From NCBI RefSeq assembly GCF_007830265.1, contig NZ_VLKE01000001.1:4526001-4590000 (forward strand): DNA of 64,000 nucleotides. Direction: 5' to 3'. Numbering within the stretch: position 1 is the first letter of the stretch; the number at the start of each line of letters is the position of its first letter. The translations under genes and the position numbers were made by a program. Below are positions 1-64,000 of the stretch, one piece after another. Below the pieces are notes generated by a model, which ran no database searches, was not told the DNA's origin, and worked only from the letters and a program-made list of their open reading frames with translations. The stretch comes from Micromonospora olivasterospora. Its GTDB lineage: Bacteria > Actinomycetota > Actinomycetes > Mycobacteriales > Micromonosporaceae.

Positions 1-1118
1 GTGGCGGCGCGCCCGACGATCCGGTGGCAGCCGTCCGGCTCGACCGTGGCGACATCCCCGGTGCGGAACCAGCCGTCCGCGGTGCGGGTCGCCGCGTCGG
101 CGTCCGGGCGGTTCAGGTAGCCGTCGAAGAGGGTCGCGCCACACACCTGGAGTTCGCCCATGGCCGTCCCGTCGGCGGGCAGCGGGGCGCCGTGCTCGTC
201 GACCAGCCGGGTCCGCACCCCGGGCAGCGGCACCCCGACGGTGCCCGGCCGGCGCGGTGCGTCCGCGCGGGCGCTCACGGTGATCAGGGTCTCCGTCATC
301 CCGTACCGCTCCACGACGCGGTGACCGGTCAGGGCGGCGAGGTCGGCGAAGACCGCCGCCGGCAGGGCCGCGCTGCCCGAGACGAGCAGCCGCGCCGAGC
401 GCAGCGCCCGCGCCGAGTCGGGGTCCGCCGCGACCCGGGACCAGACCGTGGGCACGCCGAAGTAGACCGAGCCGCGGGCGGCGGCGTACCGGTCGGGGCG
501 CGGCCGCCCGACGTGGTGCAGCCGGCTGCCCAGGCGCAGCGGCCCGAGGACGCCCAGCACCAGGCCGTGCACGTGGAACAACGGCAGGCCGTGCACCAGC
601 AGGTCCTCGGGCGTCCAGGCCCAGGCGTCGGCGAGCCCGTCCAGGCAGGCCGCCGCCGCCCGGCGCGAGATCACCGCGCCCTTCGGGGCCCCGGTGGTGC
701 CGCTGGTGTACAGGATCAGGGCCGTGCGGTCCGGGTCCGGTTCGGCGTGGACGGTGTCCGAACGGCGGGCCAGGTCGACCGGGATCCTCGGCGGCCCGGC
801 ATCGGCCGGGTGCTGTTCACCCGCCGGGACGAGCAGCGCGACGGCGCCGGAGTCGCGCAGGATGTGGCCGCGCTCCATCGGCCCGGCGTCCGGCGGCACG
901 GGCACGACCGCCGCGCCGGCCAGCAGCGCGCCGACCACGCCGACCACGGTCTCCAGGCTGGCGGTGGCCTCGACCGCGACCCGGTCCACGCCGCGCAGGT
1001 CGTCGGCCACGGCCGCGGCGAGCCGCCGCAGCTCCACCCAGGACGCCGCCCGGTCGTCCACCCGGATCGCGTCGGGGCGCTCGTCGGTCGACTCGGACAG
1101 CCAGCTCAGCAGCGGCAT
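1..1118 (-). CDS. AMP-dependent acyl-CoA synthetase/ligase, N-terminal part (runs off left edge)
   Basis: The first ~372 codons of an adenylate-forming enzyme are visible; the C-terminal lid domain lies beyond base 1. Such enzymes activate a carboxylic acid with ATP and transfer it to CoA. The adenylation P-loop YTSGTTGAPKG is intact near residues 142-152, and the N-terminal region begins MPLLSWLSESTDERPD, typical of short actinobacterial acyl-CoA ligases. The ATG at 1118 was chosen because GGAGAGAGG sits about 8 bases upstream. The substrate cannot be told from this part. It is divergent from the small protein at 1364, and the ~245-base gap between them probably holds both promoters. Confidence 0.85.
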   Translation of the reverse strand, partial: MPLLSWLSESTDERPDAIRVDDRAASWVELRRLAAAVADDLRGVDRVAVEATASLETVVGVVGALLAGAAVVPVPPDAGPMERGHILRDSGAVALLVPAGEQHPADAGPPRIPVDLARRSDTVHAEPDPDRTALILYTSGTTGAPKGAVISRRAAAACLDGLADAWAWTPEDLLVHGLPLFHVHGLVLGVLGPLRLGSRLHHVGRPRPDRYAAARGSVYFGVPTVWSRVAADPDSARALRSARLLVSGSAALPAAVFADLAALTGHRVVERYGMTETLITVSARADAPRRPGTVGVPLPGVRTRLVDEHGAPLPADGTAMGELQVCGATLFDGYLNRPDADAATRTADGWFRTGDVATVEPDGCHRIVGRAA

Positions 1119-1332
1119 GATGGGGCCTCTCTCCAGCGGCTCGGACCCGGCCCCGACCGTAGCGGGGGCGCCCCCGGCCCGGCCACCCCTACCGCCGCGG
1201 CGCGGACGCCCGGCGGGTGGCACCCGCGCGGGCCGGGCCGCCCGCCCCGATCCCCGCTGGTAGGGGGTCGGTAAGGGTACTCGGCGACTGTGACGCGGAT
1301 TACGTTCGAGGGGAACGGCGGCCGTCGCCGGA

Positions 1333-1355
1333 CGGCGGGAGAGCCTCTCCCGCCG
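1333..1355. repeat. Perfect 10-bp inverted repeat with 3-base loop
   Basis: Bases 1333-1342 (CGGCGGGAGA) pair perfectly with 1346-1355 (TCTCCCGCCG). The hairpin lies just upstream of the GTG at 1364, so it could mask that start, act as an operator, or be chance in GC-rich DNA. No T-run follows, so it is not a classical terminator. Confidence 0.5.
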
Positions 1356-1363
1356 CCCGTCCC

Positions 1364-1732
1364 GTGCCGGTCCGTTCGGTAATCCGCGCCGCGATCAGCG
1401 ACCGGCGCGTCCGGGTACGGCACCACGGGGGCTACGAGCACTTCGAGCGGGATCCCGCCGGGTCCGCCGCCGGCGCGCCCGTGGTCTTCCGCTGGACCGG
1501 CCCCGGGCATCGGCTGACGGTCAGCGAGTGGTACGAGGATCCGGAGGCGGTCGACCCGGCCGAGGGCCCGGCCGTGCTGACCATCCACCCGGCCGACCCG
1601 CAGCTGCTGCTCAGCCGGGCGCTGGCGGCCGGGGCGGAGCTGGAGCCGGCCGCCGGCGACACGCCGGCGGTGGTCCTGCGTGATCCGGCCGGGCAGCGGT
1701 GGGCGGTCGTGGGGGCCACCCGGAGCCAGTAG
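1364..1732 (+). CDS. Small conserved-looking protein, possibly a single VOC (glyoxalase-like) half domain
   Basis: About 122 residues if the in-frame GTG at 1364 is used; no ATG is better placed and no strong ribosome site is visible, so the start is uncertain. The C-terminal end contains LRDPAGQRWAVVG, which resembles the DPxGNxW strand that closes many vicinal-oxygen-chelate domains, and the middle (VLTIHPADPQLLLSRALAAG) fits the helix before it. No complete metal-ligand set can be assigned. It could be a degenerate VOC protein or an unrelated small protein. The frame has normal GC-rich third positions, supporting real coding. Confidence 0.5.
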   Translation: MPVRSVIRAAISDRRVRVRHHGGYEHFERDPAGSAAGAPVVFRWTGPGHRLTVSEWYEDPEAVDPAEGPAVLTIHPADPQLLLSRALAAGAELEPAAGDTPAVVLRDPAGQRWAVVGATRSQ

Positions 1733-1758
1733 GAGCCGGGCGGCCCGGCCCGCCCGGC

Positions 1759-4008
1759 TCAGCGCCGGTCGGCGGCGAGCCGGTGGGTCAGCGCGGTGTG
1801 CCGGCGGCCGGTGCCGGCCGTGCGGACCGCGATGGCGAGCGCCCTGCGCGAACCGGCCAGCACGACCAGGCGGCGGGCCCGGGTGACCGCCGTGTAGAGC
1901 AGGTTCCGCTGCAACATCGTGTACGCGGACATGGTCACCGGGACGACCACCGCCGGATACTCGCTGCCCTGGGAGCGGTGCACCGTGATGGCGTACGCGT
2001 GCTGCAGCTCGTCCAGCTCGTGGAACTCGTAGCTGATGTCCTCGTCCTCGTCGGTGCGGACCACGAGGGTCTGCTCGTCGGGATCCAGGGCGGTGACCAC
2101 GCCGACGGTGCCGTTGAACACCCCGGCCGCGCCCTTGTCGTAGTTGTTGCGGACCTGGATCACCTTGTCCCCGACCCGGAACACCCGCGCGCCGTGCCGC
2201 CGCTCCGGCGTGCCCTCGCGCTGCGGGGCGATCGCCTGCTGGAGCAGGGTGTTCAGGTTCGCCGCGCCGGCCGGGCCGCGCAGCATCGGGGTGAGCACCT
2301 GCACGTCGCGGGGCCGCAGGCCGAACCGGCGGGGGATGCGCCGGGCCACGATGTCGACGACCTGCTCGGCGGTGACCTCCGGGTCGTCGCTGGGGAAGAG
2401 GAAGAAGTCCGGGTGCTCGCCGAACAGCGGCGCCTGCCCGGCGTTGATCCGGTGCGCGTTGACCACCACGCCCGACTCCTGCGCCTGCCGGAAGATCCGG
2501 GTAAGCCGGATCCGGGGCACGCCGTCGGCCGCGAGGACGTCGCGCAGCACCTCCCCGGCGCCCACCGACGGCAACTGGTCGACGTCGCCGACCAGCAGCA
2601 GGTGCGCGCCGGGCGGCACCGCCTTGACCAGCTTGTTGGCCAGGATCAGGTCCAGCATGGACGCCTCGTCGACCACCACCAGGTCGGCGTCGACAGGATT
2701 GTCCCGGTCGAAGGTGGCGTCCCCGCCGGGACGTAGCTGAAGCAGCCGGTGCACGGTCGTCGCGGGGTGGCCGGTCAGCTCCGTCAGCCGCTTGGCCGCC
2801 CGGCCGGTCGGCGCGGCCAGCACGATCTTCGCCTTCTTCGCCGCGGCCAGCTCGACGACCGACCGCACGGTGAACGACTTGCCGCAGCCCGGGCCGCCGG
2901 TCAGCACCGCCACCCGGGAGGTCAGCGCCAGCCGTACCGCCTGTTCCTGCTCCGGCGCCAGCTCCGCGCCCGTGCGGGCCTTCAGCCAGCCCAGCGCGCG
3001 CCCCCAGTCCACGTCCGCGAACGCCGGCATCCGGTCGACCGGGTCCCGCAGCAGCCGCAGCAGGCTCGCGGCCAGCGCCGACTCGGCCCGGTGGAACGGG
3101 ACCAGGTACACCGCCGGGATGACGCCACCCTCGCTGCTCGGGTTCGGCACCGCCTCGCGGACCACGCCCTCCTCCGCGGCGACCAGCTCGGCCAGTCCGG
3201 CGGCGACCAGCTCCGCCGGCACCTCCAGGATCGTCGCCGCGTCGGCGACCAGGTTCGGCTCCGGCAGGTAGCAGTGCCCGGAGTCGGCGGCCTCCGAGAG
3301 CGTGTACCGGATGCCGGCGCGCACCCGCTGCGGGCTGTCGTGCGGGATGCCGACCGCCCGGGCGATGCCGTCGGCCGTCCGGAACCCGATGCCCCACACG
3401 TCGGCGGCGAGCCGGTACGGATCCTCGCGCACCACCTTGACGGACTCGTCGCCGTACTGCTTGAAGATGCGGACCGCGTGCGAGGTCGAGACGCCGACGC
3501 CCTGGAGGAAGACCATGACCTCCTTGATGGCCTTCTGCTCCTGCCAGGCCGCGCCGATCGCCGCCGTGCGCTTCTTCCCGAGGCCGTGCACCTCGACGAG
3601 CCGGCCGGGCTCCTCCTCGATCACCCGGAGCGTGTCGACGCCGAAGGCGGCCACGATGCGGGCGGCCATCTTCGGGCCGATCCCCTTGATCAGGCCGGAG
3701 CCCAGGTAGCGTTCGATGCCCTGCACCGTCGCGGGCAGCACCGTGGTGCAGCTGTGCACCTCGAACTGCCGGCCGTACCGCGGGTGCGACCCCCACCGGC
3801 CCACCAGCCGCAGCCGCTCGCCGGGCTGGGCGCCGGGCAGCGGCCCGACCACGGTGAGCAGGTCGTCGCCGGACCGGTCGGTGGCGACCCGGGCGATCGT
3901 GTACCCGGTCTCCTCGTTGACGTACGTGACGCGTTCCAGCACCGCCTCCAGCACGGCGCCCCAGGCGGGGGCGCTCTGCGCGGCCGGCGCGGTCGGGTTC
4001 GCGGACAT
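1759..4008 (-). CDS. recD2: RecD2-family ATP-dependent 5'-3' DNA helicase
   Basis: 749 residues. SF1B helicase of the RecD-like type found in bacteria without RecBC, acting in DNA repair. The N-terminal ~330 residues hold an OB-like region and helix-hairpin-helix repeats (GLIKGIGPKMAARIV near 100; VEVHGLGKKRTAAIG near 140). Walker A TGGPGCGKS is near residue 369, the DEAS Walker B near 446, the GDVDQLPSVGAGE motif near 476, and the C-terminal motifs VHRSQGSEY and YTAVTRAR near 680 and 707. The ATG at 4008 fits the family N-terminus; a weak GGGGGA lies further upstream than ideal. It is convergent with the 1364 gene and stands downstream of a glycosyltransferase remnant. No sign of damage. Confidence 0.95.
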   Translation of the reverse strand: MSANPTAPAAQSAPAWGAVLEAVLERVTYVNEETGYTIARVATDRSGDDLLTVVGPLPGAQPGERLRLVGRWGSHPRYGRQFEVHSCTTVLPATVQGIERYLGSGLIKGIGPKMAARIVAAFGVDTLRVIEEEPGRLVEVHGLGKKRTAAIGAAWQEQKAIKEVMVFLQGVGVSTSHAVRIFKQYGDESVKVVREDPYRLAADVWGIGFRTADGIARAVGIPHDSPQRVRAGIRYTLSEAADSGHCYLPEPNLVADAATILEVPAELVAAGLAELVAAEEGVVREAVPNPSSEGGVIPAVYLVPFHRAESALAASLLRLLRDPVDRMPAFADVDWGRALGWLKARTGAELAPEQEQAVRLALTSRVAVLTGGPGCGKSFTVRSVVELAAAKKAKIVLAAPTGRAAKRLTELTGHPATTVHRLLQLRPGGDATFDRDNPVDADLVVVDEASMLDLILANKLVKAVPPGAHLLLVGDVDQLPSVGAGEVLRDVLAADGVPRIRLTRIFRQAQESGVVVNAHRINAGQAPLFGEHPDFFLFPSDDPEVTAEQVVDIVARRIPRRFGLRPRDVQVLTPMLRGPAGAANLNTLLQQAIAPQREGTPERRHGARVFRVGDKVIQVRNNYDKGAAGVFNGTVGVVTALDPDEQTLVVRTDEDEDISYEFHELDELQHAYAITVHRSQGSEYPAVVVPVTMSAYTMLQRNLLYTAVTRARRLVVLAGSRRALAIAVRTAGTGRRHTALTHRLAADRR

Positions 4009-4055
4009 CGGGACGATGATGGCAGATCCCCCTGTCGCGCCCGCGTGCGGGAGGA

Positions 4056-4571
4056 TCAGCGGCGGCCGCTGGTCACCAGGCCGCCGAACTCCGGCTCCAG
4101 CCGCCACGCCATCAGGTCGTTCCACCGGTGCGGCAGCCGCAGCCAGGTGCCGTACGTGGCGTAGTTGAGGGCGTCCTGGTCCGGGTAGCGGGACTCGTGC
4201 GCGTGCCGGGCGAGGTAGGCCAGCGACTTCCCGGTCACCTCGCACTCCTTCCACCGCGCGACGTCGATCAGCAGCACGCCGGAGTTGTAGTAGAGCGCGT
4301 ACGGGTCCAGGTCATGGTACTGCGCCAGGCCCGGGATGCCGCCCATGTCCAGCAGCCGCCGGTTGAACGGGTCCCGGACGGCGCCCAGCGGCGCGCCGCC
4401 CATGTCCAGCTCGAACAGCGGTGTGAGCGAGTTCGTGCACAACGTGTCGCAGTCCAGGTAGAGCACCCGCTCCACCTCGGCCGGCAGGGCGCCGGGGACC
4501 AGCAGGCGCAGATACATGGCCGGCGACAGGTACCCCATGATGGGGTATGGAATTTGGCGGGAGAGAATGTC
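4056..4571 (-). pseudogene. N-terminally truncated family 8 glycosyltransferase remnant
   Basis: From an ATG at 4538 the frame gives 160 residues that match the middle and end of GT8 enzymes: MYLRLLVP, then the sugar-nucleotide DxD in LYLDCDT near residue 30, then YYNSGVLLIDVARW and DQDALNY. Recognisable GT8 sequence (DILSRQIPYPIMGYLSP) continues upstream of that ATG to about 4571, where no start codon exists, and the frame is closed by a stop at 4638-4640. The usual DxD position is ~70 residues further into the protein, so the nucleotide-binding N-terminus is missing. The region at 4540-4640 is less GC-rich than its surroundings. I infer a deletion remnant. Confidence 0.75.
4531..4547. repeat. 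7-bp inverted repeat at the GT8 remnant
   Basis: TACCCCA (4531-4537) and TGGGGTA (4541-4547) form a perfect 7-bp stem over the internal ATG of the GT8 remnant. It probably reflects local sequence and not a functional site. Confidence 0.35.
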
Positions 4572-4777
4572 GAGATTCGGTGCCCGGCATTCTGGCCGCT
4601 GTCCTGGCCCGACGCAATTGACCCCAGAATCGACCCCTCAACCCAGCCCCGGCGCCGGACTTGAGGTGTGGAATCCGTTCCGTGACGGGCTGCCGACTCC
4701 CGGCTGCCCTTCCCGCCGGCAATCCGGTGGCGTTCCGGGTGGCGCCCGGGCGCCACCCGGCAGGTCTGACCCGCCGC

Positions 4778-5302
4778 TCAGGGCAGCGGACGGCAGATGC
4801 CCCGGGCGTGGTCCGTGACGGCCGCGCCCACCACCGTGGCCTCCAGCGGCAGCATCTCCAGGCAGCGCCGCACCGCGGCGGCCATCAGCGCGTTGGGCAC
4901 CCGCATGGACAGGGTGCAGTGCGGCACCCAGCGTCCCGGCTGGTAGTGCTCGACCAGCCCGACGCCGGCCCGGGCCAGCCGGTCGTGCACGAGGGCCTGG
5001 TGGGCCAGCAGCTCGGCCGTGGGAGCCGGCCCGAGCCACAGCACCCGCCCCACGAACTGCCCGGCGTGCTGGAACGACAGCCGCAGCGGCGCCGCCACCA
5101 CCGTGCCGGCCAGCGCGGCGGCGACCCGGTCGGGGTCCAGGCGCGGGGCCACCGCCAGGGAGACGTGCGGCCGGTGCCGCTGCTCCAGCAGGGACCGCAT
5201 GCTCTGCACACCCTCGGACTCCAGCGCGTCCCACAGCACCCGGATCCGCCGGGTGGCGTCGGTGTCCAGATACAGCTCCAGTGCCGCGACCACGTCGATC
5301 AC
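4778..5302 (-). CDS. 2'-5' RNA ligase/2H phosphoesterase family protein
   Basis: 174 residues, the usual size for LigT/ThpR-like 2H phosphoesterases. Both signature HxTx-type motifs are present: HVSL near residue 46 (in RPHVSLAVA) and HCTL near residue 127 (in WVPHCTLSM). These histidines form the catalytic pair that hydrolyses or forms 2'-5' or cyclic phosphodiesters. The first motif has Ser instead of Thr, a common substitution. It is divergent from the DinB gene at 5374, leaving about 70 bases for both promoters. The natural substrate is unknown. Confidence 0.85.
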   Translation of the reverse strand: MIDVVAALELYLDTDATRRIRVLWDALESEGVQSMRSLLEQRHRPHVSLAVAPRLDPDRVAAALAGTVVAAPLRLSFQHAGQFVGRVLWLGPAPTAELLAHQALVHDRLARAGVGLVEHYQPGRWVPHCTLSMRVPNALMAAAVRRCLEMLPLEATVVGAAVTDHARGICRPLP

Positions 5303-5373
5303 CCTAGGGCCCGAGGTTTGCCCGGTCGGCCCTGCGGTACTGCGGCGGGGAGAGCGACGCCAGGGAGGACCGC

Positions 5374-5883
5374 GTGGACGTGCACGACGTGCTGACCGAG
5401 ACCTACGGCCGGCTGCCCGGGCTGGTGCGGGCGGCCGTCGAGGGGCTGTCGCCGGAGCAGCTGTGCCGCCCGCCGCTGCCCGGGGCGAACCCGGTGGGCT
5501 GGCTGGTGTGGCACCTGACCCGGATCCAGGACCAGCACGTCGCCGACCTGCTGGGCGCCGAGCAGGTCTGGGTCATCGGCGACCGGGCGGGCCGCTTCGG
5601 GCTGCCCGCCGACCCGGACGACACCGGGTACGGGCACGACCGGGAGCGGGTGGCCGCGGTGCGGCCGGAGAGCGCCGAGGCGCTGGTCGACTACTACGAC
5701 GCGGTCGCGGAGCGTACCCGCGCGTTCCTGGCCGGGCTGCGGCCGGCGGACCTGGACCGGATCGTCGACGAGGCGTGGGACCCGCCGGTGACGCTGGGGG
5801 TGCGGCTGGTCAGCGTGGCCGAGGACGACCTGCAGCACGCCGGCCAGGCCGCGTACGCGCGCGGCCTGCTCGGCGCGGCCTGA
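5374..5883 (+). CDS. DinB-superfamily protein (putative mycothiol-dependent transferase type)
   Basis: 169 residues starting at GTG 5374, preceded by AGGGAGGA at 7-base spacing. The four-helix DinB fold is suggested by the metal-ligand histidines in WHLTRIQD (near residue 48) and DLQHAGQAAY (near residue 155). In actinomycetes many such proteins are mycothiol S-transferases or maleylpyruvate-isomerase-like, which would suit xenobiotic detoxification; that is inference from the family. A GC-rich inverted repeat (CACCCGG/CCGGGTG near 5917-5931) follows the stop and could help end transcription. Confidence 0.8.
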   Translation: MDVHDVLTETYGRLPGLVRAAVEGLSPEQLCRPPLPGANPVGWLVWHLTRIQDQHVADLLGAEQVWVIGDRAGRFGLPADPDDTGYGHDRERVAAVRPESAEALVDYYDAVAERTRAFLAGLRPADLDRIVDEAWDPPVTLGVRLVSVAEDDLQHAGQAAYARGLLGAA

Positions 5884-5996
5884 AAGCGCGCCGGCCCGCC
5901 CTCGTACCCGGATTTCACCCGGTCCGGGTGAGCCCGGCCCACCCGGACCCCGGGAACGCTGCGGGGACCGAGGGGCACGCGCGGAGGAGGCGGGAC

Positions 5997-6398
5997 ATGG
6001 CGGTATCGGCGGCGGACTACCTGGCCGGTCACGTCCCGGGCCGGAAGGACGACCTGCCGGAGAACACCAGCGGCACCGTCCGGCTGGACCTCCGTGACGA
6101 CGGCAGCACGGACCACTGGTACCTCACCATCCGCGACCAGCGGGTCGAGGTGACCCGCTCGGCGGCGGCGGCCGAACTGGTCGTCGCCGGGGACCGGGAG
6201 TCGTTCGACCGGCTCGCCGCCGGGCGGGCCCACATCTTCTCCGCGCTGCTGCGCAACGACATCCAGGCGCAGGGGAACCTGCGGCTGCTGATGACCCTGC
6301 GGCGGCTGTTCCCGGGGCCGCCGGACGCCCGCCATCCCCGCCAGGCCGCCCTCGAGCTGACCAGGGGCGCGGGGGCGTGGGGCGGTGATCGGCGGTGA
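5997..6398 (+). CDS. SCP2 sterol-binding-domain protein
   Basis: 133 residues from ATG 5997, with a strong GGAGGAGG ribosome site. The sequence resembles the small SCP2-like lipid-binding fold: a charged strand region with SGTVRLDLRDDG, then WYLTIRDQRVEVTR, then the conserved ELVVAGDRESFDRLAAGR and a C-terminal helix. Such proteins bind hydrophobic ligands, but its ligand is unknown. Its stop overlaps the start of the glucosidase gene in a GTGA arrangement (6395-6398), implying translational coupling, although a functional link to glycogen metabolism is not obvious. Confidence 0.8.
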   Translation: MAVSAADYLAGHVPGRKDDLPENTSGTVRLDLRDDGSTDHWYLTIRDQRVEVTRSAAAAELVVAGDRESFDRLAAGRAHIFSALLRNDIQAQGNLRLLMTLRRLFPGPPDARHPRQAALELTRGAGAWGGDRR

Positions 6399-8458
6399 AG
6401 CAGGAGACGGTCCACGTGATGGCCGGCAACACGTTCGCGGTCAGCGACGCGCAGGGCGACATGACGCCCGACCCGCTCACGCTGGTGGGTCTCTTCTCGT
6501 TCGACACGCGGTTCCTGTCCCGCTGGGTGCTGACCGTGGACGGGCAGCGGCTCAACTCCCTGTCGCGCGACGAGACGACCTACTTCGAGGCCAAGTTCGT
6601 GCTGGTGCCCGGGGCCGCCAGCCACTACGTCGACGCGGACGTGTCGGTGATCCGGTACCGCGCCATCTCCGAGAGCCTGTACGAGCAGGTCACCGTGCTC
6701 AACCACGCCACCGAGCCGGCCCGGCTGACCGTGCGGTTGGAGATCGCCTCCGACTTCGCCGACACCGCCGAGATCCAGCGGCCCAGGCCGCGGAACGTCC
6801 AGGTCACCCCGCTGTCCGACGAGCGGGAGCTGCGGCTGTGCTACCAGCGCGGCCGCTTCGCCCGGGAGACGATCGTGTCGTCCACCGCCCCCGTCGAGGT
6901 GGACGCGGCTGGGATGACGTTCCGGATCGAGCTACCGCCGAACGGATCCTGGTCGACCGACCTGCACGTCCGGACGCTCGTCCGGGGAGCCGGCGGCCGG
7001 GACCTGCGGGAGAGCGTGACCGCGCACCGCGAGCCGGACCTGCGGGACATGCGGGACGACCTGCGGCGCTGGCGGGAGTCCGCCCCTCGGTTGATCGCCG
7101 AGCACGACGTCCTGGCCGACGCGTACGACGCGGCCCTGGTCAACCTCCTCGCGCTGCAGTACGCGCCGCTGGCCCACAGCGAGCGGTTGCCCATCGGTGG
7201 GATGCCGTGGGCGATGACGTTGTACGGCCGGGACGCCCTGATCACCTGCCTGGAGACGCTGCCGTTCACCCCCGACGTGGCCGCGGCCACCCTGCGGACG
7301 CTGGCGTACGTGCAGGGCGGCCAGCTCGACGACCACCACGACGAGGAGCCGGGCAAGATCCTGGCCGAGTCGCGGTACGGCGAGACGGCCGTCTTCGGCG
7401 AGCTGGCGGGCTCGGTGTACTTCGGCGCGGCCGACACCACGCCGCTCTTCGTGATCCTGCTCGACGAGTACGAGCGCTGGTCCGGCGACTCCGCGCTGGT
7501 GCACGAGCTGCGCCATCCGGCCCGGATGGCGCTGGACTGGATCGACCGGTACGGCGACCTGACCGGCGACGGCTACCTGCGCTACCTGCGCCGCAGCCCC
7601 AGCGGCGTGGAGAACCAGTGCTGGAAGAACTCGCCGGGCGCGATCGTCGACCGGCACGGCCGGGTGCCGGACGCGCCCCGGGCCACCTGCGAGCTGCAGG
7701 GCTACGTGTACGACGCGAAGCTGCGCGGCGCGCGGCTGGCCCGCCAGTTCTTGGGCGACGCGGCGTACGCCGACCGGCTGGAACGGGACGCCGCGGAGCT
7801 GAAGGAACGGTTCAACCGGGACTTCTGGCTGCCGGACCGGGGCTACTACGCCCTCGCCCTCACCCCCGACGGGGAGCCGGTCGACGCGCTGGCCTCCAAC
7901 ATGGGCCACCTGTTGTGGAGCCACATCGTCCCGGCGGACCGCGCGGCGGCGGTGGCGGAGCACCTGATGGGGCCGAGGCTGTTCTCCGGCTGGGGGGTGC
8001 GCACCCTGGCCAAGGGGCAGCGGCCGTACAACCCGGTCGGTGCGCACGTCGGCGCGGTCTGGCCGTCGGACAACGCCATCATCGCGGCCGGGCTCCGCCG
8101 CTACGGCTACGACGAGGCGGCGGCCCGGATCGCCGCCGGCATCTACGGCGTGGTGGAGGCGATGGGCACCCCGACGCCGGAGATGATCGCCGGGTACGAC
8201 CGGGACCTGACCGGCTACCCGGTGCGGCTGCCGAACGCCGGCCGGCCGCAGTCCTGGTCGTCGGGGGCGCTGCTGATGCTGCTGTCGACGATGCTCGGGC
8301 TGGGGCCGTGCGGGGACAACCTGCTGGTCGACCCGGCGCTGCCGCGCGGGTTCGGGCGGATCGAGCTGCTCGGCGTGCCGGGCCGCTGGGGACGTGCGGA
8401 CGCCTACGGGCGGGACCACGCGCTGGCCGACCGGGGCCGCCGCGTCAGCCTGCGCTGA
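6395..8458 (+). CDS. Glycogen debranching-type amylo-alpha-1,6-glucosidase family protein
   Basis: 687 residues, GTG start in a 4-base overlap with the SCP2 gene. The N-terminal ~190 residues (AGNTFAVSDAQGDM, LGLFSFDTRFLS-like region, DETTYFEAKFV) match the debranching-enzyme N-terminal beta domain. The C-terminal half matches the (alpha/alpha)6 glucosidase barrel seen in GH63/GH15-like debranching enzymes, with MPWAMTLYGRDALITCLETL, ENQCWKNSPGAIVD, and VGAVWPSDNAIIAAG. The acidic residues in GRDA and KNSPGAIVD probably sit in the active site. Expected role is hydrolysis of alpha-1,6 branch points or related alpha-glucosides in the cytoplasm. It appears intact. Confidence 0.9.
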   Translation: MKQETVHVMAGNTFAVSDAQGDMTPDPLTLVGLFSFDTRFLSRWVLTVDGQRLNSLSRDETTYFEAKFVLVPGAASHYVDADVSVIRYRAISESLYEQVTVLNHATEPARLTVRLEIASDFADTAEIQRPRPRNVQVTPLSDERELRLCYQRGRFARETIVSSTAPVEVDAAGMTFRIELPPNGSWSTDLHVRTLVRGAGGRDLRESVTAHREPDLRDMRDDLRRWRESAPRLIAEHDVLADAYDAALVNLLALQYAPLAHSERLPIGGMPWAMTLYGRDALITCLETLPFTPDVAAATLRTLAYVQGGQLDDHHDEEPGKILAESRYGETAVFGELAGSVYFGAADTTPLFVILLDEYERWSGDSALVHELRHPARMALDWIDRYGDLTGDGYLRYLRRSPSGVENQCWKNSPGAIVDRHGRVPDAPRATCELQGYVYDAKLRGARLARQFLGDAAYADRLERDAAELKERFNRDFWLPDRGYYALALTPDGEPVDALASNMGHLLWSHIVPADRAAAVAEHLMGPRLFSGWGVRTLAKGQRPYNPVGAHVGAVWPSDNAIIAAGLRRYGYDEAAARIAAGIYGVVEAMGTPTPEMIAGYDRDLTGYPVRLPNAGRPQSWSSGALLMLLSTMLGLGPCGDNLLVDPALPRGFGRIELLGVPGRWGRADAYGRDHALADRGRRVSLR

Positions 8459-8487
8459 GCCGACAGCGGGTGCCGGGCCGCGCCGCG

Positions 8488-8832
8488 CTATGCCGCCGGG
8501 CCGGACCGGCCGAGCAGCGGCGCGTCCGCCGCGACGGGTCCCGCCGGGGCGAACGACAGCGGGGCGACTGCCGGCCGCGACGGGCGCACCGACGGCACCG
8601 GGGCGGCCGGCGTACGCCGACCGGCGTGGGTCGCGGGCGGCGCGGGCGATCGCTCGCGGGCGGCCCGGTAGGCGTCGAGCGCGGCGCTCTCGCCGCGCAG
8701 CTCCGCGGGACGGGCGGCGGCGCGCAGGGCGGCCAGCAGCCGGAGGAGCGCGCCCGCGCCGTTGCCTGAATCGACGGCGCGACCGGCGAGCAGGCGCTCG
8801 ACGGCCTCCTGGTCCATCCGCTGTGCGTTCAT
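8488..8832 (-). CDS. Small conserved actinobacterial protein, unknown function
   Basis: 114 residues from ATG 8832 (AGGGA 8 bases upstream). The N-terminal half is helical: a region MNAQRMDQEAVERLLAGR, then GALLRLLAALRAAARPAEL, then EEAAL-like DAYRAARER. The tail is Pro/Ala-rich and probably disordered. The helical part resembles short actinobacterial proteins with sigma-factor-binding or regulatory annotations (RsdA-like), but I cannot confirm this. No membrane segment is evident. It is convergent with the glucosidase gene, with 29 bases between stops. Confidence 0.65.
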   Translation of the reverse strand: MNAQRMDQEAVERLLAGRAVDSGNGAGALLRLLAALRAAARPAELRGESAALDAYRAARERSPAPPATHAGRRTPAAPVPSVRPSRPAVAPLSFAPAGPVAADAPLLGRSGPAA

Positions 8833-8937
8833 CTCGTGTCCCTCAGCGCCGCCGTCCGTCACGACGTCACATCGGAAACCGCCCGCAGGGGGAACGCGCG
8901 GGCCGGGCGGGCCGCGCGGCCCGGTGAAACGCCCGCG

Positions 8938-9441
8938 TCAGCCCATCGTCTTCGCGCCGTCGATCGCCTCGCGCAGGATGTCGGCGTGCCCGGCGTGCTG
9001 GGAGGTCTCGGCGATCACGTGCAGCAGCACCCGCCGCACCGACCAGCTCGCCCCCGGCTCGAACCACGGCGCGACCGGCAGCGGGTGGGACGCGTCCAGG
9101 TCGAGCGTGGCGACCAGCTCGTCGGCCGCGGCGGCGACCCGCGCGTACTCGTCGAGGAGGCCGGCCAGCGTCTCGCCCTCGGTCATCCGGAACATGCCGG
9201 CCCAGTCGACCGGCTCCGCCTCCATCGCCTCCGCGCCGCCCACCGCGAACCGCATCCACCGCTGCTCCACGATCGTGACGTGCTTGATCAGGCCGCCGAG
9301 GCACAGCTCGCTGACCGTGCTGCGCAGGGCGGCCTGCTCGTCGGTGAGGCCGTCGACGGTCTGCCGGAGGAACCCGCGCTGCTCGCGCAGGGTCTGCAGC
9401 AGGTCGCCCCGCTCGCCGGTGAGAACAGTCGTGCTGGTCAT
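8938..9441 (-). CDS. DinB-superfamily protein (DUF664/mycothiol transferase type)
   Basis: 167 residues from ATG 9441. The DinB four-helix arrangement with three metal-ligand histidines is visible: GGLIKHVTIVEQRW (near residue 50), VRRVLLHVIAETSQHAGHADILREAI (near 140-160, shown in two halves: LLHVIAETSQHAG and HADILREAI). The AETxQHAGHADILRE signature is typical of the actinobacterial DUF664 subgroup. Probable thiol-dependent transferase; the substrate is unknown. It is the second DinB gene in 4 kb, but the two differ clearly in sequence and are not a recent duplication. Confidence 0.85.
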   Translation of the reverse strand: MTSTTVLTGERGDLLQTLREQRGFLRQTVDGLTDEQAALRSTVSELCLGGLIKHVTIVEQRWMRFAVGGAEAMEAEPVDWAGMFRMTEGETLAGLLDEYARVAAAADELVATLDLDASHPLPVAPWFEPGASWSVRRVLLHVIAETSQHAGHADILREAIDGAKTMG

Positions 9442-9568
9442 GGCGCCCGCCCTTCGTCGTGAGTCGCGGCCAGGATAGGAGGGGGCACCGACAACGCCGG
9501 CCACTCTCCACCGTCGCGGACGGCCGGCGGGCGCTCCGGTTGCCGATCCGGCCGGGGCGCGGTCCACT

Positions 9569-9588
9569 GAATCACATGGGTGTGATTC
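9569..9588. promoter_or_regulatory. 20-bp inverted repeat over a start codon (operator candidate)
   Basis: GAATCACA (9569-9576) and TGTGATTC (9581-9588) are perfect 8-bp arms around TGGG. The DUF72 start codon ATG (9576-9578) lies inside the repeat. It could be an operator for a dimeric repressor or a hairpin that controls initiation. The AT-rich arms stand out in this very GC-rich sequence. Confidence 0.5.
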
Positions 9589-10490
9589 GGGTGGGAACGG
9601 CCTCCTGGGCCGATCGGATGCTGCTCTCCTCCGGCTGGTACCCCCGGGCGGTCAACACCCCCGCCGGCCGGCTCGGCTACTACGCGGAGCGGTTCGGGCT
9701 GGTCGAGGTCGACACCTCGTACTACGCCGTGCCGGCGCCGGAGACGACCGCGGGGTGGGTCGACGCCACCCCGCCCGGTTTCACCTTCGACGTCAAGGCG
9801 TTCAGCCTCTTCACCGGCCACCCCACCCCGGTGGCCGCGCTGCCCAAGGACCTGCGGCCGGCCGCCGGCCCGGACCGGATCCGGTGGCGGGACCTGCCCG
9901 CCGGGGCGTACGACGAGCTGTGGGACCGGTTCCGGGCGGCGCTGGCGCCGATCGCGGCGGCCGGCCGGCTCGGCGCCGTGTTGCTGCAGTTCCCGCCGTG
10001 GCTGGCACGCGGCGCCGCCGCCGAGCGGCGCATCGTCGAACTGGCGCGCCGGCTGCGGCCGTGGCGGGTGGCCGTGGAACTGCGGCACGGCTCCTGGTTC
10101 GCCGGCGACACCGCCCTGCGCACGCTGGCGCTCCTGCGCGAGCACGGGCTCTCCTACGTCTGCGTGGACATGCCGCAGGGGTTCGCGTCGTCGGTACCGC
10201 CGATCCCGGTGGCCACCGCCGGCCTCGCCGTGGTCCGGTTCCACGGCCACAGCGACGCCTGGGAGAGCGGGGACAAGCAGGACCGTTTCCGGTACGCCTA
10301 CGGCGAACGGGAGCTGCGGCACTGGGCGCAGCTGCTGGTCGAGCTGGCCGGACGCTCCGCCGAGCTGCACGTGCTGTTCAACAACTGCTGCGGCGACCAG
10401 GCGCAGCGGGACGCCGCCCGCCTCGCCGGCATCCTCGCCGAGCGGGGCGCCCCGGTCGGCGCGGCGGCAGGGTCGGCCGGCCGCCCCTGA
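9576..10490 (+). CDS. DUF72 (YecE-like) family protein
   Basis: 304 residues from ATG 9576. The family signature is clear: an N-terminal IRVGTASWADR with SGWYP, then YYAERFGLVEVDTSYYAVP, FTFDVKAFSLFTGH, LGAVLLQFPPW, VAVELRHGSWF and a C-terminal LHVLFNNCCGDQAQRDAARL. DUF72 proteins adopt a TIM-barrel fold; no reaction is firmly established for them. There is no good ribosome site before the ATG, and the start is embedded in a 20-bp inverted repeat, so initiation or transcription may be controlled there. It is convergent with the P450 remnant at 10516. Confidence 0.88.
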   Translation: MGVIRVGTASWADRMLLSSGWYPRAVNTPAGRLGYYAERFGLVEVDTSYYAVPAPETTAGWVDATPPGFTFDVKAFSLFTGHPTPVAALPKDLRPAAGPDRIRWRDLPAGAYDELWDRFRAALAPIAAAGRLGAVLLQFPPWLARGAAAERRIVELARRLRPWRVAVELRHGSWFAGDTALRTLALLREHGLSYVCVDMPQGFASSVPPIPVATAGLAVVRFHGHSDAWESGDKQDRFRYAYGERELRHWAQLLVELAGRSAELHVLFNNCCGDQAQRDAARLAGILAERGAPVGAAAGSAGRP

Positions 10491-10515
10491 TCCGGCTCGC
10501 GGTCGCCGGCACCCG

Positions 10516-10788
10516 TCAGGCCGGGTGGCCGACCTCGACCACGACCGCGCCCTGCCCGAACAGCGTGCCGCGCACCGGCTCGGGGATCGCCCCGTGCCGG
10601 CGGACGTGCCGCTCGTCGTAGAAGAAGCGGGCGGCCTCCGGGCCGCGCAGCGCGACCGTCCGCAGGCCGAACAGCCGGGTGACCAGCACGTCGCCGCCGG
10701 AGCGGCGCAGCCGGTCGGGCAGCCAGGCGTACCCCCGCAGGGCCAGCGGGAGGGTGTCGTCGAGGAGGAGCCGACGGTGACCGGGCAT
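10516..10788 (-). pseudogene. N-terminal fragment of a CYP152-type (fatty-acid peroxygenase) cytochrome P450
   Basis: 90 residues from ATG 10788. The sequence reads like the first ~85 residues of CYP152 fatty-acid hydroxylases: DDTLPLALRGYAWLPDRL, then TRLFGLRTVALRGPEAARFFYD, then VRGTLFGQGAV, after which family members continue with their heme domain. Here it ends after a few unrelated residues (VVEVGHPA), only 26 bases from the DUF72 stop. About 330 residues including the heme-binding Cys loop are absent. I infer a deletion that joined the P450 head to unrelated DNA. It cannot be an active P450. Confidence 0.7.
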
Positions 10789-10835
10789 GGCATCCTCGTG
10801 CCCCGGTCGCCGGCCGGCAAACGTCCGCGGCCGCG

Positions 10836-11243
10836 TCACCGGCCCGAGTCGTCGCGGCTCACACCCTCGGGGCGCATCCGGGTCGCCTCCTCCAGGGCGT
10901 TGTCGGGCAGGTCGCCGTCCGCGTCCTCGGTCGGGAAGCTCCGCCGGGCCGGCGCGGGGTCGGGCGGCGCTCCGGGGCCGGCCTCCGGCACCCGCGAGGG
11001 CTCGACCGTGCCGAAGCCGTGCCGCCCCGCCGGTGGGGTCGGCGCCGACGGCTCGCCGGCCCGCTGGTCGCCCCGGCCACCGGGCGCCACGGCGGTCTGC
11101 TCGCTGCCCTCGTCCATCGGCGAGTCCTCGCCGGCGCCCCACGGCGGACCGGCGTCGAAGTCGTCTCCGCTGGTGCCGTACGGGCCGGGGGCCTGGGGCC
11201 CGGGCGTGATCCCGCCGCTGGTCGATCCGTCCCTGCTCGTCAT
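10836..11243 (-). CDS. Low-complexity hypothetical protein
   Basis: 135 residues from ATG 11243 (GAGG 6 bases upstream; a GTG two codons earlier is an alternative). Composition is dominated by Gly, Pro, Asp and Glu with no hydrophobic segment, so it is probably a disordered cytoplasmic protein. The C-terminal half is acidic (TEDADGDLPDNALEEATRM). No domain recognised. It lies between a P450 remnant and a membrane-like protein on the same strand. Confidence 0.5.
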   Translation of the reverse strand: MTSRDGSTSGGITPGPQAPGPYGTSGDDFDAGPPWGAGEDSPMDEGSEQTAVAPGGRGDQRAGEPSAPTPPAGRHGFGTVEPSRVPEAGPGAPPDPAPARRSFPTEDADGDLPDNALEEATRMRPEGVSRDDSGR

Positions 11244-11335
11244 GGCCACCTCGCTGGTCGGGTCTGCCGTACCGGTGCTGGTTGCCCGCCCCGGCGCCGC
11301 TCATGCCCCGAACCGGGGCATGAGCGGCCCGGCGG

Positions 11336-12043
11336 TCAGCGGCCGGACCCGGCCATCCGGCGCTTGGCCATGCCGAGCGCCGCCACCTTTCCCATGGTCT
11401 TCGGCATGCTGGACGGGCCGCCCCTCATGGCCATGCGGCGCGTCGCCATGCTGATCGCCGCCATCTTGCCCATGGTCCTCGGCGCGCCGCCCAGCATGCC
11501 CACCCGGGCCAGCATCCCCCGGAACACCCGGCCGGGCTTCTGCTGCTCGCCCATGTACGCGGTCACCACGACCAGCGCGCCGGTGAGCACCGGTACGGCC
11601 CACTGGAGCAGCTTCATCTGCCGCTGGCAGGAGGCGACGTTCGCCGGGGTGTGGGAGTTCGGTTCCGTCGTCCCATCGACCGGCGGTCCGCCCGCCTTCT
11701 CCAGCCGCATCCCGAGCAGCCGGCTGTACCCGGTGACCGCGAGCGCGCCGAGCGTCAGGCCGGTCTTCAGCGTGCTGGCCCGGCCCACCCCGCGCTGGAC
11801 GGCCATCCGGGGGCTCTCCGTGACCAGCTCGCCGACCGCGCCCGTCAGATGGGCGCCGATCGCGGCGGCGTTGACCGGGGTCCACCGGGCCCAGCCGGCC
11901 GAGGCGACCGGAAGCCGTTGGGACGGGTCGTTGACCTTGGTCGCCGCGCTGTTGACGCCCAGCGCCCCCATCAGCGAGCCGCCGAACCAGGCGGCCAGCC
12001 CGAGGTCGTGCATCGAACGCAGTGCCGTGTGCGTTTCGGACAT
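11336..12043 (-). CDS. Hypothetical membrane-associated protein with Met-rich basic tail
   Basis: 235 residues from ATG 12043, ribosome site AAGGGGATC. The N-terminus (MHDLGLAAWFGGSLMGALGVN) and WAVPVLTGALVVVTAYMG are hydrophobic enough to be membrane helices, with a further helix near GLTLGALAVTGYSRLLGM. The C-terminal ~55 residues contain two similar basic, Met-rich blocks (RTMGKMAAISMATRRMAM and KTMGKVAALGMAKRRMAG), an internal repeat. No known family recognised. Expressed away from the GT4 gene, which lies 180 bases upstream on the same strand. Confidence 0.65.
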   Translation of the reverse strand: MSETHTALRSMHDLGLAAWFGGSLMGALGVNSAATKVNDPSQRLPVASAGWARWTPVNAAAIGAHLTGAVGELVTESPRMAVQRGVGRASTLKTGLTLGALAVTGYSRLLGMRLEKAGGPPVDGTTEPNSHTPANVASCQRQMKLLQWAVPVLTGALVVVTAYMGEQQKPGRVFRGMLARVGMLGGAPRTMGKMAAISMATRRMAMRGGPSSMPKTMGKVAALGMAKRRMAGSGR

Positions 12044-12191
12044 CTGATCCCCTTCCACCGTACGGGCGGTGCCGCATACCCGCCGTACGCGTGAGTACGC
12101 GTCGCACCGCGGGGCTTCCCGCGAGTGGTCGTCGGGTCCGGGCAGGAGTCGACCGGGCCCGTGCGGGTAGGCCACGGTCGGAACGACGAGC

Positions 12192-12208
12192 GGGAGGAGA
12201 CCGGAATG
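12192..12208 (+). promoter_or_regulatory. Strong ribosome site plus ATG leading into antisense of a GT4 gene
   Basis: GGGAGGAGACC followed by ATG at 12206 is an excellent initiation signal on the plus strand, yet the frame that follows runs antisense through the 3' end of the GT4 gene and has no coding character. It may be the surviving start of a gene otherwise deleted, or chance. Confidence 0.3.
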
Positions 12209-12221
12209 TCGGCCCGCCCGG

Positions 12222-13439
12222 TCAGGCCACGGCGGGTACGGGCCGGGCGACGCCCGCGACCGCCCCGTAAACGGCGCCGAGCTGCTCCGCGCAACGCTTC
12301 CAGGAGTACCGGCTGCGGATCCGGTCCAGCGCCGCCGTGGCGTACGCGAAGCGACGGACGTTGTCGCCGAGCAGGCGGCGGATCGCGGTGCCCAGCGCCC
12401 GCGGGTCGCGCGGCGGGACGAGGTCGCCGGTGAGGCCGTCGACGACGGTGTCGGCGATGCCGCCGACGTTCGTGCCGACCACCGGCACCCCGCACGCCAT
12501 CGACTCCAGGGGGGCCAGGCCGAACGGCTCGTACCAGGGGGCGGCGACCAGCAGGTCGGCGGAGCGGTACCAGGCCGGCATCTCCTCGCGCGCCACCGCG
12601 CCGACCAGCCGTACCCGGTCGGCGACGCCGCACGACCGGGCGAGCGCGTCGAGCCGGCGGGCGAACGCGTCGGCGGGCAGCCGCGCGGCCGGCGGGCCGC
12701 CGACGACCACGCACTCGGCGTCCGGCACGGCGGGCAGCGCCCGGATCACGTCCGCGAAGCCCTTGCGCTCCACCATCCGGCCGACCGTCAGGAGCCTGGG
12801 GCGGTCCGGATCGCGCGGGACGGCCGGGCCGTCCGGGCGGAAGATCCGCTCGTCCACCCCGCCCGGGACCAGCGCCATCCGGGACCGGGGCACGCCGAGG
12901 CGCACCAGCTCACCCACCTCGTCCTGGCACTGCGCGACCACCCGGTCCACGGCCCGGCCCAACGCGCGCTCGTAGCCGACCCGGCCCGGCGGGCCGGCGT
13001 CCCGGCCGCCGTGGTGCCGCCGCCGCACCGCGCCCAGCCCGTGGTACGTCAGCACCACCGGCACCCCCGCGCGGCGGCCGGCGTGTACGCCGGCCAGCCC
13101 GCCCGTCCAGTAGTGGGCGTGCGCCACGTCGGGCAGCCACACCCCGTCGCGCCACTGACCGGCCAGCCACCGGCCGAACTCGCCGAGGTGGGGCAGCAGT
13201 TGGTCCACCGGCACCTGGTCCGGTGGGCCGGCGGGCACGTGCACCACCTGGTAGCCGTCCGCCGTGGACACCGTCTCCGGCAGCGCGGGGGAGTCCCGGC
13301 GGGTGTAGACCCGCACGTCGTGGCCCGCGCCGGCCAGCGCCGCCGCCAGGTCCGCCAGGTGGGTGCCGCGCGCGGCGGCGTCGTCCCCGCCTCCCACCGC
13401 GAGGGGACTGGGGTGTACTGAGATCATCCCGATCCGCAT
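12222..13439 (-). CDS. GT4-family glycosyltransferase
   Basis: 405 residues with the two Rossmann-like domains of GT-B retaining transferases. The N-terminus MRIGMISVHPSPLAVGGGD with a Gly-rich acceptor loop, AHAHYWTGGLAGV, and the C-terminal LLTVGRMVERKGF and the nucleotide-binding EPFGLAPLESMACGVPVV (ExE motif near residue 308) are all present. It resembles MshA and sucrose-phosphate-synthase-like GT4 enzymes in the N-terminal loop, but not closely enough to assign a sugar. Probably cytoplasmic and intact. It transcribes away from parE; the 400-base gap between them holds both promoters. Confidence 0.88.
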   Translation of the reverse strand: MRIGMISVHPSPLAVGGGDDAAARGTHLADLAAALAGAGHDVRVYTRRDSPALPETVSTADGYQVVHVPAGPPDQVPVDQLLPHLGEFGRWLAGQWRDGVWLPDVAHAHYWTGGLAGVHAGRRAGVPVVLTYHGLGAVRRRHHGGRDAGPPGRVGYERALGRAVDRVVAQCQDEVGELVRLGVPRSRMALVPGGVDERIFRPDGPAVPRDPDRPRLLTVGRMVERKGFADVIRALPAVPDAECVVVGGPPAARLPADAFARRLDALARSCGVADRVRLVGAVAREEMPAWYRSADLLVAAPWYEPFGLAPLESMACGVPVVGTNVGGIADTVVDGLTGDLVPPRDPRALGTAIRRLLGDNVRRFAYATAALDRIRSRYSWKRCAEQLGAVYGAVAGVARPVPAVA

Positions 13440-13838
13440 GCTTCTCCTCCTCCATCAGGCGCGGGGCACCCATCCGTCCGTACCCTCGGCTCCGCCGGCT
13501 AACCGGCGGGAGGGGAAGGGCACCTTGTCGTCGAGAGGTCACCCCTCGCACACCCCCCCGGTTCGGGAGGCCCGCCGCCCGGCCACGGCGGTCGGGATGA
13601 ATCGGCGGCCCGGCGGCGTTGACGCCTTCCGTACGCGCCCTCCGGCCGCCCCGGCGGCCCGCTCCCGCCAGCGATGCGCGGCCCTGACTGCGGGGCGCCG
13701 ACGTCCTGTCCCACCTGCCGGTTAGGCTCGCTGCGGCGCGCCGCGCGAGGTGATCGCGCGCCCCGGGGCGCCGCCCGCGTCCCCGGCCCGGCCGCCGGTG
13801 AGCGGCACCACACCGCCGAGACCTGGGAGTACGACCAG
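13440..13838. other. Intergenic region between the GT4 gene and parE
   Basis: About 400 bases without a convincing gene. On the plus strand TAGGCT (13723-13728) is a reasonable -10 element for parE, giving a leader of roughly 100 bases, but no clear -35 was found. On the minus strand the promoter of the GT4 gene must lie near 13460-13500. Open frames here have no coding character. Confidence 0.4.
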
Positions 13839-15896
13839 TTGACCGCACAGCCTGAGACCCTCTACGGGGCCGACGACCTGACGCACCTGGAGGGGCTGGA
13901 CGCCGTCCGCAAGCGCCCCGGTATGTACATCGGCTCCACCGACAGCCGTGGCGTGGGTCACCTCGTCAACGAGATCCTGGACAACTCGACGGACGAGGGT
14001 GTCGCGGGTCACGCCACCCGGATCGCGGTGATTCTGCACGCCGACGGCTCGGTGCAGGTCGACGACGACGGCCGGGGCATCCCGACCGACGTGCACGCGA
14101 AGTCGGGCATCTCGGGCGTCGAGCTGGTGCTCACCCGGCTGCACGCGGGCGGCAAGTTCGGCGGCTCCGGATACAAGACCTCGGGCGGCCTGCACGGCGT
14201 CGGCGCGTCCGCCGTCAACGCGCTCTCCCGGCGCTTCGACGTGACGGTCCGCCGGGGCGGCAAGGTGCACGCGATGTCGTTCCGGCACGGCGTACCGGGA
14301 ATCTTCGACGGCCCCGGCCCGGACGCCCCCTTCACCGCCGGTCCCGGCCTCCAGGTCGTGGGCGCGATGAAGCGCGGCGAGCGGACGGGCACCTCGATCC
14401 GCTACTGGCACGACGCCCGCTACTTCGAGACCGGCGCCGCGCTGGACGCCGAGGCCGTCCGGCTCAAGCTGCGCAACACGGCGTTCCTCGTCCCCGGCGT
14501 CCGCTACCTGCTGCGCGACGAGACCGGCGAGGAGCCGGCCGAGGAGACCTTCCACTTCCCCGACGGCCTGACCGACATGGTGGAGTTCCTGGCCCCGGCC
14601 GGCGACCGGCCGGTCTCCGGCACCCTGCTCGTCACCGGCGAGGGCACCTACCGGGAGAACGCCGCCGACGCCAACGGCGTCATGCAGTCCAACGTGCAGC
14701 GGCGGGCCGAGGTCGAGATCGCGTTCCGCTGGGGCACCGGCTACGAACGCACCGTCGAGTGCTTCACCAACACCATCCGCAACGCCCACGGCGGCACCCA
14801 CCGCAAGGGCTTCGAGCGGGCCCTGGCCCGTACGCTGGCCGAGGCGGCCCGTAACGCGCGGGGCCTGCTGCGCCCCAAGGAGGACGCGCCCACCCTGGAC
14901 GACGTCCTGGAGGGGATGACGGCCGTGGTGCACGTGCGCATCCCGGAGCCGCAGTTCACCTCCCAGACCAAGGACGAGCTGTCCACGGCCGGCATCACGA
15001 AGGTGCTCCAGGGGCTGGTCGAGGCGCACCTCAAGGCGTGGCTGGAGGACCGCCGCACCAAGGCCGAGGCGCGCACGGTGCTGCAGAAGATCGTCGACGC
15101 GGCCCGCGTCCGGCTGACCCAGAAGCAGCAGAAGGACGCCGCCCGGCGCAAGACCGCCCTGGAGGGCGCGGCCATGCCGGCCAAGCTCGTCGACTGCCGC
15201 TCGGCGGGCATCGACCGCAGCGAGCTGTTCATCGTCGAGGGCGACAGCGCCCTGGGTACGGGCCGGCTCGCCCGCTCGTCGGAGTACCAGGCCCTGCTGC
15301 CGATCCGGGGCAAGATCCTCAACGTCCAGAAGGCGACCCTCCAGCAGGTGCTGGACAATGCCGAATGCGCCGCGATCGTCCAGGTGCTCGGGGCCGGCTC
15401 CGGCCGCACCTTCGACCTGTCCGCGCTGCGGTACGGCCGGGTGCTGATCATGGCGGACGCCGACGTCGACGGCGCGCACATCCGTACGCTGCTGATCACG
15501 CTGTTCGCCCGGTACATGCGCCCGCTCATCGAGGCCGGCCGGCTCTACGCGGCGATGCCGCCCCTGCACAAGATCACGACGAAGGGGCGCAATCCGCAGA
15601 CGGTCTACACGTACACGCAGGCGGAGATGGAGTCGACGGTCCGCCGCCTGGAGAAGGCCGGCAAGCAGGTCGTCACCCCGATCCCGCGGTTCAAGGGCCT
15701 CGGCGAGATGGACGCCGACGAGCTGTGGGAGACCACGATGAACCCGGCCACGCGGGCGGTCCGCCGGATCACCCTCGACGACGTCGAGGCCGCCGAGCGG
15801 ATCCTGGAGCTGCTGATGGGGGAGAAGGTCGAGCCCCGCCGCAACTGGCTGATCGACTCCGCCGACCGGGTCGACCGCGAGGCGATCGACGCATGA
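13839..15896 (+). CDS. parE: DNA topoisomerase IV subunit B
   Basis: 685 residues. The TTG at 13839 was chosen: GGGAG lies 9 bases upstream and the protein then starts at the usual place before LYGADDLTHLEGLDAVRKRP. GHKL ATPase motifs are intact (EILDNSTDEG near residue 49, DDDGRGIP, GGLHGVGASAVNAL near 117), as are TOPRIM motifs (IVEGDSALG near 466, DADVDGAHIRTLL near 540) and the C-terminal FKGLGEMDADELW. With ParC it decatenates replicated chromosomes and relaxes DNA using ATP. The length fits ParE better than GyrB, and the parC gene follows 53 bases later. Confidence 0.95.
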   Translation: MTAQPETLYGADDLTHLEGLDAVRKRPGMYIGSTDSRGVGHLVNEILDNSTDEGVAGHATRIAVILHADGSVQVDDDGRGIPTDVHAKSGISGVELVLTRLHAGGKFGGSGYKTSGGLHGVGASAVNALSRRFDVTVRRGGKVHAMSFRHGVPGIFDGPGPDAPFTAGPGLQVVGAMKRGERTGTSIRYWHDARYFETGAALDAEAVRLKLRNTAFLVPGVRYLLRDETGEEPAEETFHFPDGLTDMVEFLAPAGDRPVSGTLLVTGEGTYRENAADANGVMQSNVQRRAEVEIAFRWGTGYERTVECFTNTIRNAHGGTHRKGFERALARTLAEAARNARGLLRPKEDAPTLDDVLEGMTAVVHVRIPEPQFTSQTKDELSTAGITKVLQGLVEAHLKAWLEDRRTKAEARTVLQKIVDAARVRLTQKQQKDAARRKTALEGAAMPAKLVDCRSAGIDRSELFIVEGDSALGTGRLARSSEYQALLPIRGKILNVQKATLQQVLDNAECAAIVQVLGAGSGRTFDLSALRYGRVLIMADADVDGAHIRTLLITLFARYMRPLIEAGRLYAAMPPLHKITTKGRNPQTVYTYTQAEMESTVRRLEKAGKQVVTPIPRFKGLGEMDADELWETTMNPATRAVRRITLDDVEAAERILELLMGEKVEPRRNWLIDSADRVDREAIDA

Positions 15897-15946
15897 CCAC
15901 GCTGACCACGCTGACCGCGCTGGCCGCGCGCCGGGAAGGACGCTGA
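15893..15946 (+). CDS. Possible 17-residue leader peptide between parE and parC
   Basis: ATG 15893 overlaps the parE stop (ATGA) and the frame ends with TGA at 15944-15946, three bases before the parC ATG. It would encode MTTLTTLTALAARREGR. The DNA has three near-identical 9-base units (ACCACGCTG, ACCACGCTG, ACCGCGCTG). Ribosomes finishing parE could reinitiate here and be delivered to parC; alternatively it is only a spacer carrying the parC ribosome site GGAAGGACG. Confidence 0.35.
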   Translation: MTTLTTLTALAARREGR

Positions 15947-15949
15947 ACG

Positions 15950-18439
15950 ATGGCACGCCGCAAGGAATCCGTTGCGAAGGTCGAGCTGTCGGCCTTCGAC
16001 CAGGCCGGCGCCCGGGTCTTCGACAACCCGCTGGTCACCGAGGTCTCCGACTCCTACTTGGAGTACGCGTTCTCGGTCATCCACTCCCGCGCCCTGCCCG
16101 ACGCCCGCGACGGGCTCAAGCCCGTGCACCGGCGCATCCTCTACTCGATGCACGAGTCGGGCTACCGCCCCGACCGGGCGTACGTGAAGTCGGCCCGCGT
16201 GGTCGGCGACGTGATGGGCCGCTACCACCCGCACGGCGACACCGCCATCTACGACGCCCTGGTCCGGCTCGCGCAGGACTTCTCGCTCAACGTGCCGCTC
16301 ATCGACGGGCACGGCAACTTCGGCAGCCCGGACGACGGCCCGGCCGCCGCGCGCTACACCGAGTCCCGGATGTCCCGGGAGGCGATGCTGCTCGTCGGCG
16401 AGCTGGGCGAGGACACCGTCGACGTCGAGCCGAACTACGACGGCTCGCTCACCCAGCCGACGGTGCTGCCGGCCGCCTTCCCCAACCTGCTGGTCAACGG
16501 CGCGTCCGGGATCGCGGTCGGGATGGCCACCAACATGATCCCGCACAACCTGGGCGAGGTCGTCTCGGCGGCCCGCTGGCTGATCAACCACCCGGACGCC
16601 ACGCTCGACAAGCTGATGGAGTTCGTGCCCGGCCCGGACCTGCCCACCGGCGGCCTGCTGCTCGGCCTCGACGAGGTGCGCCGGGCCTACGAGACCGGGC
16701 GCGGCGTGGTGCGGATGCGCGCCCGCGTGGAGATCGGCCCGCTGGAGGGCAGCCGGGGCCGGCAGGCGATCACGGTCGTGGAGCTGCCGTACGGCGTCGG
16801 CGCGGAGAAGGTCATCGCGGCGATCACCAACGAGGTCAACAAGACCAAGCGGCTCACCGGCATCGCCGACGTCAAGGACCTCACCGACCGGGAGAACGGC
16901 ACCCGGCTCGTCGTCGAGTGCAAGGTCGGCGTCAACCCGCAGGCGCTGCTGGCCGACCTCTACCGGCTCACCCCGCTGGAGCAGTCCTTCGGCGTCAACA
17001 ACCTGGTCCTGGTCGACGGGCAGCCGCAGACGCTCGGGCTGAAGGCGCTGCTGGAGGTCTTCCTGCGGCACCGCTACGAGGTGGTGACCCGGCGCAGCGC
17101 GTACCGGAGGCGCAAGCGCGAGGAGCGGCTGCACCTGGTCGACGGCCTGCTGATCGCGCTGCTCGACATCGACAAGGTGGTCAAGCTGATCCGGGCCAGC
17201 GAGGACGCCCAGGACGCCAGGGACGGCCTGATGCGCCGGTTCAAGCTCTCCGAGATCCAGGCCGGCTACATCCTGGACACCCCGCTGCGCCGGCTGACCA
17301 AGTACGACCGGCTGGAGCTGGAGGCCGAGCAGGAGCAGCTGCGCGCCGAGATCGCCCAGCTGTCGACGATCCTCGACGACGAGAAGGTGCTGCGGAAGGT
17401 CGTCTCGGACGAGCTGGCCTCGGTGGTGAAGCAGTTCGGCGCGCCGCGGCGCACCACGCTGGTCGACGGCGACCTCAAGGAGGTGCTGGCCGCGTCCGCG
17501 CCGGCCGGCCCGCTGGAGGTGGCCGACGACCCGTGCCAGGTGATCCTCTCCGCCACCGGCCTGGTGGCCCGCACCGCGGCCGAGTCGGAGGAGACCGCCG
17601 AGGGGCGCCGCCGCAACGGCCGGGTCCGGCACGACGCGGTACGCGCGGTCGTCCACTCCACCGCGCGTGGCCGGGTGCTGCTGGTGACCAGCGCCGGCCG
17701 GGCGTTCAAGATCGACGTACTGCCGCTGCCGGTGCTGCCCGAGCAGGCCGGCACGGTGTCGCTGCGCGGCGGCATGTCCGCCGCCGAGCTGGTGCCGCTG
17801 GAGTCCGGCGAGACGGTGGTCGGCCTGGCCCCGCTCGGCCCGACGGCCGAGGGCTCGCCCGGGCTGGCTCTGGGCACCCGGCAGGGCGTGGTGAAGGTGT
17901 GCGCCCCGGACTGGCCGGTCCGCTCGGACGAGTTCGAGGTGATCGGCCTGCGCGAGGGCGACGCGGTGGTCGGGGCGACCTGGCTCACCGACGGGAGCGA
18001 GGCCCTGGCGTTCGTCTCGTCCGAGGCGTCGCTGCTGCGCTTCGACGCGTCCCTGGTGCGGCCGCAGGGCGTCAAGGGCGGCGGGATGGCCGGCATCAAC
18101 CTGCCGGCCGGGGAGCGGGTCGTCTTCTTCGGCGCGGTCCGCACCGACGCCTCGGGGCAGGGCGAGCCGATGGTGGTCACCTCGACGGGCGCGACGGTCA
18201 AGGTCACGCCGTTCGGGGCGTACCCGGCGAAGGGGCGGGCGACCGGCGGGGTGCGCGCGCAGCGGTTCCTCAAGGGCGAGACGGGCCTGGTGGTCGCCTG
18301 GGTCGGCCTGCGGCCGGTCGGCTGCACGCAGAACGGCGAGCCGGTGGAGCTGCCGCCGGCCGACCCCCGCCGCGACGGCTCCGGCTTCGCGGTCATGCTC
18401 GGCCCGACGGTGATCGGCCACCTCATCGAGCGCGACTGA
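15950..18439 (+). CDS. parC: DNA topoisomerase IV subunit A
   Basis: 829 residues. The N-terminal breakage-reunion domain is complete: [20 protein letters not shown], the quinolone-pocket [17 protein letters not shown], the catalytic Tyr in AARYTESRM near residue 135, then [20 protein letters not shown]. The C-terminal part has beta-pinwheel blade repeats ([38 protein letters not shown]). The residue equivalent to E. coli GyrA Ser83 is Thr. It partners ParE. Transcription is closed by the strong hairpin at 18456-18509. Confidence 0.95.
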
Positions 18440-18455
18440 CCCGGATCCCTGTGTC

Positions 18456-18509
18456 GATCAAGAGGTTTGCGTCGCCCGAGGGCTTCCCGGCGACGCGAAC
18501 CTCTTGATC
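18456..18509. terminator. Long-stem terminator between parC and the permease gene
   Basis: Bases 18456-18476 pair with 18489-18509 over 21 positions with a single G-U wobble and a 12-base loop. It sits just after the parC stop and just before the convergent permease stop, so it can serve both directions. No long T-run, as usual in actinomycetes. Confidence 0.85.
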
Positions 18510-18518
18510 GTGAGACGG

Positions 18519-19865
18519 TCAGAGTTCGGGTTCCGGGCCCCGGCGGGAATCCGGTGAGGTGCCGCGGAGGTGGGTGACCAGGCGCATGCCGTGGTAGATC
18601 ACCAGGGCGGCGGCGGTGCCCAGGGCGATGCCGTTGAAGGAGAGGTCGCCGGCCGTCAGGGTGTAGTTCGCCGCCCCGACGATGAGCGCGACGGCTGCGG
18701 TCATCAGGTTCACCGGGTCGTGGAAGTCCACCCGGCTCTCGATCCAGATCCGCGCGCCGAGGATCGCGATGAGGCCGTACAGGGCGGTGGTCGCGCCGCC
18801 GAGCACCCCGGCCGGCACGGTCAGGATCAGCGCGCCGAACTTCGGGCTGAGCCCGAGCAGCACCGCCGCCACCCCGGCCACCCAGTACGCGGCCGTCGAG
18901 TAGACCCGGGTCGCCGCCATCACGCCGATGTTCTCCGCGTACGTGGTGGTGCCGGAGCCGCCGCCGGAGCCGGCCAGGACGGTGGCCACGCCGTCGCCGA
19001 GGAGGGCCCGCCCCATGTCCCGGTCCAGGTTGCGGCCGGTCATCGCGGCGACCGCCTTGACGTGGCCGGCGTTCTCCGCGACGAGCACCAGGATCACCGG
19101 GATGACCAGCACGACCGCCCGCACGCTGAACTGCGGCGCGTGGAACTGGGGCAGACCCACCCAGTCCGCCTCGCGCAGCCCGTCGACCGCCTTCGGGTCG
19201 AGTTGGCCGAGCACGGCGGCGAGCACCCAGCCGACCACCACGCCGAGCAGGATGGACAGCCGGGCCAGGAAGCCCCGGAACACGACCGTGGCGAGCAGGA
19301 TCGCCAGCAGGGTCACCACGGCGATCAGCGGCTGGGCCCTGACGCCGGTGCCGCTGCCGCCGCCGTCCCAGGCGACCGGGGCGAGGTTCAGCCCGATCAG
19401 CGCCACGATCGCGCCGGTGACCACCGGCGGCATCAGCGCGTCGATCCAGCGGGCCCCGGCGACCTGGACGACCAGGCCGACCAGGGCCAGCGCCGCGCCG
19501 GCCACCACGATCCCGCCGAGCGCGGGACCGATGTCCCCGCCGGCCTTCGCGGCGAGCACCGGCGCGATGAACGCGAACGACGATCCGAGGTACGACGGCA
19601 GCCGGTTGCCGGTGACCAGCAGGAACAGCAGGGTGCCGAGGCCGGAGAAGAACAGCGTGGTCGCCGGCGGGAAGCCGGTGATCAGCGGCACGGTGAACGT
19701 GGCGCCGAACATCGCCACCACGTGCTGCACGCCCACCCCGAGGGTGCGCGGCCAGGAGAGCCGTTCGTCGGGGTGGACCACGTCGCCGGGATGGACGGAC
19801 CGGCCGTCGCCGTGCAGGGACCACGGGGACCAGCGGGAGCGCGGCCCGGTCGGGCTCTGGGTCAA
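18519..19865 (-). CDS. Uracil/xanthine permease, NCS2 family
   Basis: 448 residues with 12-14 hydrophobic segments. The family signatures VLVAENAGHVKAVAAMTGRN and GGSGTTTYAENIGVMAATRVYS are clear and resemble uracil permeases (UraA/PyrP) more than xanthine carriers; the Glu in each motif corresponds to substrate- and proton-binding residues. It imports a nucleobase by proton symport at the cytoplasmic membrane. TTG at 19865 (GAAGGG 9 bases upstream) is the apparent start, giving an N-terminal polar stretch before DERLSWPRTLGVGVQHVV. It stands alone, convergent with parC. Confidence 0.93.
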   Translation of the reverse strand: MTQSPTGPRSRWSPWSLHGDGRSVHPGDVVHPDERLSWPRTLGVGVQHVVAMFGATFTVPLITGFPPATTLFFSGLGTLLFLLVTGNRLPSYLGSSFAFIAPVLAAKAGGDIGPALGGIVVAGAALALVGLVVQVAGARWIDALMPPVVTGAIVALIGLNLAPVAWDGGGSGTGVRAQPLIAVVTLLAILLATVVFRGFLARLSILLGVVVGWVLAAVLGQLDPKAVDGLREADWVGLPQFHAPQFSVRAVVLVIPVILVLVAENAGHVKAVAAMTGRNLDRDMGRALLGDGVATVLAGSGGGSGTTTYAENIGVMAATRVYSTAAYWVAGVAAVLLGLSPKFGALILTVPAGVLGGATTALYGLIAILGARIWIESRVDFHDPVNLMTAAVALIVGAANYTLTAGDLSFNGIALGTAAALVIYHGMRLVTHLRGTSPDSRRGPEPEL

Positions 19866-20015
19866 GGTGGATCGCCCTTCGCGTCGTCGTGCCAGGTGAC
19901 GGGGGCGTGATCGACCCTGGGAGTCGTTTCTAGCACCAGGGCCGGGTTGGTTCGCGGCGGGCCGGACGACGGTGGCGTGCGGGCCCCTCGGCCGGCCCCG
20001 GAGCGGCGTGGCCGC

Positions 20016-21242
20016 TTACCCGCCGGTCAGCGCCCGGTCCCGGTCGTCGGGGCGGGGCTGTCGCACGATCGCCGGGGACGGGTGCGCCGGGCGGAGTGTC
20101 AGCAGGCTGGCGACCAGGCCGGAGAAGAGCACCACCACGCCGAGCGCGACGGCGGTGGCCGACGGCAGCACCACCCGGAGGGTGTCGTTCGGGTTCAGGT
20201 CGCCGAAGCCGTCCAGCCCCCAGTACGACACGGCGCCGACGGTGCCCGCGACACCGAGGGTGAGCAGGGCCAGGCCGACGGCGGCGCTGGTCTCCAGCCG
20301 CAGCAGCCGGATCCACCGGTCCGACGCGCGCTGCGGGACCAGCCGTTCCTGCCGGCCGTAGATCTCGGCGAGGCCGCCGAAGAGGACGAGCTGCATCCCG
20401 ACGAGCGCCATCAGGCACGCGTAGGCGAGCGTGCTGACGTCGAGCCGGACCGACCCGAGACTGAGCGGGCCGGGAGTGAGCGCGCCCGCGCCGACCAGCC
20501 CGCTGAGGGCCAGCGCGGCCCCTGGCCGGACCAGGGTCTTGCCCGGGGCGAACACGAGCAGGAGGCGCAGGTGTCGCCACCCGTCCCGCCAGGTGCGCAG
20601 GTGCGGCGGGCGGGACCGGCCGTCGGGCGACAGGGTGGTGGGCACCTCGACGATGTCGTATCCGGCCAGCGCGGCACGGACCACCAGCTCGGAGGCGAAC
20701 TCCATGCCGGGCATGCACAGCCCGAGAGCGCGGATCCGCTCGGCGTGGAAACCGCGCATGCCGCAGTGGAAGTCCCGCACCCGGGACAGCCCGAACAACA
20801 TCCGGCCGAGCCAGCTGAGCGCCGGGTTGCCCAGGTACCGGTGCAGCGGCGGCATCGCGCCGGGCGCGATCCCGCCCCGGAACCGGTTGCCCATCACGAC
20901 GTCGTGGCCGGCGCGCAGCGCCTCGACGAACGGGCCGAGGTCCGACAGCGCGTACGAGTCGTCCGCGTCGGCCATGATGACGTACCGGCCGCGGGCCTGC
21001 TCGATGCCGCCCAGCAGGGCGCCGCCGTAGCCGCGGATCGGGGCGTGCACCACTCGGGCGCCGGCCGCCTCCGCGAGCGCCTGCGACCCGTCGGTGGAGC
21101 CGTTGTCGGAGACGAGGACCTCGCCGACGACCCCGCACTCCTCCAGTGAGCGGAGCGCCTTGCGAACGCAGCTCTCCAGCGTCTCAGCCTCGTTGAGGCA
21201 CGGCAACAACACCGTGACCTCGATCTCCGGTTGCTTCGTCAT
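20016..21242 (-). CDS. GT2-family glycosyltransferase with membrane C-terminus (polyprenyl-phosphate sugar transferase type)
   Basis: 408 residues. Residues 1-230 form a GT-A domain like dolichyl/polyprenyl-phosphate mannose or glucose synthases: VTVLLPCLNEAETL, LVSDNGSTDGSQALAEA, YVIMADADDSYALSDL (DxD), then GNRFRGGI. The rest has about four membrane helices (VGAGALT, LAYACLMALVGMQLVLFGG, AVGLALLTLGVAG, VALGVVVLFSGLVASLL). Expected to charge a lipid carrier with a sugar for a GT-C enzyme. Its start overlaps the end of the upstream membrane-protein gene by 59 bases, so the two are co-expressed and probably act together. Confidence 0.88.
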   Translation of the reverse strand: MTKQPEIEVTVLLPCLNEAETLESCVRKALRSLEECGVVGEVLVSDNGSTDGSQALAEAAGARVVHAPIRGYGGALLGGIEQARGRYVIMADADDSYALSDLGPFVEALRAGHDVVMGNRFRGGIAPGAMPPLHRYLGNPALSWLGRMLFGLSRVRDFHCGMRGFHAERIRALGLCMPGMEFASELVVRAALAGYDIVEVPTTLSPDGRSRPPHLRTWRDGWRHLRLLLVFAPGKTLVRPGAALALSGLVGAGALTPGPLSLGSVRLDVSTLAYACLMALVGMQLVLFGGLAEIYGRQERLVPQRASDRWIRLLRLETSAAVGLALLTLGVAGTVGAVSYWGLDGFGDLNPNDTLRVVLPSATAVALGVVVLFSGLVASLLTLRPAHPSPAIVRQPRPDDRDRALTGG

Positions 21243-22701
21243 GCTTCCCGTTGCTTTCTGCGGTGGGCGCGAGCCGTTCCGATCCGCTGTCGACCGGCGG
21301 GGGCCGGTCCGTCCAGGCGGACCGCAGCCGCTGCCAGCCGACGGCCGCGGCGATCGGCAGGAACGCCAGGGCGGGCAGCCCGTAGCGGAGGTCGAACATC
21401 GAGGTGGCGACCGAGAAGACCATGATCCCGGCGCCGATCGCCGCGTAGAGCAGGGCGATCATGCTCAGCCGCAGCCCGCCCCGGCGCGGCCACGCCGCCC
21501 CGAGCAGGGCGATCAGCGTCGCCGCGGCCAGCACGGGGGGCGGGGTGACGGCGTACCGGCCGTACGCCTGCATGATCCGGCTCGCGGCGTTGGGCTCGAC
21601 GTCCCGGGACGGGGTCGGCTGCCACCGGTAGTCGGCGCCGGCGGTGCGCGGCGTGCAGTCGTAGTCGGCCGCCCAGTTGGTCGGGGCGAGACGCGGCCGC
21701 CACAGGCTGGCCAGGCACGCCTCCGCCGGGCCCAACCGGGTCGGCCAGAAGTACCGGGCGGTGTCGGACGCCACCTTCGCCAGGTAGTCGCCGGGCTGTT
21801 GCCGGATCACCTCCCGGGCGAACTCGTCGAGGTCGGCGGGCCGCTCGGCGTTGCGGATCGGGCTGTCCCGGGTCCAGATGAACCAGTCCGGCCGCTCGGG
21901 CCGCTGGTCCAGCGGCTGCGTCGGGCAGAGCTTGCGCAGGCCGGGGCGCAGCTCCAGCCGATCGCAGTCGGCGATCTGCGCGGTCCGGCCGTAGAGGAAC
22001 TTCCCGCCCTCCAGGCCGAGCGCGTCGCGGACCGTGCCGGTGCCGACGAACACCGCGCCGAAGAACGCGACGATGCCCAGCAGGTACGCCACCGGCGGCG
22101 GCCAGCCGCGCCACGGCAGCGCGAGGAACACCAGCAGCGGGGCGACGGCGACGATGCCGGTCGGCCGGGTGGCCATGCCGAGCGCGACCGCCACCCCGGC
22201 GCCGAGGCAGGTCGCCGGGCCGGGCCGTTCCCGCCGGACCAGCAGCAGGGCGGCGACGGCCACCGCCGCGGTGAACAGGGTCTCGGTGAGCAGGTAGTGC
22301 TCCAGCGTCAGCTGGGTGGCGTCGAGCAGCAGGGGCGCCGCGGCGAGTGCGGCCAGCCACGGCCCCACCCCGAGCCGGCGCAGCAGCAGGTACGCCGCGA
22401 CGCCCAGGGCGAGCCCGGCGAGGTGCTGCACCGCCGCCACCGAGGCGAGCGTGCCGGTCCACTCGAACGCCTTGATCAGCCACGGGAACGGCCAGCGGGG
22501 CTCCAGCTCGGGCCACTGCTGCGACCTGCGGATGTATCCGCCCGAGTCGCCCTGGAACCAGAGCGCCGGCCGGTACGCGACCATCATCGCGACGCGCAGC
22601 GCGAGCCCTGCGGCCAGCAGCAGGACCAGTCCGAGGTGCCGACGCGGCAGGTCGGCGAGGGCGCGACCGGCCCGCCGGGCGGTCAGGCGTCCAGCAGGCA
22701 C
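21184..22701 (-). CDS. GT-C-like multi-pass membrane glycosyltransferase
   Basis: 505 residues from GTG 22701 (GGAG 6 bases upstream); longer frames upstream lack a ribosome site. About 10 hydrophobic helices. The first periplasmic loop after helix 1 contains FQGDSGGYI, fitting the acidic loop of GT-C enzymes that use polyprenyl-phosphate sugars (ArnT/PMT-like), and a large external loop with RDSPIRNAERPADLDEF follows. Probably transfers the lipid-linked sugar made by the overlapping GT2 to an extracytoplasmic acceptor. The acceptor is unknown. Confidence 0.8.
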   Translation of the reverse strand: MPAGRLTARRAGRALADLPRRHLGLVLLLAAGLALRVAMMVAYRPALWFQGDSGGYIRRSQQWPELEPRWPFPWLIKAFEWTGTLASVAAVQHLAGLALGVAAYLLLRRLGVGPWLAALAAAPLLLDATQLTLEHYLLTETLFTAAVAVAALLLVRRERPGPATCLGAGVAVALGMATRPTGIVAVAPLLVFLALPWRGWPPPVAYLLGIVAFFGAVFVGTGTVRDALGLEGGKFLYGRTAQIADCDRLELRPGLRKLCPTQPLDQRPERPDWFIWTRDSPIRNAERPADLDEFAREVIRQQPGDYLAKVASDTARYFWPTRLGPAEACLASLWRPRLAPTNWAADYDCTPRTAGADYRWQPTPSRDVEPNAASRIMQAYGRYAVTPPPVLAAATLIALLGAAWPRRGGLRLSMIALLYAAIGAGIMVFSVATSMFDLRYGLPALAFLPIAAAVGWQRLRSAWTDRPPPVDSGSERLAPTAESNGKHDEATGDRGHGVVAVPQRG

Positions 22702-22914
22702 GAACGCTCCTCTAACGGACAAAACGGACGGTCTGATGCGCAGTGACCGTAACACGACGGGCGACTGGCTGTAGTCCACTCCGGAGAGCTGACCCCCCGG
22801 CGGTTCCGCGCCGCGGCGGCTGTCGGCTGTGGGGTCCGGCCCGAACGGCCGCACCGCCGCGTCGGACGCTCGCTCGCGCCGCCCCCGCGAGCCGACCGCC
22901 GCCCGCCCCCGGGC

Positions 22915-23547
22915 TCAGGCGACGCCGGCGGGACGGAACTGGACACTGACCCGCGGGCCCACCGCGCGGGTCGTCTTCGGGATCGCGTGCTCCCAGGTGC
23001 GCTGGCAGGAGCCGCCCAGCACGACGAGATCGCCGTGGCCGAGCGGGAAGCGCAGGCTCGGCCCGCCGCCGCGCGGGCGCAGCAGCAGCGGCCGGGGCGA
23101 ACCGAACGAGACGATGGCCACCATGGTGTCGGTGTGCGCGGAGCGACCGAGAGTGTCCCCGTGCCAGGCGACGCTGTCGCGGCCGTCCCGGTACAGGCAC
23201 ATCCCGGCGGTCACGAACGGCTCGCCCAGCTCGGGCGCGTAGTGCGCGGTCAGCGCCGCCCGGGCCCGCGTGAGCACCGGGTGGGGCAGCGGCCGGTGGG
23301 CGGCGTACCAGCACAGCAGCCGGGGCACGTCGACCTCGGTGTCGTACATGGTGCGGCGCTCGGCCCGCCAGGGCACCTCGGCGAGCAGCGCCTCCAGCAC
23401 CCGGTCGGAGCCGAGCACCCAGCCGGGGAGGTGGTCGACCCAGGCGCCCCGGCTCAGCGGGTGCCGGCGCAGGCCGGCGAGGGCGCCGAGGGACGGCTCG
23501 TCGACGGCGAGGTCGAGCATCGACGGCTGGTAGGCGGCACCGGACAC
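22915..23547 (-). CDS. AlkB-like 2-oxoglutarate/Fe(II)-dependent dioxygenase
   Basis: 210 residues, AlkB family size. The iron ligands are visible as HGD in VAWHGDTLG (near residue 127) and His in TWEHAIPK (near 185), followed by the 2-oxoglutarate-binding Arg pair in RVSVQFR. PRLLCWYA and GEPFVTAGMCLYRDG match the nucleotide-recognition lid and central strands. Predicted to remove methyl groups from alkylated nucleic acid bases by oxidation. Not in an obvious operon. Confidence 0.9.
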   Translation of the reverse strand: MSGAAYQPSMLDLAVDEPSLGALAGLRRHPLSRGAWVDHLPGWVLGSDRVLEALLAEVPWRAERRTMYDTEVDVPRLLCWYAAHRPLPHPVLTRARAALTAHYAPELGEPFVTAGMCLYRDGRDSVAWHGDTLGRSAHTDTMVAIVSFGSPRPLLLRPRGGGPSLRFPLGHGDLVVLGGSCQRTWEHAIPKTTRAVGPRVSVQFRPAGVA

Positions 23548-23716
23548 GCGCCCACCCTACCGTCCGTTCGTACAGGCGTGCGACTCCTGGGGATCCGTCA
23601 CCTGCCGGTCACCTGCGGCACAACTGCGCGTCGCCGCCCGTAGCCGGGACGGCCCTAGCGTGGTTCCGCTCCGTCCGGCACCGGGCGGATTCCCCGGTGC
23701 CGCGAGGAGACCGTCC

Positions 23717-25683
23717 GTGCAGAGCCCGCCCGCCGCCGCCCCGGTGGCCGCCCCGCCGGAGCGGGTCACGCCGCCCGCCGCGCCGCCCGCGGCTGGTCGG
23801 CTGGCTCGCCGCCCGCGGCTGGTCGGCTGGCTCGCCGCCGCGTGGCTGGGGCCCCTGCTCGCGTACGCCCTGGGGGTCGCCGCGGTGCTGCCGGTGGTGG
23901 TGCTCGGGCTGACCGCCGCCCTGCTGCGCGGCGGCCGGACGCTGCTGGACCGGCTGGTGCTGGCCGGGGCGCTGCTGCTCGGCGCGACCTGTGCCGCCGG
24001 GCTGCTCTTCTCCGCCTGGCCGTGGGGGCTGCACCCGGTACCGGTGTCCGGCACGGCGCTGACCGTCCTGCTCGGCGTCGCGGCGGCCACCGGCCGCCGG
24101 CCCCGGCTGCCCCGCCCGGCCCCGCCGACCTGCTCCCGGTCGCCGCCGCGCTGCTGGCCACCGGGGCGCTGGCCTGGCCGTACCTGCGCGCGGGCGACCT
24201 CGCGGGACGGCTCGCGTACGCGATGACCGGCGAGGACAACAGCCGGCACCTGGCCACGGTGGAGGGCATCCGCGCGGCCGGCGGGTACCTGTTCGCCGAC
24301 CCGTCGGCGGCGGCCCGGATCGCGCCGGAGGGGATGGTCTGGTACCCGCAGGGCTTCCACCTCACCGCGGCGCTGCTGGACGGCTTCCTGCGCTCCTCGA
24401 CCGCGCCCGCCGGCCCGGCCGGCACGCTCGACCACTACCTCGGCTGGTCGCTGGGCGCGTGGGGGCTGCTCGTGCTCGCCGTCACCTGGGCGGCGAACCG
24501 GCTCGCCGGCCGGCGCCTCGACCTGCCCCGCGCGGTCGCCCTGACCGGCGCGGTCACCGCCGCCTGCCTCGGCTCCGAACTCGCCCGCTTCGTCGTGTAC
24601 GGCTACCCCGGCGAGAGCCTCGGGCTCGCCGCGACGGTGCTGCTGGTGGCGCTGACCTGCCGGCCGGTGGCGCGTACCGGCACCCAGTTGGCGGTGGTCG
24701 GTGCGCTCTGCGTCGCGGTCGGCTTCGCGTACCTGATGTTCCTGCCGGTGGTCGCGGTCCTCGCGCTGGCCTGGCTGGTGCGCGACCGGCGTCGGTTGCG
24801 CCGCCGCCCGGTGGCGCTGGCGGTGGTCGCCCTGCTGACCGCCGCCCTGACCCCGCTGCCGGCGGTCGCCGGCCTGCTGCGCACCGACCAGGTGGACAAC
24901 GTGGCCACCGGCGGCGGCGTGTTCCCCCGCTACGACGCCTTCCTGGCGCTGGCGGGCCTGGTCGCCGCGGGCCTGCTCGCGGGCGGGCTGCGGCTGCCGG
25001 TCTGGCGGCGCTACGCGGGCGCGCTCGCCGCGGCGCTCGCCTTCGCCGGCGGCTTCCTGCTCTACTTCCGCGCGCTCGGCACCGACCCGCGCTACTACTA
25101 CGGCAAGACCCTGCACCTGCTGCTGGTCGTGCTGCTCGTCGGCGCGGGCGCGGCGACCCTGCTGCTGCCCGCCCCGCGGCGCGCCACGGGGGAGCGGCGC
25201 GGGGGCGGGCCGGGCCGGGCGCTCGTCGCGGCGGCGGTGGTGCTGGCCTGCGCCGGGCTGGCCGGGCTGCCGCGCGGCACCGGGATCTTCGCCCAGCCGT
25301 TCGGCGAGCGCACCACGACCTGGGCGGCGGCCTGGTGGTCGGGCGCGCTGGCCCGCCCCGGCGCGGCCGACCTGACGGTCCGCGTGTTGACCCGGGCGCC
25401 GGCCGACGCGGACGCGGTGACCGTGGTGGTCAGCGGCCGCCGCCGCGAGGGCTACCTCGCCACCCTGTTCGTCGCCACCCTCCAGGACACACACGGGGCG
25501 TCCGGGCCGGCCGTGTACCAGCTTCCGCTGGCCGAGCCGGCCCGCTCCGCCGCCGTGGTGGAGAAGGTGCCCGGCCGGATCCGGTTCGTCGCCGCGGACG
25601 CGGCCGCCGCCGGGACCGTCGAGGCGCTGCTCGCCGCCCGCCCCGACCTCGCCGGACGGGTCACCCTCCAGCGCCTCGAATAG
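23717..25683 (+). CDS. Large multi-pass membrane protein, frame interrupted near 24.1 kb
   Basis: GTG 23717 follows GAGGAGA at 6-base spacing. The first ~125 codons encode membrane helices (LLAYALGVAAVLPVVVLGL, LVLAGALLLGATCAAGLLF). Between about 24080 and 24130 coding character moves to the frame shifted back by one, which continues as DLLPVAAALLATGALAW and then MTGEDNSRHLATVEG and MVWYPQGFHLTAALLDG, with many more helices to 25683. Together ~655 residues with a conserved-looking DNSRH/YPQGFH region, as in GT-C-like cell-surface glycan proteins of actinomycetes. The break looks like one missing base. A 26-bp tandem repeat lies near its 5' end. The function is not known. Confidence 0.7.
23782..23833. 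repeat. Perfect 26-bp tandem duplication inside a coding region
   Basis: Bases 23782-23807 are repeated exactly at 23808-23833, followed by six more matching bases. Since 26 is not a multiple of 3, the two copies are read in different frames, and the start at 23717 is in frame with the downstream helices only because the second copy is present. Confidence 0.85.
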
Positions 25684-25747
25684 CCCCGGGTCGGCCGGGG
25701 GCCCGCGCACGTCGGCGGGGGCCGGCCGACCCGACCGGGGCAGCCGC

Positions 25748-26802
25748 TCAGCCGCGGGCCGGCGCGCCGACCAGGGCGAGCACCTCGTCGGCCACCCGGG
25801 CCCGGCCCCGACCGTCCACCGTCGACCAGGCCCGGGCGGCCAGGGCGGCCCGCCGCCGCGGGGACTCCAGCAGCGCGCGCAGCGTCCGCGCGGCCTCGGC
25901 CCGGGCCGCCCGGCCGGCCAGGCCGGCGGCGGCCAGCGCGGGCAGCTCGCCCAGGCCGGCCGCGACGCCCTCGGCCACCACCCGGTGGTACGACTCCCGC
26001 TGGTTGTCCACCACGCAGACCAGCGCCGCCGCCGCGCCCAGGCAGCACAGCTCCCAGGTGGACGTGCCCGCCGCGCTGACCACCAGGTCGGCGGCGGCGA
26101 TCAGGGCGGGCAACTCGTCGGTGGGCGGGACGGGCCGCACGGCCTGCCCCCGGCCCGGGACCAGCGCCGCCAGCCCCGCCGCGACGTCGGGCCGGCCGAC
26201 GACGACCGTGAGGTCCATCGGGTGCCCGGTGGCGAGCAGCACCCGGGCCAGCACCGGCGCCGCCCCGAACGCGTCCGTGCCGCCGAAGAAGGCGAGCACC
26301 CGGGCCGGGCGACCGCCGCCGCCGGGCGCGGCGCCGCCGGCCGCGCGGCCAGCACGGAGTCGCGCAGCAGGGGGTACGCCGTCCCGGCGAGCAGCCGCCC
26401 GGGCAGCGGCCCGTGCGCGGCGCCGAGGTTCTGGTCCAGGTAGACGTCGGCGTCCTGCCCCCGGGTGTCGCCGTCGACGACCGCGAGGGTCACCACCCCC
26501 GCCGCCCGCAGCGCCCCCGCCCCGGCAGGGTCCAGCTCGTACGAGTCGAGCACCATCATGTCCAGCCCGTGCCGATGGGCCGCGGCGACCAGCTCCTCGG
26601 GGCGCTCGGGCCCCGGGTGCAGCGGCACGCCCCGGTCGGCGAGCTGGCGGACCGCCCAGGCGACCCCCTCGACCGTGCCGAAGAACTCGACCCGGGCGCC
26701 CCGGGCGAGGAACTCCTCGGCCAGGGCGAGGCAGCGGACCAGATGGCCGACGCCGCGGGTCGGCCCGGCGTCGCAGCGCACCCCGACGCGTACCGTGCTC
26801 AG
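25748..26802 (-). CDS. pseG: UDP-sugar hydrolase of pseudaminic acid synthesis (PseG/SpsG-like), frame interrupted
   Basis: GT-B-fold hydrolase that releases 2,4-diacetamido-2,4,6-trideoxy-altrose from UDP in the CMP-pseudaminic acid pathway. The N-terminal half shows RCDAGPTRGVGHLVRCLALA, the PseG opening with its catalytic-site His in GVGH, then the expected VLDSYELD. At ~26300-26350 the reading frame moves by one base into LAFFGGTDAFGAAPVLARV and SAAGTSTWELCCLG, the UDP-binding C-terminal half. This fits one missing base in a GC run. No ATG or GTG is suitably placed; CTG at 26802, overlapping the pseF stop as CTGA, is the likeliest start. Confidence 0.8.
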
Positions 26803-27530
26803 GACTCCTCCAGCCGCTTCTGCCGCACCGAGGCGTTCAGGGCGCGCAGCGCCGGCTGACCGTCCAGCCAGTCGGCGAGCGTGGCCAGCGGCACGCTGAC
26901 GTCGCCGAAGTGGTCGGTCGCCGCCCGGACCAGCGCCCAGTCCTCCTCGGTGTCGAGGGTGAGCCGCAGGGCGGAACGGTCCGGCGTGAGCGTCACCCCG
27001 AGCACCCGGAACAGCTCCGGGTGGGTGTACGCGTACGACGTCACGTGCACCCGGTGGTGGTCGGTGGCGATCCGCTGCAGCGTACGCAGCGTGTCGGCCC
27101 GGATGATCTCCGCGTCCAGCCCGCGGGGCAGCGTACGCGCGATCGAGGTGCTGACGTAGTCGAGCCCCGGCACCGCCCGGTACACGTCGGCGACCAGCCG
27201 GACGATCTCCGGGTCCAGCAGCGGGCAGTCGGCGGTGAACCGCATGACCGCGTCGGCGGGGTGCCGGTCCAGCGCGCCGACGAACCGGTCGAGCACGTCG
27301 TCGACCGGTCCCCGGTGGCAGGCCACGGCGAGCCGGGCGCACTCCGCGACCACGGCGTCGTCCGCCGGGTCGGTGCTGGTGGCGACCACCAGGTCGGCGA
27401 GCACCCCGCCCTCGGCGGCGGCGCGGACCACCCGCCCGAGCACCGAGCGGCCGGCCAGCGGCCGCAGCACCTTGCCGGGCAGCCGGGACGAGCCCATCCG
27501 CGCCTGCACGACCCCGACGATCCTGGTCAC
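26799..27530 (-). CDS. pseF: CMP-pseudaminic acid synthetase type cytidylyltransferase (PseF/SpsF-like)
   Basis: 243 residues, GTG start in a GTGA overlap with the upstream methyltransferase gene. The nucleotide-binding opening VQARMGSSRLPGKVLRPLAG (residues 8-27) is diagnostic of SpsF/PseF/NeuA-type enzymes; VMRFTADCPLLDPEIV carries the metal-binding Asp, and HRVHVTSYAYTHPELFR with LRLTLDTEEDWALV completes the family pattern. It would activate the nonulosonic acid with CTP. Context with pseB, C, H, I and G supports pseudaminic acid as the substrate, although a related sugar acid cannot be excluded. Confidence 0.85.
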   Translation of the reverse strand: MTRIVGVVQARMGSSRLPGKVLRPLAGRSVLGRVVRAAAEGGVLADLVVATSTDPADDAVVAECARLAVACHRGPVDDVLDRFVGALDRHPADAVMRFTADCPLLDPEIVRLVADVYRAVPGLDYVSTSIARTLPRGLDAEIIRADTLRTLQRIATDHHRVHVTSYAYTHPELFRVLGVTLTPDRSALRLTLDTEEDWALVRAATDHFGDVSVPLATLADWLDGQPALRALNASVRQKRLEES

Positions 27531-29395
27531 TGCCGCTCCTCGCCGGCCCTGACAGGCTGATCCCCGGCCGCGCGGCGCTGCTCCAGCGCCGTCCTCGCCC
27601 GCCGCTTCGCCGCCCGGGCGCCCCGCTTCGCCAGCCGAGCCGGGGCGATGGCGAGCCGGCCGACCCGGTAGCTGAGCGAGCCGCTGAGCAGGTTGATCGT
27701 GGCCTCGGCCCGGCGCAGCGCCCGCTCCCGCGAGGTCAGCAGGTCCTCGGTCCAGCGCAGCAGGGCCGCCAGCCGGGTCAGCTCGTCCTTCTGCCGCAGC
27801 CACGCCTCGCGCAGCTGCTGGTGGCTGTCCAGCCCGGGCGGCGGCGCGGTCGGCTCGACCGCCCGCAGTTCCTCGGCGAGGGCGTGCCGCGCCGTACCGT
27901 CGAGCCCGCGCAGCGCCGCCGTGACGGCGACCTCCGCGTCGACGGCCGCCGCCACGGCCACCCGGTCCAGCTCCCGGCCGGCCGCCCCGCCGAGCACCAC
28001 CGTCAGCCCGGCCACGTCCAGCGTGGACGGCCAGGGGTGGGCGTACCCGCCGGTGGTCAGGGCGGCGGCGAACCGCCACAGACCCCGGGCCAGCGCCACG
28101 TCGACCGGCCACCCGTCGGCGGCCCGCCAGCTCGGGTCGAGCACCGCGAAGACCGGCGCCGGGCCGGCGGCGTCGGCCACCACGACGTTGTCGGGCGAGG
28201 CCAGGGCCATCGCGCCGCCGAGCCGGCCGGCGTGGTCGGCGTGCCCGGCGAGCCAGTCCGCGTACCCGCGCAGCAGCCGGCGCAGGGCGTCGAGGTCCCG
28301 GCGCAGGCAGGTGTCGAGCAGCACCGTACGCAGCAGCCGTCCCTCGGGCACCGGCCCGGTCAGCGCGGACGGGTCGCGCCAGGCCGCCTCGCGGGTGGCG
28401 AACGGCGCGTCCGGCGTCGCCGTCACCGGCCCGCCGACCCGCCACCGCCAGCCCACGGCCGACGCCACCACCTCGACCACGCCGATCCCGGGCGGCCCGG
28501 TCTGCACGAGCGCCACCGGCAGCCCCGTCGCGGTCCCCGCGGGCAGCCCCTCCGGGGCGTCGTTCCCGCGCCGCGCCAGCACCAGCCACCCGGGCGCGAG
28601 CGCGGCGCCGAGGCCGGCGTGCAGCGCGTCGACCGCCAGCCGCGCCGGGTCCCGGAGCACCGGCCGGCCGGCGAAGCCGCCGGCGCACGCGCCGTGCAGC
28701 ACCGCGTCGAACAGCCCCGACGTGCCGCGGCCGGCGAGCGCGGCGGCGTCCACCAGCGCCGTCGGCGCGGCCGCGCCGGGGTACGCGGCGAAGCATCCGG
28801 CCGTGGCCAGCCCTGCCCCGGCCAGCCGGTCCCGGAGCTGGTCGAGGTTGGCCGGCCGCCCCGCGTCCAGCGCCCCGCCGAGCACCCAGTCGGCGTCGTC
28901 GCGCCCGGCGTACCAGGGGGTGGCGGCGACCAGCCGGTCCAGCCCGGCGGGATTGTCCAGCCGCAGCAGCAGGGCCCCGCCCGGGGCGAGCGCGCCGGCC
29001 AGCCGCTCCAGCAGGCCGTCCCAGCCGACCCGGGTCCCCTCCACCGACTCGATCGCGTCCAGCCCGCAGGCGGCGATCACCACGTCGAAAGCCTCGCCGG
29101 CGGGCAGCCCACCGGGGCCGCCGACCACGACGGAGACCCCGCCGCCGGCCCGGTCGGCCAGGGCCACCCCGTCCGGCCAGCTGCGCAGCAGGCAGGTCAC
29201 CCGCGCGTGGGCCAGCCGCTCGACCAGGGCCGGATCGTGCGGGCCGGCCAGCAGCACCCGCGCGCCCGCCGGCACCACCCGCTCGGCGAGCGCCGCGAGT
29301 GGCCCGCCGCCGGGCAGCCGCTGCTCGGGCAGGTCCGACCAGGCCAGCATCTCCCCGCCGGGCAGGGCGATCCGGGGCGCGGTCTCAGTCGTCAA
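27527..29395 (-). CDS. SAM-methyltransferase-like protein with C-terminal helical tail
   Basis: 622 residues from TTG 29395, with a full AGGAGG site 6 bases before it. Residues ~30-200 look like a class I methyltransferase: ARVLLAGPHDPALVERLA in place of the usual Gly-rich loop, FDVVIAACGLDAIESV, then LAPGGALLLRLDNPAGLDRL. The middle (YADWLAGH, ALASPDNVVVADAAG, VFAVLDPSW) resembles regions seen in large glycan-modifying methyltransferases. The C-terminus is a charged helix and basic tail (LLTSRERALRRAEATI, LAKRGARAAKRRARTAL) often found in cell-wall glycosyltransferases. It probably modifies the glycopolymer; the acceptor is unknown. Confidence 0.65.
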   Translation of the reverse strand: MTTETAPRIALPGGEMLAWSDLPEQRLPGGGPLAALAERVVPAGARVLLAGPHDPALVERLAHARVTCLLRSWPDGVALADRAGGGVSVVVGGPGGLPAGEAFDVVIAACGLDAIESVEGTRVGWDGLLERLAGALAPGGALLLRLDNPAGLDRLVAATPWYAGRDDADWVLGGALDAGRPANLDQLRDRLAGAGLATAGCFAAYPGAAAPTALVDAAALAGRGTSGLFDAVLHGACAGGFAGRPVLRDPARLAVDALHAGLGAALAPGWLVLARRGNDAPEGLPAGTATGLPVALVQTGPPGIGVVEVVASAVGWRWRVGGPVTATPDAPFATREAAWRDPSALTGPVPEGRLLRTVLLDTCLRRDLDALRRLLRGYADWLAGHADHAGRLGGAMALASPDNVVVADAAGPAPVFAVLDPSWRAADGWPVDVALARGLWRFAAALTTGGYAHPWPSTLDVAGLTVVLGGAAGRELDRVAVAAAVDAEVAVTAALRGLDGTARHALAEELRAVEPTAPPPGLDSHQQLREAWLRQKDELTRLAALLRWTEDLLTSRERALRRAEATINLLSGSLSYRVGRLAIAPARLAKRGARAAKRRARTALEQRRAAGDQPVRAGEERQ

Positions 29396-30227
29396 CTCGT
29401 TCCTCCTGGAGGTTCGCCCAGCCCAGCAGCTCCCGCAGCTCGGCCGGCACGCAGCGGTGGTCGGTGCCCAGCTCGGCGCGGGCGACCTCGACGGCGGTGG
29501 GCAGGTGCACCGACTCGCCGTGCAGCTCCGGCCACTGCCGCCGGATCCGGGCGGTGCCCCCGAACGTCGGGTCCTCGTCGGCCAGCACCATCGGGTCGCC
29601 GTAGACGGCGGGCTCGCAGCCGGCCGCGATGCCGTAGAAGATGGCGCTGGTCAACCGGTTGGAGGCCACCCGCCGGTGCCGGCGCAGCTCGGTGAGCTGC
29701 CTGTCGAGGAACAGCGGGTCGGTGTCCCTCCACCAGTGGCCCCGGTAGCCGTGGCAGATCACCCGGAATCCGGCCCGCTCGTAGCGCCGGCGCACCCGGC
29801 GCATCCCGTACTCGTGCCAGTACAGGCAGACGGTGACGGGGCCGGGCTCGGTGTCGCGGATCCGGGCGATCAGCGCGCGGTGGTCGCCGCGCACGTGCTG
29901 GCCCTCCCAGCCGTGGAACGGGTACCAGATGGTGCCCTCCCGCTCCTCGGCGGGCGGGTCGTCGGGGCGCAGCGCCAGCAGGTACGCGAACGGCGCGCCG
30001 ATCACCACCACGTTGCGCCGCCCCACCGACCAGGCCCGCCGCCGGGTCTGCTCGGACCACAGCAGGCTCGGCGTCCCCGCCACGTACGGGTGGCCGGGGG
30101 CGAGGCCGTCGCCGATGTTCCAGCCGTGCTGGACGTACCCGTTGATCCGCGGTGGGTGCCCGTCGCCCAGCCCGCAGTAGCGGGCCAGCACGTGCGCGTG
30201 GCCGTAGAAGTGGTTCGCGTGGTGCAT
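29385..30227 (-). CDS. Unidentified protein of the pseudaminic acid operon, candidate glycosyltransferase
   Basis: 280 residues from ATG 30227 (GAGGGG 5 bases upstream), ending 11 bases inside the methyltransferase gene. No family recognised with certainty. Features: an N-terminal His-rich stretch MHHANHFYGHAHVLARYCG, then INGYVQHGWNIGDG, and later WYPFHGWEG, VCLYWHEYGM and RLTSAIFYGIAAGCEPAVYG. The QHGW and GxEP-like patterns and the late LTSAIFYGIAAG resemble the end of GT-B-fold surface-polysaccharide transferases. Lying between pseC and pseF, it is a candidate transferase for the nonulosonic acid; this is inference from position. Confidence 0.6.
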   Translation of the reverse strand: MHHANHFYGHAHVLARYCGLGDGHPPRINGYVQHGWNIGDGLAPGHPYVAGTPSLLWSEQTRRRAWSVGRRNVVVIGAPFAYLLALRPDDPPAEEREGTIWYPFHGWEGQHVRGDHRALIARIRDTEPGPVTVCLYWHEYGMRRVRRRYERAGFRVICHGYRGHWWRDTDPLFLDRQLTELRRHRRVASNRLTSAIFYGIAAGCEPAVYGDPMVLADEDPTFGGTARIRRQWPELHGESVHLPTAVEVARAELGTDHRCVPAELRELLGWANLQEERVDD

Positions 30228-30237
30228 GCGTGGCCCC

Positions 30238-31394
30238 TCAGACGGCGGCGCGGGCCGGGGCGGCGTGCAGCGCGGCGGCCAGCGCGTCGACGACCCGCTC
30301 CTGGTCGGCGTCGGTGAGGTCGGGGAACAGCGGCAGGGAGAGCTGCTCGGCGTAGAACGCCTCGGCCACCGGGCAGGAGCCGCGCCGGTAGCCCAGGTCG
30401 GCGAAGGCGGGATGCCAGTGCGCGGGGATGTAGTTGACCTGCACCCCGATCCCGGCGGCCCGCATCGCGTCGTACACCGCGCGGCGGCGGCCCTCGTGGA
30501 CCCGGATCGGGTACAGGTGCCAGGCCGGCCTCGCCCAGTCCCGCCGGCCCGGAATCGACATCCCGGGCAGGTCGGCCAGGGCCTCGTCGTACCGGGCGAC
30601 CAGTTCGGCGCGGCGGGCGAGGAAGCCGCCCAGCCGGCGCAGCTGGCTGCGGCCCAGCGCGCAGAGCACGTCGGGCAGCCGGTAGTTGAGCCCGAACCCG
30701 TGCACCTCCTGGTGCCAGCCGCCCTCGTCCGGCCAGCGCTGCTCGGCGCGGTCGCGGACCAGGCCGTGGTTGCGGAACCGGCGGCCCGGCCCAGCAGCGC
30801 CGGGTCCGCGGCGGAGACCGCGCCGCCCTCGGCGGTGGTCAGGTTCTTGGTCGGGAAGAACGAGAACGTGGTCAGGTCGGCCAGCGAACCCACCGGCCGG
30901 CCGTGGTAGGTGGCGCCGATCGAGTGCGCCGCGTCGGCGAGCAGCAGCGTGTCCGTGCCGGCCAGGGCCGCGCGCAGGGCGTCGTAGTCGGCCGGGTGAC
31001 CGGCGTAGTCGACCGCCGCCACCACCCGCGTCCGGTCGGTGAGCGCGGCGGACAGGGCCGCCGGGTCCAGCGTGAACGTCTCCGGCTCCACGTCGGCGAA
31101 GACCACCTTCGCGCCCAGCGCCACGGCCGTGCTGGCCGTCGCCACGAACGTCATCGGCGGCACCACCACCTCGTCGCCGGGGCCGACCCCGGCCGCCGCG
31201 TACCCGACGTGCAGCGCCGCGGTGCCGTTGGACACGGCCGCGCAGCCGGCCCCGCCGGTCCAGGCCGCGAGGTCGGTCTCGAACGCGTCGACCTGCGGGC
31301 CGGTGGTGAGCCAGTCGCTGCGCAGGGCCGCCACCACGGCGGCGACGTCGTCGTCGGTGACGGACTGCCGCCCGTACGGCAGCGGCGCCGTCAC
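30238..31394 (-). CDS. pseC: UDP-4-amino-sugar aminotransferase (PseC-like, DegT/DnrJ/EryC1), frame interrupted
   Basis: PLP enzyme that puts the 4-amino group on the UDP-4-keto sugar made by PseB. GTG 31394 overlaps the pseB stop as GTGA. LPYGRQSVTDDDVAAVVAAL and SDWLTTGPQVDAFE open the family; the PLP Lys is in FSFFPTKNLTTAEGG near residue 180. At about 30770-30800 coding character moves one frame to RFRNHGLVRDRAEQRW and GFGLNYRLPDVLCALG, both expected next in this family, and continues to the TGA at 30238. This is consistent with one base missing near GGGCCGGGCC. About 385 residues in total. Confidence 0.85.
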
Positions 31395-32374
31395 GCCGCG
31401 ACCCCGAGCATGTCGCGCAGCCCCTCCACGCTGAGCCACTCGTCGTTGCTGTCCGACTGGTACGCGAACCCGTCCGGCACCGGCTCGCAGTCGGCGGGCG
31501 GCTGGTAGCCCCAGCCGGCGATCGTCGGCTGCACGATGAACCGGTCCGGCAGGCGCACGGTCCGGCGGCTGTCGTCCGGCGCGATCATCTCCTCGTGCAG
31601 CTTCTCGCCCGGCCGGATGCCGACCTCGTGGGTCGTCGCGTCCGGGGCGACCGCCGCCACCAGGTCCATGATCCGCATGCTCGGGATGCGCGGCACGAAC
31701 AGCTCGCCGCCGCGCATCTGGTCGAACGAGTCGACGACGAACCGGACCGCCTGGTCGAGCGTGATCCAGAACCGGGTCATCCGCTTGTCGGTGACCGGCA
31801 GGCTGCGGCCCTCGGCGGCGAGCCGGCGGAACAACGGCACCACCGAGCCGCGGCTGCCGACGACGTTGCCGTAGCGCACCACCGCGAACCGGGTCGGGTG
31901 GTGGGCGGCGTAGTGGTTGGCCGAGACGAAGAGCTTGTCGCCGACGAGCTTCGTGGCGCCGTACAGGTTGATCGGGCTGGACGCCTTGTCGGTGGAGAGC
32001 GCGATGACCTTCCGCACGCCGGCGTCGATCGCCGCGTCGACCACGTTCTGGGAGCCGGTGATGTTGGTGGCGATGAACTCCGAGGGGTTGTACTCGGCGG
32101 TGTCCACCTGCTTGAGGGCGGCGGCGTGCACCACGTACTCGACCCCGTGCATCGCCCGGGTGAGCCGCTGCCGGTCCCGGACGTCGCCGACGAACCAGCG
32201 CAGCCGCGGGTCGTCGCCGAGCTGTTGGCGCAGCTCGTACTGCTTGAGCTCGTCCCGGGAGAACACCACCACGCGGGCCGGGTCGGCCTCGGCCAGGATG
32301 TGCCGCAGGAACGTGCGGCCGAAGGAGCCGGTTCCGCCGGTGATCAGAATGGACGACCCGTTCAACTCGCTCAA
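31391..32374 (-). CDS. pseB: UDP-N-acetylglucosamine 4,6-dehydratase (inverting)
   Basis: 327 residues, extended SDR. First enzyme of pseudaminic acid synthesis: dehydrates UDP-GlcNAc at C4/C6 with C5 inversion. ILITGGTGSFGRTFLRHIL binds NADP; HAAALKQVDTAEYNP and ALSTDKASSPINLYGATKLV carry the catalytic Asp-Lys and Tyr-Lys sets that separate PseB-type enzymes from epimerases; KRMTRFWITLDQAVRFV is another family mark. TTG 32374 is the start (GGAG 7 bases upstream). A -10-like TAGCGT on this strand at 32433-32428 may give the downstream half of the operon its own promoter. Confidence 0.93.
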   Translation of the reverse strand: MSELNGSSILITGGTGSFGRTFLRHILAEADPARVVVFSRDELKQYELRQQLGDDPRLRWFVGDVRDRQRLTRAMHGVEYVVHAAALKQVDTAEYNPSEFIATNITGSQNVVDAAIDAGVRKVIALSTDKASSPINLYGATKLVGDKLFVSANHYAAHHPTRFAVVRYGNVVGSRGSVVPLFRRLAAEGRSLPVTDKRMTRFWITLDQAVRFVVDSFDQMRGGELFVPRIPSMRIMDLVAAVAPDATTHEVGIRPGEKLHEEMIAPDDSRRTVRLPDRFIVQPTIAGWGYQPPADCEPVPDGFAYQSDSNDEWLSVEGLRDMLGVAA

Positions 32375-32427
32375 CTGGTGCTCCGATGGTCGTGGTTCTC
32401 GGCCTGCCGGCCGGCGGACGGTTCGTG

Positions 32428-32433
32428 ACGCTA
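32428..32433 (-). promoter_or_regulatory. Possible -10 element for pseB and downstream genes
   Basis: TAGCGT on the minus strand, 54 bases before the pseB TTG, in the only sizeable gap (133 bases) of the pse operon. No good -35 box accompanies it. Confidence 0.35.
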
Positions 32434-32507
32434 GGCGGGGCGGGTTAACGGGCCCACGCCACCCGGTGAACGCGTACGACGCTCGCGGTGAACTGGGCCG
32501 AACCCCG

Positions 32508-33560
32508 TCAGATCAGGTCCCAGCCCAGCGGGGTGCCCCGGGGCACGTCACGGCGGAACGTGCGGCCGAGCACCCGGTCGAGGTCGGCCGGCGGCAGCCC
32601 GCCCGCCGGCCGGATCGAGCGGACGTTCTCGGCCGTCACCGGGTCGCCGGCCCGCACGTCGGCCACCACGTACAGGGAGCGGCGGAAGCGCAGTCCCTCC
32701 CGCTCGGTCGGGGTGGGGCCGACGGCCGTGGTGCCCAGCGCCGCCCAGGCCCGCTCGGACTCCACCCGCAACTCGGCCAGCTCGGCCGGCTCCAGCGAGA
32801 AGTCCGAGTCCACGCCGCCGTCGGCCCGGCGCAGCGTGACGTGCTTCTCGATCAGGCAGGCCCCGAGCGCGACCGCGGCGACCGGCACCCCGATGCCGGG
32901 GGTGTGGTCGGAGAGCCCGACCGGCACGCCGAACGCGTCGGCGAGCACCGGCAGCCGGCGCAGGTTGCTGTCCTGCGGCGGCGCCGGGTAGGAGGCCGTG
33001 CAGGCCAGCAGGACGATGCCGCCGGCGCCGCCGTCGCGCGCGGCCCGGACCGCCGCGTCGATCTCGCCGATCGTGGCCATCCCGGTGGAGACGACCAGCG
33101 GCCTGCCGGTGCTGGCCACCAGCCGGATCAGCGGCAGGTCCACCAGTTCCGACGAGGCGATCTTGTACGCCGGGACGTCCAACTCCTCCAGCAGCCGCAC
33201 CGCCGTGGCGTCGAACGGCGAGGAGAAGACCGTGAGACCGTGGCGCCGGGCCCGCTCGAAGATCGGCTCGTGCCACTCGTACGGGGTGTGCGCCCGCTCG
33301 AAGAGCTGGTAGAGCCGCTCGCCGCCCCACAGTTCGTGCCCGCCGGAGATCCGGAAATCCGGCGCGTCCACGTCGATGGTGATCGTGTCCGGCGTGAACG
33401 TCTGAAGCTTGAGCGCGTGCGCCCCGCTCGCCGCGACCGCGTCCACGATCGCCAGGGCCCGGTCCAGGTCGCCGTTGTGGTTGCCCGACATCTCGGCCAC
33501 CACGAAGGGCCGCTGCCCGGCGCCGACCGCGTGCGGCCCGATCCTCACTGTCGCCGTCAT
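32508..33560 (-). CDS. pseI: Pseudaminic acid synthase (NeuB family)
   Basis: 350 residues. Condenses phosphoenolpyruvate with the released diacetamido-trideoxy-altrose to give pseudaminic acid. VVAEMSGNHNGDLDRALAIV, ALKLQTFTPDTITID, GHELWGGERLYQLFERA and TPYEWHEPIF match PseI-type NeuB proteins; YKIASSELVDLPLI, VSTGMATIGEIDAAV and LLACTASYPAP complete the TIM barrel, and the final ~60 residues (SLYVVADVRAGDPVTAENVR) are the SAF antifreeze-like domain. ATG 33560 overlaps the pseH stop (ATGA). It is intact. Confidence 0.92.
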   Translation of the reverse strand: MTATVRIGPHAVGAGQRPFVVAEMSGNHNGDLDRALAIVDAVAASGAHALKLQTFTPDTITIDVDAPDFRISGGHELWGGERLYQLFERAHTPYEWHEPIFERARRHGLTVFSSPFDATAVRLLEELDVPAYKIASSELVDLPLIRLVASTGRPLVVSTGMATIGEIDAAVRAARDGGAGGIVLLACTASYPAPPQDSNLRRLPVLADAFGVPVGLSDHTPGIGVPVAAVALGACLIEKHVTLRRADGGVDSDFSLEPAELAELRVESERAWAALGTTAVGPTPTEREGLRFRRSLYVVADVRAGDPVTAENVRSIRPAGGLPPADLDRVLGRTFRRDVPRGTPLGWDLI

Positions 33561-34081
33561 GGTCTCCTGCTCAGTTCCGTCCACACCACCCGGTGCGGAG
33601 TGCCGTCGACGTCCCGCTCGTAGCGCCGGACGATCTCGAATCCGAAGCGCCGGTGCAGTGCCAGCACCGGTCGGTTGGTGGCCAGCGTCTCCCCGCCGAG
33701 GGTCCGCGCGCCGAGGCTGTCGAAGGCGTACGCGATGGCCGCCCGCTCCAGCGACAGCCACGCCGGCATGAGCCGCCCGCGCGCGTCCAGCCCCTCGACG
33801 TCGAGGTAGAAGCCCCAGGTCAGCGCCTTTTCCCGGCTGGCCACCCCGGAGAAGGTGACCACTCCGCAGGGCTCGCCCCGGTGCTCGTGCACCAGCAGCC
33901 GCCGGTCCGGGTCGGCGCGTACCACCGCCCACCAGGCGGCGTGCTCGGCCGGGCTGATCTCGTGCCGGGTGAGGCTGACCTCGCGGACCCGCGGGTGGTT
34001 GCGCCAGCGCAGGATCGTCGCCAGGTCGGCGTCCCCGGCCGGGCGGAGGCGGTCGGCGGCCCGGGTCGCGGTCGCGCTCAT
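33557..34081 (-). CDS. pseH: GNAT acetyltransferase of pseudaminic acid synthesis (PseH-like)
   Basis: 174 residues. Expected to N-acetylate UDP-4-amino-4,6-dideoxy-N-acetyl-altrosamine. RLRPAGDADLATILRWRNHP is the usual opening; ISPAEHAAWWAVVRADPDRR and the acetyl-CoA-binding core GVVTFSGVASREKALTWGFYL, given here only as core strands, with a late ATNRPVLALHRRFGFEIV are typical of PseH. The arrangement ATGA at both ends (with the upstream GT2 and downstream pseI) shows tight translational coupling within the operon. Confidence 0.85.
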   Translation of the reverse strand: MSATATRAADRLRPAGDADLATILRWRNHPRVREVSLTRHEISPAEHAAWWAVVRADPDRRLLVHEHRGEPCGVVTFSGVASREKALTWGFYLDVEGLDARGRLMPAWLSLERAAIAYAFDSLGARTLGGETLATNRPVLALHRRFGFEIVRRYERDVDGTPHRVVWTELSRRP

Positions 34082-35204
34082 CCCCGGCCCACCAGGGCGG
34101 TGGGCTGCTCGGCGGCGGCGGGCTCGCCGGCGGGCCCACCGTCGGGGCCGCCCCGGCGGGCGCGGGCTCGGCGGCGCGGGCGGGACGCAGCCGGCCGGCC
34201 AGCCGGTGGGCGCGCCGCAGCATGCTGTACGCGAGGTAGCTGTCCCGGGCGACCAGCCGGTGCTTCAGCCCGGCCACCCCGTCGGGGCGGGGATATCCGC
34301 CCGTCGGCAGGTACCGGCGGTAGTGTGCGGCCACCCGGCGGAAGAAGGCGCGCCGCAGCCGCGGGTGCACGCGGCCCTCGTTGCCCACCACGACGAGGTA
34401 GTGGTTGACCATCAGGGCGAACAGGTCGGTGCGGATCCACTCCTGCGTGACGTTCCGGGCCACCCACTCGTGCAGCCGCTCGTACTGGGTGAAGGCCTCG
34501 AAGTGCCGGCGGCTGCGGGTGGAGGTGATCGCGCCGAGGCGGCCCTGCCGGTAGCGGTAGCAGACCTCGTCCAGCACCGCGATGCGCTCGGCGGCGATCA
34601 GCAGCGGGTGGCTGAACGGGATGTCCTCGTACCAGCCGGGGTGGAAGCGCAGGCCCAGCTCGTCGAGGAACGCCCGCCGGATTACCTTGTTCCACGCCGT
34701 GTGCTGCACCCGGAGCAGCTCGGGCCGGTCGGCCAGCCGGACGCACCCGGCGACCCCGCGCAGCAGGTGGCTGCTCGCGTCGACCTCCAGCCGGCCGTTC
34801 TCGTGCACCCGCAGGTGGTCCAGGAGCAGCACGTCCGGCTCGTCGCGGCGCAGCCGGTCCAGCACGGCCGGCACGCTGCCCGGGGGCAGCCAGTCGTCGC
34901 TGTCGACGAACCAGACGTACCGCCCGGTCGCCAGCTCCAGCCCGGCGTTGCGGGCGAGGCCGAGCCCGACGTTGCGGGTCAGCTCGACCACCCGGACCCG
35001 GGGCCGCCCGGCCGCGTACGACCGCAGCATCTCCCCGCACCGGTCCGGGGAGGCGTCGTCGACCGCGACCAGCTCGACGTCGTCGGCCTCGGCGGCGGGC
35101 AGGCCACCCAGGACGGACTCCAGGCACTGGTACAGGTACGCCTCGACGCCGTGCACGGGCACGACGATGCTCAGCAGTGGGCTTCGCGTCGGCTCATTGA
35201 CCAC
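34078..35204 (-). CDS. GT2-family glycosyltransferase, C-terminal frame probably interrupted
   Basis: GT-A transferase: LLSIVVPVHGVEAYLYQCLE, VAVDDASPDRCGEMLRSYA, then LGLARNAGLELATGRYVWF and the DxD in VDSDDWLPPG. It also resembles the capsule and teichoic-acid-type GT2 proteins in its C-terminal half (WYEDIPFSHPLLIAAERI). As written, the frame has no stop and would run on through pseH and pseI. Shifting one base in the Ala/Pro-rich tail (about 34095-34190) gives a natural end EQPTALVGRG and a TGA that overlaps the pseH ATG. I infer one missing base. The GTG at 35204 (AAGG 8 bases upstream) is preferred over the one at 35213. Confidence 0.8.
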
Positions 35205-35294
35205 GCCCGACACCTTCGACCGCCCGGGTGGACGGCCTCGGAACCTGGCGTATCCGCCGGGCGTGGGGTGACTGAACAGCCGCCGGACGGAGAG

Positions 35295-36620
35295 TTAACG
35301 GTTGAGGATCCGGCGCACCGGACCGCCGACCGCCGCCCGCACCCGGACCCGCAGCCGCCGCCCGTCCAGCTCGGTGACGGTCTCCTTCAGTTCGTCGTTC
35401 CGGTCGCGCAGCCACTGGATGCGGGCGATCAGCTCCGCCGGGTCGGTGGCGGTCTGCGCCCGTACGGCCGGGGGATACGTCGTCGCGGCGACCTGCCGGT
35501 CGAAGCGGGTGGCGCTGTCGCCGTCGGCGAAGGAGTTGCCGAGGTCGTGCCTGGCCAGGAACTCCATCATCGTCTCGAACCGGGCCTTGTGCCCGTTGTT
35601 CAGCGCGGTGTAGTCGGCCTCGTCGTGCAACTCGATGGCGTCGACGTCGGCCGGCACCTCCTTCATGATCCGGTGCGGGATGTCGAAGTACCGGGCCAGC
35701 TCGAGGGTGCGCGAGTCGTGCGCGAACAGGTAGCCCGGGGTGCCGGCGATCAGCGCCGTGATGGTGCCGTGGATGCGGGTGCCGAAGTTGAAGTCGAACC
35801 CGGACAGGTAGTCCATCCAGGTCCACGGGTCGACGAACATCCGCACCTTGTCCTCGACGAACAGCGGGTGCGAGGTGTGGATCGGGATGGCCGCGCTCTT
35901 GCCCCGGTCCTCCGGCGCGTCGCCGAAGAGCAGCGTGCCGAGGGTCTTCAGGTCCTGCGGGATGTACCGCAGGTTCGGGTAGCGCCGGTGGTGCGAGGCG
36001 ATCACCTTCGCCATCGACTTGACGTACGGGGAGATCGTCAGCGCCACCCGGTCCTCGACCGTGAGCGTGGCCTTCTTCTTCTCCACGCGCAGGTTGTCGC
36101 CGTGTAGGAACATCGACGGGCAGCCGATCACCTCGACCGCGGAGAAGCCCAGCGCACGCAGGTAGCTCTCGGTGATCTCGCCGCGCACGCCGATGGTGTG
36201 CGACCGGTCGAGCACCGCCTTGACGAATCTCTTCACCCCGTCGTCGATCGGGCGCAGGTACTCCCGGTCGCCCTTGACGTCGGTCTGCACGCCGACGCCC
36301 AGCACCACCACCGGGATCTTGAGCCGCTCGATGAGTCGGGTCATGTTGACGAGCCGGTGGGCGTAGCTGCGCCGGAACGCGTTCGCCAGCGGCACCACGA
36401 ACACGTCGTACCGCTCGTTGATCTCGTCCGCGTCGTGCGGGTTGGCCCGGAACTCCGACGAGGTGATCTCCGCCGTCGCCGTCCGCAGGATCTTGTGCGC
36501 CGCGTGGCTGAACACGAGGTTGCCCGCGTTCTCGCCGATCCAGTTGCGCTCGAACGTCTCCTCCGGAGAATAGACGTCGAACGGCCCCTTCTTGGCCCGC
36601 AGCAGGATCCGCTTGTGCAT
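35295..36620 (-). CDS. Polysaccharide pyruvyl transferase family protein
   Basis: 441 residues from ATG 36620 (AGGGA upstream). Matches the pyruvyl-transferase family that adds a ketal-linked pyruvate from phosphoenolpyruvate to cell-wall polymers: ENAGNLVFSHAAHKIL, VVVLGVGVQTDVKG, SHTIGVRGEITESYLRALG, EVIGCPSMFLHG, then FNFGTRIHGTITALIAGTP with the conserved RIHG, and YLFAHDSRTLELARYF. The C-terminal basic helix (RIQWLRDRNDELKETV) may tether it to other operon proteins. It is the first gene of the pse operon. A -10-like TACTAT (36674-36669, minus strand) lies about 50 bases before the start. Confidence 0.9.
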   Translation of the reverse strand: MHKRILLRAKKGPFDVYSPEETFERNWIGENAGNLVFSHAAHKILRTATAEITSSEFRANPHDADEINERYDVFVVPLANAFRRSYAHRLVNMTRLIERLKIPVVVLGVGVQTDVKGDREYLRPIDDGVKRFVKAVLDRSHTIGVRGEITESYLRALGFSAVEVIGCPSMFLHGDNLRVEKKKATLTVEDRVALTISPYVKSMAKVIASHHRRYPNLRYIPQDLKTLGTLLFGDAPEDRGKSAAIPIHTSHPLFVEDKVRMFVDPWTWMDYLSGFDFNFGTRIHGTITALIAGTPGYLFAHDSRTLELARYFDIPHRIMKEVPADVDAIELHDEADYTALNNGHKARFETMMEFLARHDLGNSFADGDSATRFDRQVAATTYPPAVRAQTATDPAELIARIQWLRDRNDELKETVTELDGRRLRVRVRAAVGGPVRRILNR

Positions 36621-36668
36621 CGGGGGCTTCCCTCTCGTCGTGTCCGCGCCGTCGCCGCCGGAACCGGA

Positions 36669-36674
36669 ATAGTA
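36669..36674 (-). promoter_or_regulatory. Probable -10 element for the pse/pyruvyltransferase operon
   Basis: TACTAT on the minus strand, leaving a leader of about 45 bases before the ATG at 36620. A canonical -35 box was not identified. Confidence 0.4.
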
Positions 36675-36716
36675 GGCCATCGAAGGCGTCCGGTCGGGTA
36701 GGCAACGGCCGCCCGG

Positions 36717-36722
36717 TAGGGT
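36717..36722 (+). promoter_or_regulatory. -10 element for a probably leaderless acyltransferase mRNA
   Basis: TAGGGT ends 7 bases before the ATG at 36730, which has no ribosome site, so transcription probably begins at or next to the start codon. Confidence 0.45.
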
Positions 36723-36729
36723 GCCCGGC

Positions 36730-38205
36730 ATGACCAGCGCCCCCGCCGTCCGCGCCGACGCGCCGGCCCGCCCGGCGAACCGGCTACCCTCGTTGACCGG
36801 GCTGCGCTGGGTCGCGGCCCTGCTGGTCTTCGGCTACCACGTCGGCACGATGCGGGTCGTCGCCGAGCCCGAGCACCAGGCCGTCGTCGACTGGGCGTTC
36901 ACCCTCGGCCTGTCCGGGGTGGAGTTCTTCTTCATCCTCAGCGGCTTCGTGCTGGTCTGGTCGGCCCGGGACGGGGAGCGCCGACGGGACTTCTGGCGCC
37001 GCCGGCTCGCCAAGGTCTACCCCAACCACCTGCTGATGTGGGCGGTGGTGCTGTTGACCGGGGTCTGGCTGTTCGCCGAGCCGGTGAACGTCCGCGCCGC
37101 CGTGGAGAACCTGCTGCTCGTCCAGGCCTGGGACCCGACCCCGGGGTACTTCTACAGCGTCAACTCGGTGAGCTGGTCGCTCTCCTGCGAGCTGTTCTTC
37201 TACCTCTGCCTGCCGTTCGCGTTGCCGCTGGTGCGGCGGGCGCGCACCGGGGCGCTGTGGGCGGTGGTCGTCGCGGTGCCCCTGCTGATCCTGGCGCTCT
37301 GGCCCGGCCAGCGCCTGGTGCCGCAGGAGAGCACCTGGTGGTTCACCCAGATCTTCCCGGTCGTGCGCTCGCTGGAGTTCTGGATGGGCGTCGCCGCGGC
37401 CGAGCTGCTGCGCCGGGGCCGCTGGCGGGGCCCCGGGCTCACGGCGGCCAGCCTGATCTTCGCGGCCACCTGGGTCGTCGCCGCCCAGTGGGTCCGCGCC
37501 GAGCTCTGGGCGGCGCTGCTCGCCGCGGCGTACCTGCTGGTCATCACGGCCGCGGCCGACGCGGACGTGCGCGGCGCGCGGACGCCCTGGCGCACCCGCC
37601 CGATGGTCTGGCTCGGCGAGGTCTCCTTCGCCTTCTACCTGGTGCACGTCTTCGTCATGATCACCGTCCTGCGGCTCGCCGGCCGGCTCGGCGCGGGCCT
37701 GCCCGGCTGGTGGGGGCCGCTGGCCGCGGTCGGGTTCCTGCTGGTGAACCTGGGGCTGGCCGCGCTGCTGCACCGCTTCGTCGAGGTGCCCCTGACCCGC
37801 CGGCTCGGCCGGCCCCGGCGGCCCCGGCCCCCGAGCGCCGGGCCCGCGGGCCCGCCGTCGCGCCGCCGCCGGTCCCGCGCCCGCGCGAGCGCCCCCGCGA
37901 GTACGTCGCCCTCCCGGAGCGCTGACCGCCCCCGTCCCGCCGAGCGTCCACGCGTGCCGGCCCACCGACCGTCGGTGCTGTGGAGCTGCCCCGTCTGTGC
38001 GCCCGGAGACGGTTCGGCGCCCGGACGGTGCCCCCGGGGGCTGCGCCGGCCCGCCGCTGCGCCCGGGCGCTGCCCCGCTTGTGCGGGCAGCTCCATATGC
38101 GGCCGAGGTGGCCCGTCCGGGGTTGGACTGACAACCGTCGAGCCGCGACGGGCGGGACACGCCGACGCGCCCGGCGTCCGTGCGCCGCACGGTCGGCGAC
38201 GGTAG
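36730..38205 (+). CDS. Acyltransferase 3 family membrane protein, C-terminal end uncertain
   Basis: O-acyltransferase of the OafA/NodX type, with about ten membrane helices. LTGLRWVAALLVFGYHVG holds the conserved Arg and His, GVEFFFILSGFVLVW follows, then WRRRLAKVYPNHL and the C-terminal WLGEVSFAFYLVHVFVM. It would acylate an extracytoplasmic glycan. After VEVPLTRRLGRP the frame becomes Pro/Arg/Ser-rich and runs to 38205; a one-base shift at about 37790-37850 gives a stop at 37925 after ERPREYVALPER, in keeping with other missing bases here. The true protein is then about 398 residues. Confidence 0.85.
   Translation: MTSAPAVRADAPARPANRLPSLTGLRWVAALLVFGYHVGTMRVVAEPEHQAVVDWAFTLGLSGVEFFFILSGFVLVWSARDGERRRDFWRRRLAKVYPNHLLMWAVVLLTGVWLFAEPVNVRAAVENLLLVQAWDPTPGYFYSVNSVSWSLSCELFFYLCLPFALPLVRRARTGALWAVVVAVPLLILALWPGQRLVPQESTWWFTQIFPVVRSLEFWMGVAAAELLRRGRWRGPGLTAASLIFAATWVVAAQWVRAELWAALLAAAYLLVITAAADADVRGARTPWRTRPMVWLGEVSFAFYLVHVFVMITVLRLAGRLGAGLPGWWGPLAAVGFLLVNLGLAALLHRFVEVPLTRRLGRPRRPRPPSAGPAGPPSRRRRSRARASAPASTSPSRSADRPRPAERPRVPAHRPSVLWSCPVCAPGDGSAPGRCPRGLRRPAAAPGRCPACAGSSICGRGGPSGVGLTTVEPRRAGHADAPGVRAPHGRRR
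37963..37977. terminator. Short inverted repeat after the acyltransferase gene
   Basis: CACCGAC (37963-37969) and GTCGGTG (37971-37977) are perfect 7-bp arms around one base, directly after the probable acyltransferase stop at 37925. Possible weak terminator. Confidence 0.35.
37981..38095. ncRNA. Candidate structured RNA closed by an 11-bp stem
   Basis: TGGAGCTGCCC (37981-37991) pairs perfectly with GGGCAGCTCCA (38085-38095). The ~93 bases between them contain further self-complementary stretches: CCGTCT with AGACGG, the palindrome GCCCCCGGGGGC and the palindrome GCGCCCGGGCGC. This could be a branched RNA, a terminator complex, or an artefact of GC-rich sequence. It precedes the membrane-protein gene at 38215. 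Strand is not determinable. Confidence 0.35.
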
Positions 38206-38208
38206 CGT
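38203..38208 (+). promoter_or_regulatory. -10 element for a leaderless transcript
   Basis: TAGCGT ends 6 bases before the GTG at 38215, and there is no ribosome site, the typical layout of an actinomycete leaderless gene. Confidence 0.4.
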
Positions 38209-38214
38209 GGACGG

Positions 38215-38642
38215 GTGCTGCCCGACTCGCCGAGCTGTCCTCTGTGGTGGGTCGCGCGCTGGGCCGCCCGGATGCTGGCCAGCCTCGCGGTCGCCGTCGC
38301 CTTCTCGCTCGGGGCCGGATCGCTGCCGTTCGACGCGGTGGCCCCGTCGCCGCCCCCGTCGCCGCCCCCGCGTCCGCCGCGGCCTGGTCCCCGGCCGCCG
38401 GCCTCCCCGTCGCCGCCGTCAGCGTCGCGGAGCGCGTCGCCGCCGTCGGTCACCCCAGCGTCGGCGACCGGCCCGCCGGCCCGGCGACGGCGAGCACCGA
38501 CCCCGGTGTCGCACTGCCGGCCGAGGCGCTCCCGCCGCCGAGCCGCGCCGGGCATGCCGTGACCCGGGCGACCGCGCCCGGCCGGGTGCCGCGCGGGCTC
38601 GCCCCCGCCGCGTCCGGTCCCCGCGCGCCCCCGCGCGCCTGA
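38215..38642 (+). CDS. Small hypothetical membrane or secreted protein, frame probably interrupted
   Basis: GTG 38215 begins MLPDSPSCPLWWVARW and then a hydrophobic helix MLASLAVAVAFSLGAGSL, a signal anchor or signal peptide. As read, the frame ends at 38562 with an unlikely Pro/Arg-rich tail. From about 38335-38370 the adjacent frame has much better third-position GC and gives AAGLPVAAVSVAERVAAV and HAVTRATAPGRVPRGL, ending at 38642; this fits one missing base in the CCGCCCCCG run. No family recognised. The flanking genes are also surface-related. Confidence 0.4.
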
Positions 38643-38784
38643 CGCCCCGCGGGCGGAGCCCGCGCCCACCACGCTCCAGCAGCACCCGTTTCCCGCGCCG
38701 GCCCGGCCTTCGGCCGGGTCGCCGGGCCACCCGGTCCGGCGGCGCGGAACCCGCTACCGCATCCATCCCCCGTGAGGTGCCGCG

Positions 38785-39546
38785 ATGGACATCGTCCTCT
38801 ACCAGTTCCTGATCGAGGTGCCGCAGGCCGCCGCCATCTGGTTGGTTCTGCTCGCGTTGGCGCTGACCGTGCTCACCGTCCTGGTCGCCCGCCCGCATCG
38901 GGACCGGCCGGCGGAGGACCTCGTCCCGTCCGCCGCCGACCTCGCCGCCGCCGAGGAGCGCGCCGACCTGCGCCGGTACGCCGAGGAGGTGGCGGTGGCC
39001 GCCGCCGGGGCCGCCCGGACCGCCCGCCGCCGCCGTGACGCGTGGCTCGCCGCCCAGGAGGCCGTCGAGCGGGCCTGGCAGGCGTACGACGCGGCGGAGA
39101 CCGTCGCCCGCCGGTTCGCGGGCGCGGGCGCCCTGCCCACGCCGCGCACCCCCCGCACCCCCGCCGAGTACGCGGCCCGCGAGCGCTGGCTGCACCATGC
39201 CGCCACGGCCGCCCACGTGCGGGGCGAGCTGTCGATCGGGCAACTCTGCGACGTCTTCGCCGGACGCGGTTGCTGGGATCCTCGACGGCACCCGGTCGAG
39301 CAGGAGGTCCTGCTGGCCCGTGCCGTACGGGACGGCAGGCGGGCCGGTTACCTGGCGGCGGCAGACCGGGAGCGGGCCGCCTGGCGCGACGCCGAGCTGG
39401 CCGCCGAGGCCGCCCGGGTGCTGGCGGCGGAGGCGTCCACCGCGGCCGAGCGGGCGCGTCCCGCCCCGGAGTTCGCCGCCCCTGCGGCGGCTGCGGCCCG
39501 GCGACCCGCCCGGGCGGCGTGGTGGCGGCCGGCCCGCGTCGGCTGA
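38785..39546 (+). CDS. Hypothetical single-pass membrane protein with helical cytoplasmic domain
   Basis: 253 residues from ATG 38785 (GAGG 7 bases upstream). One N-terminal membrane helix (AAAIWLVLLALALTVLTVLV) is followed by a long Ala/Arg/Glu-rich helical region (AAAEERADLRRYAEEVAVAA, then AWLAAQEAVERAWQAY) likely to form coiled coils, and a C-terminal Ala-rich helix. A short stretch, LSIGQLCDVFAGRGCWDPRRH, is the only non-helical conserved-looking part. No family recognised; a scaffold or structural role is possible but unproven. Confidence 0.7.
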   Translation: MDIVLYQFLIEVPQAAAIWLVLLALALTVLTVLVARPHRDRPAEDLVPSAADLAAAEERADLRRYAEEVAVAAAGAARTARRRRDAWLAAQEAVERAWQAYDAAETVARRFAGAGALPTPRTPRTPAEYAARERWLHHAATAAHVRGELSIGQLCDVFAGRGCWDPRRHPVEQEVLLARAVRDGRRAGYLAAADRERAAWRDAELAAEAARVLAAEASTAAERARPAPEFAAPAAAAARRPARAAWWRPARVG

Positions 39547-39796
39547 CCCGCCCCCCCCTGCCCGCTCCCTGGGCCGAGCGGCCGATTCGCCGCGTGAGCC
39601 CGGTCACGTCGCCCCGGAAACGGGCGCCGGGCACCATTCGGTGCGCCCGCCGACCGCAATTCCCCGACGATCGGTACCGGTTGTCCGATTATCGACCGTC
39701 GGCGTCGGAATGGCTGCCTATCCCATTGAGTCACGTCAGTTCCCAGATGTGCCGCAAAAAAGTCGGCCGGCAAATGTTTAAGCAGGTGGGGTGGGG
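39547..39796. other. Less GC-rich intergenic DNA before the riboswitch promoter
   Basis: No gene seen. The stretch around 39650-39780 has an A-run (CAAAAAAG near 39754) and lower GC than any neighbour, consistent with a regulatory upstream region for the peptidase gene. Confidence 0.5.
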
Positions 39797-39825
39797 TTGG
39801 CAGGCCAGCGACCGGCCAGTAGTGT
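39797..39825 (+). promoter_or_regulatory. Promoter of the riboswitch-peptidase transcript
   Basis: TTGGCA (39797-39802) and TAGTGT (39820-39825) are spaced by 17 bases, a good housekeeping-sigma promoter. Transcription would start near 39832, just before the riboswitch. Confidence 0.65.
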
Positions 39826-39860
39826 CGGCCCGTCCGGCGCGGTAACCGATCGCAAGAGGC

Positions 39861-39998
39861 GACGCCGCGCCGACCCGCTCAATCGTGATCATCACGAACC
39901 GGGGACCCAGTGCACGTGTGGGGTGAATCCACGGGCCGCGGCCCGTGGTAGGGCGATCTTCCCGCCCGAATCCGTCAGCTAACCCGGTCGGCGGTGTC
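39861..39998 (+). ncRNA. ydaO/yuaA-type cyclic di-AMP riboswitch
   Basis: The conserved blocks of the ydaO aptamer are present in order: CGGGGACCC, GGGGTGAATCC (39926-39936 region), GTAGGGCGA, and CCCGAATCCGTCAGCTAACC (39963-39985 region). The closing helix pairs 39861-39868 with 39991-39998 and 39871-39874 with 39987-39990. In actinomycetes this class controls cell-wall hydrolase and resuscitation-factor genes, switching them off when c-di-AMP binds. It leads into the secreted peptidase gene at 40064. Confidence 0.85.
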
Positions 39999-40063
39999 GG
40001 AAGGAGTTCCATCCTCGTGCAGCACCATCACACCTCCTGGTTGTCCGTCCCGTGGAGGAACGC

Positions 40064-40906
40064 GTGAACGACAACCTGAAGCGGCAGCTGCGCCGTCTCG
40101 CCACCGAGCGGCCGTACCAGTTCGTCGCCGGCTCGGCCGCGGCGCTCGTGCTGGCCTCCGGCACCGGGGCCCTGCTCGCCAACGGCGACGACGCCGCCGC
40201 CCCCCGGCAGACCACGACGGCCGTCGCCGAGATCGCCCCCCGCCTCGACGACACGGCGACCCGGAGCCAGGCACGGGCCGCGGCCGAGGTGGCGCCCAGC
40301 GCCTCGCCGAGCGCCACCTCGGCCGCGCCGAACCCGGACCTGACTGCCGCGGCGGCCCCCAAGCCGACCGCGTCGAAGCCGGCCGCCCCGAAGCCGCCGT
40401 CGTCCAAGGTCCTCGACTACGACTACCAGGCGCAGACGACCTACTACAACTGCGGTCCCGCCGCCGTGCGCAACGCGCTCTCGGCCACCGGCATCGACAG
40501 CGACCAGGGCACGTTGGGCGCCAAGCTCGGCACCACCGAGATGGGCACCAACTCGGCCGAGGACACCACCCGGGTGCTCAACCAGATGGTCAAGGGCAAC
40601 CCGTACAAGACCCGGATGATCCCGGGCAACGCCGCCACCCCGGCGCAGATGGACCAGCTCCAGTCCGACGTGGTCAACGCGATCTCGGCCGGGCGGGGCG
40701 TCGTGGTGAACATCGCCGGCGACGCCACCGACGTCGACGGGGGCTGGCACTCGTTCCCCGGCGGCCACTACATCGCCGTCGTCGGGTACGAGGACCAGGG
40801 CCGCACGGTGAAGATCGCCGACTCGGCCAACCCGGCCGTGCCGTCGTACTGGATCAGCACGATCGCCCTGGCGAACTGGGCCGCCACCCGCGGCTACTCG
40901 GCCTGA
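40064..40906 (+). CDS. Secreted C39-like/papain-like cysteine peptidase
   Basis: 280 residues; GTG 40064 was chosen over 40052 because GGAGGA lies 5 bases before it. A signal sequence (VAGSAAALVLASGTGALLA, residues ~24-42) is followed by an Ala/Pro/Lys/Ser-rich linker (to about 115) and a peptidase domain. The catalytic Cys is in TYYNCGPAAVRNAL near residue 130, the His in GGHYIAVVGYED near 236 and a following Asp in KIADSANP near 253. It probably acts outside the cell on wall or protein substrates. A c-di-AMP riboswitch in its leader links it to wall homeostasis. Confidence 0.85.
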   Translation: MNDNLKRQLRRLATERPYQFVAGSAAALVLASGTGALLANGDDAAAPRQTTTAVAEIAPRLDDTATRSQARAAAEVAPSASPSATSAAPNPDLTAAAAPKPTASKPAAPKPPSSKVLDYDYQAQTTYYNCGPAAVRNALSATGIDSDQGTLGAKLGTTEMGTNSAEDTTRVLNQMVKGNPYKTRMIPGNAATPAQMDQLQSDVVNAISAGRGVVVNIAGDATDVDGGWHSFPGGHYIAVVGYEDQGRTVKIADSANPAVPSYWISTIALANWAATRGYSA

Positions 40907-42770
40907 CACCCTCCTCCCCACACCGGGCGCCGGCTCCCCCGAGCCGGCGCCCGGTGTCGTCTCCCGGTCCGGGCCCTCGCCCCCGACGACCCGGCGGTGG
41001 ACGCCGGGCTGCGCCGCGAGGACGGCCGGTGGCGGCTGAGGGCGCCGGGTCAGGCCGTCGGGGACAGGGGGAGCCCTCGTGGGCGACGGACTCGGCGGCA
41101 CGCGGCGCGGGCGCCGCGTTCCGCTCGCCCGGCTCCAGCTCCCGCCGGGCCGCCGCGAGGAACGCCTCGGCGTACGCCTCGGCCGGGAAGTCGCCCAGGT
41201 ACCGGGCCCGCGTCGTCCACCGGGCCGCCGCCGCCGGGTCGGTGTCCAGCAGCCGCCCGAGCACCTCGTCGAGGTTGCCCGCGTCCCGGTGCAGCACGTA
41301 GCCCGCCCCGGCCAGCGGGAACCGCTCGACGAACCGGTCGCCGTCGCCGCCCATGTCCGTCACCGCGTACGGCTTGGCGGAGTAGAGGTAGTCGGAGATC
41401 ACCCCGGACACGTCCGAGACGAGCGCGTCGGAGCGGTTGACGCAGTCGACCAGGGACAACCCCCGGCTGGCCGCCGCGCCCCAGACGTGCTGGCGGCCGG
41501 TCCGCGCGTGGTCGGCGGCGAGCAGCTCCTCCAGCCGGGCGAGCTGCCGGGCCGACGCCGGGTTCTGCGAGGTGTACGGGTGGGCGCGCAGGATCACCGT
41601 GGCGCCCCGGGCCAGCAGCCCCCGGACGATCGTCTCGCCGACCGGCAGCGAGCAGTAGTTCGCGTCGGCGTGGTGCCCGGTCCACGTCGGGGTGTACAGC
41701 ACGATCGGGTTCGGCAGGCCGGTGGCGGGCGTCGGGCGTACCTCGATCGACTCGACCTGGGGGCGGCCGACCACGACGAACTTCTCGGCCGGGATCTCCA
41801 CGCCGGCGCGGGCGTACCGGTCGACGGCGGCCGGGCCGGCCACGAAGATCCGGTCGAAGACCGCCGAGACCGGGTTGGCGCTCGGCGCCTTGTCGCTGTC
41901 GCCGTGGTGGATCTGGATGTGGGTGAGCTGGGAGAACCGGATGCAGTGGCTGTTCTTCGCCCCGTGGTTGACGTAGAACGCCACCTTCAGGCTCGGCACC
42001 AGCGCCTCGTCCATCGACTTGAGGGTCGGGCAGTAGACCACGGGGGCCGTGGTGGCCGCCGCGATCGGGGCGAGGAACTCCGGCTCCCGGACCATCACCA
42101 GGAACGGCCGACCGATCCGCTCCAGGTACGGCAGCCACATGGTGACCTGGTACTCCGAGCCGGGCGGGGCGGAGAAGTGCAGCAGGAACTCCGGCTGGTG
42201 GCGGCGCAGCGCCCGGGTCACCGCCCCGCCACCCGCCGGCGGGCGGAACCGCCGGAGGGCCAGGTTCAGGGCGACCGCCCCGGCGGCGCCGCCGACGAGC
42301 AGGGCCGCCACCAGCGGGACCACGGCGGGCAGCGTGAGCGCGGCGGCCAGGGCGGTGCCGGCGAGCAGCCCCAGCAGGACGTCGCCCAGGCGGGCGGCGA
42401 CCAGCGGGGTCCACGACCGCACCGGCAGGTTGGCCGCCCGGGTCTCCAGGTTGCCGGCCTGCCGCAGCGGGCCGACGAGCAGCACGAGCCCCAGCAGGAC
42501 GAGCGCGGTGACGGCCAGGGCCGGGTCGAACCCGGCGTCGAGCCGGCGGGCGTATCCGACCAGGATGCCGGCGGCGAGCAGCACGGCCTCGGCGGTGCTG
42601 TCGGCCGCCGCCCGGACCCGGCGCTCCCAGCCGGCGGCGGCGAGGGCGGCCACCGCGAGCGCCAGCCCCCAGCCGGTCGCGCCGGTGAGCGCGAGGACGA
42701 GGAACGCCAGCACCGCCAGGCCGGTGGCCGCCGCCCGGGCGGTGAGCTTCCTGACCAGGTCACCACGCAT
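40854..42770 (-). CDS. TagF-like CDP-glycerol/CDP-ribitol glycerophosphotransferase with membrane N-terminus
   Basis: Residues 1-170 contain about five membrane helices (LAVLAFLVLALTGATGWGLA, LVPLVAALLVGG). From ~190 the polymerase domain follows: EFLLHFSAPPGSEYQVTMWL, VAFYVNHGAKNSHCIRF, HIQIHHGDSDKAPSANP, FDRIFVAGPAAVDRYARAG, VLYTPTWTGHH, then ALVSDVSGVISDYLYSAKP. Such enzymes extend teichoic-acid chains with glycerol- or ribitol-phosphate. As read the frame runs to 40854, overlapping the peptidase gene and a terminator. A one-base shift at about 41060-41130 gives a stop at 41050 after GLPLSPTA, which I think is the real end. Confidence 0.85.
   Translation of the reverse strand: MRGDLVRKLTARAAATGLAVLAFLVLALTGATGWGLALAVAALAAAGWERRVRAAADSTAEAVLLAAGILVGYARRLDAGFDPALAVTALVLLGLVLLVGPLRQAGNLETRAANLPVRSWTPLVAARLGDVLLGLLAGTALAAALTLPAVVPLVAALLVGGAAGAVALNLALRRFRPPAGGGAVTRALRRHQPEFLLHFSAPPGSEYQVTMWLPYLERIGRPFLVMVREPEFLAPIAAATTAPVVYCPTLKSMDEALVPSLKVAFYVNHGAKNSHCIRFSQLTHIQIHHGDSDKAPSANPVSAVFDRIFVAGPAAVDRYARAGVEIPAEKFVVVGRPQVESIEVRPTPATGLPNPIVLYTPTWTGHHADANYCSLPVGETIVRGLLARGATVILRAHPYTSQNPASARQLARLEELLAADHARTGRQHVWGAAASRGLSLVDCVNRSDALVSDVSGVISDYLYSAKPYAVTDMGGDGDRFVERFPLAGAGYVLHRDAGNLDEVLGRLLDTDPAAAARWTTRARYLGDFPAEAYAEAFLAAARRELEPGERNAAPAPRAAESVAHEGSPCPRRPDPAPSAATGRPRGAARRPPPGRRGRGPGPGDDTGRRLGGAGARCGEEGVRPSSRGWRPSSPGRSC
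40920..40957. terminator. Strong terminator after the peptidase gene
   Basis: 17-bp perfect stem: 40920-40936 pairs with 40941-40957 around a CCCC loop, 14 bases after the peptidase stop. It falls inside the as-read C-terminal tail of the convergent TagF-like gene, which suggests that gene really ends earlier. Confidence 0.85.
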
Positions 42771-42809
42771 GTCGCTACCCGCTTCTCCCGCCAGAGACCC
42801 GCCAGCGGC

Positions 42810-44306
42810 TCAGCCGGCCGCCGCCGGGGTCGCCGGCTTGCCGGCCTGGCCGGGGATGCCCGCCGCGGGCGCCTCGCCCGGCGCCCGGCGTACGTCGATG
42901 ACCTGGCCGGTGAGCTCCGAGATCAGCACGTCCAGCGACGACTGGGCGACCGTCTCGGCGGCGAGCAGGGTGTGCTCCGGCTCCTCGCCGAACGCCTTGG
43001 TGCGCATCGGGGTGGCGGTGCGCTCCGGGTTGATGCAGTTGACCCGTACGCCGTAGTCGGCCCACTCGTCGGCGAGGGCCTGGGTCAGGTTGACCAGGGC
43101 GGCCTTGGTCGCCGAGTAGAGCGCGTAGCGGGCCCGGCCCCGGGTGTACGAGCTGGAGGTGTACAGCAGCAGCTGACCCTTGGTCTGCTGCAGGTAGGGC
43201 AGGGACTGCCGGGCGATGGTGACCGGGCCCACGAAGTTGACGTTCAGGACCCGGTCCATCGTCTCCTGGTCCATCTCGGTCAGCTCGCCCTTCTCCAGGA
43301 TGCCGGCGGTGACGACCACGTGGTCGATCCGGCCGGTGGCCTCGAAGGCGGATTTCAGCGCGGCCTCGACGTCCTCGGCGCGCTCGACGTGGGTGCCGGT
43401 GGTGGAGCGGCTGAACGGGAAGACCTGCGCGCCGTAGCCGCGGGCCAGCTCGGTCAGCTCGTGGCCGATGCCGTAGCTGCCGCCGAAGACGACGACGGTC
43501 CGGCCGGTCAGCTCCTCGGTGTAGGCGCGCTGGTCGGTGAGCCGGGGCGCCTGCGCGGCGGCGAGCTGGAACAGCTTGTCGGCCAGGTGCACGTCGACCG
43601 GGTGGGTGACCTTGATGTTCTCGTCCGAGCCGTCGATCACCTTGATCGGGGTGCCGGGCAGGTAGCGCAGCACCACGCCGCAGTCGTCGGTGGCGGCGAA
43701 GTCCGGGTCGCCCGCCGCGATCCGGTACGCCTCCCGGATCGTGCCCGAGCGGAACGCCTGCGGGGTCTGGCCGCGGCGCAGGGTGGAGCGCACCGGGATG
43801 TCGGTGATGCAGTCGTTCTCGTCGACCTGGATGATCGTGTCGGCCGACGGGATGGCCACGTCGACGGCCGAGTACGTCCAGAGCGCGTTGACGCACTCGC
43901 GCACGATGCGGGCGCTCACCAGTGGCCGCACGGCGTCGTGGAAGAGGATGTTGACGTCGCCCTCGCCGACGGCGTCCAGGGCGATCCGGGTGGTGGCGTT
44001 ACGGGTGTCGCCGCCCTCGATGACCTTGCTGACCTTGCGGAAGCCGGCCTTGTCGACGATCTGCTGGGCCTCGTCGACGTGCCCGGCGGCCATCAGCACG
44101 ATGATCTCGTCGATCTCGGGCGCCGCCTCGAAGACCGCCAGGGTGTGCTCGATGATCGGCTTGCCGGCGATCTTCAGCAGCTGCTTCGGGATGCCGAGGC
44201 CCAGCCGGGTCCCCGTGCCGCCGGCCAGCACCACCGCCACTGTGCGCGCGGGCCGCCACGGGGTCTCCGGTGCGGCGTCCGGGCCAGTGGTGTGGTCCTG
44301 CGTCAT
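42810..44306 (-). CDS. Bifunctional cytidylyltransferase-SDR reductase (Bcs1/TarIJ-like, CDP-ribitol type)
   Basis: 498 residues. N-terminal ~235: IspD/TarI-like cytidylyltransferase, with VAVVLAGGTGTRLGLGIPKQ, EGGDTRNATTRIALDAV, NILFHDAVRPLVS and DVAIPSADTIIQVDEN. C-terminal ~265-480: short-chain reductase, with TVVVFGGSYGIGHELTELA, VVTAGILEKGEL and the catalytic YALYSATKAALVNLTQALA. The same order is found in Haemophilus influenzae Bcs1, which makes CDP-ribitol from ribulose-5-phosphate. By analogy it supplies the activated alditol for the TagF-like enzymes. ATG 44306 has GAGG 8 bases upstream. The final residues are Ala/Pro-rich. Confidence 0.85.
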   Translation of the reverse strand: MTQDHTTGPDAAPETPWRPARTVAVVLAGGTGTRLGLGIPKQLLKIAGKPIIEHTLAVFEAAPEIDEIIVLMAAGHVDEAQQIVDKAGFRKVSKVIEGGDTRNATTRIALDAVGEGDVNILFHDAVRPLVSARIVRECVNALWTYSAVDVAIPSADTIIQVDENDCITDIPVRSTLRRGQTPQAFRSGTIREAYRIAAGDPDFAATDDCGVVLRYLPGTPIKVIDGSDENIKVTHPVDVHLADKLFQLAAAQAPRLTDQRAYTEELTGRTVVVFGGSYGIGHELTELARGYGAQVFPFSRSTTGTHVERAEDVEAALKSAFEATGRIDHVVVTAGILEKGELTEMDQETMDRVLNVNFVGPVTIARQSLPYLQQTKGQLLLYTSSSYTRGRARYALYSATKAALVNLTQALADEWADYGVRVNCINPERTATPMRTKAFGEEPEHTLLAAETVAQSSLDVLISELTGQVIDVRRAPGEAPAAGIPGQAGKPATPAAAG

Positions 44307-44448
44307 TGCCGATCCTCACTTCCAGGGATGCTCAACGGTGGGTTACGGCCGCTCGACGGCCCGGTGAACGATAACGCGTGTACCGCGCCGCCCCCAGGGA
44401 CGACGCGGTGGCTCGACATCCGCACGAAACCGTACGGTTGACGCGACC

Positions 44449-45267
44449 CTACTTCTTGTTGGTGAAATCTTCGTAGGCGCGCAGCACCTCGTCGGTCGGG
44501 CCGTCCATCCGCAGCACGCCCGATTCCAGCCAGATCGTCCGTTCGCAGGTGTCCCGGACGGACGAGAGCTGGTGGCTGACCAGGAACACCGTCCCGGCGC
44601 TCTCCCGCAACTCGCGCACCCGCTGCTCGCTGCGCTTGCGGAAGCCCTTGTCGCCGGTCGCGAGCGCCTCGTCGATCAGCAGCACGTCGTGCTTCTTCGC
44701 CGCCGCGATCGAGAACCGCAGCCGGGCGGACATGCCGGAGGAGTACGTCCGCATCGGCAGCGAGGCGAAGTCCCCGCGCTCGTTGATGCCGGAGAACTCG
44801 ATGACCTCGGGCGTGATCCGGGCGACGTCGTCGGGGTGCATGCCCATGGCCAGGCAACCCAGTGTGACGTTCCGCTCACCGGAGAGGTCGTTGAGCAGGG
44901 CGGCGTTGACGCCGAGCAGCGACGGCTGGCCCTGCGTGTAGACCGCGCCCCGGTTCACCGGCAGCAGGCCGGCGATGGCCCGCAGCAGGGTCGACTTGCC
45001 GGAGCCGTTGGTGCCGATCAGCCCGATCGCCTCGCCCCGGTACGCGGTGAAGCTGACGCCCTTGACCGCGTGCACCTCGCGGACGTTCGGCGCGGACGTG
45101 CGGGACACGATCCGCCTCAGGGCGGCCACCGGGCTGGTGCCGCCCGTGGCGCCCTTGTGCACCCGGTAGATCACGTGCGCGTCGTCGACCACCACGGTCG
45201 GGACGCGCTCGGTGATCCTCGGCAGGGTCACCGTGACGTCGTTGGACGCCTCGATGTGCTCAACCAC
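44449..45267 (-). CDS. tagH: ABC transporter ATPase for teichoic-acid/polysaccharide export (TagH-like)
   Basis: 272 residues, GTG start overlapping the permease gene by 8 bases. AVKGVSFTAYRGEAIGLIG, Walker A GTNGSGKST near residue 86, LLGVNAALLNDLSGERNV with the family-specific loop, signature YSSGMSARLRFSIA near 177, and Walker B VLLIDEAL near 195, then SAGTVFLVSHQLSSVRDTC. The Q-loop region and short C-terminus match TagH/Wzt-type exporters without a carbohydrate-binding tail. It powers export of the lipid-linked glycopolymer with TagG. Confidence 0.92.
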   Translation of the reverse strand: MVEHIEASNDVTVTLPRITERVPTVVVDDAHVIYRVHKGATGGTSPVAALRRIVSRTSAPNVREVHAVKGVSFTAYRGEAIGLIGTNGSGKSTLLRAIAGLLPVNRGAVYTQGQPSLLGVNAALLNDLSGERNVTLGCLAMGMHPDDVARITPEVIEFSGINERGDFASLPMRTYSSGMSARLRFSIAAAKKHDVLLIDEALATGDKGFRKRSEQRVRELRESAGTVFLVSHQLSSVRDTCERTIWLESGVLRMDGPTDEVLRAYEDFTNKK

Positions 45268-46156
45268 GGCCGTACTCCTGTTCGCCCCGCCAGAAGTAGA
45301 TGAAACCCCCGACGCCCATCACGACCGCCCAGCCCACCGCGTACGACCACGCCTGAAGCATCGACGAGCTGAGCAGCGGCGCGCCCTCCAGCAGCGCGTG
45401 CCGGGCCAGCTCGATGTAGACCAGCATCGGGTTCGCCTCGACCAGGCGGGTGGCCCAGCCCGGCAGCCTCTCCTCGAACAGGGCGACGCTGTAGAGCACG
45501 CCGGAGCCGTACATCCAGGTGCGCATGACGAACGGCATGACCTGCTTGAGGTCGGCGATCTTCGCGCCCATCCGGGCGACCGCCATGGTCAGCCCCGCGT
45601 TGAACACGGCCTGGAGCAGTACCGCCGGGACCAGCAGCAGCCACTCGACGGTGAGCGGCTCGCCGGTCACCAGCACGATGCCGACGAGCACCAGCAGCGA
45701 GGCCAGCAGCTGCTGGAACTGGGTGAGCATGACGGCCAGCGGCAGGCAGGCCCGGGGGAAGTGCAGCGCCCGGATCAGCCCGAGGTTGCCCGTGATCGAC
45801 TGGGTGCCGTTCTGCACCGTGGTCTGGGTGAAGTTGAAGATGAACAGCCCGGTGGTGAGGTACGCGATGAAGTTCGGGATGCTCTTCTGGTCCAGTACCA
45901 GGCCGAAGATCAGGTAGTAGACCGCGGCGTTGGTCAGCGGGGTGAGCACCTGCCACAGCTGCCCGAGCCGGGCGTTGCTGAACGAGGCGACCAGCTTGGC
46001 GTTGGAGTACGCGGCGATGAAGTGCCGGTACGCCCACAGTCGGCGGGCGTACTCCGCCAGGGGCGGCCGCTCGCCGGCGACCCGCAGCCCGTACCGGGCG
46101 GCCAGCTGCGCCTGGGGCAGGCCGGCGTCGGGGTCGGCCAGCGCGGTGTTGGCCAT
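45260..46156 (-). CDS. tagG: ABC transporter permease for teichoic-acid/polysaccharide export (TagG-like)
   Basis: 298 residues from ATG 46156. ABC-2 type permease with six helices: FSNARLGQLWQVLTPL is the amphipathic entry helix, then AVYYLIFGLVLDQ, FIAYLTTGLFIFNFTQTTV, LPLAVMLTQFQQLLASLLV, VLLQAVFNAGLTMAVARMG and WSYAVGWAVVMGVGGFIYF. It forms the membrane part of the exporter with TagH. It is the first gene of this unit; a minus-strand promoter (TTGCGT-N17-TACCTT) lies 94-122 bases upstream, overlapping a likely TetR operator. Confidence 0.92.
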   Translation of the reverse strand: MANTALADPDAGLPQAQLAARYGLRVAGERPPLAEYARRLWAYRHFIAAYSNAKLVASFSNARLGQLWQVLTPLTNAAVYYLIFGLVLDQKSIPNFIAYLTTGLFIFNFTQTTVQNGTQSITGNLGLIRALHFPRACLPLAVMLTQFQQLLASLLVLVGIVLVTGEPLTVEWLLLVPAVLLQAVFNAGLTMAVARMGAKIADLKQVMPFVMRTWMYGSGVLYSVALFEERLPGWATRLVEANPMLVYIELARHALLEGAPLLSSSMLQAWSYAVGWAVVMGVGGFIYFWRGEQEYGRG

Positions 46157-46249
46157 GGGATGGGCGCTCCGATCTTGTGGGGCAACGGGATGCGCGTGAA
46201 CGATATCGAGCGTGGCCGGTGCCTGGAGCGCCGCCTCGTCGCTGCGTGG

Positions 46250-46278
46250 AAGGTAGTCCAAAACACGTCGGGACGCAA
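46250..46278 (-). promoter_or_regulatory. Promoter of tagG
   Basis: On the minus strand, TTGCGT (46278-46273) and TACCTT (46255-46250) are separated by exactly 17 bases. It drives tagG-tagH. Confidence 0.55.
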
Positions 46279-46294
46279 CCGTACCGTCGTTGCG
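46274..46294. promoter_or_regulatory. 21-bp operator-like inverted repeat between tagG and the TetR gene
   Basis: CGCAAC (46274-46279) and GTTGCG (46289-46294) flank nine bases. The repeat overlaps the tagG -35 box and sits next to the -10 of the TetR gene, as expected for a divergent autoregulated TetR operator. Confidence 0.5.
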
Positions 46295-46295
46295 C

Positions 46296-46301
46296 TACAT
46301 T
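46296..46301 (+). promoter_or_regulatory. -10 element of the TetR gene (leaderless)
   Basis: TACATT ends 7 bases before the GTG at 46309. No ribosome site is seen, fitting a leaderless mRNA. Confidence 0.45.
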
Positions 46302-46308
46302 GTTCCAC

Positions 46309-46974
46309 GTGACAGCCGAGAAGAGCCACGTGACCAGCGGGAAGCGGCGCCGGCCGGCGGGCGCGGCGGTGCTCCGGGGGGAGATCACCACGGCCATCCG
46401 GCGCGCGTTGATGCAGGAGCTCGCCGCCGTCGGCTACGGCCGGCTCTCCATCGAGGCGGTCGCCCGCCGGGCCGGGGTCGGCAAGACGGCGATCTACCGG
46501 CGGTGGAGCTCGAAGCTGGAGCTGGTGCTGGAGGTCGTGGCCGCCGCCGCCGGCAGCAAGCTGCCCGCGCTGGACACCGGCACGCTGCGCGGCGACCTCA
46601 CCCTGCTGTTCCAGGTGCTGGCGCACGCCCTGCGCCACCCGCTCGCCTCGCAGATCATCCCGGACCTGCTCGCCGAGGCGGCCCGCAACCCGGAGATCGA
46701 CGAGACCCTGCAGGCGCTGCTGCGCGCCAAGCAGCAGGAGATCGGCGGCTCGCTCGTCGCCCGGGCCGTCCGGCGCGGCGAGCTGCCGGCCGACACCGAT
46801 CCCGACGCGGCCGTGGACCTGATCGTCGGGCCGCTGTACTGGCGGCTGGCCATCGCCCGCACCGCGCCGACCGAGGCGTACCTCGACGCGCTGGTCGAGG
46901 CGGTGGCGGCCGGGCTCGGCGCCGCCCCGACCCCGCCCCGGCAGCGCGCCGTCCTGCCCGCCGCCCCCGCCTGA
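46309..46974 (+). CDS. TetR-family transcriptional regulator
   Basis: 221 residues from GTG 46309 (a second GTG at 46330 is possible). The N-terminal helix-turn-helix is clear: ITTAIRRALMQELAAVGYG, LSIEAVARRAGVGKTAIYRRW, then SSKLELVLEVVAAA. The C-terminal ligand domain (LASQIIPDLLAEAARNPEI, IVGPLYWRLAIARTAP) matches the TetR C-terminal family with WRLA. It is divergent from tagG with a 21-bp inverted repeat between, so it may control export of the glycopolymer and itself. The ligand is unknown. Confidence 0.9.
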   Translation: MTAEKSHVTSGKRRRPAGAAVLRGEITTAIRRALMQELAAVGYGRLSIEAVARRAGVGKTAIYRRWSSKLELVLEVVAAAAGSKLPALDTGTLRGDLTLLFQVLAHALRHPLASQIIPDLLAEAARNPEIDETLQALLRAKQQEIGGSLVARAVRRGELPADTDPDAAVDLIVGPLYWRLAIARTAPTEAYLDALVEAVAAGLGAAPTPPRQRAVLPAAPA

Positions 46975-47086
46975 GCCGGTCCGCCTCCGCGCGGCCGCGC
47001 CGCCGACCCCACCCCCGAGGGGCCCGGCCACGGCCGCCGCGCGACGTGCCCGGCCCCCGGCCCCGGCTACCGCCGGGCCGCGGGCG

Positions 47087-48283
47087 TCAGCGCGGCGCGT
47101 CCAGCGGCAGCCGGGAGACGATGTGCCGGGCGATCTCCAGCGAGCTGGTCGCGGCGGGGGAGGGCGCGTTGAGCACGTGCACCTGCCGGTCCGCCTCGAC
47201 GATCAGGAAGTCGTCCACGAGGCCGCCGTCGGGCCGGATCGCCTGGGCGCGCACCCCCGCGCCGGCCCGGACGATGTCGTCCGTGGTCAGTTCCGGGACC
47301 AGCCGGGCCAGGCTGGCGGCGAACCGTTTCCTCGACAGCGACCGGGCCACCTCGGTCAGGCCGTACCGGTAGTGCCGGCGGCCCAGCGCCCACAGGCCCC
47401 GGTAGGTCAGCTCGTCCCAGACGTCGCGCGGGCTGAACCGCCCCCACGAGTAGCCCTCCCGGGCCGTGGCCAGCACGGCGTTCGGGCCGGCGTGCACGCT
47501 GCCGTCGATCATCTTGGTCAGGTGCACCCCGAGGAACGGGAACTGCGGATCCGGCACCGGGTAGATCAGCCCGCGCACCAGACCGCGACGCTGGGGGGTC
47601 AGCTCGTAGTACTCGCCCCGGAACGGCACGATCCGCACCGGCGTCGGCACCCCGGCCAGCCGGGAGATCCGATCGGCGTGCAGGCCCGCGCAGTTGATCA
47701 GCACGTCGCCGACCACGTCGCCGCCGGTGGTGTTCACCACCACGCCCTCGGGCCGGCTGGCGACCCCGGTCACCTCGGTGCGCGTACGCAGGTCGGCGCC
47801 CCCGGCGGCGAGCAGCCCGGCGAGCGTGCGGCAGACCGCCCCGAAGTCGACGATGCCGGTCGAGGCGACGTGCAGCGCGGCCACCGCCGCGACGTGCGGC
47901 TCGTACTCGGCGGCCTCCGCCGCCTCGATCAGCCGCACCGGCAGGCCGTTGGCCACCGCCCGTTCGTGCAGCGCGTGCAGCCGCGGCAACTCCGCCGGGT
48001 CCGTGGCCACGATCAGCTTGCCGCAGATGTCGTACGACAGCCCGTGTTCGGCGCAGAACTCGACCATCGACGCGCTGCCGGCCCTGCACAGGGTCGCCTT
48101 GAGGCTGCCCGGCTTGTAGTAGACCCCGGCGTGGATCACGCCCGAGTTGTGGCCGGTCTGGTGGGCCGCCCAGCCGGCCTCCTTCTCCAGCACGGTCACC
48201 GAGTCGCCGGGTCGGTCGGTCATCAGCCGGTGCGCCACGGCCAGGCCGACGATGCCGCCACCCACGACCACGAACCTCGTCAT
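47087..48283 (-). CDS. lhgO: L-2-hydroxyglutarate oxidase
   Basis: 398 residues from ATG 48283 (GGGAGA upstream). FAD-dependent oxidase of the DAO family: FVVVGGGIVGLAVAHRLM binds FAD, then the LhgO mark TGHNSGVIHAGVYYKPGSLK, GKLIVATDPAELPRL, VPFRGEYYELTP and the C-terminal AGAGVRAQAIRPDGGLVDDF. It oxidises L-2-hydroxyglutarate to 2-oxoglutarate, passing electrons to the membrane quinone pool or oxygen. It is not linked to the polysaccharide genes by function; it is divergent from the next operon. Confidence 0.92.
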   Translation of the reverse strand: MTRFVVVGGGIVGLAVAHRLMTDRPGDSVTVLEKEAGWAAHQTGHNSGVIHAGVYYKPGSLKATLCRAGSASMVEFCAEHGLSYDICGKLIVATDPAELPRLHALHERAVANGLPVRLIEAAEAAEYEPHVAAVAALHVASTGIVDFGAVCRTLAGLLAAGGADLRTRTEVTGVASRPEGVVVNTTGGDVVGDVLINCAGLHADRISRLAGVPTPVRIVPFRGEYYELTPQRRGLVRGLIYPVPDPQFPFLGVHLTKMIDGSVHAGPNAVLATAREGYSWGRFSPRDVWDELTYRGLWALGRRHYRYGLTEVARSLSRKRFAASLARLVPELTTDDIVRAGAGVRAQAIRPDGGLVDDFLIVEADRQVHVLNAPSPAATSSLEIARHIVSRLPLDAPR

Positions 48284-48366
48284 CTCGTCTCCCCTGCCGG
48301 CGCCGACACAGATCGTAACCGCCTCCCCGGGCACGCCCGATTCGCGCCCGTCCCATGCAGGTGGCC

Positions 48367-48372
48367 TAGACT
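48367..48372 (+). promoter_or_regulatory. -10 element for the lux-like operon
   Basis: TAGACT, 30 bases before the ATG at 48402, with GGGGAGA as ribosome site. No clear -35 box. Probably the promoter of the aminotransferase-to-epimerase part of the operon. Confidence 0.45.
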
Positions 48373-48401
48373 GCTGCGGGTCCAATTTCCCGGGGAGACA
48401 C

Positions 48402-49541
48402 ATGTCTGAGGTCATCGCGCTCGGTCAACCCACGGTCGGTGACGCCGAACTCGCCGCCATCGCCGAGGTCTTCGCCTCCGGCTGGCTCGCGGGGTCCGGT
48501 CCCACCAGCCGCCGGTTCGAGGAGCGGTTCGCCGCCGCCGTCGGCACCCGCCACGCCCTCGCCACCAGCAACTGCGGCTCGGCGCTGCACCTCGCGCTGC
48601 TCACCCTCGGAGTCAACCCGGGTGACGAGGTGATCGTCGGGGACTACACGTTCCCCGCCACCGGCCACTCGGTGCTGTGGACGGGGGCCAAGCCCGTCTT
48701 CGCCGACGTCCGTCCGGACACCTGGACCGTCGACCCGGCCGCGGTCGAGGCGGCGGTCACCCCGCGCACGGTCGGCATCATCGCCGTGGACGCGTTCGGC
48801 CAGCCGGCCGACTACGACGAGCTGCGGGCCATCGCCGACCGGCACGGGCTGTTCCTGGTCGAGGACGCCGCCTGCTCGGCGGGCGCGACGTACAAGGGGC
48901 GCCCCGCCGGCAGCCTGGCCGACGTGGCCACGTTCAGCTTCCACGGCCGCAAGGGGATCACGGCGGGGGAGGGCGGCGCGTACGTCACGGACCGCGACGA
49001 TCTCGCCGCGCACGCCCGCAAGCTGCACACCTACGGGGTGGAGGGGGCGCTCACCCGGGCCGAGCTGTCCCACCTGCCGATCCCGACCTTCACCGAGCTG
49101 GGCTACAACTACCGGCTCTCCGACGTGGCGGCGGCCATCATGATCGCGCAGCTCGACCGCCTGCCGGACCTGCTCGTGGCGAAGCGGCGCACCGCCGCCC
49201 GCTACGGCGAGCTGCTCAAGGACCACGAGCTGATCACCACGCCGTACGAGGCGCCCGACCGCGAGCACCCGTGGCAGTCGTACGTGGTCACTATCGATCC
49301 CTCGGTGGACCGCGGCGCGGTCGCCCTCGAGTTGCGTCAGCGCGGCGTGCAGTGCACCTTCGGGACGTACGCCTCGCACGTCCAGCCGCTCTACGGCCAG
49401 ACGGCGCCCTGCCCGGTGTCCGCGGACCTGTTCGCCCGGCACCTGGCCATCCCGATGCACGCCAACCTCACCGACGCCCAGGTCGAGACCGTCGCCGCCA
49501 CCCTGGTCGACGTCGTCAACAGCGCGGCCACCGGCCGCTGA
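48402..49541 (+). CDS. DegT/DnrJ/EryC1-family sugar aminotransferase
   Basis: 379 residues. PLP-dependent aminotransferase acting on a nucleotide-linked keto-sugar. LGQPTVGDAELAAIAEVFAS, the acceptor region SNCGSALHLALLTLG, GDYTFPATGHSVLWTG, VDAFGQPADYDEL, DAACSAGATYKGR, the PLP Lys in FSFHGRKGITAGEGG near residue 187, and GYNYRLSDVAAAI are all typical. It heads a plus-strand operon with an epimerase, GT4 and the LuxC/LuxE cassette. The product could be an amino sugar, or the ketone or aldehyde of a chain made by the cassette; the sequence does not decide. Confidence 0.88.
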   Translation: MSEVIALGQPTVGDAELAAIAEVFASGWLAGSGPTSRRFEERFAAAVGTRHALATSNCGSALHLALLTLGVNPGDEVIVGDYTFPATGHSVLWTGAKPVFADVRPDTWTVDPAAVEAAVTPRTVGIIAVDAFGQPADYDELRAIADRHGLFLVEDAACSAGATYKGRPAGSLADVATFSFHGRKGITAGEGGAYVTDRDDLAAHARKLHTYGVEGALTRAELSHLPIPTFTELGYNYRLSDVAAAIMIAQLDRLPDLLVAKRRTAARYGELLKDHELITTPYEAPDREHPWQSYVVTIDPSVDRGAVALELRQRGVQCTFGTYASHVQPLYGQTAPCPVSADLFARHLAIPMHANLTDAQVETVAATLVDVVNSAATGR

Positions 49542-49566
49542 TCCCCCAGGAAGGACACTGTCCGAC

Positions 49567-50499
49567 ATGTCGAAGCAGACCGTCTTCATCACCGGAGGCG
49601 CGGGCTTCATCGGCCTGCACGTGGTGCCGTTGCTGTTGGAGAAGGGCTACCGGGTCCGCATCTTCGACAACATGTTCCGCGGCGACCGGGACCGGGTCGC
49701 CGAGCTGGTGGCCACCGGCGACGTGGAGCTGATCGACCAGGACGTCCGCTACGGCGGCGCCGTGCACGCGGCCATGAAGGGCTGCGAGTACGTCATCCAC
49801 CTCGCCGCCGTCTCGATCAACAAGAGCCAGGCCGACCCGTACGAGTCGATCGACATCAACATGGTCGGCAACCACAACGTCTTCGCGGCCGCCGCCGACC
49901 ACGGCGTAAAGCGGCTGGTGTTCGCGTCCTCCGCCTCGGTGTACGGCGACCCGAAGAAGCTGCCGATGCACGAGGACGACCGCCTCGACCCGCTCACCCC
50001 GTACTGCATCTCGAAGCGGGCCGGCGAGGACCTGCTCGGCTTCTACCAGCGCAGCAAGGGCCTGAACTGGATCGCCCTGCGCTTCTTCAACGTGTACGGC
50101 CCGGGCCAGAAGCCGACCGCGTACTACACCTCAGTGATCAACCACTTCGTGAAGCGGCTGAAGAACGGCGAGCCGCCGGTCATCGACGGCAAGGGCGAGC
50201 AGTCGATGGACTTCATCCACGTGCACGACATCGCGCGCTCGGTCGTCGCCGCGCTGGAGGCGGAGCAGGGCAACGTGCCGGTCAACATCGGCACGGGCAT
50301 CGACACCTCCGTCGCCACCCTGGCCGAGATCCTGATCAAGGCGGTCGGGGTCGACGTCGAGCCGCAGTTCAACCCGCGTGAGGTGCTGGTCAGCCGCCGG
50401 GCGGCGGACATCACCCGGGCCCGCGAGGTGCTCGGGTGGGAGCCGACCATCGCGGTCGAGGACGGGATGACCGACCTGATCAAGACCGAGGTGGCGTGA
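49567..50499 (+). CDS. NAD-dependent epimerase/dehydratase
   Basis: 310 residues, ATG 49567, 25 bases after the aminotransferase stop. Extended SDR: VFITGGAGFIGLHVVPLLL binds NAD, VIHLAAVSINKSQADPYESI and FASSASVYGDPKKL, with the catalytic Tyr-Lys in TPYCISKRAGEDLLG, then FFNVYGPGQKP. This pattern fits UDP-glucose/GlcNAc 4-epimerases or related sugar dehydratases. It would supply a sugar nucleotide for the next GT4. Intact. Confidence 0.9.
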   Translation: MSKQTVFITGGAGFIGLHVVPLLLEKGYRVRIFDNMFRGDRDRVAELVATGDVELIDQDVRYGGAVHAAMKGCEYVIHLAAVSINKSQADPYESIDINMVGNHNVFAAAADHGVKRLVFASSASVYGDPKKLPMHEDDRLDPLTPYCISKRAGEDLLGFYQRSKGLNWIALRFFNVYGPGQKPTAYYTSVINHFVKRLKNGEPPVIDGKGEQSMDFIHVHDIARSVVAALEAEQGNVPVNIGTGIDTSVATLAEILIKAVGVDVEPQFNPREVLVSRRAADITRAREVLGWEPTIAVEDGMTDLIKTEVA

Positions 50500-50731
50500 C
50501 CCAGCCGCCGTCCGCCGGGGGCCCGTCGTCGCACGGGCTCCCGGCGAACCCGTTTCTCCGGCAGGGCCGGGCCCCGCGTCGGTCACGCACGGTTGGAGCC
50601 GTTCACCGGTCGCCGCAGCGCTGAGGTAGCGTAGGCCCCCGTCGCCATCCGGCAGATCCACCGGCCTGCCCGTACGATCCAGCGGTGGGCCCGGGCCACG
50701 CCCCCACACCGACCCGACAGGAGTTACCGCT
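50500..50731. other. 232-base gap inside the operon
   Basis: No gene. TAGCGT near 50635-50640 is a possible -10 for the GT4 and everything after it; no matching -35 was found. The GT4 ribosome site AGGAG lies at the end. Confidence 0.4.
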
Positions 50732-51922
50732 GTGCGGATCGCGGTCGTCAACAACTTCTTCCCACCACGTCCCGGTGGGAGTTCGCACCTGGCCGCCGCC
50801 CTGGCGGAGCGGTACGCCGCGGCCGGTCACGAGGTCCTCGTCCTGACCGCCGCCTACGAGGGCGCGCCGGCGGAGGAGCAGCGGAGCGGTTACCGCGTCG
50901 TCCGGCTGCCGGCCATGCCGATGCCGAAGCTGGGCCTGTCCATCGACTTCGACATGGCCTTCGCGCTGGCCCGACCCGGCAACCTGCGCCGGGTCTCCCG
51001 GCTGCTGGCCGAGTTCAGGCCCGACGTGATCCACCAGCACGGCCAGTTCTTCGACCTGAGCTGGATCTCCGGCTGGTACGCGCGTCGCCACCGGGTGCCG
51101 GTGCTGCTGTCCATCCACACCCGGCTGGAGAGCCCCGACCCGAAGTACGCCGCGCTGTTCCGGACGCTGGACCGGTTCCTGGTCAAGCCGATCATCACGC
51201 GGTTCCGCCCCCGGTATGTGATCATGGACGAGTTGGCGGCCCACTACTGCGCGGAGCGCTACGGCGCGACCACGGCGGACTTCGACTACATCCCGGTCGC
51301 CGTCGAGCCGAGCCGATTCGAGGGCACCCCGGAGACCGACGTGCGCGCCCGGCACGGCGTCGGCGACGGCCCGCTGATCGTGTCGCTGGGCCATGTGATC
51401 CCGCTGCGGGACCGGCTGGCCCTGGTCGAGGCGCTGCCGGCCGTCCTGGCGAAGCACCCGGACACCAAGGTGATGATCATCGGCCGGGTCTACTACGACG
51501 CGTTCGCCAAGCGGGCCGCGGAGCTGGGCGTCGGCCACGCGATCATCACCACCGGCGTCGTGCCGCCGGCCGACGTGCCGGCCTACTTCGCCGCCGCCGA
51601 CGTGGTGGCCCACGACCTGCAGGGCGGCGGCTTCGGCACCGCCAGCCTGGAGGCGATGGCCGCCGGGCGGGCGACGATCGGCACGGTCACCGAGACGAAC
51701 TTCCCGGCCGTGCGGCTGCGCAACTGGGAGAACTTCGTGCTGGTCCGGCCGAACGCCCCGGCCGACCTCGCGGACGCGGTGATCCGGCTGCTGGACGAGC
51801 CGGAGGAGCGGGAGTGGATCGCCAAGCGGCAGCGCGATCTCGTGTACTCGCACTTCACCCTCGACGTGGTCACCCGCCAGCATCTGGACGTCTTCGCCCG
51901 GATGGTGGGGGAGCGGGCGTGA
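50732..51922 (+). CDS. GT4-family glycosyltransferase
   Basis: 396 residues from GTG 50732 (AGGAG 9 bases upstream). GT-B retaining transferase: MRIAVVNNFFPPRPGGSSH, then VIHQHGQFFDLSWISGWYAR and VPVLLSIHTRLE of the acceptor side, LIVSLGHVIPLRDRLALVEA, and the C-terminal GGFGTASLEAMAAGRATIG in which the usual ExE glutamate pair is reduced to F-G-T-A-S-L-E. It probably adds a sugar to the lipid-linked acceptor. Its stop overlaps the next gene's GTG (GTGA). Confidence 0.88.
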   Translation: MRIAVVNNFFPPRPGGSSHLAAALAERYAAAGHEVLVLTAAYEGAPAEEQRSGYRVVRLPAMPMPKLGLSIDFDMAFALARPGNLRRVSRLLAEFRPDVIHQHGQFFDLSWISGWYARRHRVPVLLSIHTRLESPDPKYAALFRTLDRFLVKPIITRFRPRYVIMDELAAHYCAERYGATTADFDYIPVAVEPSRFEGTPETDVRARHGVGDGPLIVSLGHVIPLRDRLALVEALPAVLAKHPDTKVMIIGRVYYDAFAKRAAELGVGHAIITTGVVPPADVPAYFAAADVVAHDLQGGGFGTASLEAMAAGRATIGTVTETNFPAVRLRNWENFVLVRPNAPADLADAVIRLLDEPEEREWIAKRQRDLVYSHFTLDVVTRQHLDVFARMVGERA

Positions 51923-52551
51923 GCATGTTCTCCGACGACGAGCGCAGCAACCGGCTGCGTGCCGGCATCGTGAACGACTTCGTCGGCGGCTTCCTCAACG
52001 ACGTCGAGCGGGCCCGCTTCCTCGGCCTGCCCGAGACCACCCGGATCCGGGAGCGTACGAAGATCGTCAGCCCGGAGAACCTGGTCATGGGCGAGCACTG
52101 CTGGATCGGGGAGAACACCGTCCTGGACGCGAGCGGCGGCCTGGAGATCGGCGACCACACCAGCATCGGGCTGAACTGCCTGGTGTTCACGCACTCCAGC
52201 TGGCTGGCGAACATGACGCTGGAGAACTACTCCGGCAGCGACCTCATCGAGCGCAAGCCGGTCAAGATCGGCAAGGGTTGCTTCATCGGGGGCAACAGCG
52301 TGATCATGATGGGTGTCACCATCGGTGACTGCGCGACCGTCAGCCCCCTGTCGGTGGTGACCAAGGACGTTCCCGCCTACAGTCTGGTGTCGGGCAACCC
52401 CGCCCGCGTGTTCCAGCGCTACGACCAGGAGCACATCAAGGCCGAGGCGGAGCGGGTCCGCGCCGAGAACGCCGCCCGGCGGGCCGCGGCACAGGCGCGC
52501 GGAGAGGCACCCGTCTGGGGCTCGCCCGCGGTGCGCCGTGACGGGCAGTGA
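51919..52551 (+). CDS. Hexapeptide-repeat (LbH) acyl/acetyltransferase
   Basis: 210 residues from GTG 51919, overlapping the GT4 stop; ATG 51925 is a possible alternative. Left-handed beta-helix repeats run from about 50 to 150 (IVSPENLVMGEHCWIGENTV, LEIGDHTSIGLNCLVF, KIGKGCFIGGNSVIMMGVTI, ATVSPLSVVTKDVPAYS), with VSGNPARVFQRY closing the domain. LbH acetyltransferases of sugars use acetyl- or acyl-CoA and, sometimes, acyl-ACP. An ACP gene follows 34 bases later, so acyl-ACP as donor is possible. The C-terminal ~40 residues are a charged helix. Confidence 0.88.
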   Translation: MSMFSDDERSNRLRAGIVNDFVGGFLNDVERARFLGLPETTRIRERTKIVSPENLVMGEHCWIGENTVLDASGGLEIGDHTSIGLNCLVFTHSSWLANMTLENYSGSDLIERKPVKIGKGCFIGGNSVIMMGVTIGDCATVSPLSVVTKDVPAYSLVSGNPARVFQRYDQEHIKAEAERVRAENAARRAAAQARGEAPVWGSPAVRRDGQ

Positions 52552-52585
52552 CCATCCCTTAGCGATCAACGGAGTAAATGCGATC

Positions 52586-52825
52586 ATGACTCTCACCGAC
52601 CGCCTGCGTACCGTCTTCGTGGACGCCCTGGAGCTGCCCGAGGGCACCGACGTGGAGAGCCTCACCTACCGCGGCATCGAGCAGTGGGACTCCCTCGGCC
52701 ACATGACCCTGGTCGGCGCGATCGAGGACGAGTTCGACGTCCAGCTGGAGACCGAGCAGGTCATCGACATGAGCAGCTTCAAGGTCGCCCTCGACATGCT
52801 GCGAGGTCTCGGCGTCGATGAGTGA
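52586..52825 (+). CDS. Acyl carrier protein
   Basis: 79 residues from ATG 52586. The 4'-phosphopantetheine Ser is in QWDSLGHMTLVGAIE near residue 36, in the DSL context; EDEFDVQLETEQVIDM follows. Length and charge fit a stand-alone ACP. It is tightly coupled: its stop region overlaps the SDR start by 8 bases. It most likely carries the acyl group processed by the SDR and loaded by the AMP-ligase. Confidence 0.9.
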   Translation: MTLTDRLRTVFVDALELPEGTDVESLTYRGIEQWDSLGHMTLVGAIEDEFDVQLETEQVIDMSSFKVALDMLRGLGVDE

Positions 52826-53573
52826 GCTGACCGGTCGGGTGGCGCTCGTCACGGGCGGCACCCGGGGCATCGGCCTGGCCACCGCCCGCGCCCTCGTCGA
52901 GGCCGGTGCCACGGTCGTCGTCACGGGCCGCGACGCCGACCGGGCCGAGGCCGTGGCCAAGGAGTTCGGCGGGCACGGCCTGGGCCTGGAGGCGGCGGAC
53001 TTCGACTCGGTCGGCGCGGCGGTCAAGCAGGTGGCCGCCGAGCACGGCGGGTTGGACGTGCTGGTCGCCAACGCGGGAATCATGGAGAGCGGTCTGCTCG
53101 GCATGGTCCGCGCGGACGACGTCCGCCGCACCCTGGACGTCAACGTGGCGGGCGCGGTCGCGGCCGTCCAGGCGGCGAGCCGGGCGATGGCCCGCAGGCG
53201 CAGGGCGGCCGACGGCACCGAGCGGCGGGGCGGCTCGATCGTGCTGCTCGCCTCGGTCGTCGGCACGTACGGCGCGGCCGGCCAGTCCGTGTACGCGGCG
53301 TCGAAGGCCGCCGTGGCCGCGCTGGCCCGCTCCGCCGCCCGCGAGCTGGGCCCCCGGGGCATCCGGGTCAACGCCGTGGCGCCCGGGGTCATCCGCACCG
53401 ACCTCACCGCCGGGCTGCCGGCCGAGGTGCTGGACCGGCAGGCGGCGGCCGCCGCGCTCGGTCGTCTCGGTGACCCCGAGGAGGTGGCGGACGTGATCCG
53501 GTTCCTGGCCGGCGACGCGGCCAGGTACGTGACGGGCCAGGTGCTCGGCGTCGACGGAGGGCTGGTTCCGTGA
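52818..53573 (+). CDS. Short-chain dehydrogenase/reductase (FabG-like)
   Basis: 251 residues. Classical SDR: VALVTGGTRGIGLATARALV binds NAD(P), DVLVANAGIMESGLLG, SIVLLASVVGTYGAAGQSVY with the catalytic Ser, then YAASKAAVAALARSAARELG with Tyr and Lys, and GIRVNAVAPGVIRTDLT. The sequence resembles beta-ketoacyl-ACP reductases. Next to an ACP and an acyl-ACP ligase, it probably reduces a 3-keto acyl group to the 3-hydroxy form. The overlap with both neighbours is 8 bases and GTGA. Confidence 0.9.
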   Translation: MSELTGRVALVTGGTRGIGLATARALVEAGATVVVTGRDADRAEAVAKEFGGHGLGLEAADFDSVGAAVKQVAAEHGGLDVLVANAGIMESGLLGMVRADDVRRTLDVNVAGAVAAVQAASRAMARRRRAADGTERRGGSIVLLASVVGTYGAAGQSVYAASKAAVAALARSAARELGPRGIRVNAVAPGVIRTDLTAGLPAEVLDRQAAAAALGRLGDPEEVADVIRFLAGDAARYVTGQVLGVDGGLVP

Positions 53574-54991
53574 ACCTGGTGGCCCCGTCCGCCCGGCTGA
53601 TCGACGCCGCCACCGGCGAGGTCCTCGGCGGCGCCGACCTGGCCGCCGAGGTGGAACGGCACGCCGCCGCGTACGGCGCGGTGCCACCCGGGGTGGTCTT
53701 CGCCCGCAGCGGTACCTCGGTGCCCGCCGTGCTGCGGTACGCCGGCGCGCTGGCCGCCGACCGCCCGGTGGCCCTGCTCGACCCGGGCCTGGAGCCGGGC
53801 GTGCTCGCCGACTTCGTGCGTCGGTTCGAGCCGGCCGTCGTGGTCGGCCTCGCCGAGGGCGGCGCCGGGGCCAGCCCGGGGGAGCGGCCGAAGCAGTACC
53901 GCGAGGTCGACGACCCGGCCCTGGGCCCGGTCTGGGTCCGCGAGCGCCCCTCGGCGGATCAGCCGCACCCGGACCTCGCGGTGCTGCTGGCCACCTCCGG
54001 CTCCACCGGCGACCCCAAGTTCGTCCGGCTCTCCCGCACGGCCGTCGGGTCGAACGCCGCCGCGATCGCGCGGGCGCTGGCCATCGGGCCGGACGAGATC
54101 GCCCCGACCAGCCTGCCGCTGTACTACAGCTTCGGCATGTCCGTGCTGAACAGCCACCTGGCCGCCGGGGCGACCGTGCTGGTGGTCGACGGCGGGGTGC
54201 TGGCCCGCGAGTTCTGGCAGGCCGTGCAGGCCCACGGCGCGACGTCGCTGGCCGGGGTGCCGTACAACTACGAGATGCTGCACCGGATCCGGTGGAGCCC
54301 GGCGAAGTACCCGTCGCTGCGCACGCTGACCCAGGCGGGCGGCAAGTTGCGCGACGAGATGGTCCTCGCCTTCCACGAGAAGATCGCCGCGGTGGGCGGC
54401 CGGTTCCACGTCATGTGGGGCTGCACCGAGGCGGCACCCCGGATGAGCACACTGCCGGCCGACGCGCTGCCCGAGCGGGTCGGCTCGGTCGGCCCGGCGC
54501 TGGACGGCGGGTCGTTCACCGTCCTCGGCCCCGACGGGGCGGAGACCGACCGTCCCGGCGTGGTCGGCGAGCTGGTCTACCGCGGCCCGAACGTGATGAT
54601 GGGGTACGCCGAGAGCTCGGCCGACCTGACCCGCGGCGACGAGCAGGGCGGGGTGTTGCGCACCGGCGACCTCGGCCACCTCGACTCCGACGGCTTCGTC
54701 TGGCTGCGCGGCCGGCTCAAGCGGTTCGGCAAGATCTTCGGCATCCGGGTGAACCTGCACGACATCGAGGAGATGGCCCGCGACCAGGGGCCGGTCGTGG
54801 CGGTCTCCGGCCCGGACAGGGTCGTCGTGTTCGTCGAGGGGATCACCGACGACGACGCGAAGGCGCTCGCCGGTCGGCTGTCGGAGCGGCTCAAGCTGCA
54901 CCGGTCCGGCTTCGACGTCCGTACCGTCGAGCGGTTGCCGCAGCTGCCGAACGGCAAGATCGATTACCGCTCCCTGGAGGCGCTGGTATGA
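53570..54991 (+). CDS. AMP-dependent acyl-ACP/CoA ligase
   Basis: 473 residues from GTG 53570. Adenylation signature LLATSGSTGDPKFVRLSRTA near residues 140-159, IAPTSLPLYYSFGMSVLN, MWGCTEAAPRMSTL in the acyl pocket, RTGDLGHLDSDGFVWLRGRL-type hinge and the C-terminal Lys in LPNGKIDYRSL. It activates an acid as acyl-AMP, probably for the adjacent ACP. A second AMP-ligase of the window (at 1-1118) is not close in sequence. Overlap with LuxE-like gene is ATGA. Confidence 0.9.
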   Translation: MNLVAPSARLIDAATGEVLGGADLAAEVERHAAAYGAVPPGVVFARSGTSVPAVLRYAGALAADRPVALLDPGLEPGVLADFVRRFEPAVVVGLAEGGAGASPGERPKQYREVDDPALGPVWVRERPSADQPHPDLAVLLATSGSTGDPKFVRLSRTAVGSNAAAIARALAIGPDEIAPTSLPLYYSFGMSVLNSHLAAGATVLVVDGGVLAREFWQAVQAHGATSLAGVPYNYEMLHRIRWSPAKYPSLRTLTQAGGKLRDEMVLAFHEKIAAVGGRFHVMWGCTEAAPRMSTLPADALPERVGSVGPALDGGSFTVLGPDGAETDRPGVVGELVYRGPNVMMGYAESSADLTRGDEQGGVLRTGDLGHLDSDGFVWLRGRLKRFGKIFGIRVNLHDIEEMARDQGPVVAVSGPDRVVVFVEGITDDDAKALAGRLSERLKLHRSGFDVRTVERLPQLPNGKIDYRSLEALV

Positions 54992-56037
54992 CCCTGTTCA
55001 CCCTCGACCAGGCGGCGCGCGAGGCGAAGCTGCTGCCCGAGCTGGTCGAGCTGACGGAGCACCACCGGGCCAACAGCCCGGAGTACGCCCGGCTCCTCGC
55101 CTCCCTGGGGCACCTGCCCGGCCGCCGGTACGACCGGGTCGCCGACCTGCCCTGGCTGCCGGTGCGCCTGTTCAAGCACCATGCCCTCAAGAGCATCGGA
55201 GCCGACGAGGTCTTCAAGGTGCTCACCTCCTCGGGCACCACCGGTGACGTGAGCCGGATCTTCCTCGACAAGGAAGCCGCCGGCGTCCAGCAGAAGATGC
55301 TCTCCGCCACGCTGGGCACGGTGATCGGGTCGAAGCGGCTGCCGATGCTGCTGGTCGACACGAAGGCGCTGTTCAAGAACCGGCAGTCGTTCTCCGCGCG
55401 GGGCGCCGGGGTGCTCGGCCTGATGAACTTCGGCCGCGACCACACCTTCGTCCTCGACGAGCACGACCAGCCCGACCCGGACGCGGTGCGCGCCTTCCTC
55501 GACAAGCACGGCGACCAGCCGTTCCTGATCTTCGGCTTCACGTTCATGACCTGGCTCTACCTCTACGAGCTGGCCCGGGACCACAAGCTCGACCTGAGCA
55601 ACGGCATCCTGATCCACAGCGGCGGCTGGAAGAAGCTGGTCGACCGGGCGGTGGACAACGCCGAGTTCCGCCGCCGGTTCAGCGAGGACACCGGGCTGAC
55701 CCGGATCCACAACTTCTACGGGATGGTCGAGCAGATCGGCCTGACCTTCCTGGAGGGGTCCGACGGCGGCGGCCTCTACTGCCCCGACTTCTCCGACGTC
55801 ATCGTCCGGGACCCGCGTACGTGGGAGGAGGTGCCGGTCGGCACCCCGGGCGTGGTGCAGGTGATCAGCACCCTGCCCCGGTCGTACCCCGGGCACATCC
55901 TGCTCACCGAGGACCGGGGCGTCATCCACGGCGTCGACGACGGCGTCTGGCCCGGCAAGCGGTTCTCCATCCTGGGCCGGCTGCCCCGGGCCGAGGCGCG
56001 CGGGTGCAGCGACACGTTCGCGGAGGCGGCGGCATGA
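54988..56037 (+). CDS. luxE: LuxE-like acyl-protein synthetase
   Basis: 349 residues from ATG 54988. The LuxE family activates a fatty acid as acyl-AMP and hands it to LuxC in luciferase operons. Present: NSPEYARLLASLGHLPGR, LPWLPVRLFKHHALKSI, adenylate-binding SSGTTGDVSRI near residue 81, FGFTFMTWLYLYEL, IHSGGWKKLVDRAVDNAEF and HNFYGMVEQIGLTFLEG. No luxA or luxB is nearby. The stop is joined to an 80-base insertion, then luxC. Together with luxC it should make an aldehyde from an acyl group. Confidence 0.88.
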   Translation: MTLFTLDQAAREAKLLPELVELTEHHRANSPEYARLLASLGHLPGRRYDRVADLPWLPVRLFKHHALKSIGADEVFKVLTSSGTTGDVSRIFLDKEAAGVQQKMLSATLGTVIGSKRLPMLLVDTKALFKNRQSFSARGAGVLGLMNFGRDHTFVLDEHDQPDPDAVRAFLDKHGDQPFLIFGFTFMTWLYLYELARDHKLDLSNGILIHSGGWKKLVDRAVDNAEFRRRFSEDTGLTRIHNFYGMVEQIGLTFLEGSDGGGLYCPDFSDVIVRDPRTWEEVPVGTPGVVQVISTLPRSYPGHILLTEDRGVIHGVDDGVWPGKRFSILGRLPRAEARGCSDTFAEAAA

Positions 56038-56120
56038 GCGAGCGCAGCGAGCGAATCATCGGGCACAGCGCCGAGGTGGCTCATGCCGGTGCCGAGCGCA
56101 GGGAGGCGGCGGCATGAGCG
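56022..56120. repeat. 19-bp direct repeats flanking an 80-base insertion between luxE and luxC
   Basis: GGAGGCGGCGGCATGAGCG occurs at 56022-56040 and again at 56102-56120. Each copy contains an ATGA, so the luxE stop sits in the first and the luxC start in the second. Without the insert, luxE and luxC would be joined by one ATGA overlap like the other genes in this operon. Confidence 0.85.
56034..56117 (+). CDS. 27-codon ORF inside the luxE-luxC insertion
   Basis: ATG 56034 overlaps the luxE stop, and the TGA at 56115-56117 overlaps the luxC start. It would encode MSERSERIIGHSAEVAHAG plus AERREAAA. From memory, not checked, MSERSER-type short frames recur in Micromonosporaceae genomes, so this is probably a repeated intergenic element and not a gene with its own product. 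Its open frame may keep luxC translation coupled to luxE. Confidence 0.35.
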   Translation: MSERSERIIGHSAEVAHAGAERREAAA

Positions 56121-57352
56121 GCAAGGTGATCGAGCGGTTCCCGGCGGGCGGCGCGATCGGCGTCGACGACCTGGTCGCCGCGCTGCGCGCGGCCCCGGCC
56201 GGCGGGCCGCTGACCGTCGGCGACGACCGGGTGGTGGAGTTCCTCGTGGCGTTCGCCCGGCGGCTGCTGCGGCCGGCGGTCGCCCGCCGGTACCCGGAGC
56301 TGGCCTCCCTCGGGTTCTTCCTCCGCCGGGGCGAGATCGCCAAGACGCTCGACCGGGTCGGTGACGAGCCGGGGCAGCTCCGCTTCCCCCGGGGGCTGGT
56401 CTTCCACGTCCCGCCGGCCAACGTCGACACCATCTTCGTGTACTCCTGGGCGCTGTCCGCGCTGGCCGGCAACGCCAACGTGGTCCGGATCTCGTCCCGG
56501 TCGGCCGGCGCGGCCGACGCGGTGCTGGACGCGCTCAACGACACCCTCGCCGACGCCGACGAGGCGGTGCGGCAGAGCCAGCGGCTGGTCACGTACGGCC
56601 GGGACGACGCGGTGACCGCCGCGCTGTCGGCCGCCGCCGACCTGCGGGTGATCTGGGGCGGCGACCGGTCCGTCACCGAGATCCGCCGGCACCCGCTCGC
56701 GCCGCACGCCCGGGACCTGACGTTCCCGGACCGCTCCTCGTTCACGGTGATCAGCGTGGCCGGCTGGCTGGCCGCCGACGAGCGGGACCGCGACGCCGCC
56801 GCGCTCGGCTTCTACAACGACTCGTACTGGTTCGACCAGGCGGCCTGCGCCTCGCCCCGTACGGTGTACTGGGTCGGCGACGCGGCCGCGGCCGAGACGG
56901 CCCGCGCGGACCTGATGGCCCGGCTCCGGGCGGTGCTGGACGCCAAGCGGCCCGAGATCGACGCCGCCATGGCGGTCGAGAAGCGGGTCGCCACGTACGG
57001 CCTGGCCATCGAGGGAGCGGCCACCGCCATCCACTTCGACGGCAACGACCTGGCGACGGTCGACCTGGCCGAGCCGGGCGGCATCCCGCGTCGCTGGCTC
57101 GGCGTCGGGACGTTCCCGCAGGCCCGGGTCGACACGCTCGCGGACCTCGCGCCGGTGGTGGTCCGCCGGGACCAGACCGTGACGCACTTCGGGTTCTCCG
57201 CCGACGACCTGGTGGCCTTCGCCCGCACGCTCGGCGGCCGGGGGGTGGACCGGATCGTTCCGGTCGGCGACGCGCTCAACTTCGCCGCCACCTGGGACGG
57301 GTACGACCTGATGCGCGAGTTCACCCGGATCACCACCGTGACCACCCGCTGA
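56114..57352 (+). CDS. luxC: LuxC-like acyl-protein/acyl-CoA reductase
   Basis: 412 residues, ATG 56114. An NADPH-dependent acyl reductase of the aldehyde dehydrogenase fold: RYPELASLGFFLRRGEIAK, GLVFHVPPANVDTIFVYSWA, NANVVRISSRSAGAADAVL, IWGGDRSVTEIRRHPLAP, and the acyl-binding catalytic Cys in FDQAACASPRTVYWVG near residue 246. In luminescent bacteria LuxC and LuxE make long-chain aldehyde; here they lie in a surface-glycan locus, so the aldehyde is probably an intermediate in decoration. A 19-bp-stem terminator follows. Confidence 0.9.
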   Translation: MSGKVIERFPAGGAIGVDDLVAALRAAPAGGPLTVGDDRVVEFLVAFARRLLRPAVARRYPELASLGFFLRRGEIAKTLDRVGDEPGQLRFPRGLVFHVPPANVDTIFVYSWALSALAGNANVVRISSRSAGAADAVLDALNDTLADADEAVRQSQRLVTYGRDDAVTAALSAAADLRVIWGGDRSVTEIRRHPLAPHARDLTFPDRSSFTVISVAGWLAADERDRDAAALGFYNDSYWFDQAACASPRTVYWVGDAAAAETARADLMARLRAVLDAKRPEIDAAMAVEKRVATYGLAIEGAATAIHFDGNDLATVDLAEPGGIPRRWLGVGTFPQARVDTLADLAPVVVRRDQTVTHFGFSADDLVAFARTLGGRGVDRIVPVGDALNFAATWDGYDLMREFTRITTVTTR

Positions 57353-57359
57353 CGGCCGC

Positions 57360-57402
57360 ACGCGGAAGGGGCCCGGTCAAACCGACCGGGCCCCTTCCGC
57401 GT
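57360..57402. terminator. Strong bidirectional terminator
   Basis: Perfect 19-bp stem: 57360-57378 pairs with 57384-57402 around an AAACC loop. It separates the convergent luxC and flippase-like genes. Confidence 0.9.
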
Positions 57403-57407
57403 TTCCG

Positions 57408-58475
57408 CTACCCGGCGGCGGGGGACGCCTGGGCTCCGCCCTCCCGGCGCAGTTGCCGCAGCCCCGACAGGGCGGCCAGGCCGGCGGCGGCGACGTCGGC
57501 GATCGTGAAGATCAACCGGGACGCCAGCGCGATGCCCATCGCCGCGCCGACGCCGCCGTTGCCCTCCAGGAACGGGGCCAGCGCGGCCACCAGCACGGCC
57601 TCCCGTACGCCGAGCCCGGACGGGGAGAGGAAGGCGAACATGCCCACGGTCATCGCGATGGCGAACGAGCCGACGCTGCGCAGCAGGCCCTCCATGCCGG
57701 GGGCGGCCTGGGCGTTCGCCAGCAGCCACAGGTGCACGCCGAACAGGCCGTAGCCCAGGGCGCTCCAGCCGACCACCCGCAGCACGCCGGGCCAGGTCAG
57801 CCGGTGCTCCAGCGGCGGGCGGCGGAGCACCTTCAGGGTGAGCTGGACGAGCGCCGTGAGCACCCGCGGCAGGGCGCAGACCAGCGCGATCGGGAACAGC
57901 ACCGCCACGATCCAGAGCGCCACCCGCACCGAGTCGGCGTACGTGGAGTCGTCGCCGGCCGCCGCCTCCCGCAGCGCGGGCAGGCTCAGCAGGCCCAGGC
58001 CCAGCGCGGCGGTCACACCGAGGCCGAGGGAGACCAGGGTGGCCAGGAAGGCCCGGGCGCGCGGCAGGCCCGCGCGCCTGCTCAGCTCGACCTGGAGCAC
58101 GTACGCCCACACGCTGCCGGGGATGTACTTGCCCAACTGGCCGACGAGGCAGATGCGCAGGGCGGCGGTGACCGACACCCGGTGCTCCAGGTCACCCACG
58201 GCGGCCCGCCAGGCCATCGTGTTGGCGACCATCCCGAGCAGCGCCGCCAGCACCGACAGGGCCACCGACTGCCAGGCCAGGCCGAGCCACGTCGACCGGA
58301 CCTGGGGCCACTGGCTGACGACGCTCCAGACCATCCCGGCGGCGATGGCGACGATGACGACCACCCGTACGCCCAGCGACAGCCACCGCCGCAGCGGGCT
58401 GGCCGGGGCCGGCGGGGCGTCGGTCGGGGCCGGCGCCGCGGCGGGGGCGGTCTTCCGCGTGGCCGTCTCTACCAT
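57408..58475 (-). CDS. Lysylphosphatidylglycerol-synthase-TM-like (UPF0104/MprF N-terminal type) membrane protein
   Basis: 355 residues from ATG 58475 (GGAGG 10 bases upstream). About eight membrane helices: VRVVVIVAIAAGMVWSVVSQ, SVALSVLAALLGMVANTMAW, the conserved LVGQLGKYIPGSVWAYVLQV, then AFLATLVSLGLGVTAALGLG and FLSPSGLGVREAVLVAAL with the conserved GxREA. These proteins flip lipids or lipid-linked sugars across the membrane. It may flip the lipid-linked polymer precursor. The -10 element of its promoter overlaps that of the divergent aminotransferase gene. Confidence 0.85.
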   Translation of the reverse strand: MVETATRKTAPAAAPAPTDAPPAPASPLRRWLSLGVRVVVIVAIAAGMVWSVVSQWPQVRSTWLGLAWQSVALSVLAALLGMVANTMAWRAAVGDLEHRVSVTAALRICLVGQLGKYIPGSVWAYVLQVELSRRAGLPRARAFLATLVSLGLGVTAALGLGLLSLPALREAAAGDDSTYADSVRVALWIVAVLFPIALVCALPRVLTALVQLTLKVLRRPPLEHRLTWPGVLRVVGWSALGYGLFGVHLWLLANAQAAPGMEGLLRSVGSFAIAMTVGMFAFLSPSGLGVREAVLVAALAPFLEGNGGVGAAMGIALASRLIFTIADVAAAGLAALSGLRQLRREGGAQASPAAG

Positions 58476-58538
58476 GCGATACCTGCCTCCGCGTCGTGTT
58501 TCGCCCGTCGCCGGGCTGGGGTGGTCGGAGCAACGCAC

Positions 58539-58545
58539 TACACTA
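58539..58545. promoter_or_regulatory. Overlapping divergent -10 elements
   Basis: TACACT (58539-58544, plus strand) and TAGTGT (58545-58540, minus strand) share five bases. They could serve the aminotransferase at 58677 and the membrane protein at 58475 and make their transcription mutually exclusive. Confidence 0.45.
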
Positions 58546-58676
58546 GCCCAGGCCCCGCGCCCGGACGTACCCCGGCGCGCTCCGAGTGGAACCTCCCGAC
58601 GGCGGACCACCCGTGTCGTCGAAGGCCGCCGCTGTTACCGTCGGCTCGCTGCCACCGACCCCCGAGGAGAGACGCT

Positions 58677-59777
58677 GTGATCCCCATTTCCGTGGTCAGA
58701 CTCGACGAGGCGGCCGAACAGTTGGCGGTCGAGGTGATCCGCTCCGGAGTGCTGGCGCAGGGTCCGATGGTCGCGCGGCTGGAGCGGGAGTTCGCCGACC
58801 TGGTCGGGGTGGAGCACGCGGTCGCCGTCAACAACGGCACGACCGCGCTGGTCGCCGCCCTGGAGGTGCTGGACCTGCAGCCGGGCGACGAGGTCGTCAC
58901 CAGTCCGTTCACGTTCGTCGCCACGCTGAACGCGATCCTCGAGGCCGGCGCGACCGCCCGGTTCGCCGACATCCGCGAGGACGACTTCTGCATCGACCCG
59001 GAGGCGCTGGCCGCCGCGGTCGGGCCGCGGACGAGGGTGGTCATGCCGGTGCACCTGTACGGCCAGCCGGCCGACATGGGCGCGATCGTCCCGCTGGTCG
59101 AGCGGCACGGGCTCGGCCTGGTGGAGGACACCGCGCAGTCGCTGGGCGCGACCGTCGACGGGCGCGGCGCCGGCAGCTTCGGCCTCGGCACGTTCTCCCT
59201 CTACGCCACCAAGAACCTCACCACGGGCGAGGGTGGCATGATCACCACCAACGACGCCGCGCTCGCCGACCGGCTGCGGGTGCTGCGCAACCAGGGCATG
59301 CGGCAGCGCTACCAGTACGAGGTCGCCGGCCACAACTACCGGCTCACCGACCTCCAGGCCGCCCTCGGCATCCCGCAGCTCGCCAGCTACCCCGACAACG
59401 TCAAGCGGCGCAAGGACAACGCGGCCCGCCTCTCCGCCGGCCTGGCCGACGTCCCCGGCCTGCGCCTGCCGACCGAGCTCCCCGGCCGCTCGCACGTCTG
59501 GCACCAGTACACGGTGCTGGTCACCGACGCCGCCCCGGTCAGCCGCGACGAGGTGATCGCCCGGCTGACCGAGCAGGGCGTCGGCTGCGGCATCTACTAC
59601 CCGAAGACGGTCTACGACTACGACTGCTACCGCGAGCACCCCCGCGTGGTCGCCGACCCGGCCCCGGTGACCGACCGGGTGGTCCGGCAGTGCGTCTCCC
59701 TCCCGGTGCACCACCACCTCGCCGACGGCGACGTGGACCGGGTGGTCGAGGCCGTGCGCAAGGCGGTGGGCGCGTGA
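58677..59777 (+). CDS. DegT/DnrJ/EryC1-family sugar aminotransferase
   Basis: 366 residues from GTG 58677 (GAGGAGA upstream). IPISVVRLDEAAEQLAVEVI, VNNGTTALVAALEVL, TSPFTFVATLNAILEAG, VMPVHLYGQPADM, VEDTAQSLGATVDGRG, PLP Lys in FSLYATKNLTTGEGGMI near residue 180, and NYRLTDLQAALGIPQL. It is of the WbpE/WlbC type. It is translationally coupled to a Gfo/Idh/MocA oxidoreductase by GTGA. The pair resembles WbpB-WbpE, in which a 3-keto uronic acid is made and transaminated; no acetyltransferase is adjacent here. Confidence 0.9.
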   Translation: MIPISVVRLDEAAEQLAVEVIRSGVLAQGPMVARLEREFADLVGVEHAVAVNNGTTALVAALEVLDLQPGDEVVTSPFTFVATLNAILEAGATARFADIREDDFCIDPEALAAAVGPRTRVVMPVHLYGQPADMGAIVPLVERHGLGLVEDTAQSLGATVDGRGAGSFGLGTFSLYATKNLTTGEGGMITTNDAALADRLRVLRNQGMRQRYQYEVAGHNYRLTDLQAALGIPQLASYPDNVKRRKDNAARLSAGLADVPGLRLPTELPGRSHVWHQYTVLVTDAAPVSRDEVIARLTEQGVGCGIYYPKTVYDYDCYREHPRVVADPAPVTDRVVRQCVSLPVHHHLADGDVDRVVEAVRKAVGA

Positions 59778-60739
59778 CCGCCCCGGTGCGCTTCGCCCTG
59801 GTCGGCACGGGCGTGATGGGCTCCCTGCACGCCCGGGTCGTCTCCCAGTCCGACCGGGCCCGGCTGGTCCGGGTGATCGAGCCCCGCGAGTCCGTGGGCC
59901 GGGAGGTCGCCGACCGGTACGGCGCGCAGTGGGCGCCCGACCTGGCGGACCTCGCCGACGTCGACGCGGTGGTCCTCGCCGCGCCGACGGAGCTGCACCA
60001 CGACCTCGCCGGTCAGGTGCTCGCGGCGGACAAGCCGCTGTTGATCGAGAAGCCGGTCTGCGGCAGCCTCGGCGAGACCGAGGACGTGGTGGCGACGGCC
60101 GAGAAGCGGGGCGTGCCGCTGCTGTGCGGGCTGCTGGAGCGGTTCAACCCGGCGGTGCTGACCGCGTTCGCGCTGGTCGACCGGCCCGTCCACCTGACCG
60201 TCACCCGGCACTCCCCGTACGCGCCGCGGATCCGTACGGGTGTGGCGTGGGATCTGCTGGTGCACGACGTCGACCTGGCGATCCAGGCGTTCGGCGGGCA
60301 GGAGCCGACCTCGGTGCGGGGGGCGCTCGGCTACTTCCACCCGGACTCGGTGCCCGGTGCCGAGGACGTCGCCGAGGCGGTGCTGACGTTCGGCAACCGG
60401 GCCCTGGCCAACGTCTCCGCGAGCCGGATCGGCCAGCGCAAGGTCCGCACGCTGGTGATCAGCGAGGTGGACCGGCTGATCGAGGCGGACCTCATCCGTC
60501 GGGACGTCACCATCTACCGGCACGTGTCGCTGGACGCGGCGACCCCGGACGGCCGTGGTTACCGGCAGCAGTCCATCATGGAGGTGCCGGAGCTGATCTC
60601 GAACCGGGAGCCGCTGGCCGCCCAGCTCGACCACTTCCTCGACATCCTCGACGGACGGGCCGACGCGGACGTGGCGCGCCAGGCGATCCTCCCGGCGCAC
60701 CGGGCGGTCGGCCAGCTCTTCGCCGGCGACTCCCACTGA
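59774..60739 (+). CDS. Gfo/Idh/MocA-family oxidoreductase
   Basis: 321 residues from GTG 59774. N-terminal NAD-binding domain (FALVGTGVMGSLHARVVSQS), the family EKP motif in PLLIEKPVCGSLGE, and a C-terminal alpha/beta domain with RTGVAWDLLVHDVDLAIQAF, in which the catalytic His lies in HDVD. Probable sugar-nucleotide dehydrogenase, as WbpB/WlbA in 2,3-diamino uronic acid synthesis. The coupling to the preceding aminotransferase supports that role. Confidence 0.88.
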   Translation: MTAPVRFALVGTGVMGSLHARVVSQSDRARLVRVIEPRESVGREVADRYGAQWAPDLADLADVDAVVLAAPTELHHDLAGQVLAADKPLLIEKPVCGSLGETEDVVATAEKRGVPLLCGLLERFNPAVLTAFALVDRPVHLTVTRHSPYAPRIRTGVAWDLLVHDVDLAIQAFGGQEPTSVRGALGYFHPDSVPGAEDVAEAVLTFGNRALANVSASRIGQRKVRTLVISEVDRLIEADLIRRDVTIYRHVSLDAATPDGRGYRQQSIMEVPELISNREPLAAQLDHFLDILDGRADADVARQAILPAHRAVGQLFAGDSH

Positions 60740-60814
60740 GTCCCGCGGGCCGGGCCCGGCCCCGTGTCGCCGGGCCGGCCCGGTGAACGCGTTCGGGTAC
60801 GCTGCCGTCGTGCG

Positions 60815-60838
60815 GCGGGCCGGCCATCACCGGCCCGC
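60815..60838. repeat. 9-bp inverted repeat in a leader region
   Basis: GCGGGCCGG (60815-60823) and CCGGCCCGC (60830-60838) flank six bases. It lies between a possible -10 (TACGCT, 60798-60803 region) and the GTG at 60900. A leader hairpin or the end of the preceding operon. Confidence 0.4.
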
Positions 60839-60899
60839 GGCGGGGTGGGGCCCGCCCCGAGAGCGAATCTTCCCACTCGACCAAGAACAAGGACACCCT

Positions 60900-62938
60900 G
60901 TGTCGACCGTCGCAAACGACGCTCTGCCTGCGGAGGACCAGCGAGTGCCGGACGAGCAGCGCACCGGCGTCCACGACGCCGGGCGGCGGTTCGGGGCCCT
61001 CGTGGCGTCCCTGCCGCGCCGGATAACCGATGCGTCCGTGCTGGCCTTCGCGCTGTTCACGATCCTCTACCACGCGGCGTTCCTGGTCGCCCTGCGGCCG
61101 TCGGTGACGTTCCTGGTCTGGCTCGTCTGCTGTGCCGGGCTCGGCGTGCTGGCGCTGGTCCGCGCGCTACGGCGACGGGCGACCGCGGCCCGCCGCCCGC
61201 CGCGGTCGACCCCGCGCCGGGCGGGTCGCGCTGGTGGTGGATCGCCGGCGGTGTCGGCGTCCTCGCCGCCGGCACCGCGGCCGTGGGCGGGTGGATGCCA
61301 TGGTGGGTGCCGGCTGCGCTCGGGTTGTTCGCCTCCGTGGTCGTGGTGCTGCAGGCCCGCCGGGCGTGGCTGGTCCGCGCCGACGCGGCGGAGCCGGCGG
61401 CGGGCGGCTGGCAGGCGACGTACGCGCTGCTCGTGTCCGTCGGGGTCGCCGTCTCCTCGCTGTTCATGGCCCGCAACACCAAGGACGACGTCTTCTACGT
61501 CGGTAAGTCGGTGTGGGTGGCGGAGCGGGACATCGTCCCGCTGCGGGACTTCCTGTTCACCGAGAACGTCGCCGCCCCGCTGAGCTCCCAGCCGCCGATC
61601 TCCTCGATCGAGGTGTTCGCCGGGGCGCTCGGGCGGTTCCTGGGCATCCACGCGGCCTCCGCCACGTGGTACGTGCTGCTGCCGGTGCTCGCCGTGCTCG
61701 CGGTGCTCGCCCTGTGGCGGCTGGTCCACCGGTGGGCGCCCCGCCGGCCCGTGCTGGCCTTCACGGTGGCCGTCGCCTACCTGTACCTCGTGGCCGGCTC
61801 GGACGCCGCGCTCGGCACGTTCCACCTGCCCCGGCTCTACGAGGGCAAGGGCATGTTCGTCTCGGCGGTGGTCCCGCTCATGTGGGTCTACCTGACCGAC
61901 TGGTTCGAGTCGCGGTCGAGGTGGAAGCTGTTCCTGGTGGGCGCGCTCTCGGTGGTGGCGACCGGGCTGACGTCGACGTCCGCGATGATCCTGCCGCTGC
62001 TGGTCGGTGCGGCCGGCCTGGCCATGCTCCTGGTCGGCCGCTGGCGGGACGCGCTGACCGTCGGGGTCGTCGCGCTGGTCTATCCGATCGGCGCGGTGGT
62101 CGTGTCGCGGCTGGCGCTCGGGCCCGTCGCCGCCGCCGGCGAGGCTCAGTTCTTCGACGCCGAGGGCACCTACCGCCGCACCCTGCTGGTCGGCGTGCTG
62201 GGGGTCGTCGGCGGGCTCGCCCTCTGGTGTGCGCCCATGCTCGTCCGGCGGCGGACACCGAGGCTGCTCGCGGCGAGCGCGGCGGTGACGATGAGCGTCC
62301 TGTTCGTGCCCGGGGTGCTGGAGGCGCTCGGCGCGGCCAGCGGCATTTCGGCCGTTCTCTGGCGGGTGCCCTGGATCCTCGCCCTGCCCGGCCTGGTCGG
62401 GATCCTCTGCACCCTCGAGCTGCCGAGGGTGTCCCGGCTGGCCAGCGGTGCCGTCGCCGCGGCGCTGGTCGCGTCCTTCGCGTTCTTCGGCACGCCGATG
62501 TGGTCCAAGGACAGCTTCGTCGAGGTGGCGCCGCACCCGATCTGGAAGCTGCCGCAGCAGCGTCAGAAGATCGTCTTCTGGATCGACGGGCTGGACCGTC
62601 AGCCCGGCCTGCTGCTCGCCCCGTCGACCCTGATGCGCATCTCGCCGATCATCAGCAGCCGGCTGCGGGTGGTGCTGCCCCGCGACGGCTACCTGATCGA
62701 GTACGACCAGAACTCCGACTTCGTGCGGGACCGCCTCCGGCTGGCCAAGTTCGCCGACGGCACGGAGATCGCCCCGCTGCCGGAGCTGGCGGCGTCGATC
62801 GAGCGACTGGACGTCACGACCATCTGCGTCTACTCCGTCAACCGGGCCGCCCGCGACGCCGTGGTGCAGCTCGGCTTCGAGGAGTTCGCGAGACGCAAGG
62901 CCCCGGGCGCGGTGCGGTGCTTCCGGCAGAACGGATGA
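60900..62938 (+). CDS. Large multi-pass membrane protein, frame interrupted near 61.2 kb
   Basis: GTG 60900 has AAGGA upstream. The first helices (ASVLAFALFTILYHAAFLVA, VTFLVWLVCCAGLGVLALV) are in one frame up to about 61160; coding character then moves back by one base and continues as SRWWWIAGGVGVLAAGTAA and MPWWVPAALGLFASVVVVLQ to 62938. The join, at 61160-61225, fits one missing base. Together ~680 residues with at least ten helices and a C-terminal soluble part (LLLAPSTLMRISPIISSRL, VVLPRDGYLIEYDQNSDF). It resembles GT-C-like cell-surface glycan proteins; no function is assigned. Confidence 0.75.
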
Positions 62939-63154
62939 CCGTGCCGAGCGGGACGGTGGGGGACTGACCCGCCCGCAACGGGAAGAAGCCCCCAATACCC
63001 CAATAGAACGGCCTCAGCGTCTCGCGTTAAGGTCTGAAAGCGAATGGGGCCGTGTACGACGAACGGGTGGACCCCGCTGCTAGCCGTACTGAACGTCGAG
63101 GCCGGCCCCGGTGGGGTCGGCCCCGTCGCCGATCGCGTCTGGGGAGAGTGACCG
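62939..63154. other. Intergenic region before the second TagF-like gene
   Basis: No gene. A near-perfect 10-bp hairpin (GGCCGGCCCC with GGGGTCGGCC, one wobble pair) lies at about 63102-63124, just before the GGGGAGAG ribosome site of the next gene. Confidence 0.4.
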
Positions 63155-64000
63155 TTGTTCGGCAAGTTGATGGGACCGGCGGGAGTGGCCGCTCGCGGGG
63201 CCGTGCTGCTGCTGTTCTATTTGATCGCCCTCGTCGCGGGGGCGCTGGGCGCGGTCTGGTTGTTCGCGGTGGCCGCGGTCGTCGCCGTCGCCGGTGAGTT
63301 CACCCTGTCCCGGTGGTCGGCGCCCACCATGACGCTGCTGGAGAAGGTCGGCCTCGGCCGGGGCTACCGCCAGTTGACCCGCGACCTCTCTGCCGTCCTG
63401 CTCGTCGTCGCGACCCTCCGTCCCACTCCGGTGCAGCTGACCGCGGTCCTGCTGCTGCCCGCCGTGGTCTGGGTGATCTCGGCCTTCGCCGGCGCGCTGG
63501 ACAAGATGATCGAACGGCGCAACCCGCTCTCCGCGATGGTGCGCAACATCGAGCTCGGCCGGCTGCGCTCCGCGCCCCGCCCGCCGGAGTGGGCGTCCGG
63601 CGTCGCCGGCGAGCAGCTCGCCATGGTCAACGTGCTGCTGGTGCCGGCGGTGGTGCTCGCGGCGGTGCGGGGCGACGTCGCCCCGGTGCTGGCGGCCGGC
63701 GCCGCCGCCGTGCTGTCCGCCGCGGTGACGGGCGCCATCGTCGCGCTGACCTGGCTCCGCGGGCGGGGCATGGGCCAGAGCCCCCTGCTGCCGGCGGTGC
63801 AGCGGTGGCTGGACACCTACCGGCCGGAGGTCGCCCTCTACTTCGCCGGCCCCGCGAAGGACGTCTACCAGGCCAACATGTGGCTGGCGCCGACCGAGGC
63901 CCTGGAGCGGCGGGCCGTGGTGCTGATGCGCAGTCGGGAGGCGTTCCAGGAGTTGGCCGACACGCGGCTGCCGGTGATCTGCGTGCCGGCCGGCCCGGAC
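63155..64000 (+). CDS. TagF-like glycerophosphotransferase, N-terminal part (runs off right edge)
   Basis: The first 282 codons from TTG 63155 (GGGGAGAG 7 bases upstream; ATG 63170 is the alternative). Four to six membrane helices come first (AVLLLFYLIALVAGALGAVW, LTAVLLLPAVVWVISAFAGA), then the polymerase-domain opening EVALYFAGPAKDVYQANMWL, followed by LERRAVVLMRSREAFQELAD and LPVICVPAG. This matches the same layout in the TagF-like gene at 40854-42770 (EFLLHFSAPPGSEYQVTMWL, LVMVREPEFLAPI, VVYCPT), so both have the membrane-anchored architecture. The two probably act on the same or related polymers. Confidence 0.85.
   Translation, partial: MFGKLMGPAGVAARGAVLLLFYLIALVAGALGAVWLFAVAAVVAVAGEFTLSRWSAPTMTLLEKVGLGRGYRQLTRDLSAVLLVVATLRPTPVQLTAVLLLPAVVWVISAFAGALDKMIERRNPLSAMVRNIELGRLRSAPRPPEWASGVAGEQLAMVNVLLVPAVVLAAVRGDVAPVLAAGAAAVLSAAVTGAIVALTWLRGRGMGQSPLLPAVQRWLDTYRPEVALYFAGPAKDVYQANMWLAPTEALERRAVVLMRSREAFQELADTRLPVICVPAGPD

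What the first reader, a model, noticed from the sequence alone, without database searches (positions are those of the whole stretch)
48402..57352. LuxC/LuxE aldehyde-forming cassette inside a surface-glycan operon, with no luciferase
One plus-strand operon joins a sugar aminotransferase, epimerase, GT4, LbH acyltransferase, ACP, FabG-like SDR, AMP-ligase, LuxE-like and LuxC-like proteins, nearly all with overlapping stops and starts. No luxA, luxB or other luciferase gene is present. Known: LuxE and LuxC turn an acyl group into an aldehyde. Seen: intact adenylation motifs and the LuxC catalytic Cys. Inferred: the ACP, SDR and ligase build a 3-hydroxy or other acyl chain, LuxE/LuxC reduce it, and the aldehyde is aminated or attached to a sugar as an uncommon polymer decoration. 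This could be an undescribed modification pathway.
Basis: partly seen in the sequence, partly recalled or inferred. Interest (0 to 1): 0.78.

Follow-up and report, generated by a model that had tools for sequence, protein, structure and literature searches.

The report
LuxE/LuxC cassette for sugar decoration
A soil actinomycete carries, inside its cell-wall-polymer genes, a five-gene cassette that includes two enzymes best known from glowing bacteria; here they most likely help make a small hydroxy-acid that is attached to a wall sugar, by a scheme already partly known from other bacterial surface sugars.

Summary
LuxE and LuxC are real but distant from the light-emitting enzymes; no luciferase was recognised. 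The core ACP–SDR–AMP-ligase–LuxE–LuxC recurs in several phyla, and the same order is in print for Aeromonas flagellin-glycosylation islands, read there as 'fatty acid synthesis'. Its parts resemble the Vibrio cholerae O1 tetronate genes, which supply 2,4-dihydroxybutyrate to an amino sugar. In the window's genus the cassette sits either inside the pseudaminic-acid block (7 of 7 genomes read of that type) or, as here, beside an aminotransferase, epimerase, GT4 and LbH acyltransferase. Most likely LuxE/LuxC/SDR reduce one carboxylate of a small diacid to an alcohol, ligase and ACP activate the hydroxy-acid, and an LbH or GNAT enzyme puts it on an amino sugar; the aldehyde is an intermediate, not the decoration. 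An Aeromonas strain with the cassette carries a 376.14 Da pseudaminic acid and an unexplained 102 Da unit; both fit dihydroxybutyryl, though not uniquely. Substrate and product are inferred.

The parts
48402..49541 (+). DegT-family sugar aminotransferase; nearest solved relatives are ArnB-type and perosamine synthases
   Evidence: Pfam PF01041 354 bits; PDB 8sng, 3bn1
49567..50499 (+). NAD-dependent sugar epimerase (GalE-like; SSASVYG and YCISK in the sequence, recalled as epimerase-type motifs)
   Evidence: PF01370 188 bits; many of the PDB hits are UDP-glucose 4-epimerases
50732..51922 (+). GT4 glycosyltransferase
   Evidence: PF00534/PF13579
51925..52551 (+). left-handed-beta-helix (hexapeptide) acyltransferase, proposed to transfer the acyl group to the amino sugar
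   Evidence: PF00132/PF14602; LbH acetyltransferases in PDB
52586..52825 (+). acyl carrier protein with WDSLGHM phosphopantetheine site
   Evidence: PF00550 20.0 bits, cut-off 20.8; Ser invariant 36 of 36
52818..53573 (+). FabG-like SDR, proposed to reduce the LuxC-made aldehyde to an alcohol
   Evidence: PF13561 202 bits; Ser-Tyr-Lys 25 of 25
53570..54991 (+). AMP-forming acyl ligase, proposed to load the acid on the ACP
   Evidence: PF00501 138 bits; top PDB relatives an NRPS adenylation protein (3wvn) and oxalate-CoA ligase; malonyl-, feruloyl- and fatty-acyl-CoA ligases follow
54988..56037 (+). LuxE-like acyl-protein synthetase with the C-terminal acyl-accepting Cys (RGCSD)
   Evidence: PF04443 151 bits; 7xc6_E; model pLDDT 88.9, PaaK/HCL-type fold
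56114..57352 (+). LuxC-like acyl-thioester reductase with catalytic Cys (DQAACASP)
   Evidence: PF05893 104 bits; model pLDDT 93.4, best PDB match LuxC 7xc6_A
57360..57402 (.). 19-bp perfect inverted repeat, 5-nt loop, between luxC and a convergent gene; terminator-like but without a T run
   Evidence: not listed by the terminator scan
31391..32374 (-). PseB-like UDP-sugar dehydratase of the window's pseudaminic-type block
   Evidence: PF02719 327 bits; 78% to the L071 copy that lies next to a cassette
32508..33560 (-). NeuB/PseI-like nonulosonic acid synthase
   Evidence: PF03102
33560..34060 (-). GNAT acetyltransferase (PseH-like)
   Evidence: tblastn with GNATs of the neighbour set, up to 62% identity
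26799..27530 (-). CMP-sugar cytidylyltransferase (PseF-like)
   Evidence: 86% to the L072 copy

Best explanation
The five genes ACP-SDR-ligase-LuxE-LuxC form a portable module that makes a short hydroxy-acyl thioester for N-acylating an amino sugar of the wall polymer. LuxE activates the free carboxylate of a small diacid (malate or succinate are the likeliest) as acyl-AMP and holds it on its C-terminal Cys; LuxC takes it on its Cys and reduces it to a semialdehyde; the SDR reduces that to an alcohol, giving 2,4-dihydroxybutyrate (3-deoxytetronate) or 4-hydroxybutyrate; the AMP ligase loads the acid on the ACP, before or after the reduction; the LbH enzyme moves it to the amino group installed by the DegT enzyme; the GT4 adds the sugar to the polymer. 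Shown: the genes, their intact catalytic residues, the conserved order and company. Inferred: substrate, order of steps, product, acceptor sugar.
For: Order: ACP-SDR-ligase-LuxE-LuxC in 65 of 126 loci, SDR-ACP-ligase-LuxE-LuxC in 14 more (recount, other genes between ignored); strictly contiguous in 42 of 117 loci with crude gene calls. Natural LuxE-LuxC fusions exist. Company: a GNAT- or LbH-cluster gene lies within two genes of the cassette in 52 of 117 loci; of 68 upstream genes scanned 19 hit GNAT and 11 Hexapep. Two or more of NeuB, PseF, PseB, PseG are in 43 of 117 loci (cluster u20, which matches the window's PseG region, counted as PseG). In the genus the cassette lies between pseB and neuB in 6 of 6 further genomes read of one type (gap 4.9-5.1 kb) and in L072. 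In the window's type, 8 of 8 further genomes, and L040, keep DegT, Epim, GT4 and an LbH with the cassette, and 6 of 6 with the block in view have pseB and neuB only 119-725 bp apart. Precedent: V. cholerae O1 VC0248-VC0252 make tetronate that acylates perosamine (PMC3441752 passages); [quoted passage not shown] RfbN has a LuxE domain (PMC4772473 passages). Mass: A. piscicola AH-3, whose island has the cassette, carries a 376.14 Da Pse derivative and an unknown 102 Da unit (PMC7874193 passages; PMC4284686 passage); Pse with acetyl plus dihydroxybutyryl is 376.148 and dihydroxybutyryl 102.032. 4-Hydroxybutyryl amides on Pse are known (PMC9912281 passage).
Against: No assay of any cassette enzyme appears in the passages I read. 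Twelve enumerated acyl combinations, mine included, give 376.148, and O-methylglyceryl also weighs 102.032. No luxE/luxC deletion in Aeromonas is in the passages read; AH-1 shows 403 Da, but one figure legend of that paper also names a 376 Da sugar, and I did not check AH-1's genes. The SDR is FabG-like and could make a 3-hydroxyacyl chain. In 35 of 117 loci no SDR lies within 5 kb of LuxE, and 13 of those have a thiamine-diphosphate enzyme, so the aldehyde may have other fates elsewhere. About half of the loci show no acyltransferase cluster beside the cassette (65 of 117). The ligase's PDB list also holds feruloyl- and fatty-acyl-CoA ligases. RfbK-RfbO were not compared by sequence. The acceptor in this window could be Pse rather than the DegT-made sugar.
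Confidence: 0.55

Rival explanations
1. One reading: LuxE/LuxC release an aldehyde that is aminated by the DegT enzyme or joined to a sugar as such.
For: A DegT aminotransferase heads the operon, and a DegT-family gene occurs in 66 loci of the neighbour set.
Against: The window's DegT matches sugar 4-aminotransferases; in Pse loci the DegT takes the place of PseC, which has a sugar substrate (recalled). It leaves the recurrent acyltransferases and the SDR unexplained.
Confidence: 0.1
2. Published reading for flagellin islands: the cassette is fatty-acid synthesis that adds a lipid ('liposugar') to the glycan.
For: Proposed in PMC7874193 and PMC4875605 (passages); ACP and FabG-like SDR fit.
Against: No ketosynthase among the nine genes; KASIII or FabZ clusters appear in only 15 of 117 loci, 11 of them with a thiamine enzyme. 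The Aeromonas Pse derivative of 376.14 Da leaves no room for a long chain. LuxE and LuxC fall far below the NCBIfam long-chain models (56.8 vs 550 and 48.7 vs 750).
Confidence: 0.13
3. LuxE/LuxC reduce the carboxylate of a uronic acid or nonulosonic acid, changing the sugar rather than its N-acyl group.
For: The cassette sits among sugar-nucleotide genes.
Against: An ACP and a ligase travel with the pair, which a sugar acid would not need; the V. cholerae precedent is an acyl acid.
Confidence: 0.08
4. The module makes 3-hydroxybutyryl or another 3-hydroxyacyl group through the SDR acting as ketoacyl-ACP reductase, and LuxE/LuxC have a side role.
For: The SDR's best NCBIfam match is a 3-oxoacyl-ACP reductase model (below cut-off); 3-hydroxybutyryl is found on several bacterial amino sugars (PMC3210612 passages).
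Against: LuxE and LuxC stay together in loci that have lost or swapped the SDR or ACP (the loci were chosen by LuxE), so a side role is unlikely.
Confidence: 0.12

Closest known systems
ACP / 3-oxoacyl-ACP reductase / AMP synthetase / luxE / luxC block of Aeromonas Group II flagellin glycosylation islands (gene types also in Enterobacteriaceae islands)
   Same: Same five gene types in the same order, beside pseudaminic-acid genes; LuxE in 73 and LuxC in 80 strains of the enterobacterial survey
   Different: Here the likely target is a Gram-positive wall polymer with teichoic-type genes; the cassette sits with DegT, epimerase, GT4 and LbH instead of among pse genes; the fgi-1 gene that follows luxC there is absent here
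Vibrio cholerae O1 tetronate genes rfbKLMNO (VC0248-VC0252)
   Same: Carrier protein, AMP ligase and LuxE-domain protein, serving N-acylation of a 4-amino sugar; DegT here is close to perosamine synthases
   Different: LuxE and LuxC are separate here; the dehydrogenase is an SDR, whereas RfbM is recalled as an iron alcohol dehydrogenase and RfbO as an LbH acetyltransferase (recalled, no call); no direct sequence comparison was made
luxCDABE fatty-acid reductase of luminous bacteria (7xc6)
   Same: Both catalytic Cys and sequence homology; LuxC fold; acid-to-aldehyde chemistry by homology
   Different: LuxC about 50 residues shorter before the matched core, far below the luminous-family cut-offs, no luciferase recognised, ACP and ligase added

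Membership tests
luminous lux operon | LuxE/LuxC score above the curated luminous-family cut-offs | tested here: not met
   56.8 of 550 and 48.7 of 750 bits
luminous lux operon | luxA and luxB in the genome | tested here: inconclusive
   None in the operon; 18 superfamily matches in the genome, no LuxA/LuxB model among the 25 of 33 NCBIfam families shown
luminous lux operon | acyl-accepting Cys of LuxE and catalytic Cys of LuxC | tested here: met
flagellin-island ACP-SDR-ligase-LuxE-LuxC cassette | five genes in that order | tested here: met
   window gene order against the order in PMC7874193
flagellin-island ACP-SDR-ligase-LuxE-LuxC cassette | pseudaminic-acid genes in the same island | tested here: met
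   Pse-type block at 25748-34060, about 14 kb before the operon; around the cassette itself in 7 related genomes
flagellin-island ACP-SDR-ligase-LuxE-LuxC cassette | fgi-1 glycosyltransferase directly downstream of luxC | tested here: not met
   next gene is a convergent LPG_synthase_TM protein
V. cholerae O1 tetronate module | carrier protein, AMP ligase and LuxE-domain protein together | tested here: met
   composition of the reference
V. cholerae O1 tetronate module | orthology of each protein to RfbK-RfbO | not tested
   the reference sequences were not fetched
V. cholerae O1 tetronate module | product is 2,4-dihydroxybutyrate on an amino sugar | not testable with these tools
   needs wall chemistry

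The most novel reading that the evidence does not exclude
ACP-SDR-ligase-LuxE-LuxC is one ancient, widely shared route to a C4 hydroxyacyl group (3-deoxytetronyl or 4-hydroxybutyryl), a carboxylate-to-alcohol reduction on a small diacid. Bacteria plug it into either a GNAT (pseudaminic acid) or an LbH enzyme (other amino sugars), which would explain the Aeromonas 376.14 and 102 Da units and predicts such an amide in actinomycete wall polymers.
Probability: 0.35. Interest if true: 0.65.

Novelty: new variant of a known kind. Interest (0 to 1): 0.5.

Why it matters
A gene set found across many phyla was read in the two flagellin papers as 'fatty acid synthesis' and is otherwise named after light production. 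If it makes a small hydroxyacyl decoration, a feature of many surface glycans and flagellins becomes readable from the genome, unexplained masses get a structure to test, and the acid-reducing LuxE/LuxC pair gains a widespread role outside bioluminescence. The genus offers a natural comparison: the same pseudaminic block with and without the cassette.

Tried and rejected
Rejected: cryptic bioluminescence. Rejected: a chance ORF cluster. Considered and lowered: long-chain lipid, aldehyde as end product, uronic acid reduction (see rivals). The idea that SDR and thiamine enzymes strictly replace each other failed: 11 of 82 loci with an SDR near LuxE also have one, against 13 of 35 without (Fisher p 0.006 on non-independent loci). 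7xc6_E, the solved LuxE, is not among the 50 rows shown by Foldseek or VIA-align for the LuxE model, which says nothing against it; the sequence match is.

Samples. All were found through LuxE. 117 of 126 entered the gene-call counts; in the other 9 no gene call was labelled LuxE. Gene calls are crude, above all in high-GC loci. In 'acyltransferase' means my GNAT and LbH clusters plus cluster c67, taken as LbH by blast label; representatives of most, not all, were scanned with Pfam. For the flank scans I passed 67 of 78 upstream genes plus the window's LbH (68), and 58 of 70 downstream genes; the rest I left out by eye as doubtful, partial or cassette genes, without a fixed rule.

In print: the paper searches were made, in an open-access library only; their listings showed no paper on this cassette in actinomycetes. 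Of the papers cited I saw passages, no whole text.
Full report
What is there. The window comes from a 7.07 Mb genome in two contigs; its LuxE and LuxC are closest to Micromonospora proteins. Nine plus-strand genes run from 48402 to 57352: DegT aminotransferase, epimerase, GT4, LbH acyltransferase, ACP, FabG-like SDR, AMP ligase, LuxE-like, LuxC-like. All have clear coding periodicity. Three of eight junctions overlap; the rest are separated by 25, 232, 2, 34 and 76 bases. A 19-bp perfect inverted repeat follows luxC, then a convergent membrane-protein gene and a second plus-strand run with DegT and Gfo/Idh genes. Upstream, on the minus strand, lie an ABC transporter pair, an IspD-SDR fusion and a CDP-glycerol-type glycerophosphotransferase, which fits a teichoic-type wall polymer (inference), and further up a pseudaminic-type block with PseB, PseC, PseF, PseG, NeuB and GNAT relatives.

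How common it is. Of 200 genomes of the family, 58 (own included) have a LuxE match; of 151 in the genus, 26 do, 24 of them strong. In 126 loci gathered through LuxE from plasmids, family genomes and named species, the order ACP-SDR-ligase-LuxE-LuxC is present in 65, and SDR-ACP-ligase-LuxE-LuxC in 14 more (recount, which ignores other genes between); in my cruder gene calls it is strictly contiguous in 42 of 117. Carriers of the first order include Deinococcus, Rheinheimera, Marinobacter, Sphingobium, Saccharibacillus, Sporosarcina and Flavobacterium. LuxE-LuxC fusions of about 710-850 residues also exist. This is a conserved cassette, not a local accident.

Its company. Clustering of neighbour genes gave NeuB in 38 loci, CMP-sugar transferases in 28 and 16, PseB-type in 35 and PseG in 27 (families). 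In five loci (L090, L093, L103, L107, L109) the order is exactly pseB-pseC-pseF-pseG-neuB-GNAT-ACP-SDR-ligase-LuxE-LuxC, with close variants in others; the Aeromonas Group II island likewise has pseH followed by ACP, oxoacyl-ACP reductase, AMP synthetase, luxE, luxC (PMC7874193, passages). The gene just upstream of the cassette is a GNAT in 19 and a hexapeptide protein in 11 of 68 scanned (window included); just downstream, 9 and 2 of 58. In 4 of those 58 the downstream gene is a lactate/malate dehydrogenase relative, a hint of a 2-hydroxy-acid that I did not follow up.

A natural comparison. In the genus the 24 strong LuxE matches fall in two groups: 10 at 86-100% identity to the window (own included) and 14 at 65-69%. 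I read 6 further genomes of the second group and L072: in all 7 the cassette lies in the pseudaminic block, and in the 6 measured it fills a 4.9-5.1 kb space between pseB and neuB. I read the other 9 genomes of the first group (8, L040): all keep DegT, epimerase, GT4 and an LbH protein with the five genes. In L181, L183 and L187 the LbH match is only 45-46% over about 110 residues, and in L181 and L183 ACP and SDR lie on the other strand. In 6 of 6 first-group genomes with the pse block in view, pseB and neuB are only 119-725 bp apart; one (L192) keeps a lone ACP-like gene there. The module thus serves two acyltransferase settings.

What it makes. In V. cholerae O1, genes VC0248-VC0252 make tetronate, which acylates the amino group of perosamine (PMC3441752, passages). 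[quoted passage not shown] The original proposal (Morona 1995) I know only from citations and recall; that it starts from malate, that RfbM is an iron alcohol dehydrogenase and that RfbO is an LbH acetyltransferase are recalled. Reduction of one carboxylate of malate gives 2,4-dihydroxybutyrate; of succinate, 4-hydroxybutyrate. 4-Hydroxybutyryl amides occur on Pse and on an amino-dideoxygalactose (PMC9912281 and PMC3210612, passages).

Masses. A. piscicola AH-3, with the cassette in its island, carries a Pse derivative of 376.14 Da and an unknown 102 Da unit (PMC7874193, passages; also PMC4284686 and PMC8625153, passages). Acetyl plus dihydroxybutyryl on Pse gives 376.148 and the dihydroxybutyryl unit is 102.032. 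Twelve listed acyl combinations share 376.148 and one other acyl shares 102.032, so this is consistent, not proof. A. hydrophila AH-1 shows 403 Da instead, though a figure legend of that paper also names a 376 Da sugar (PMC4691044, passages); it is a single-monosaccharide strain, and the Aeromonas paper ties such strains to the small Group I and III islands. I did not check AH-1's genes.

Verdict. The enzymology is not shown.

Noticed in passing
window 25748-34060 (-): Pseudaminic-type block; the PseC-like (about 30238-31394) and PseG-like (about 25748-26796) genes each read in two frames in this assembly: frameshifts or sequence errors.
   Followed up: partly
L036, L102, L104, L106, L120, L123, L132, L133, L136, L142, L147, L151, L154-L157: LuxE/LuxC loci with a split transketolase pair (only one half labelled in L156); eight others (L117, L118, L130, L138, L143, L146, L150, L153) have an acetolactate-synthase-like ThDP enzyme. 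The aldehyde may be condensed rather than reduced there.
   Followed up: partly
gene downstream of LuxC in 4 of 58 scanned: Lactate/malate dehydrogenase relatives directly after the cassette, and PEP mutase relatives in 3 of 58.
   Followed up: no
L192:10895-11098: Lone ACP-like gene between pseB and neuB (63% identity to the window's ACP), possibly a remnant of a lost cassette.
   Followed up: no
window 56022-56120: A sequence of about 19 bases around a start codon occurs twice, 80 bases apart, between luxE and luxC. By tblastn bounds, L183, L185, L191 and L194 have luxC almost directly after luxE, while L181, L189 and L193 have a spacing like the window's.
   Followed up: no
window 29388-30227 and 27527-29395 (-): Two proteins conserved in the pse blocks of related genomes; the second had no Pfam match, the first was scanned only inside a longer ORF.
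   Followed up: no
L038 (Streptomyces plasmid): Distant LuxE-LuxC pair after a DUF692 gene, with no glycan gene annotated nearby.
   Followed up: no
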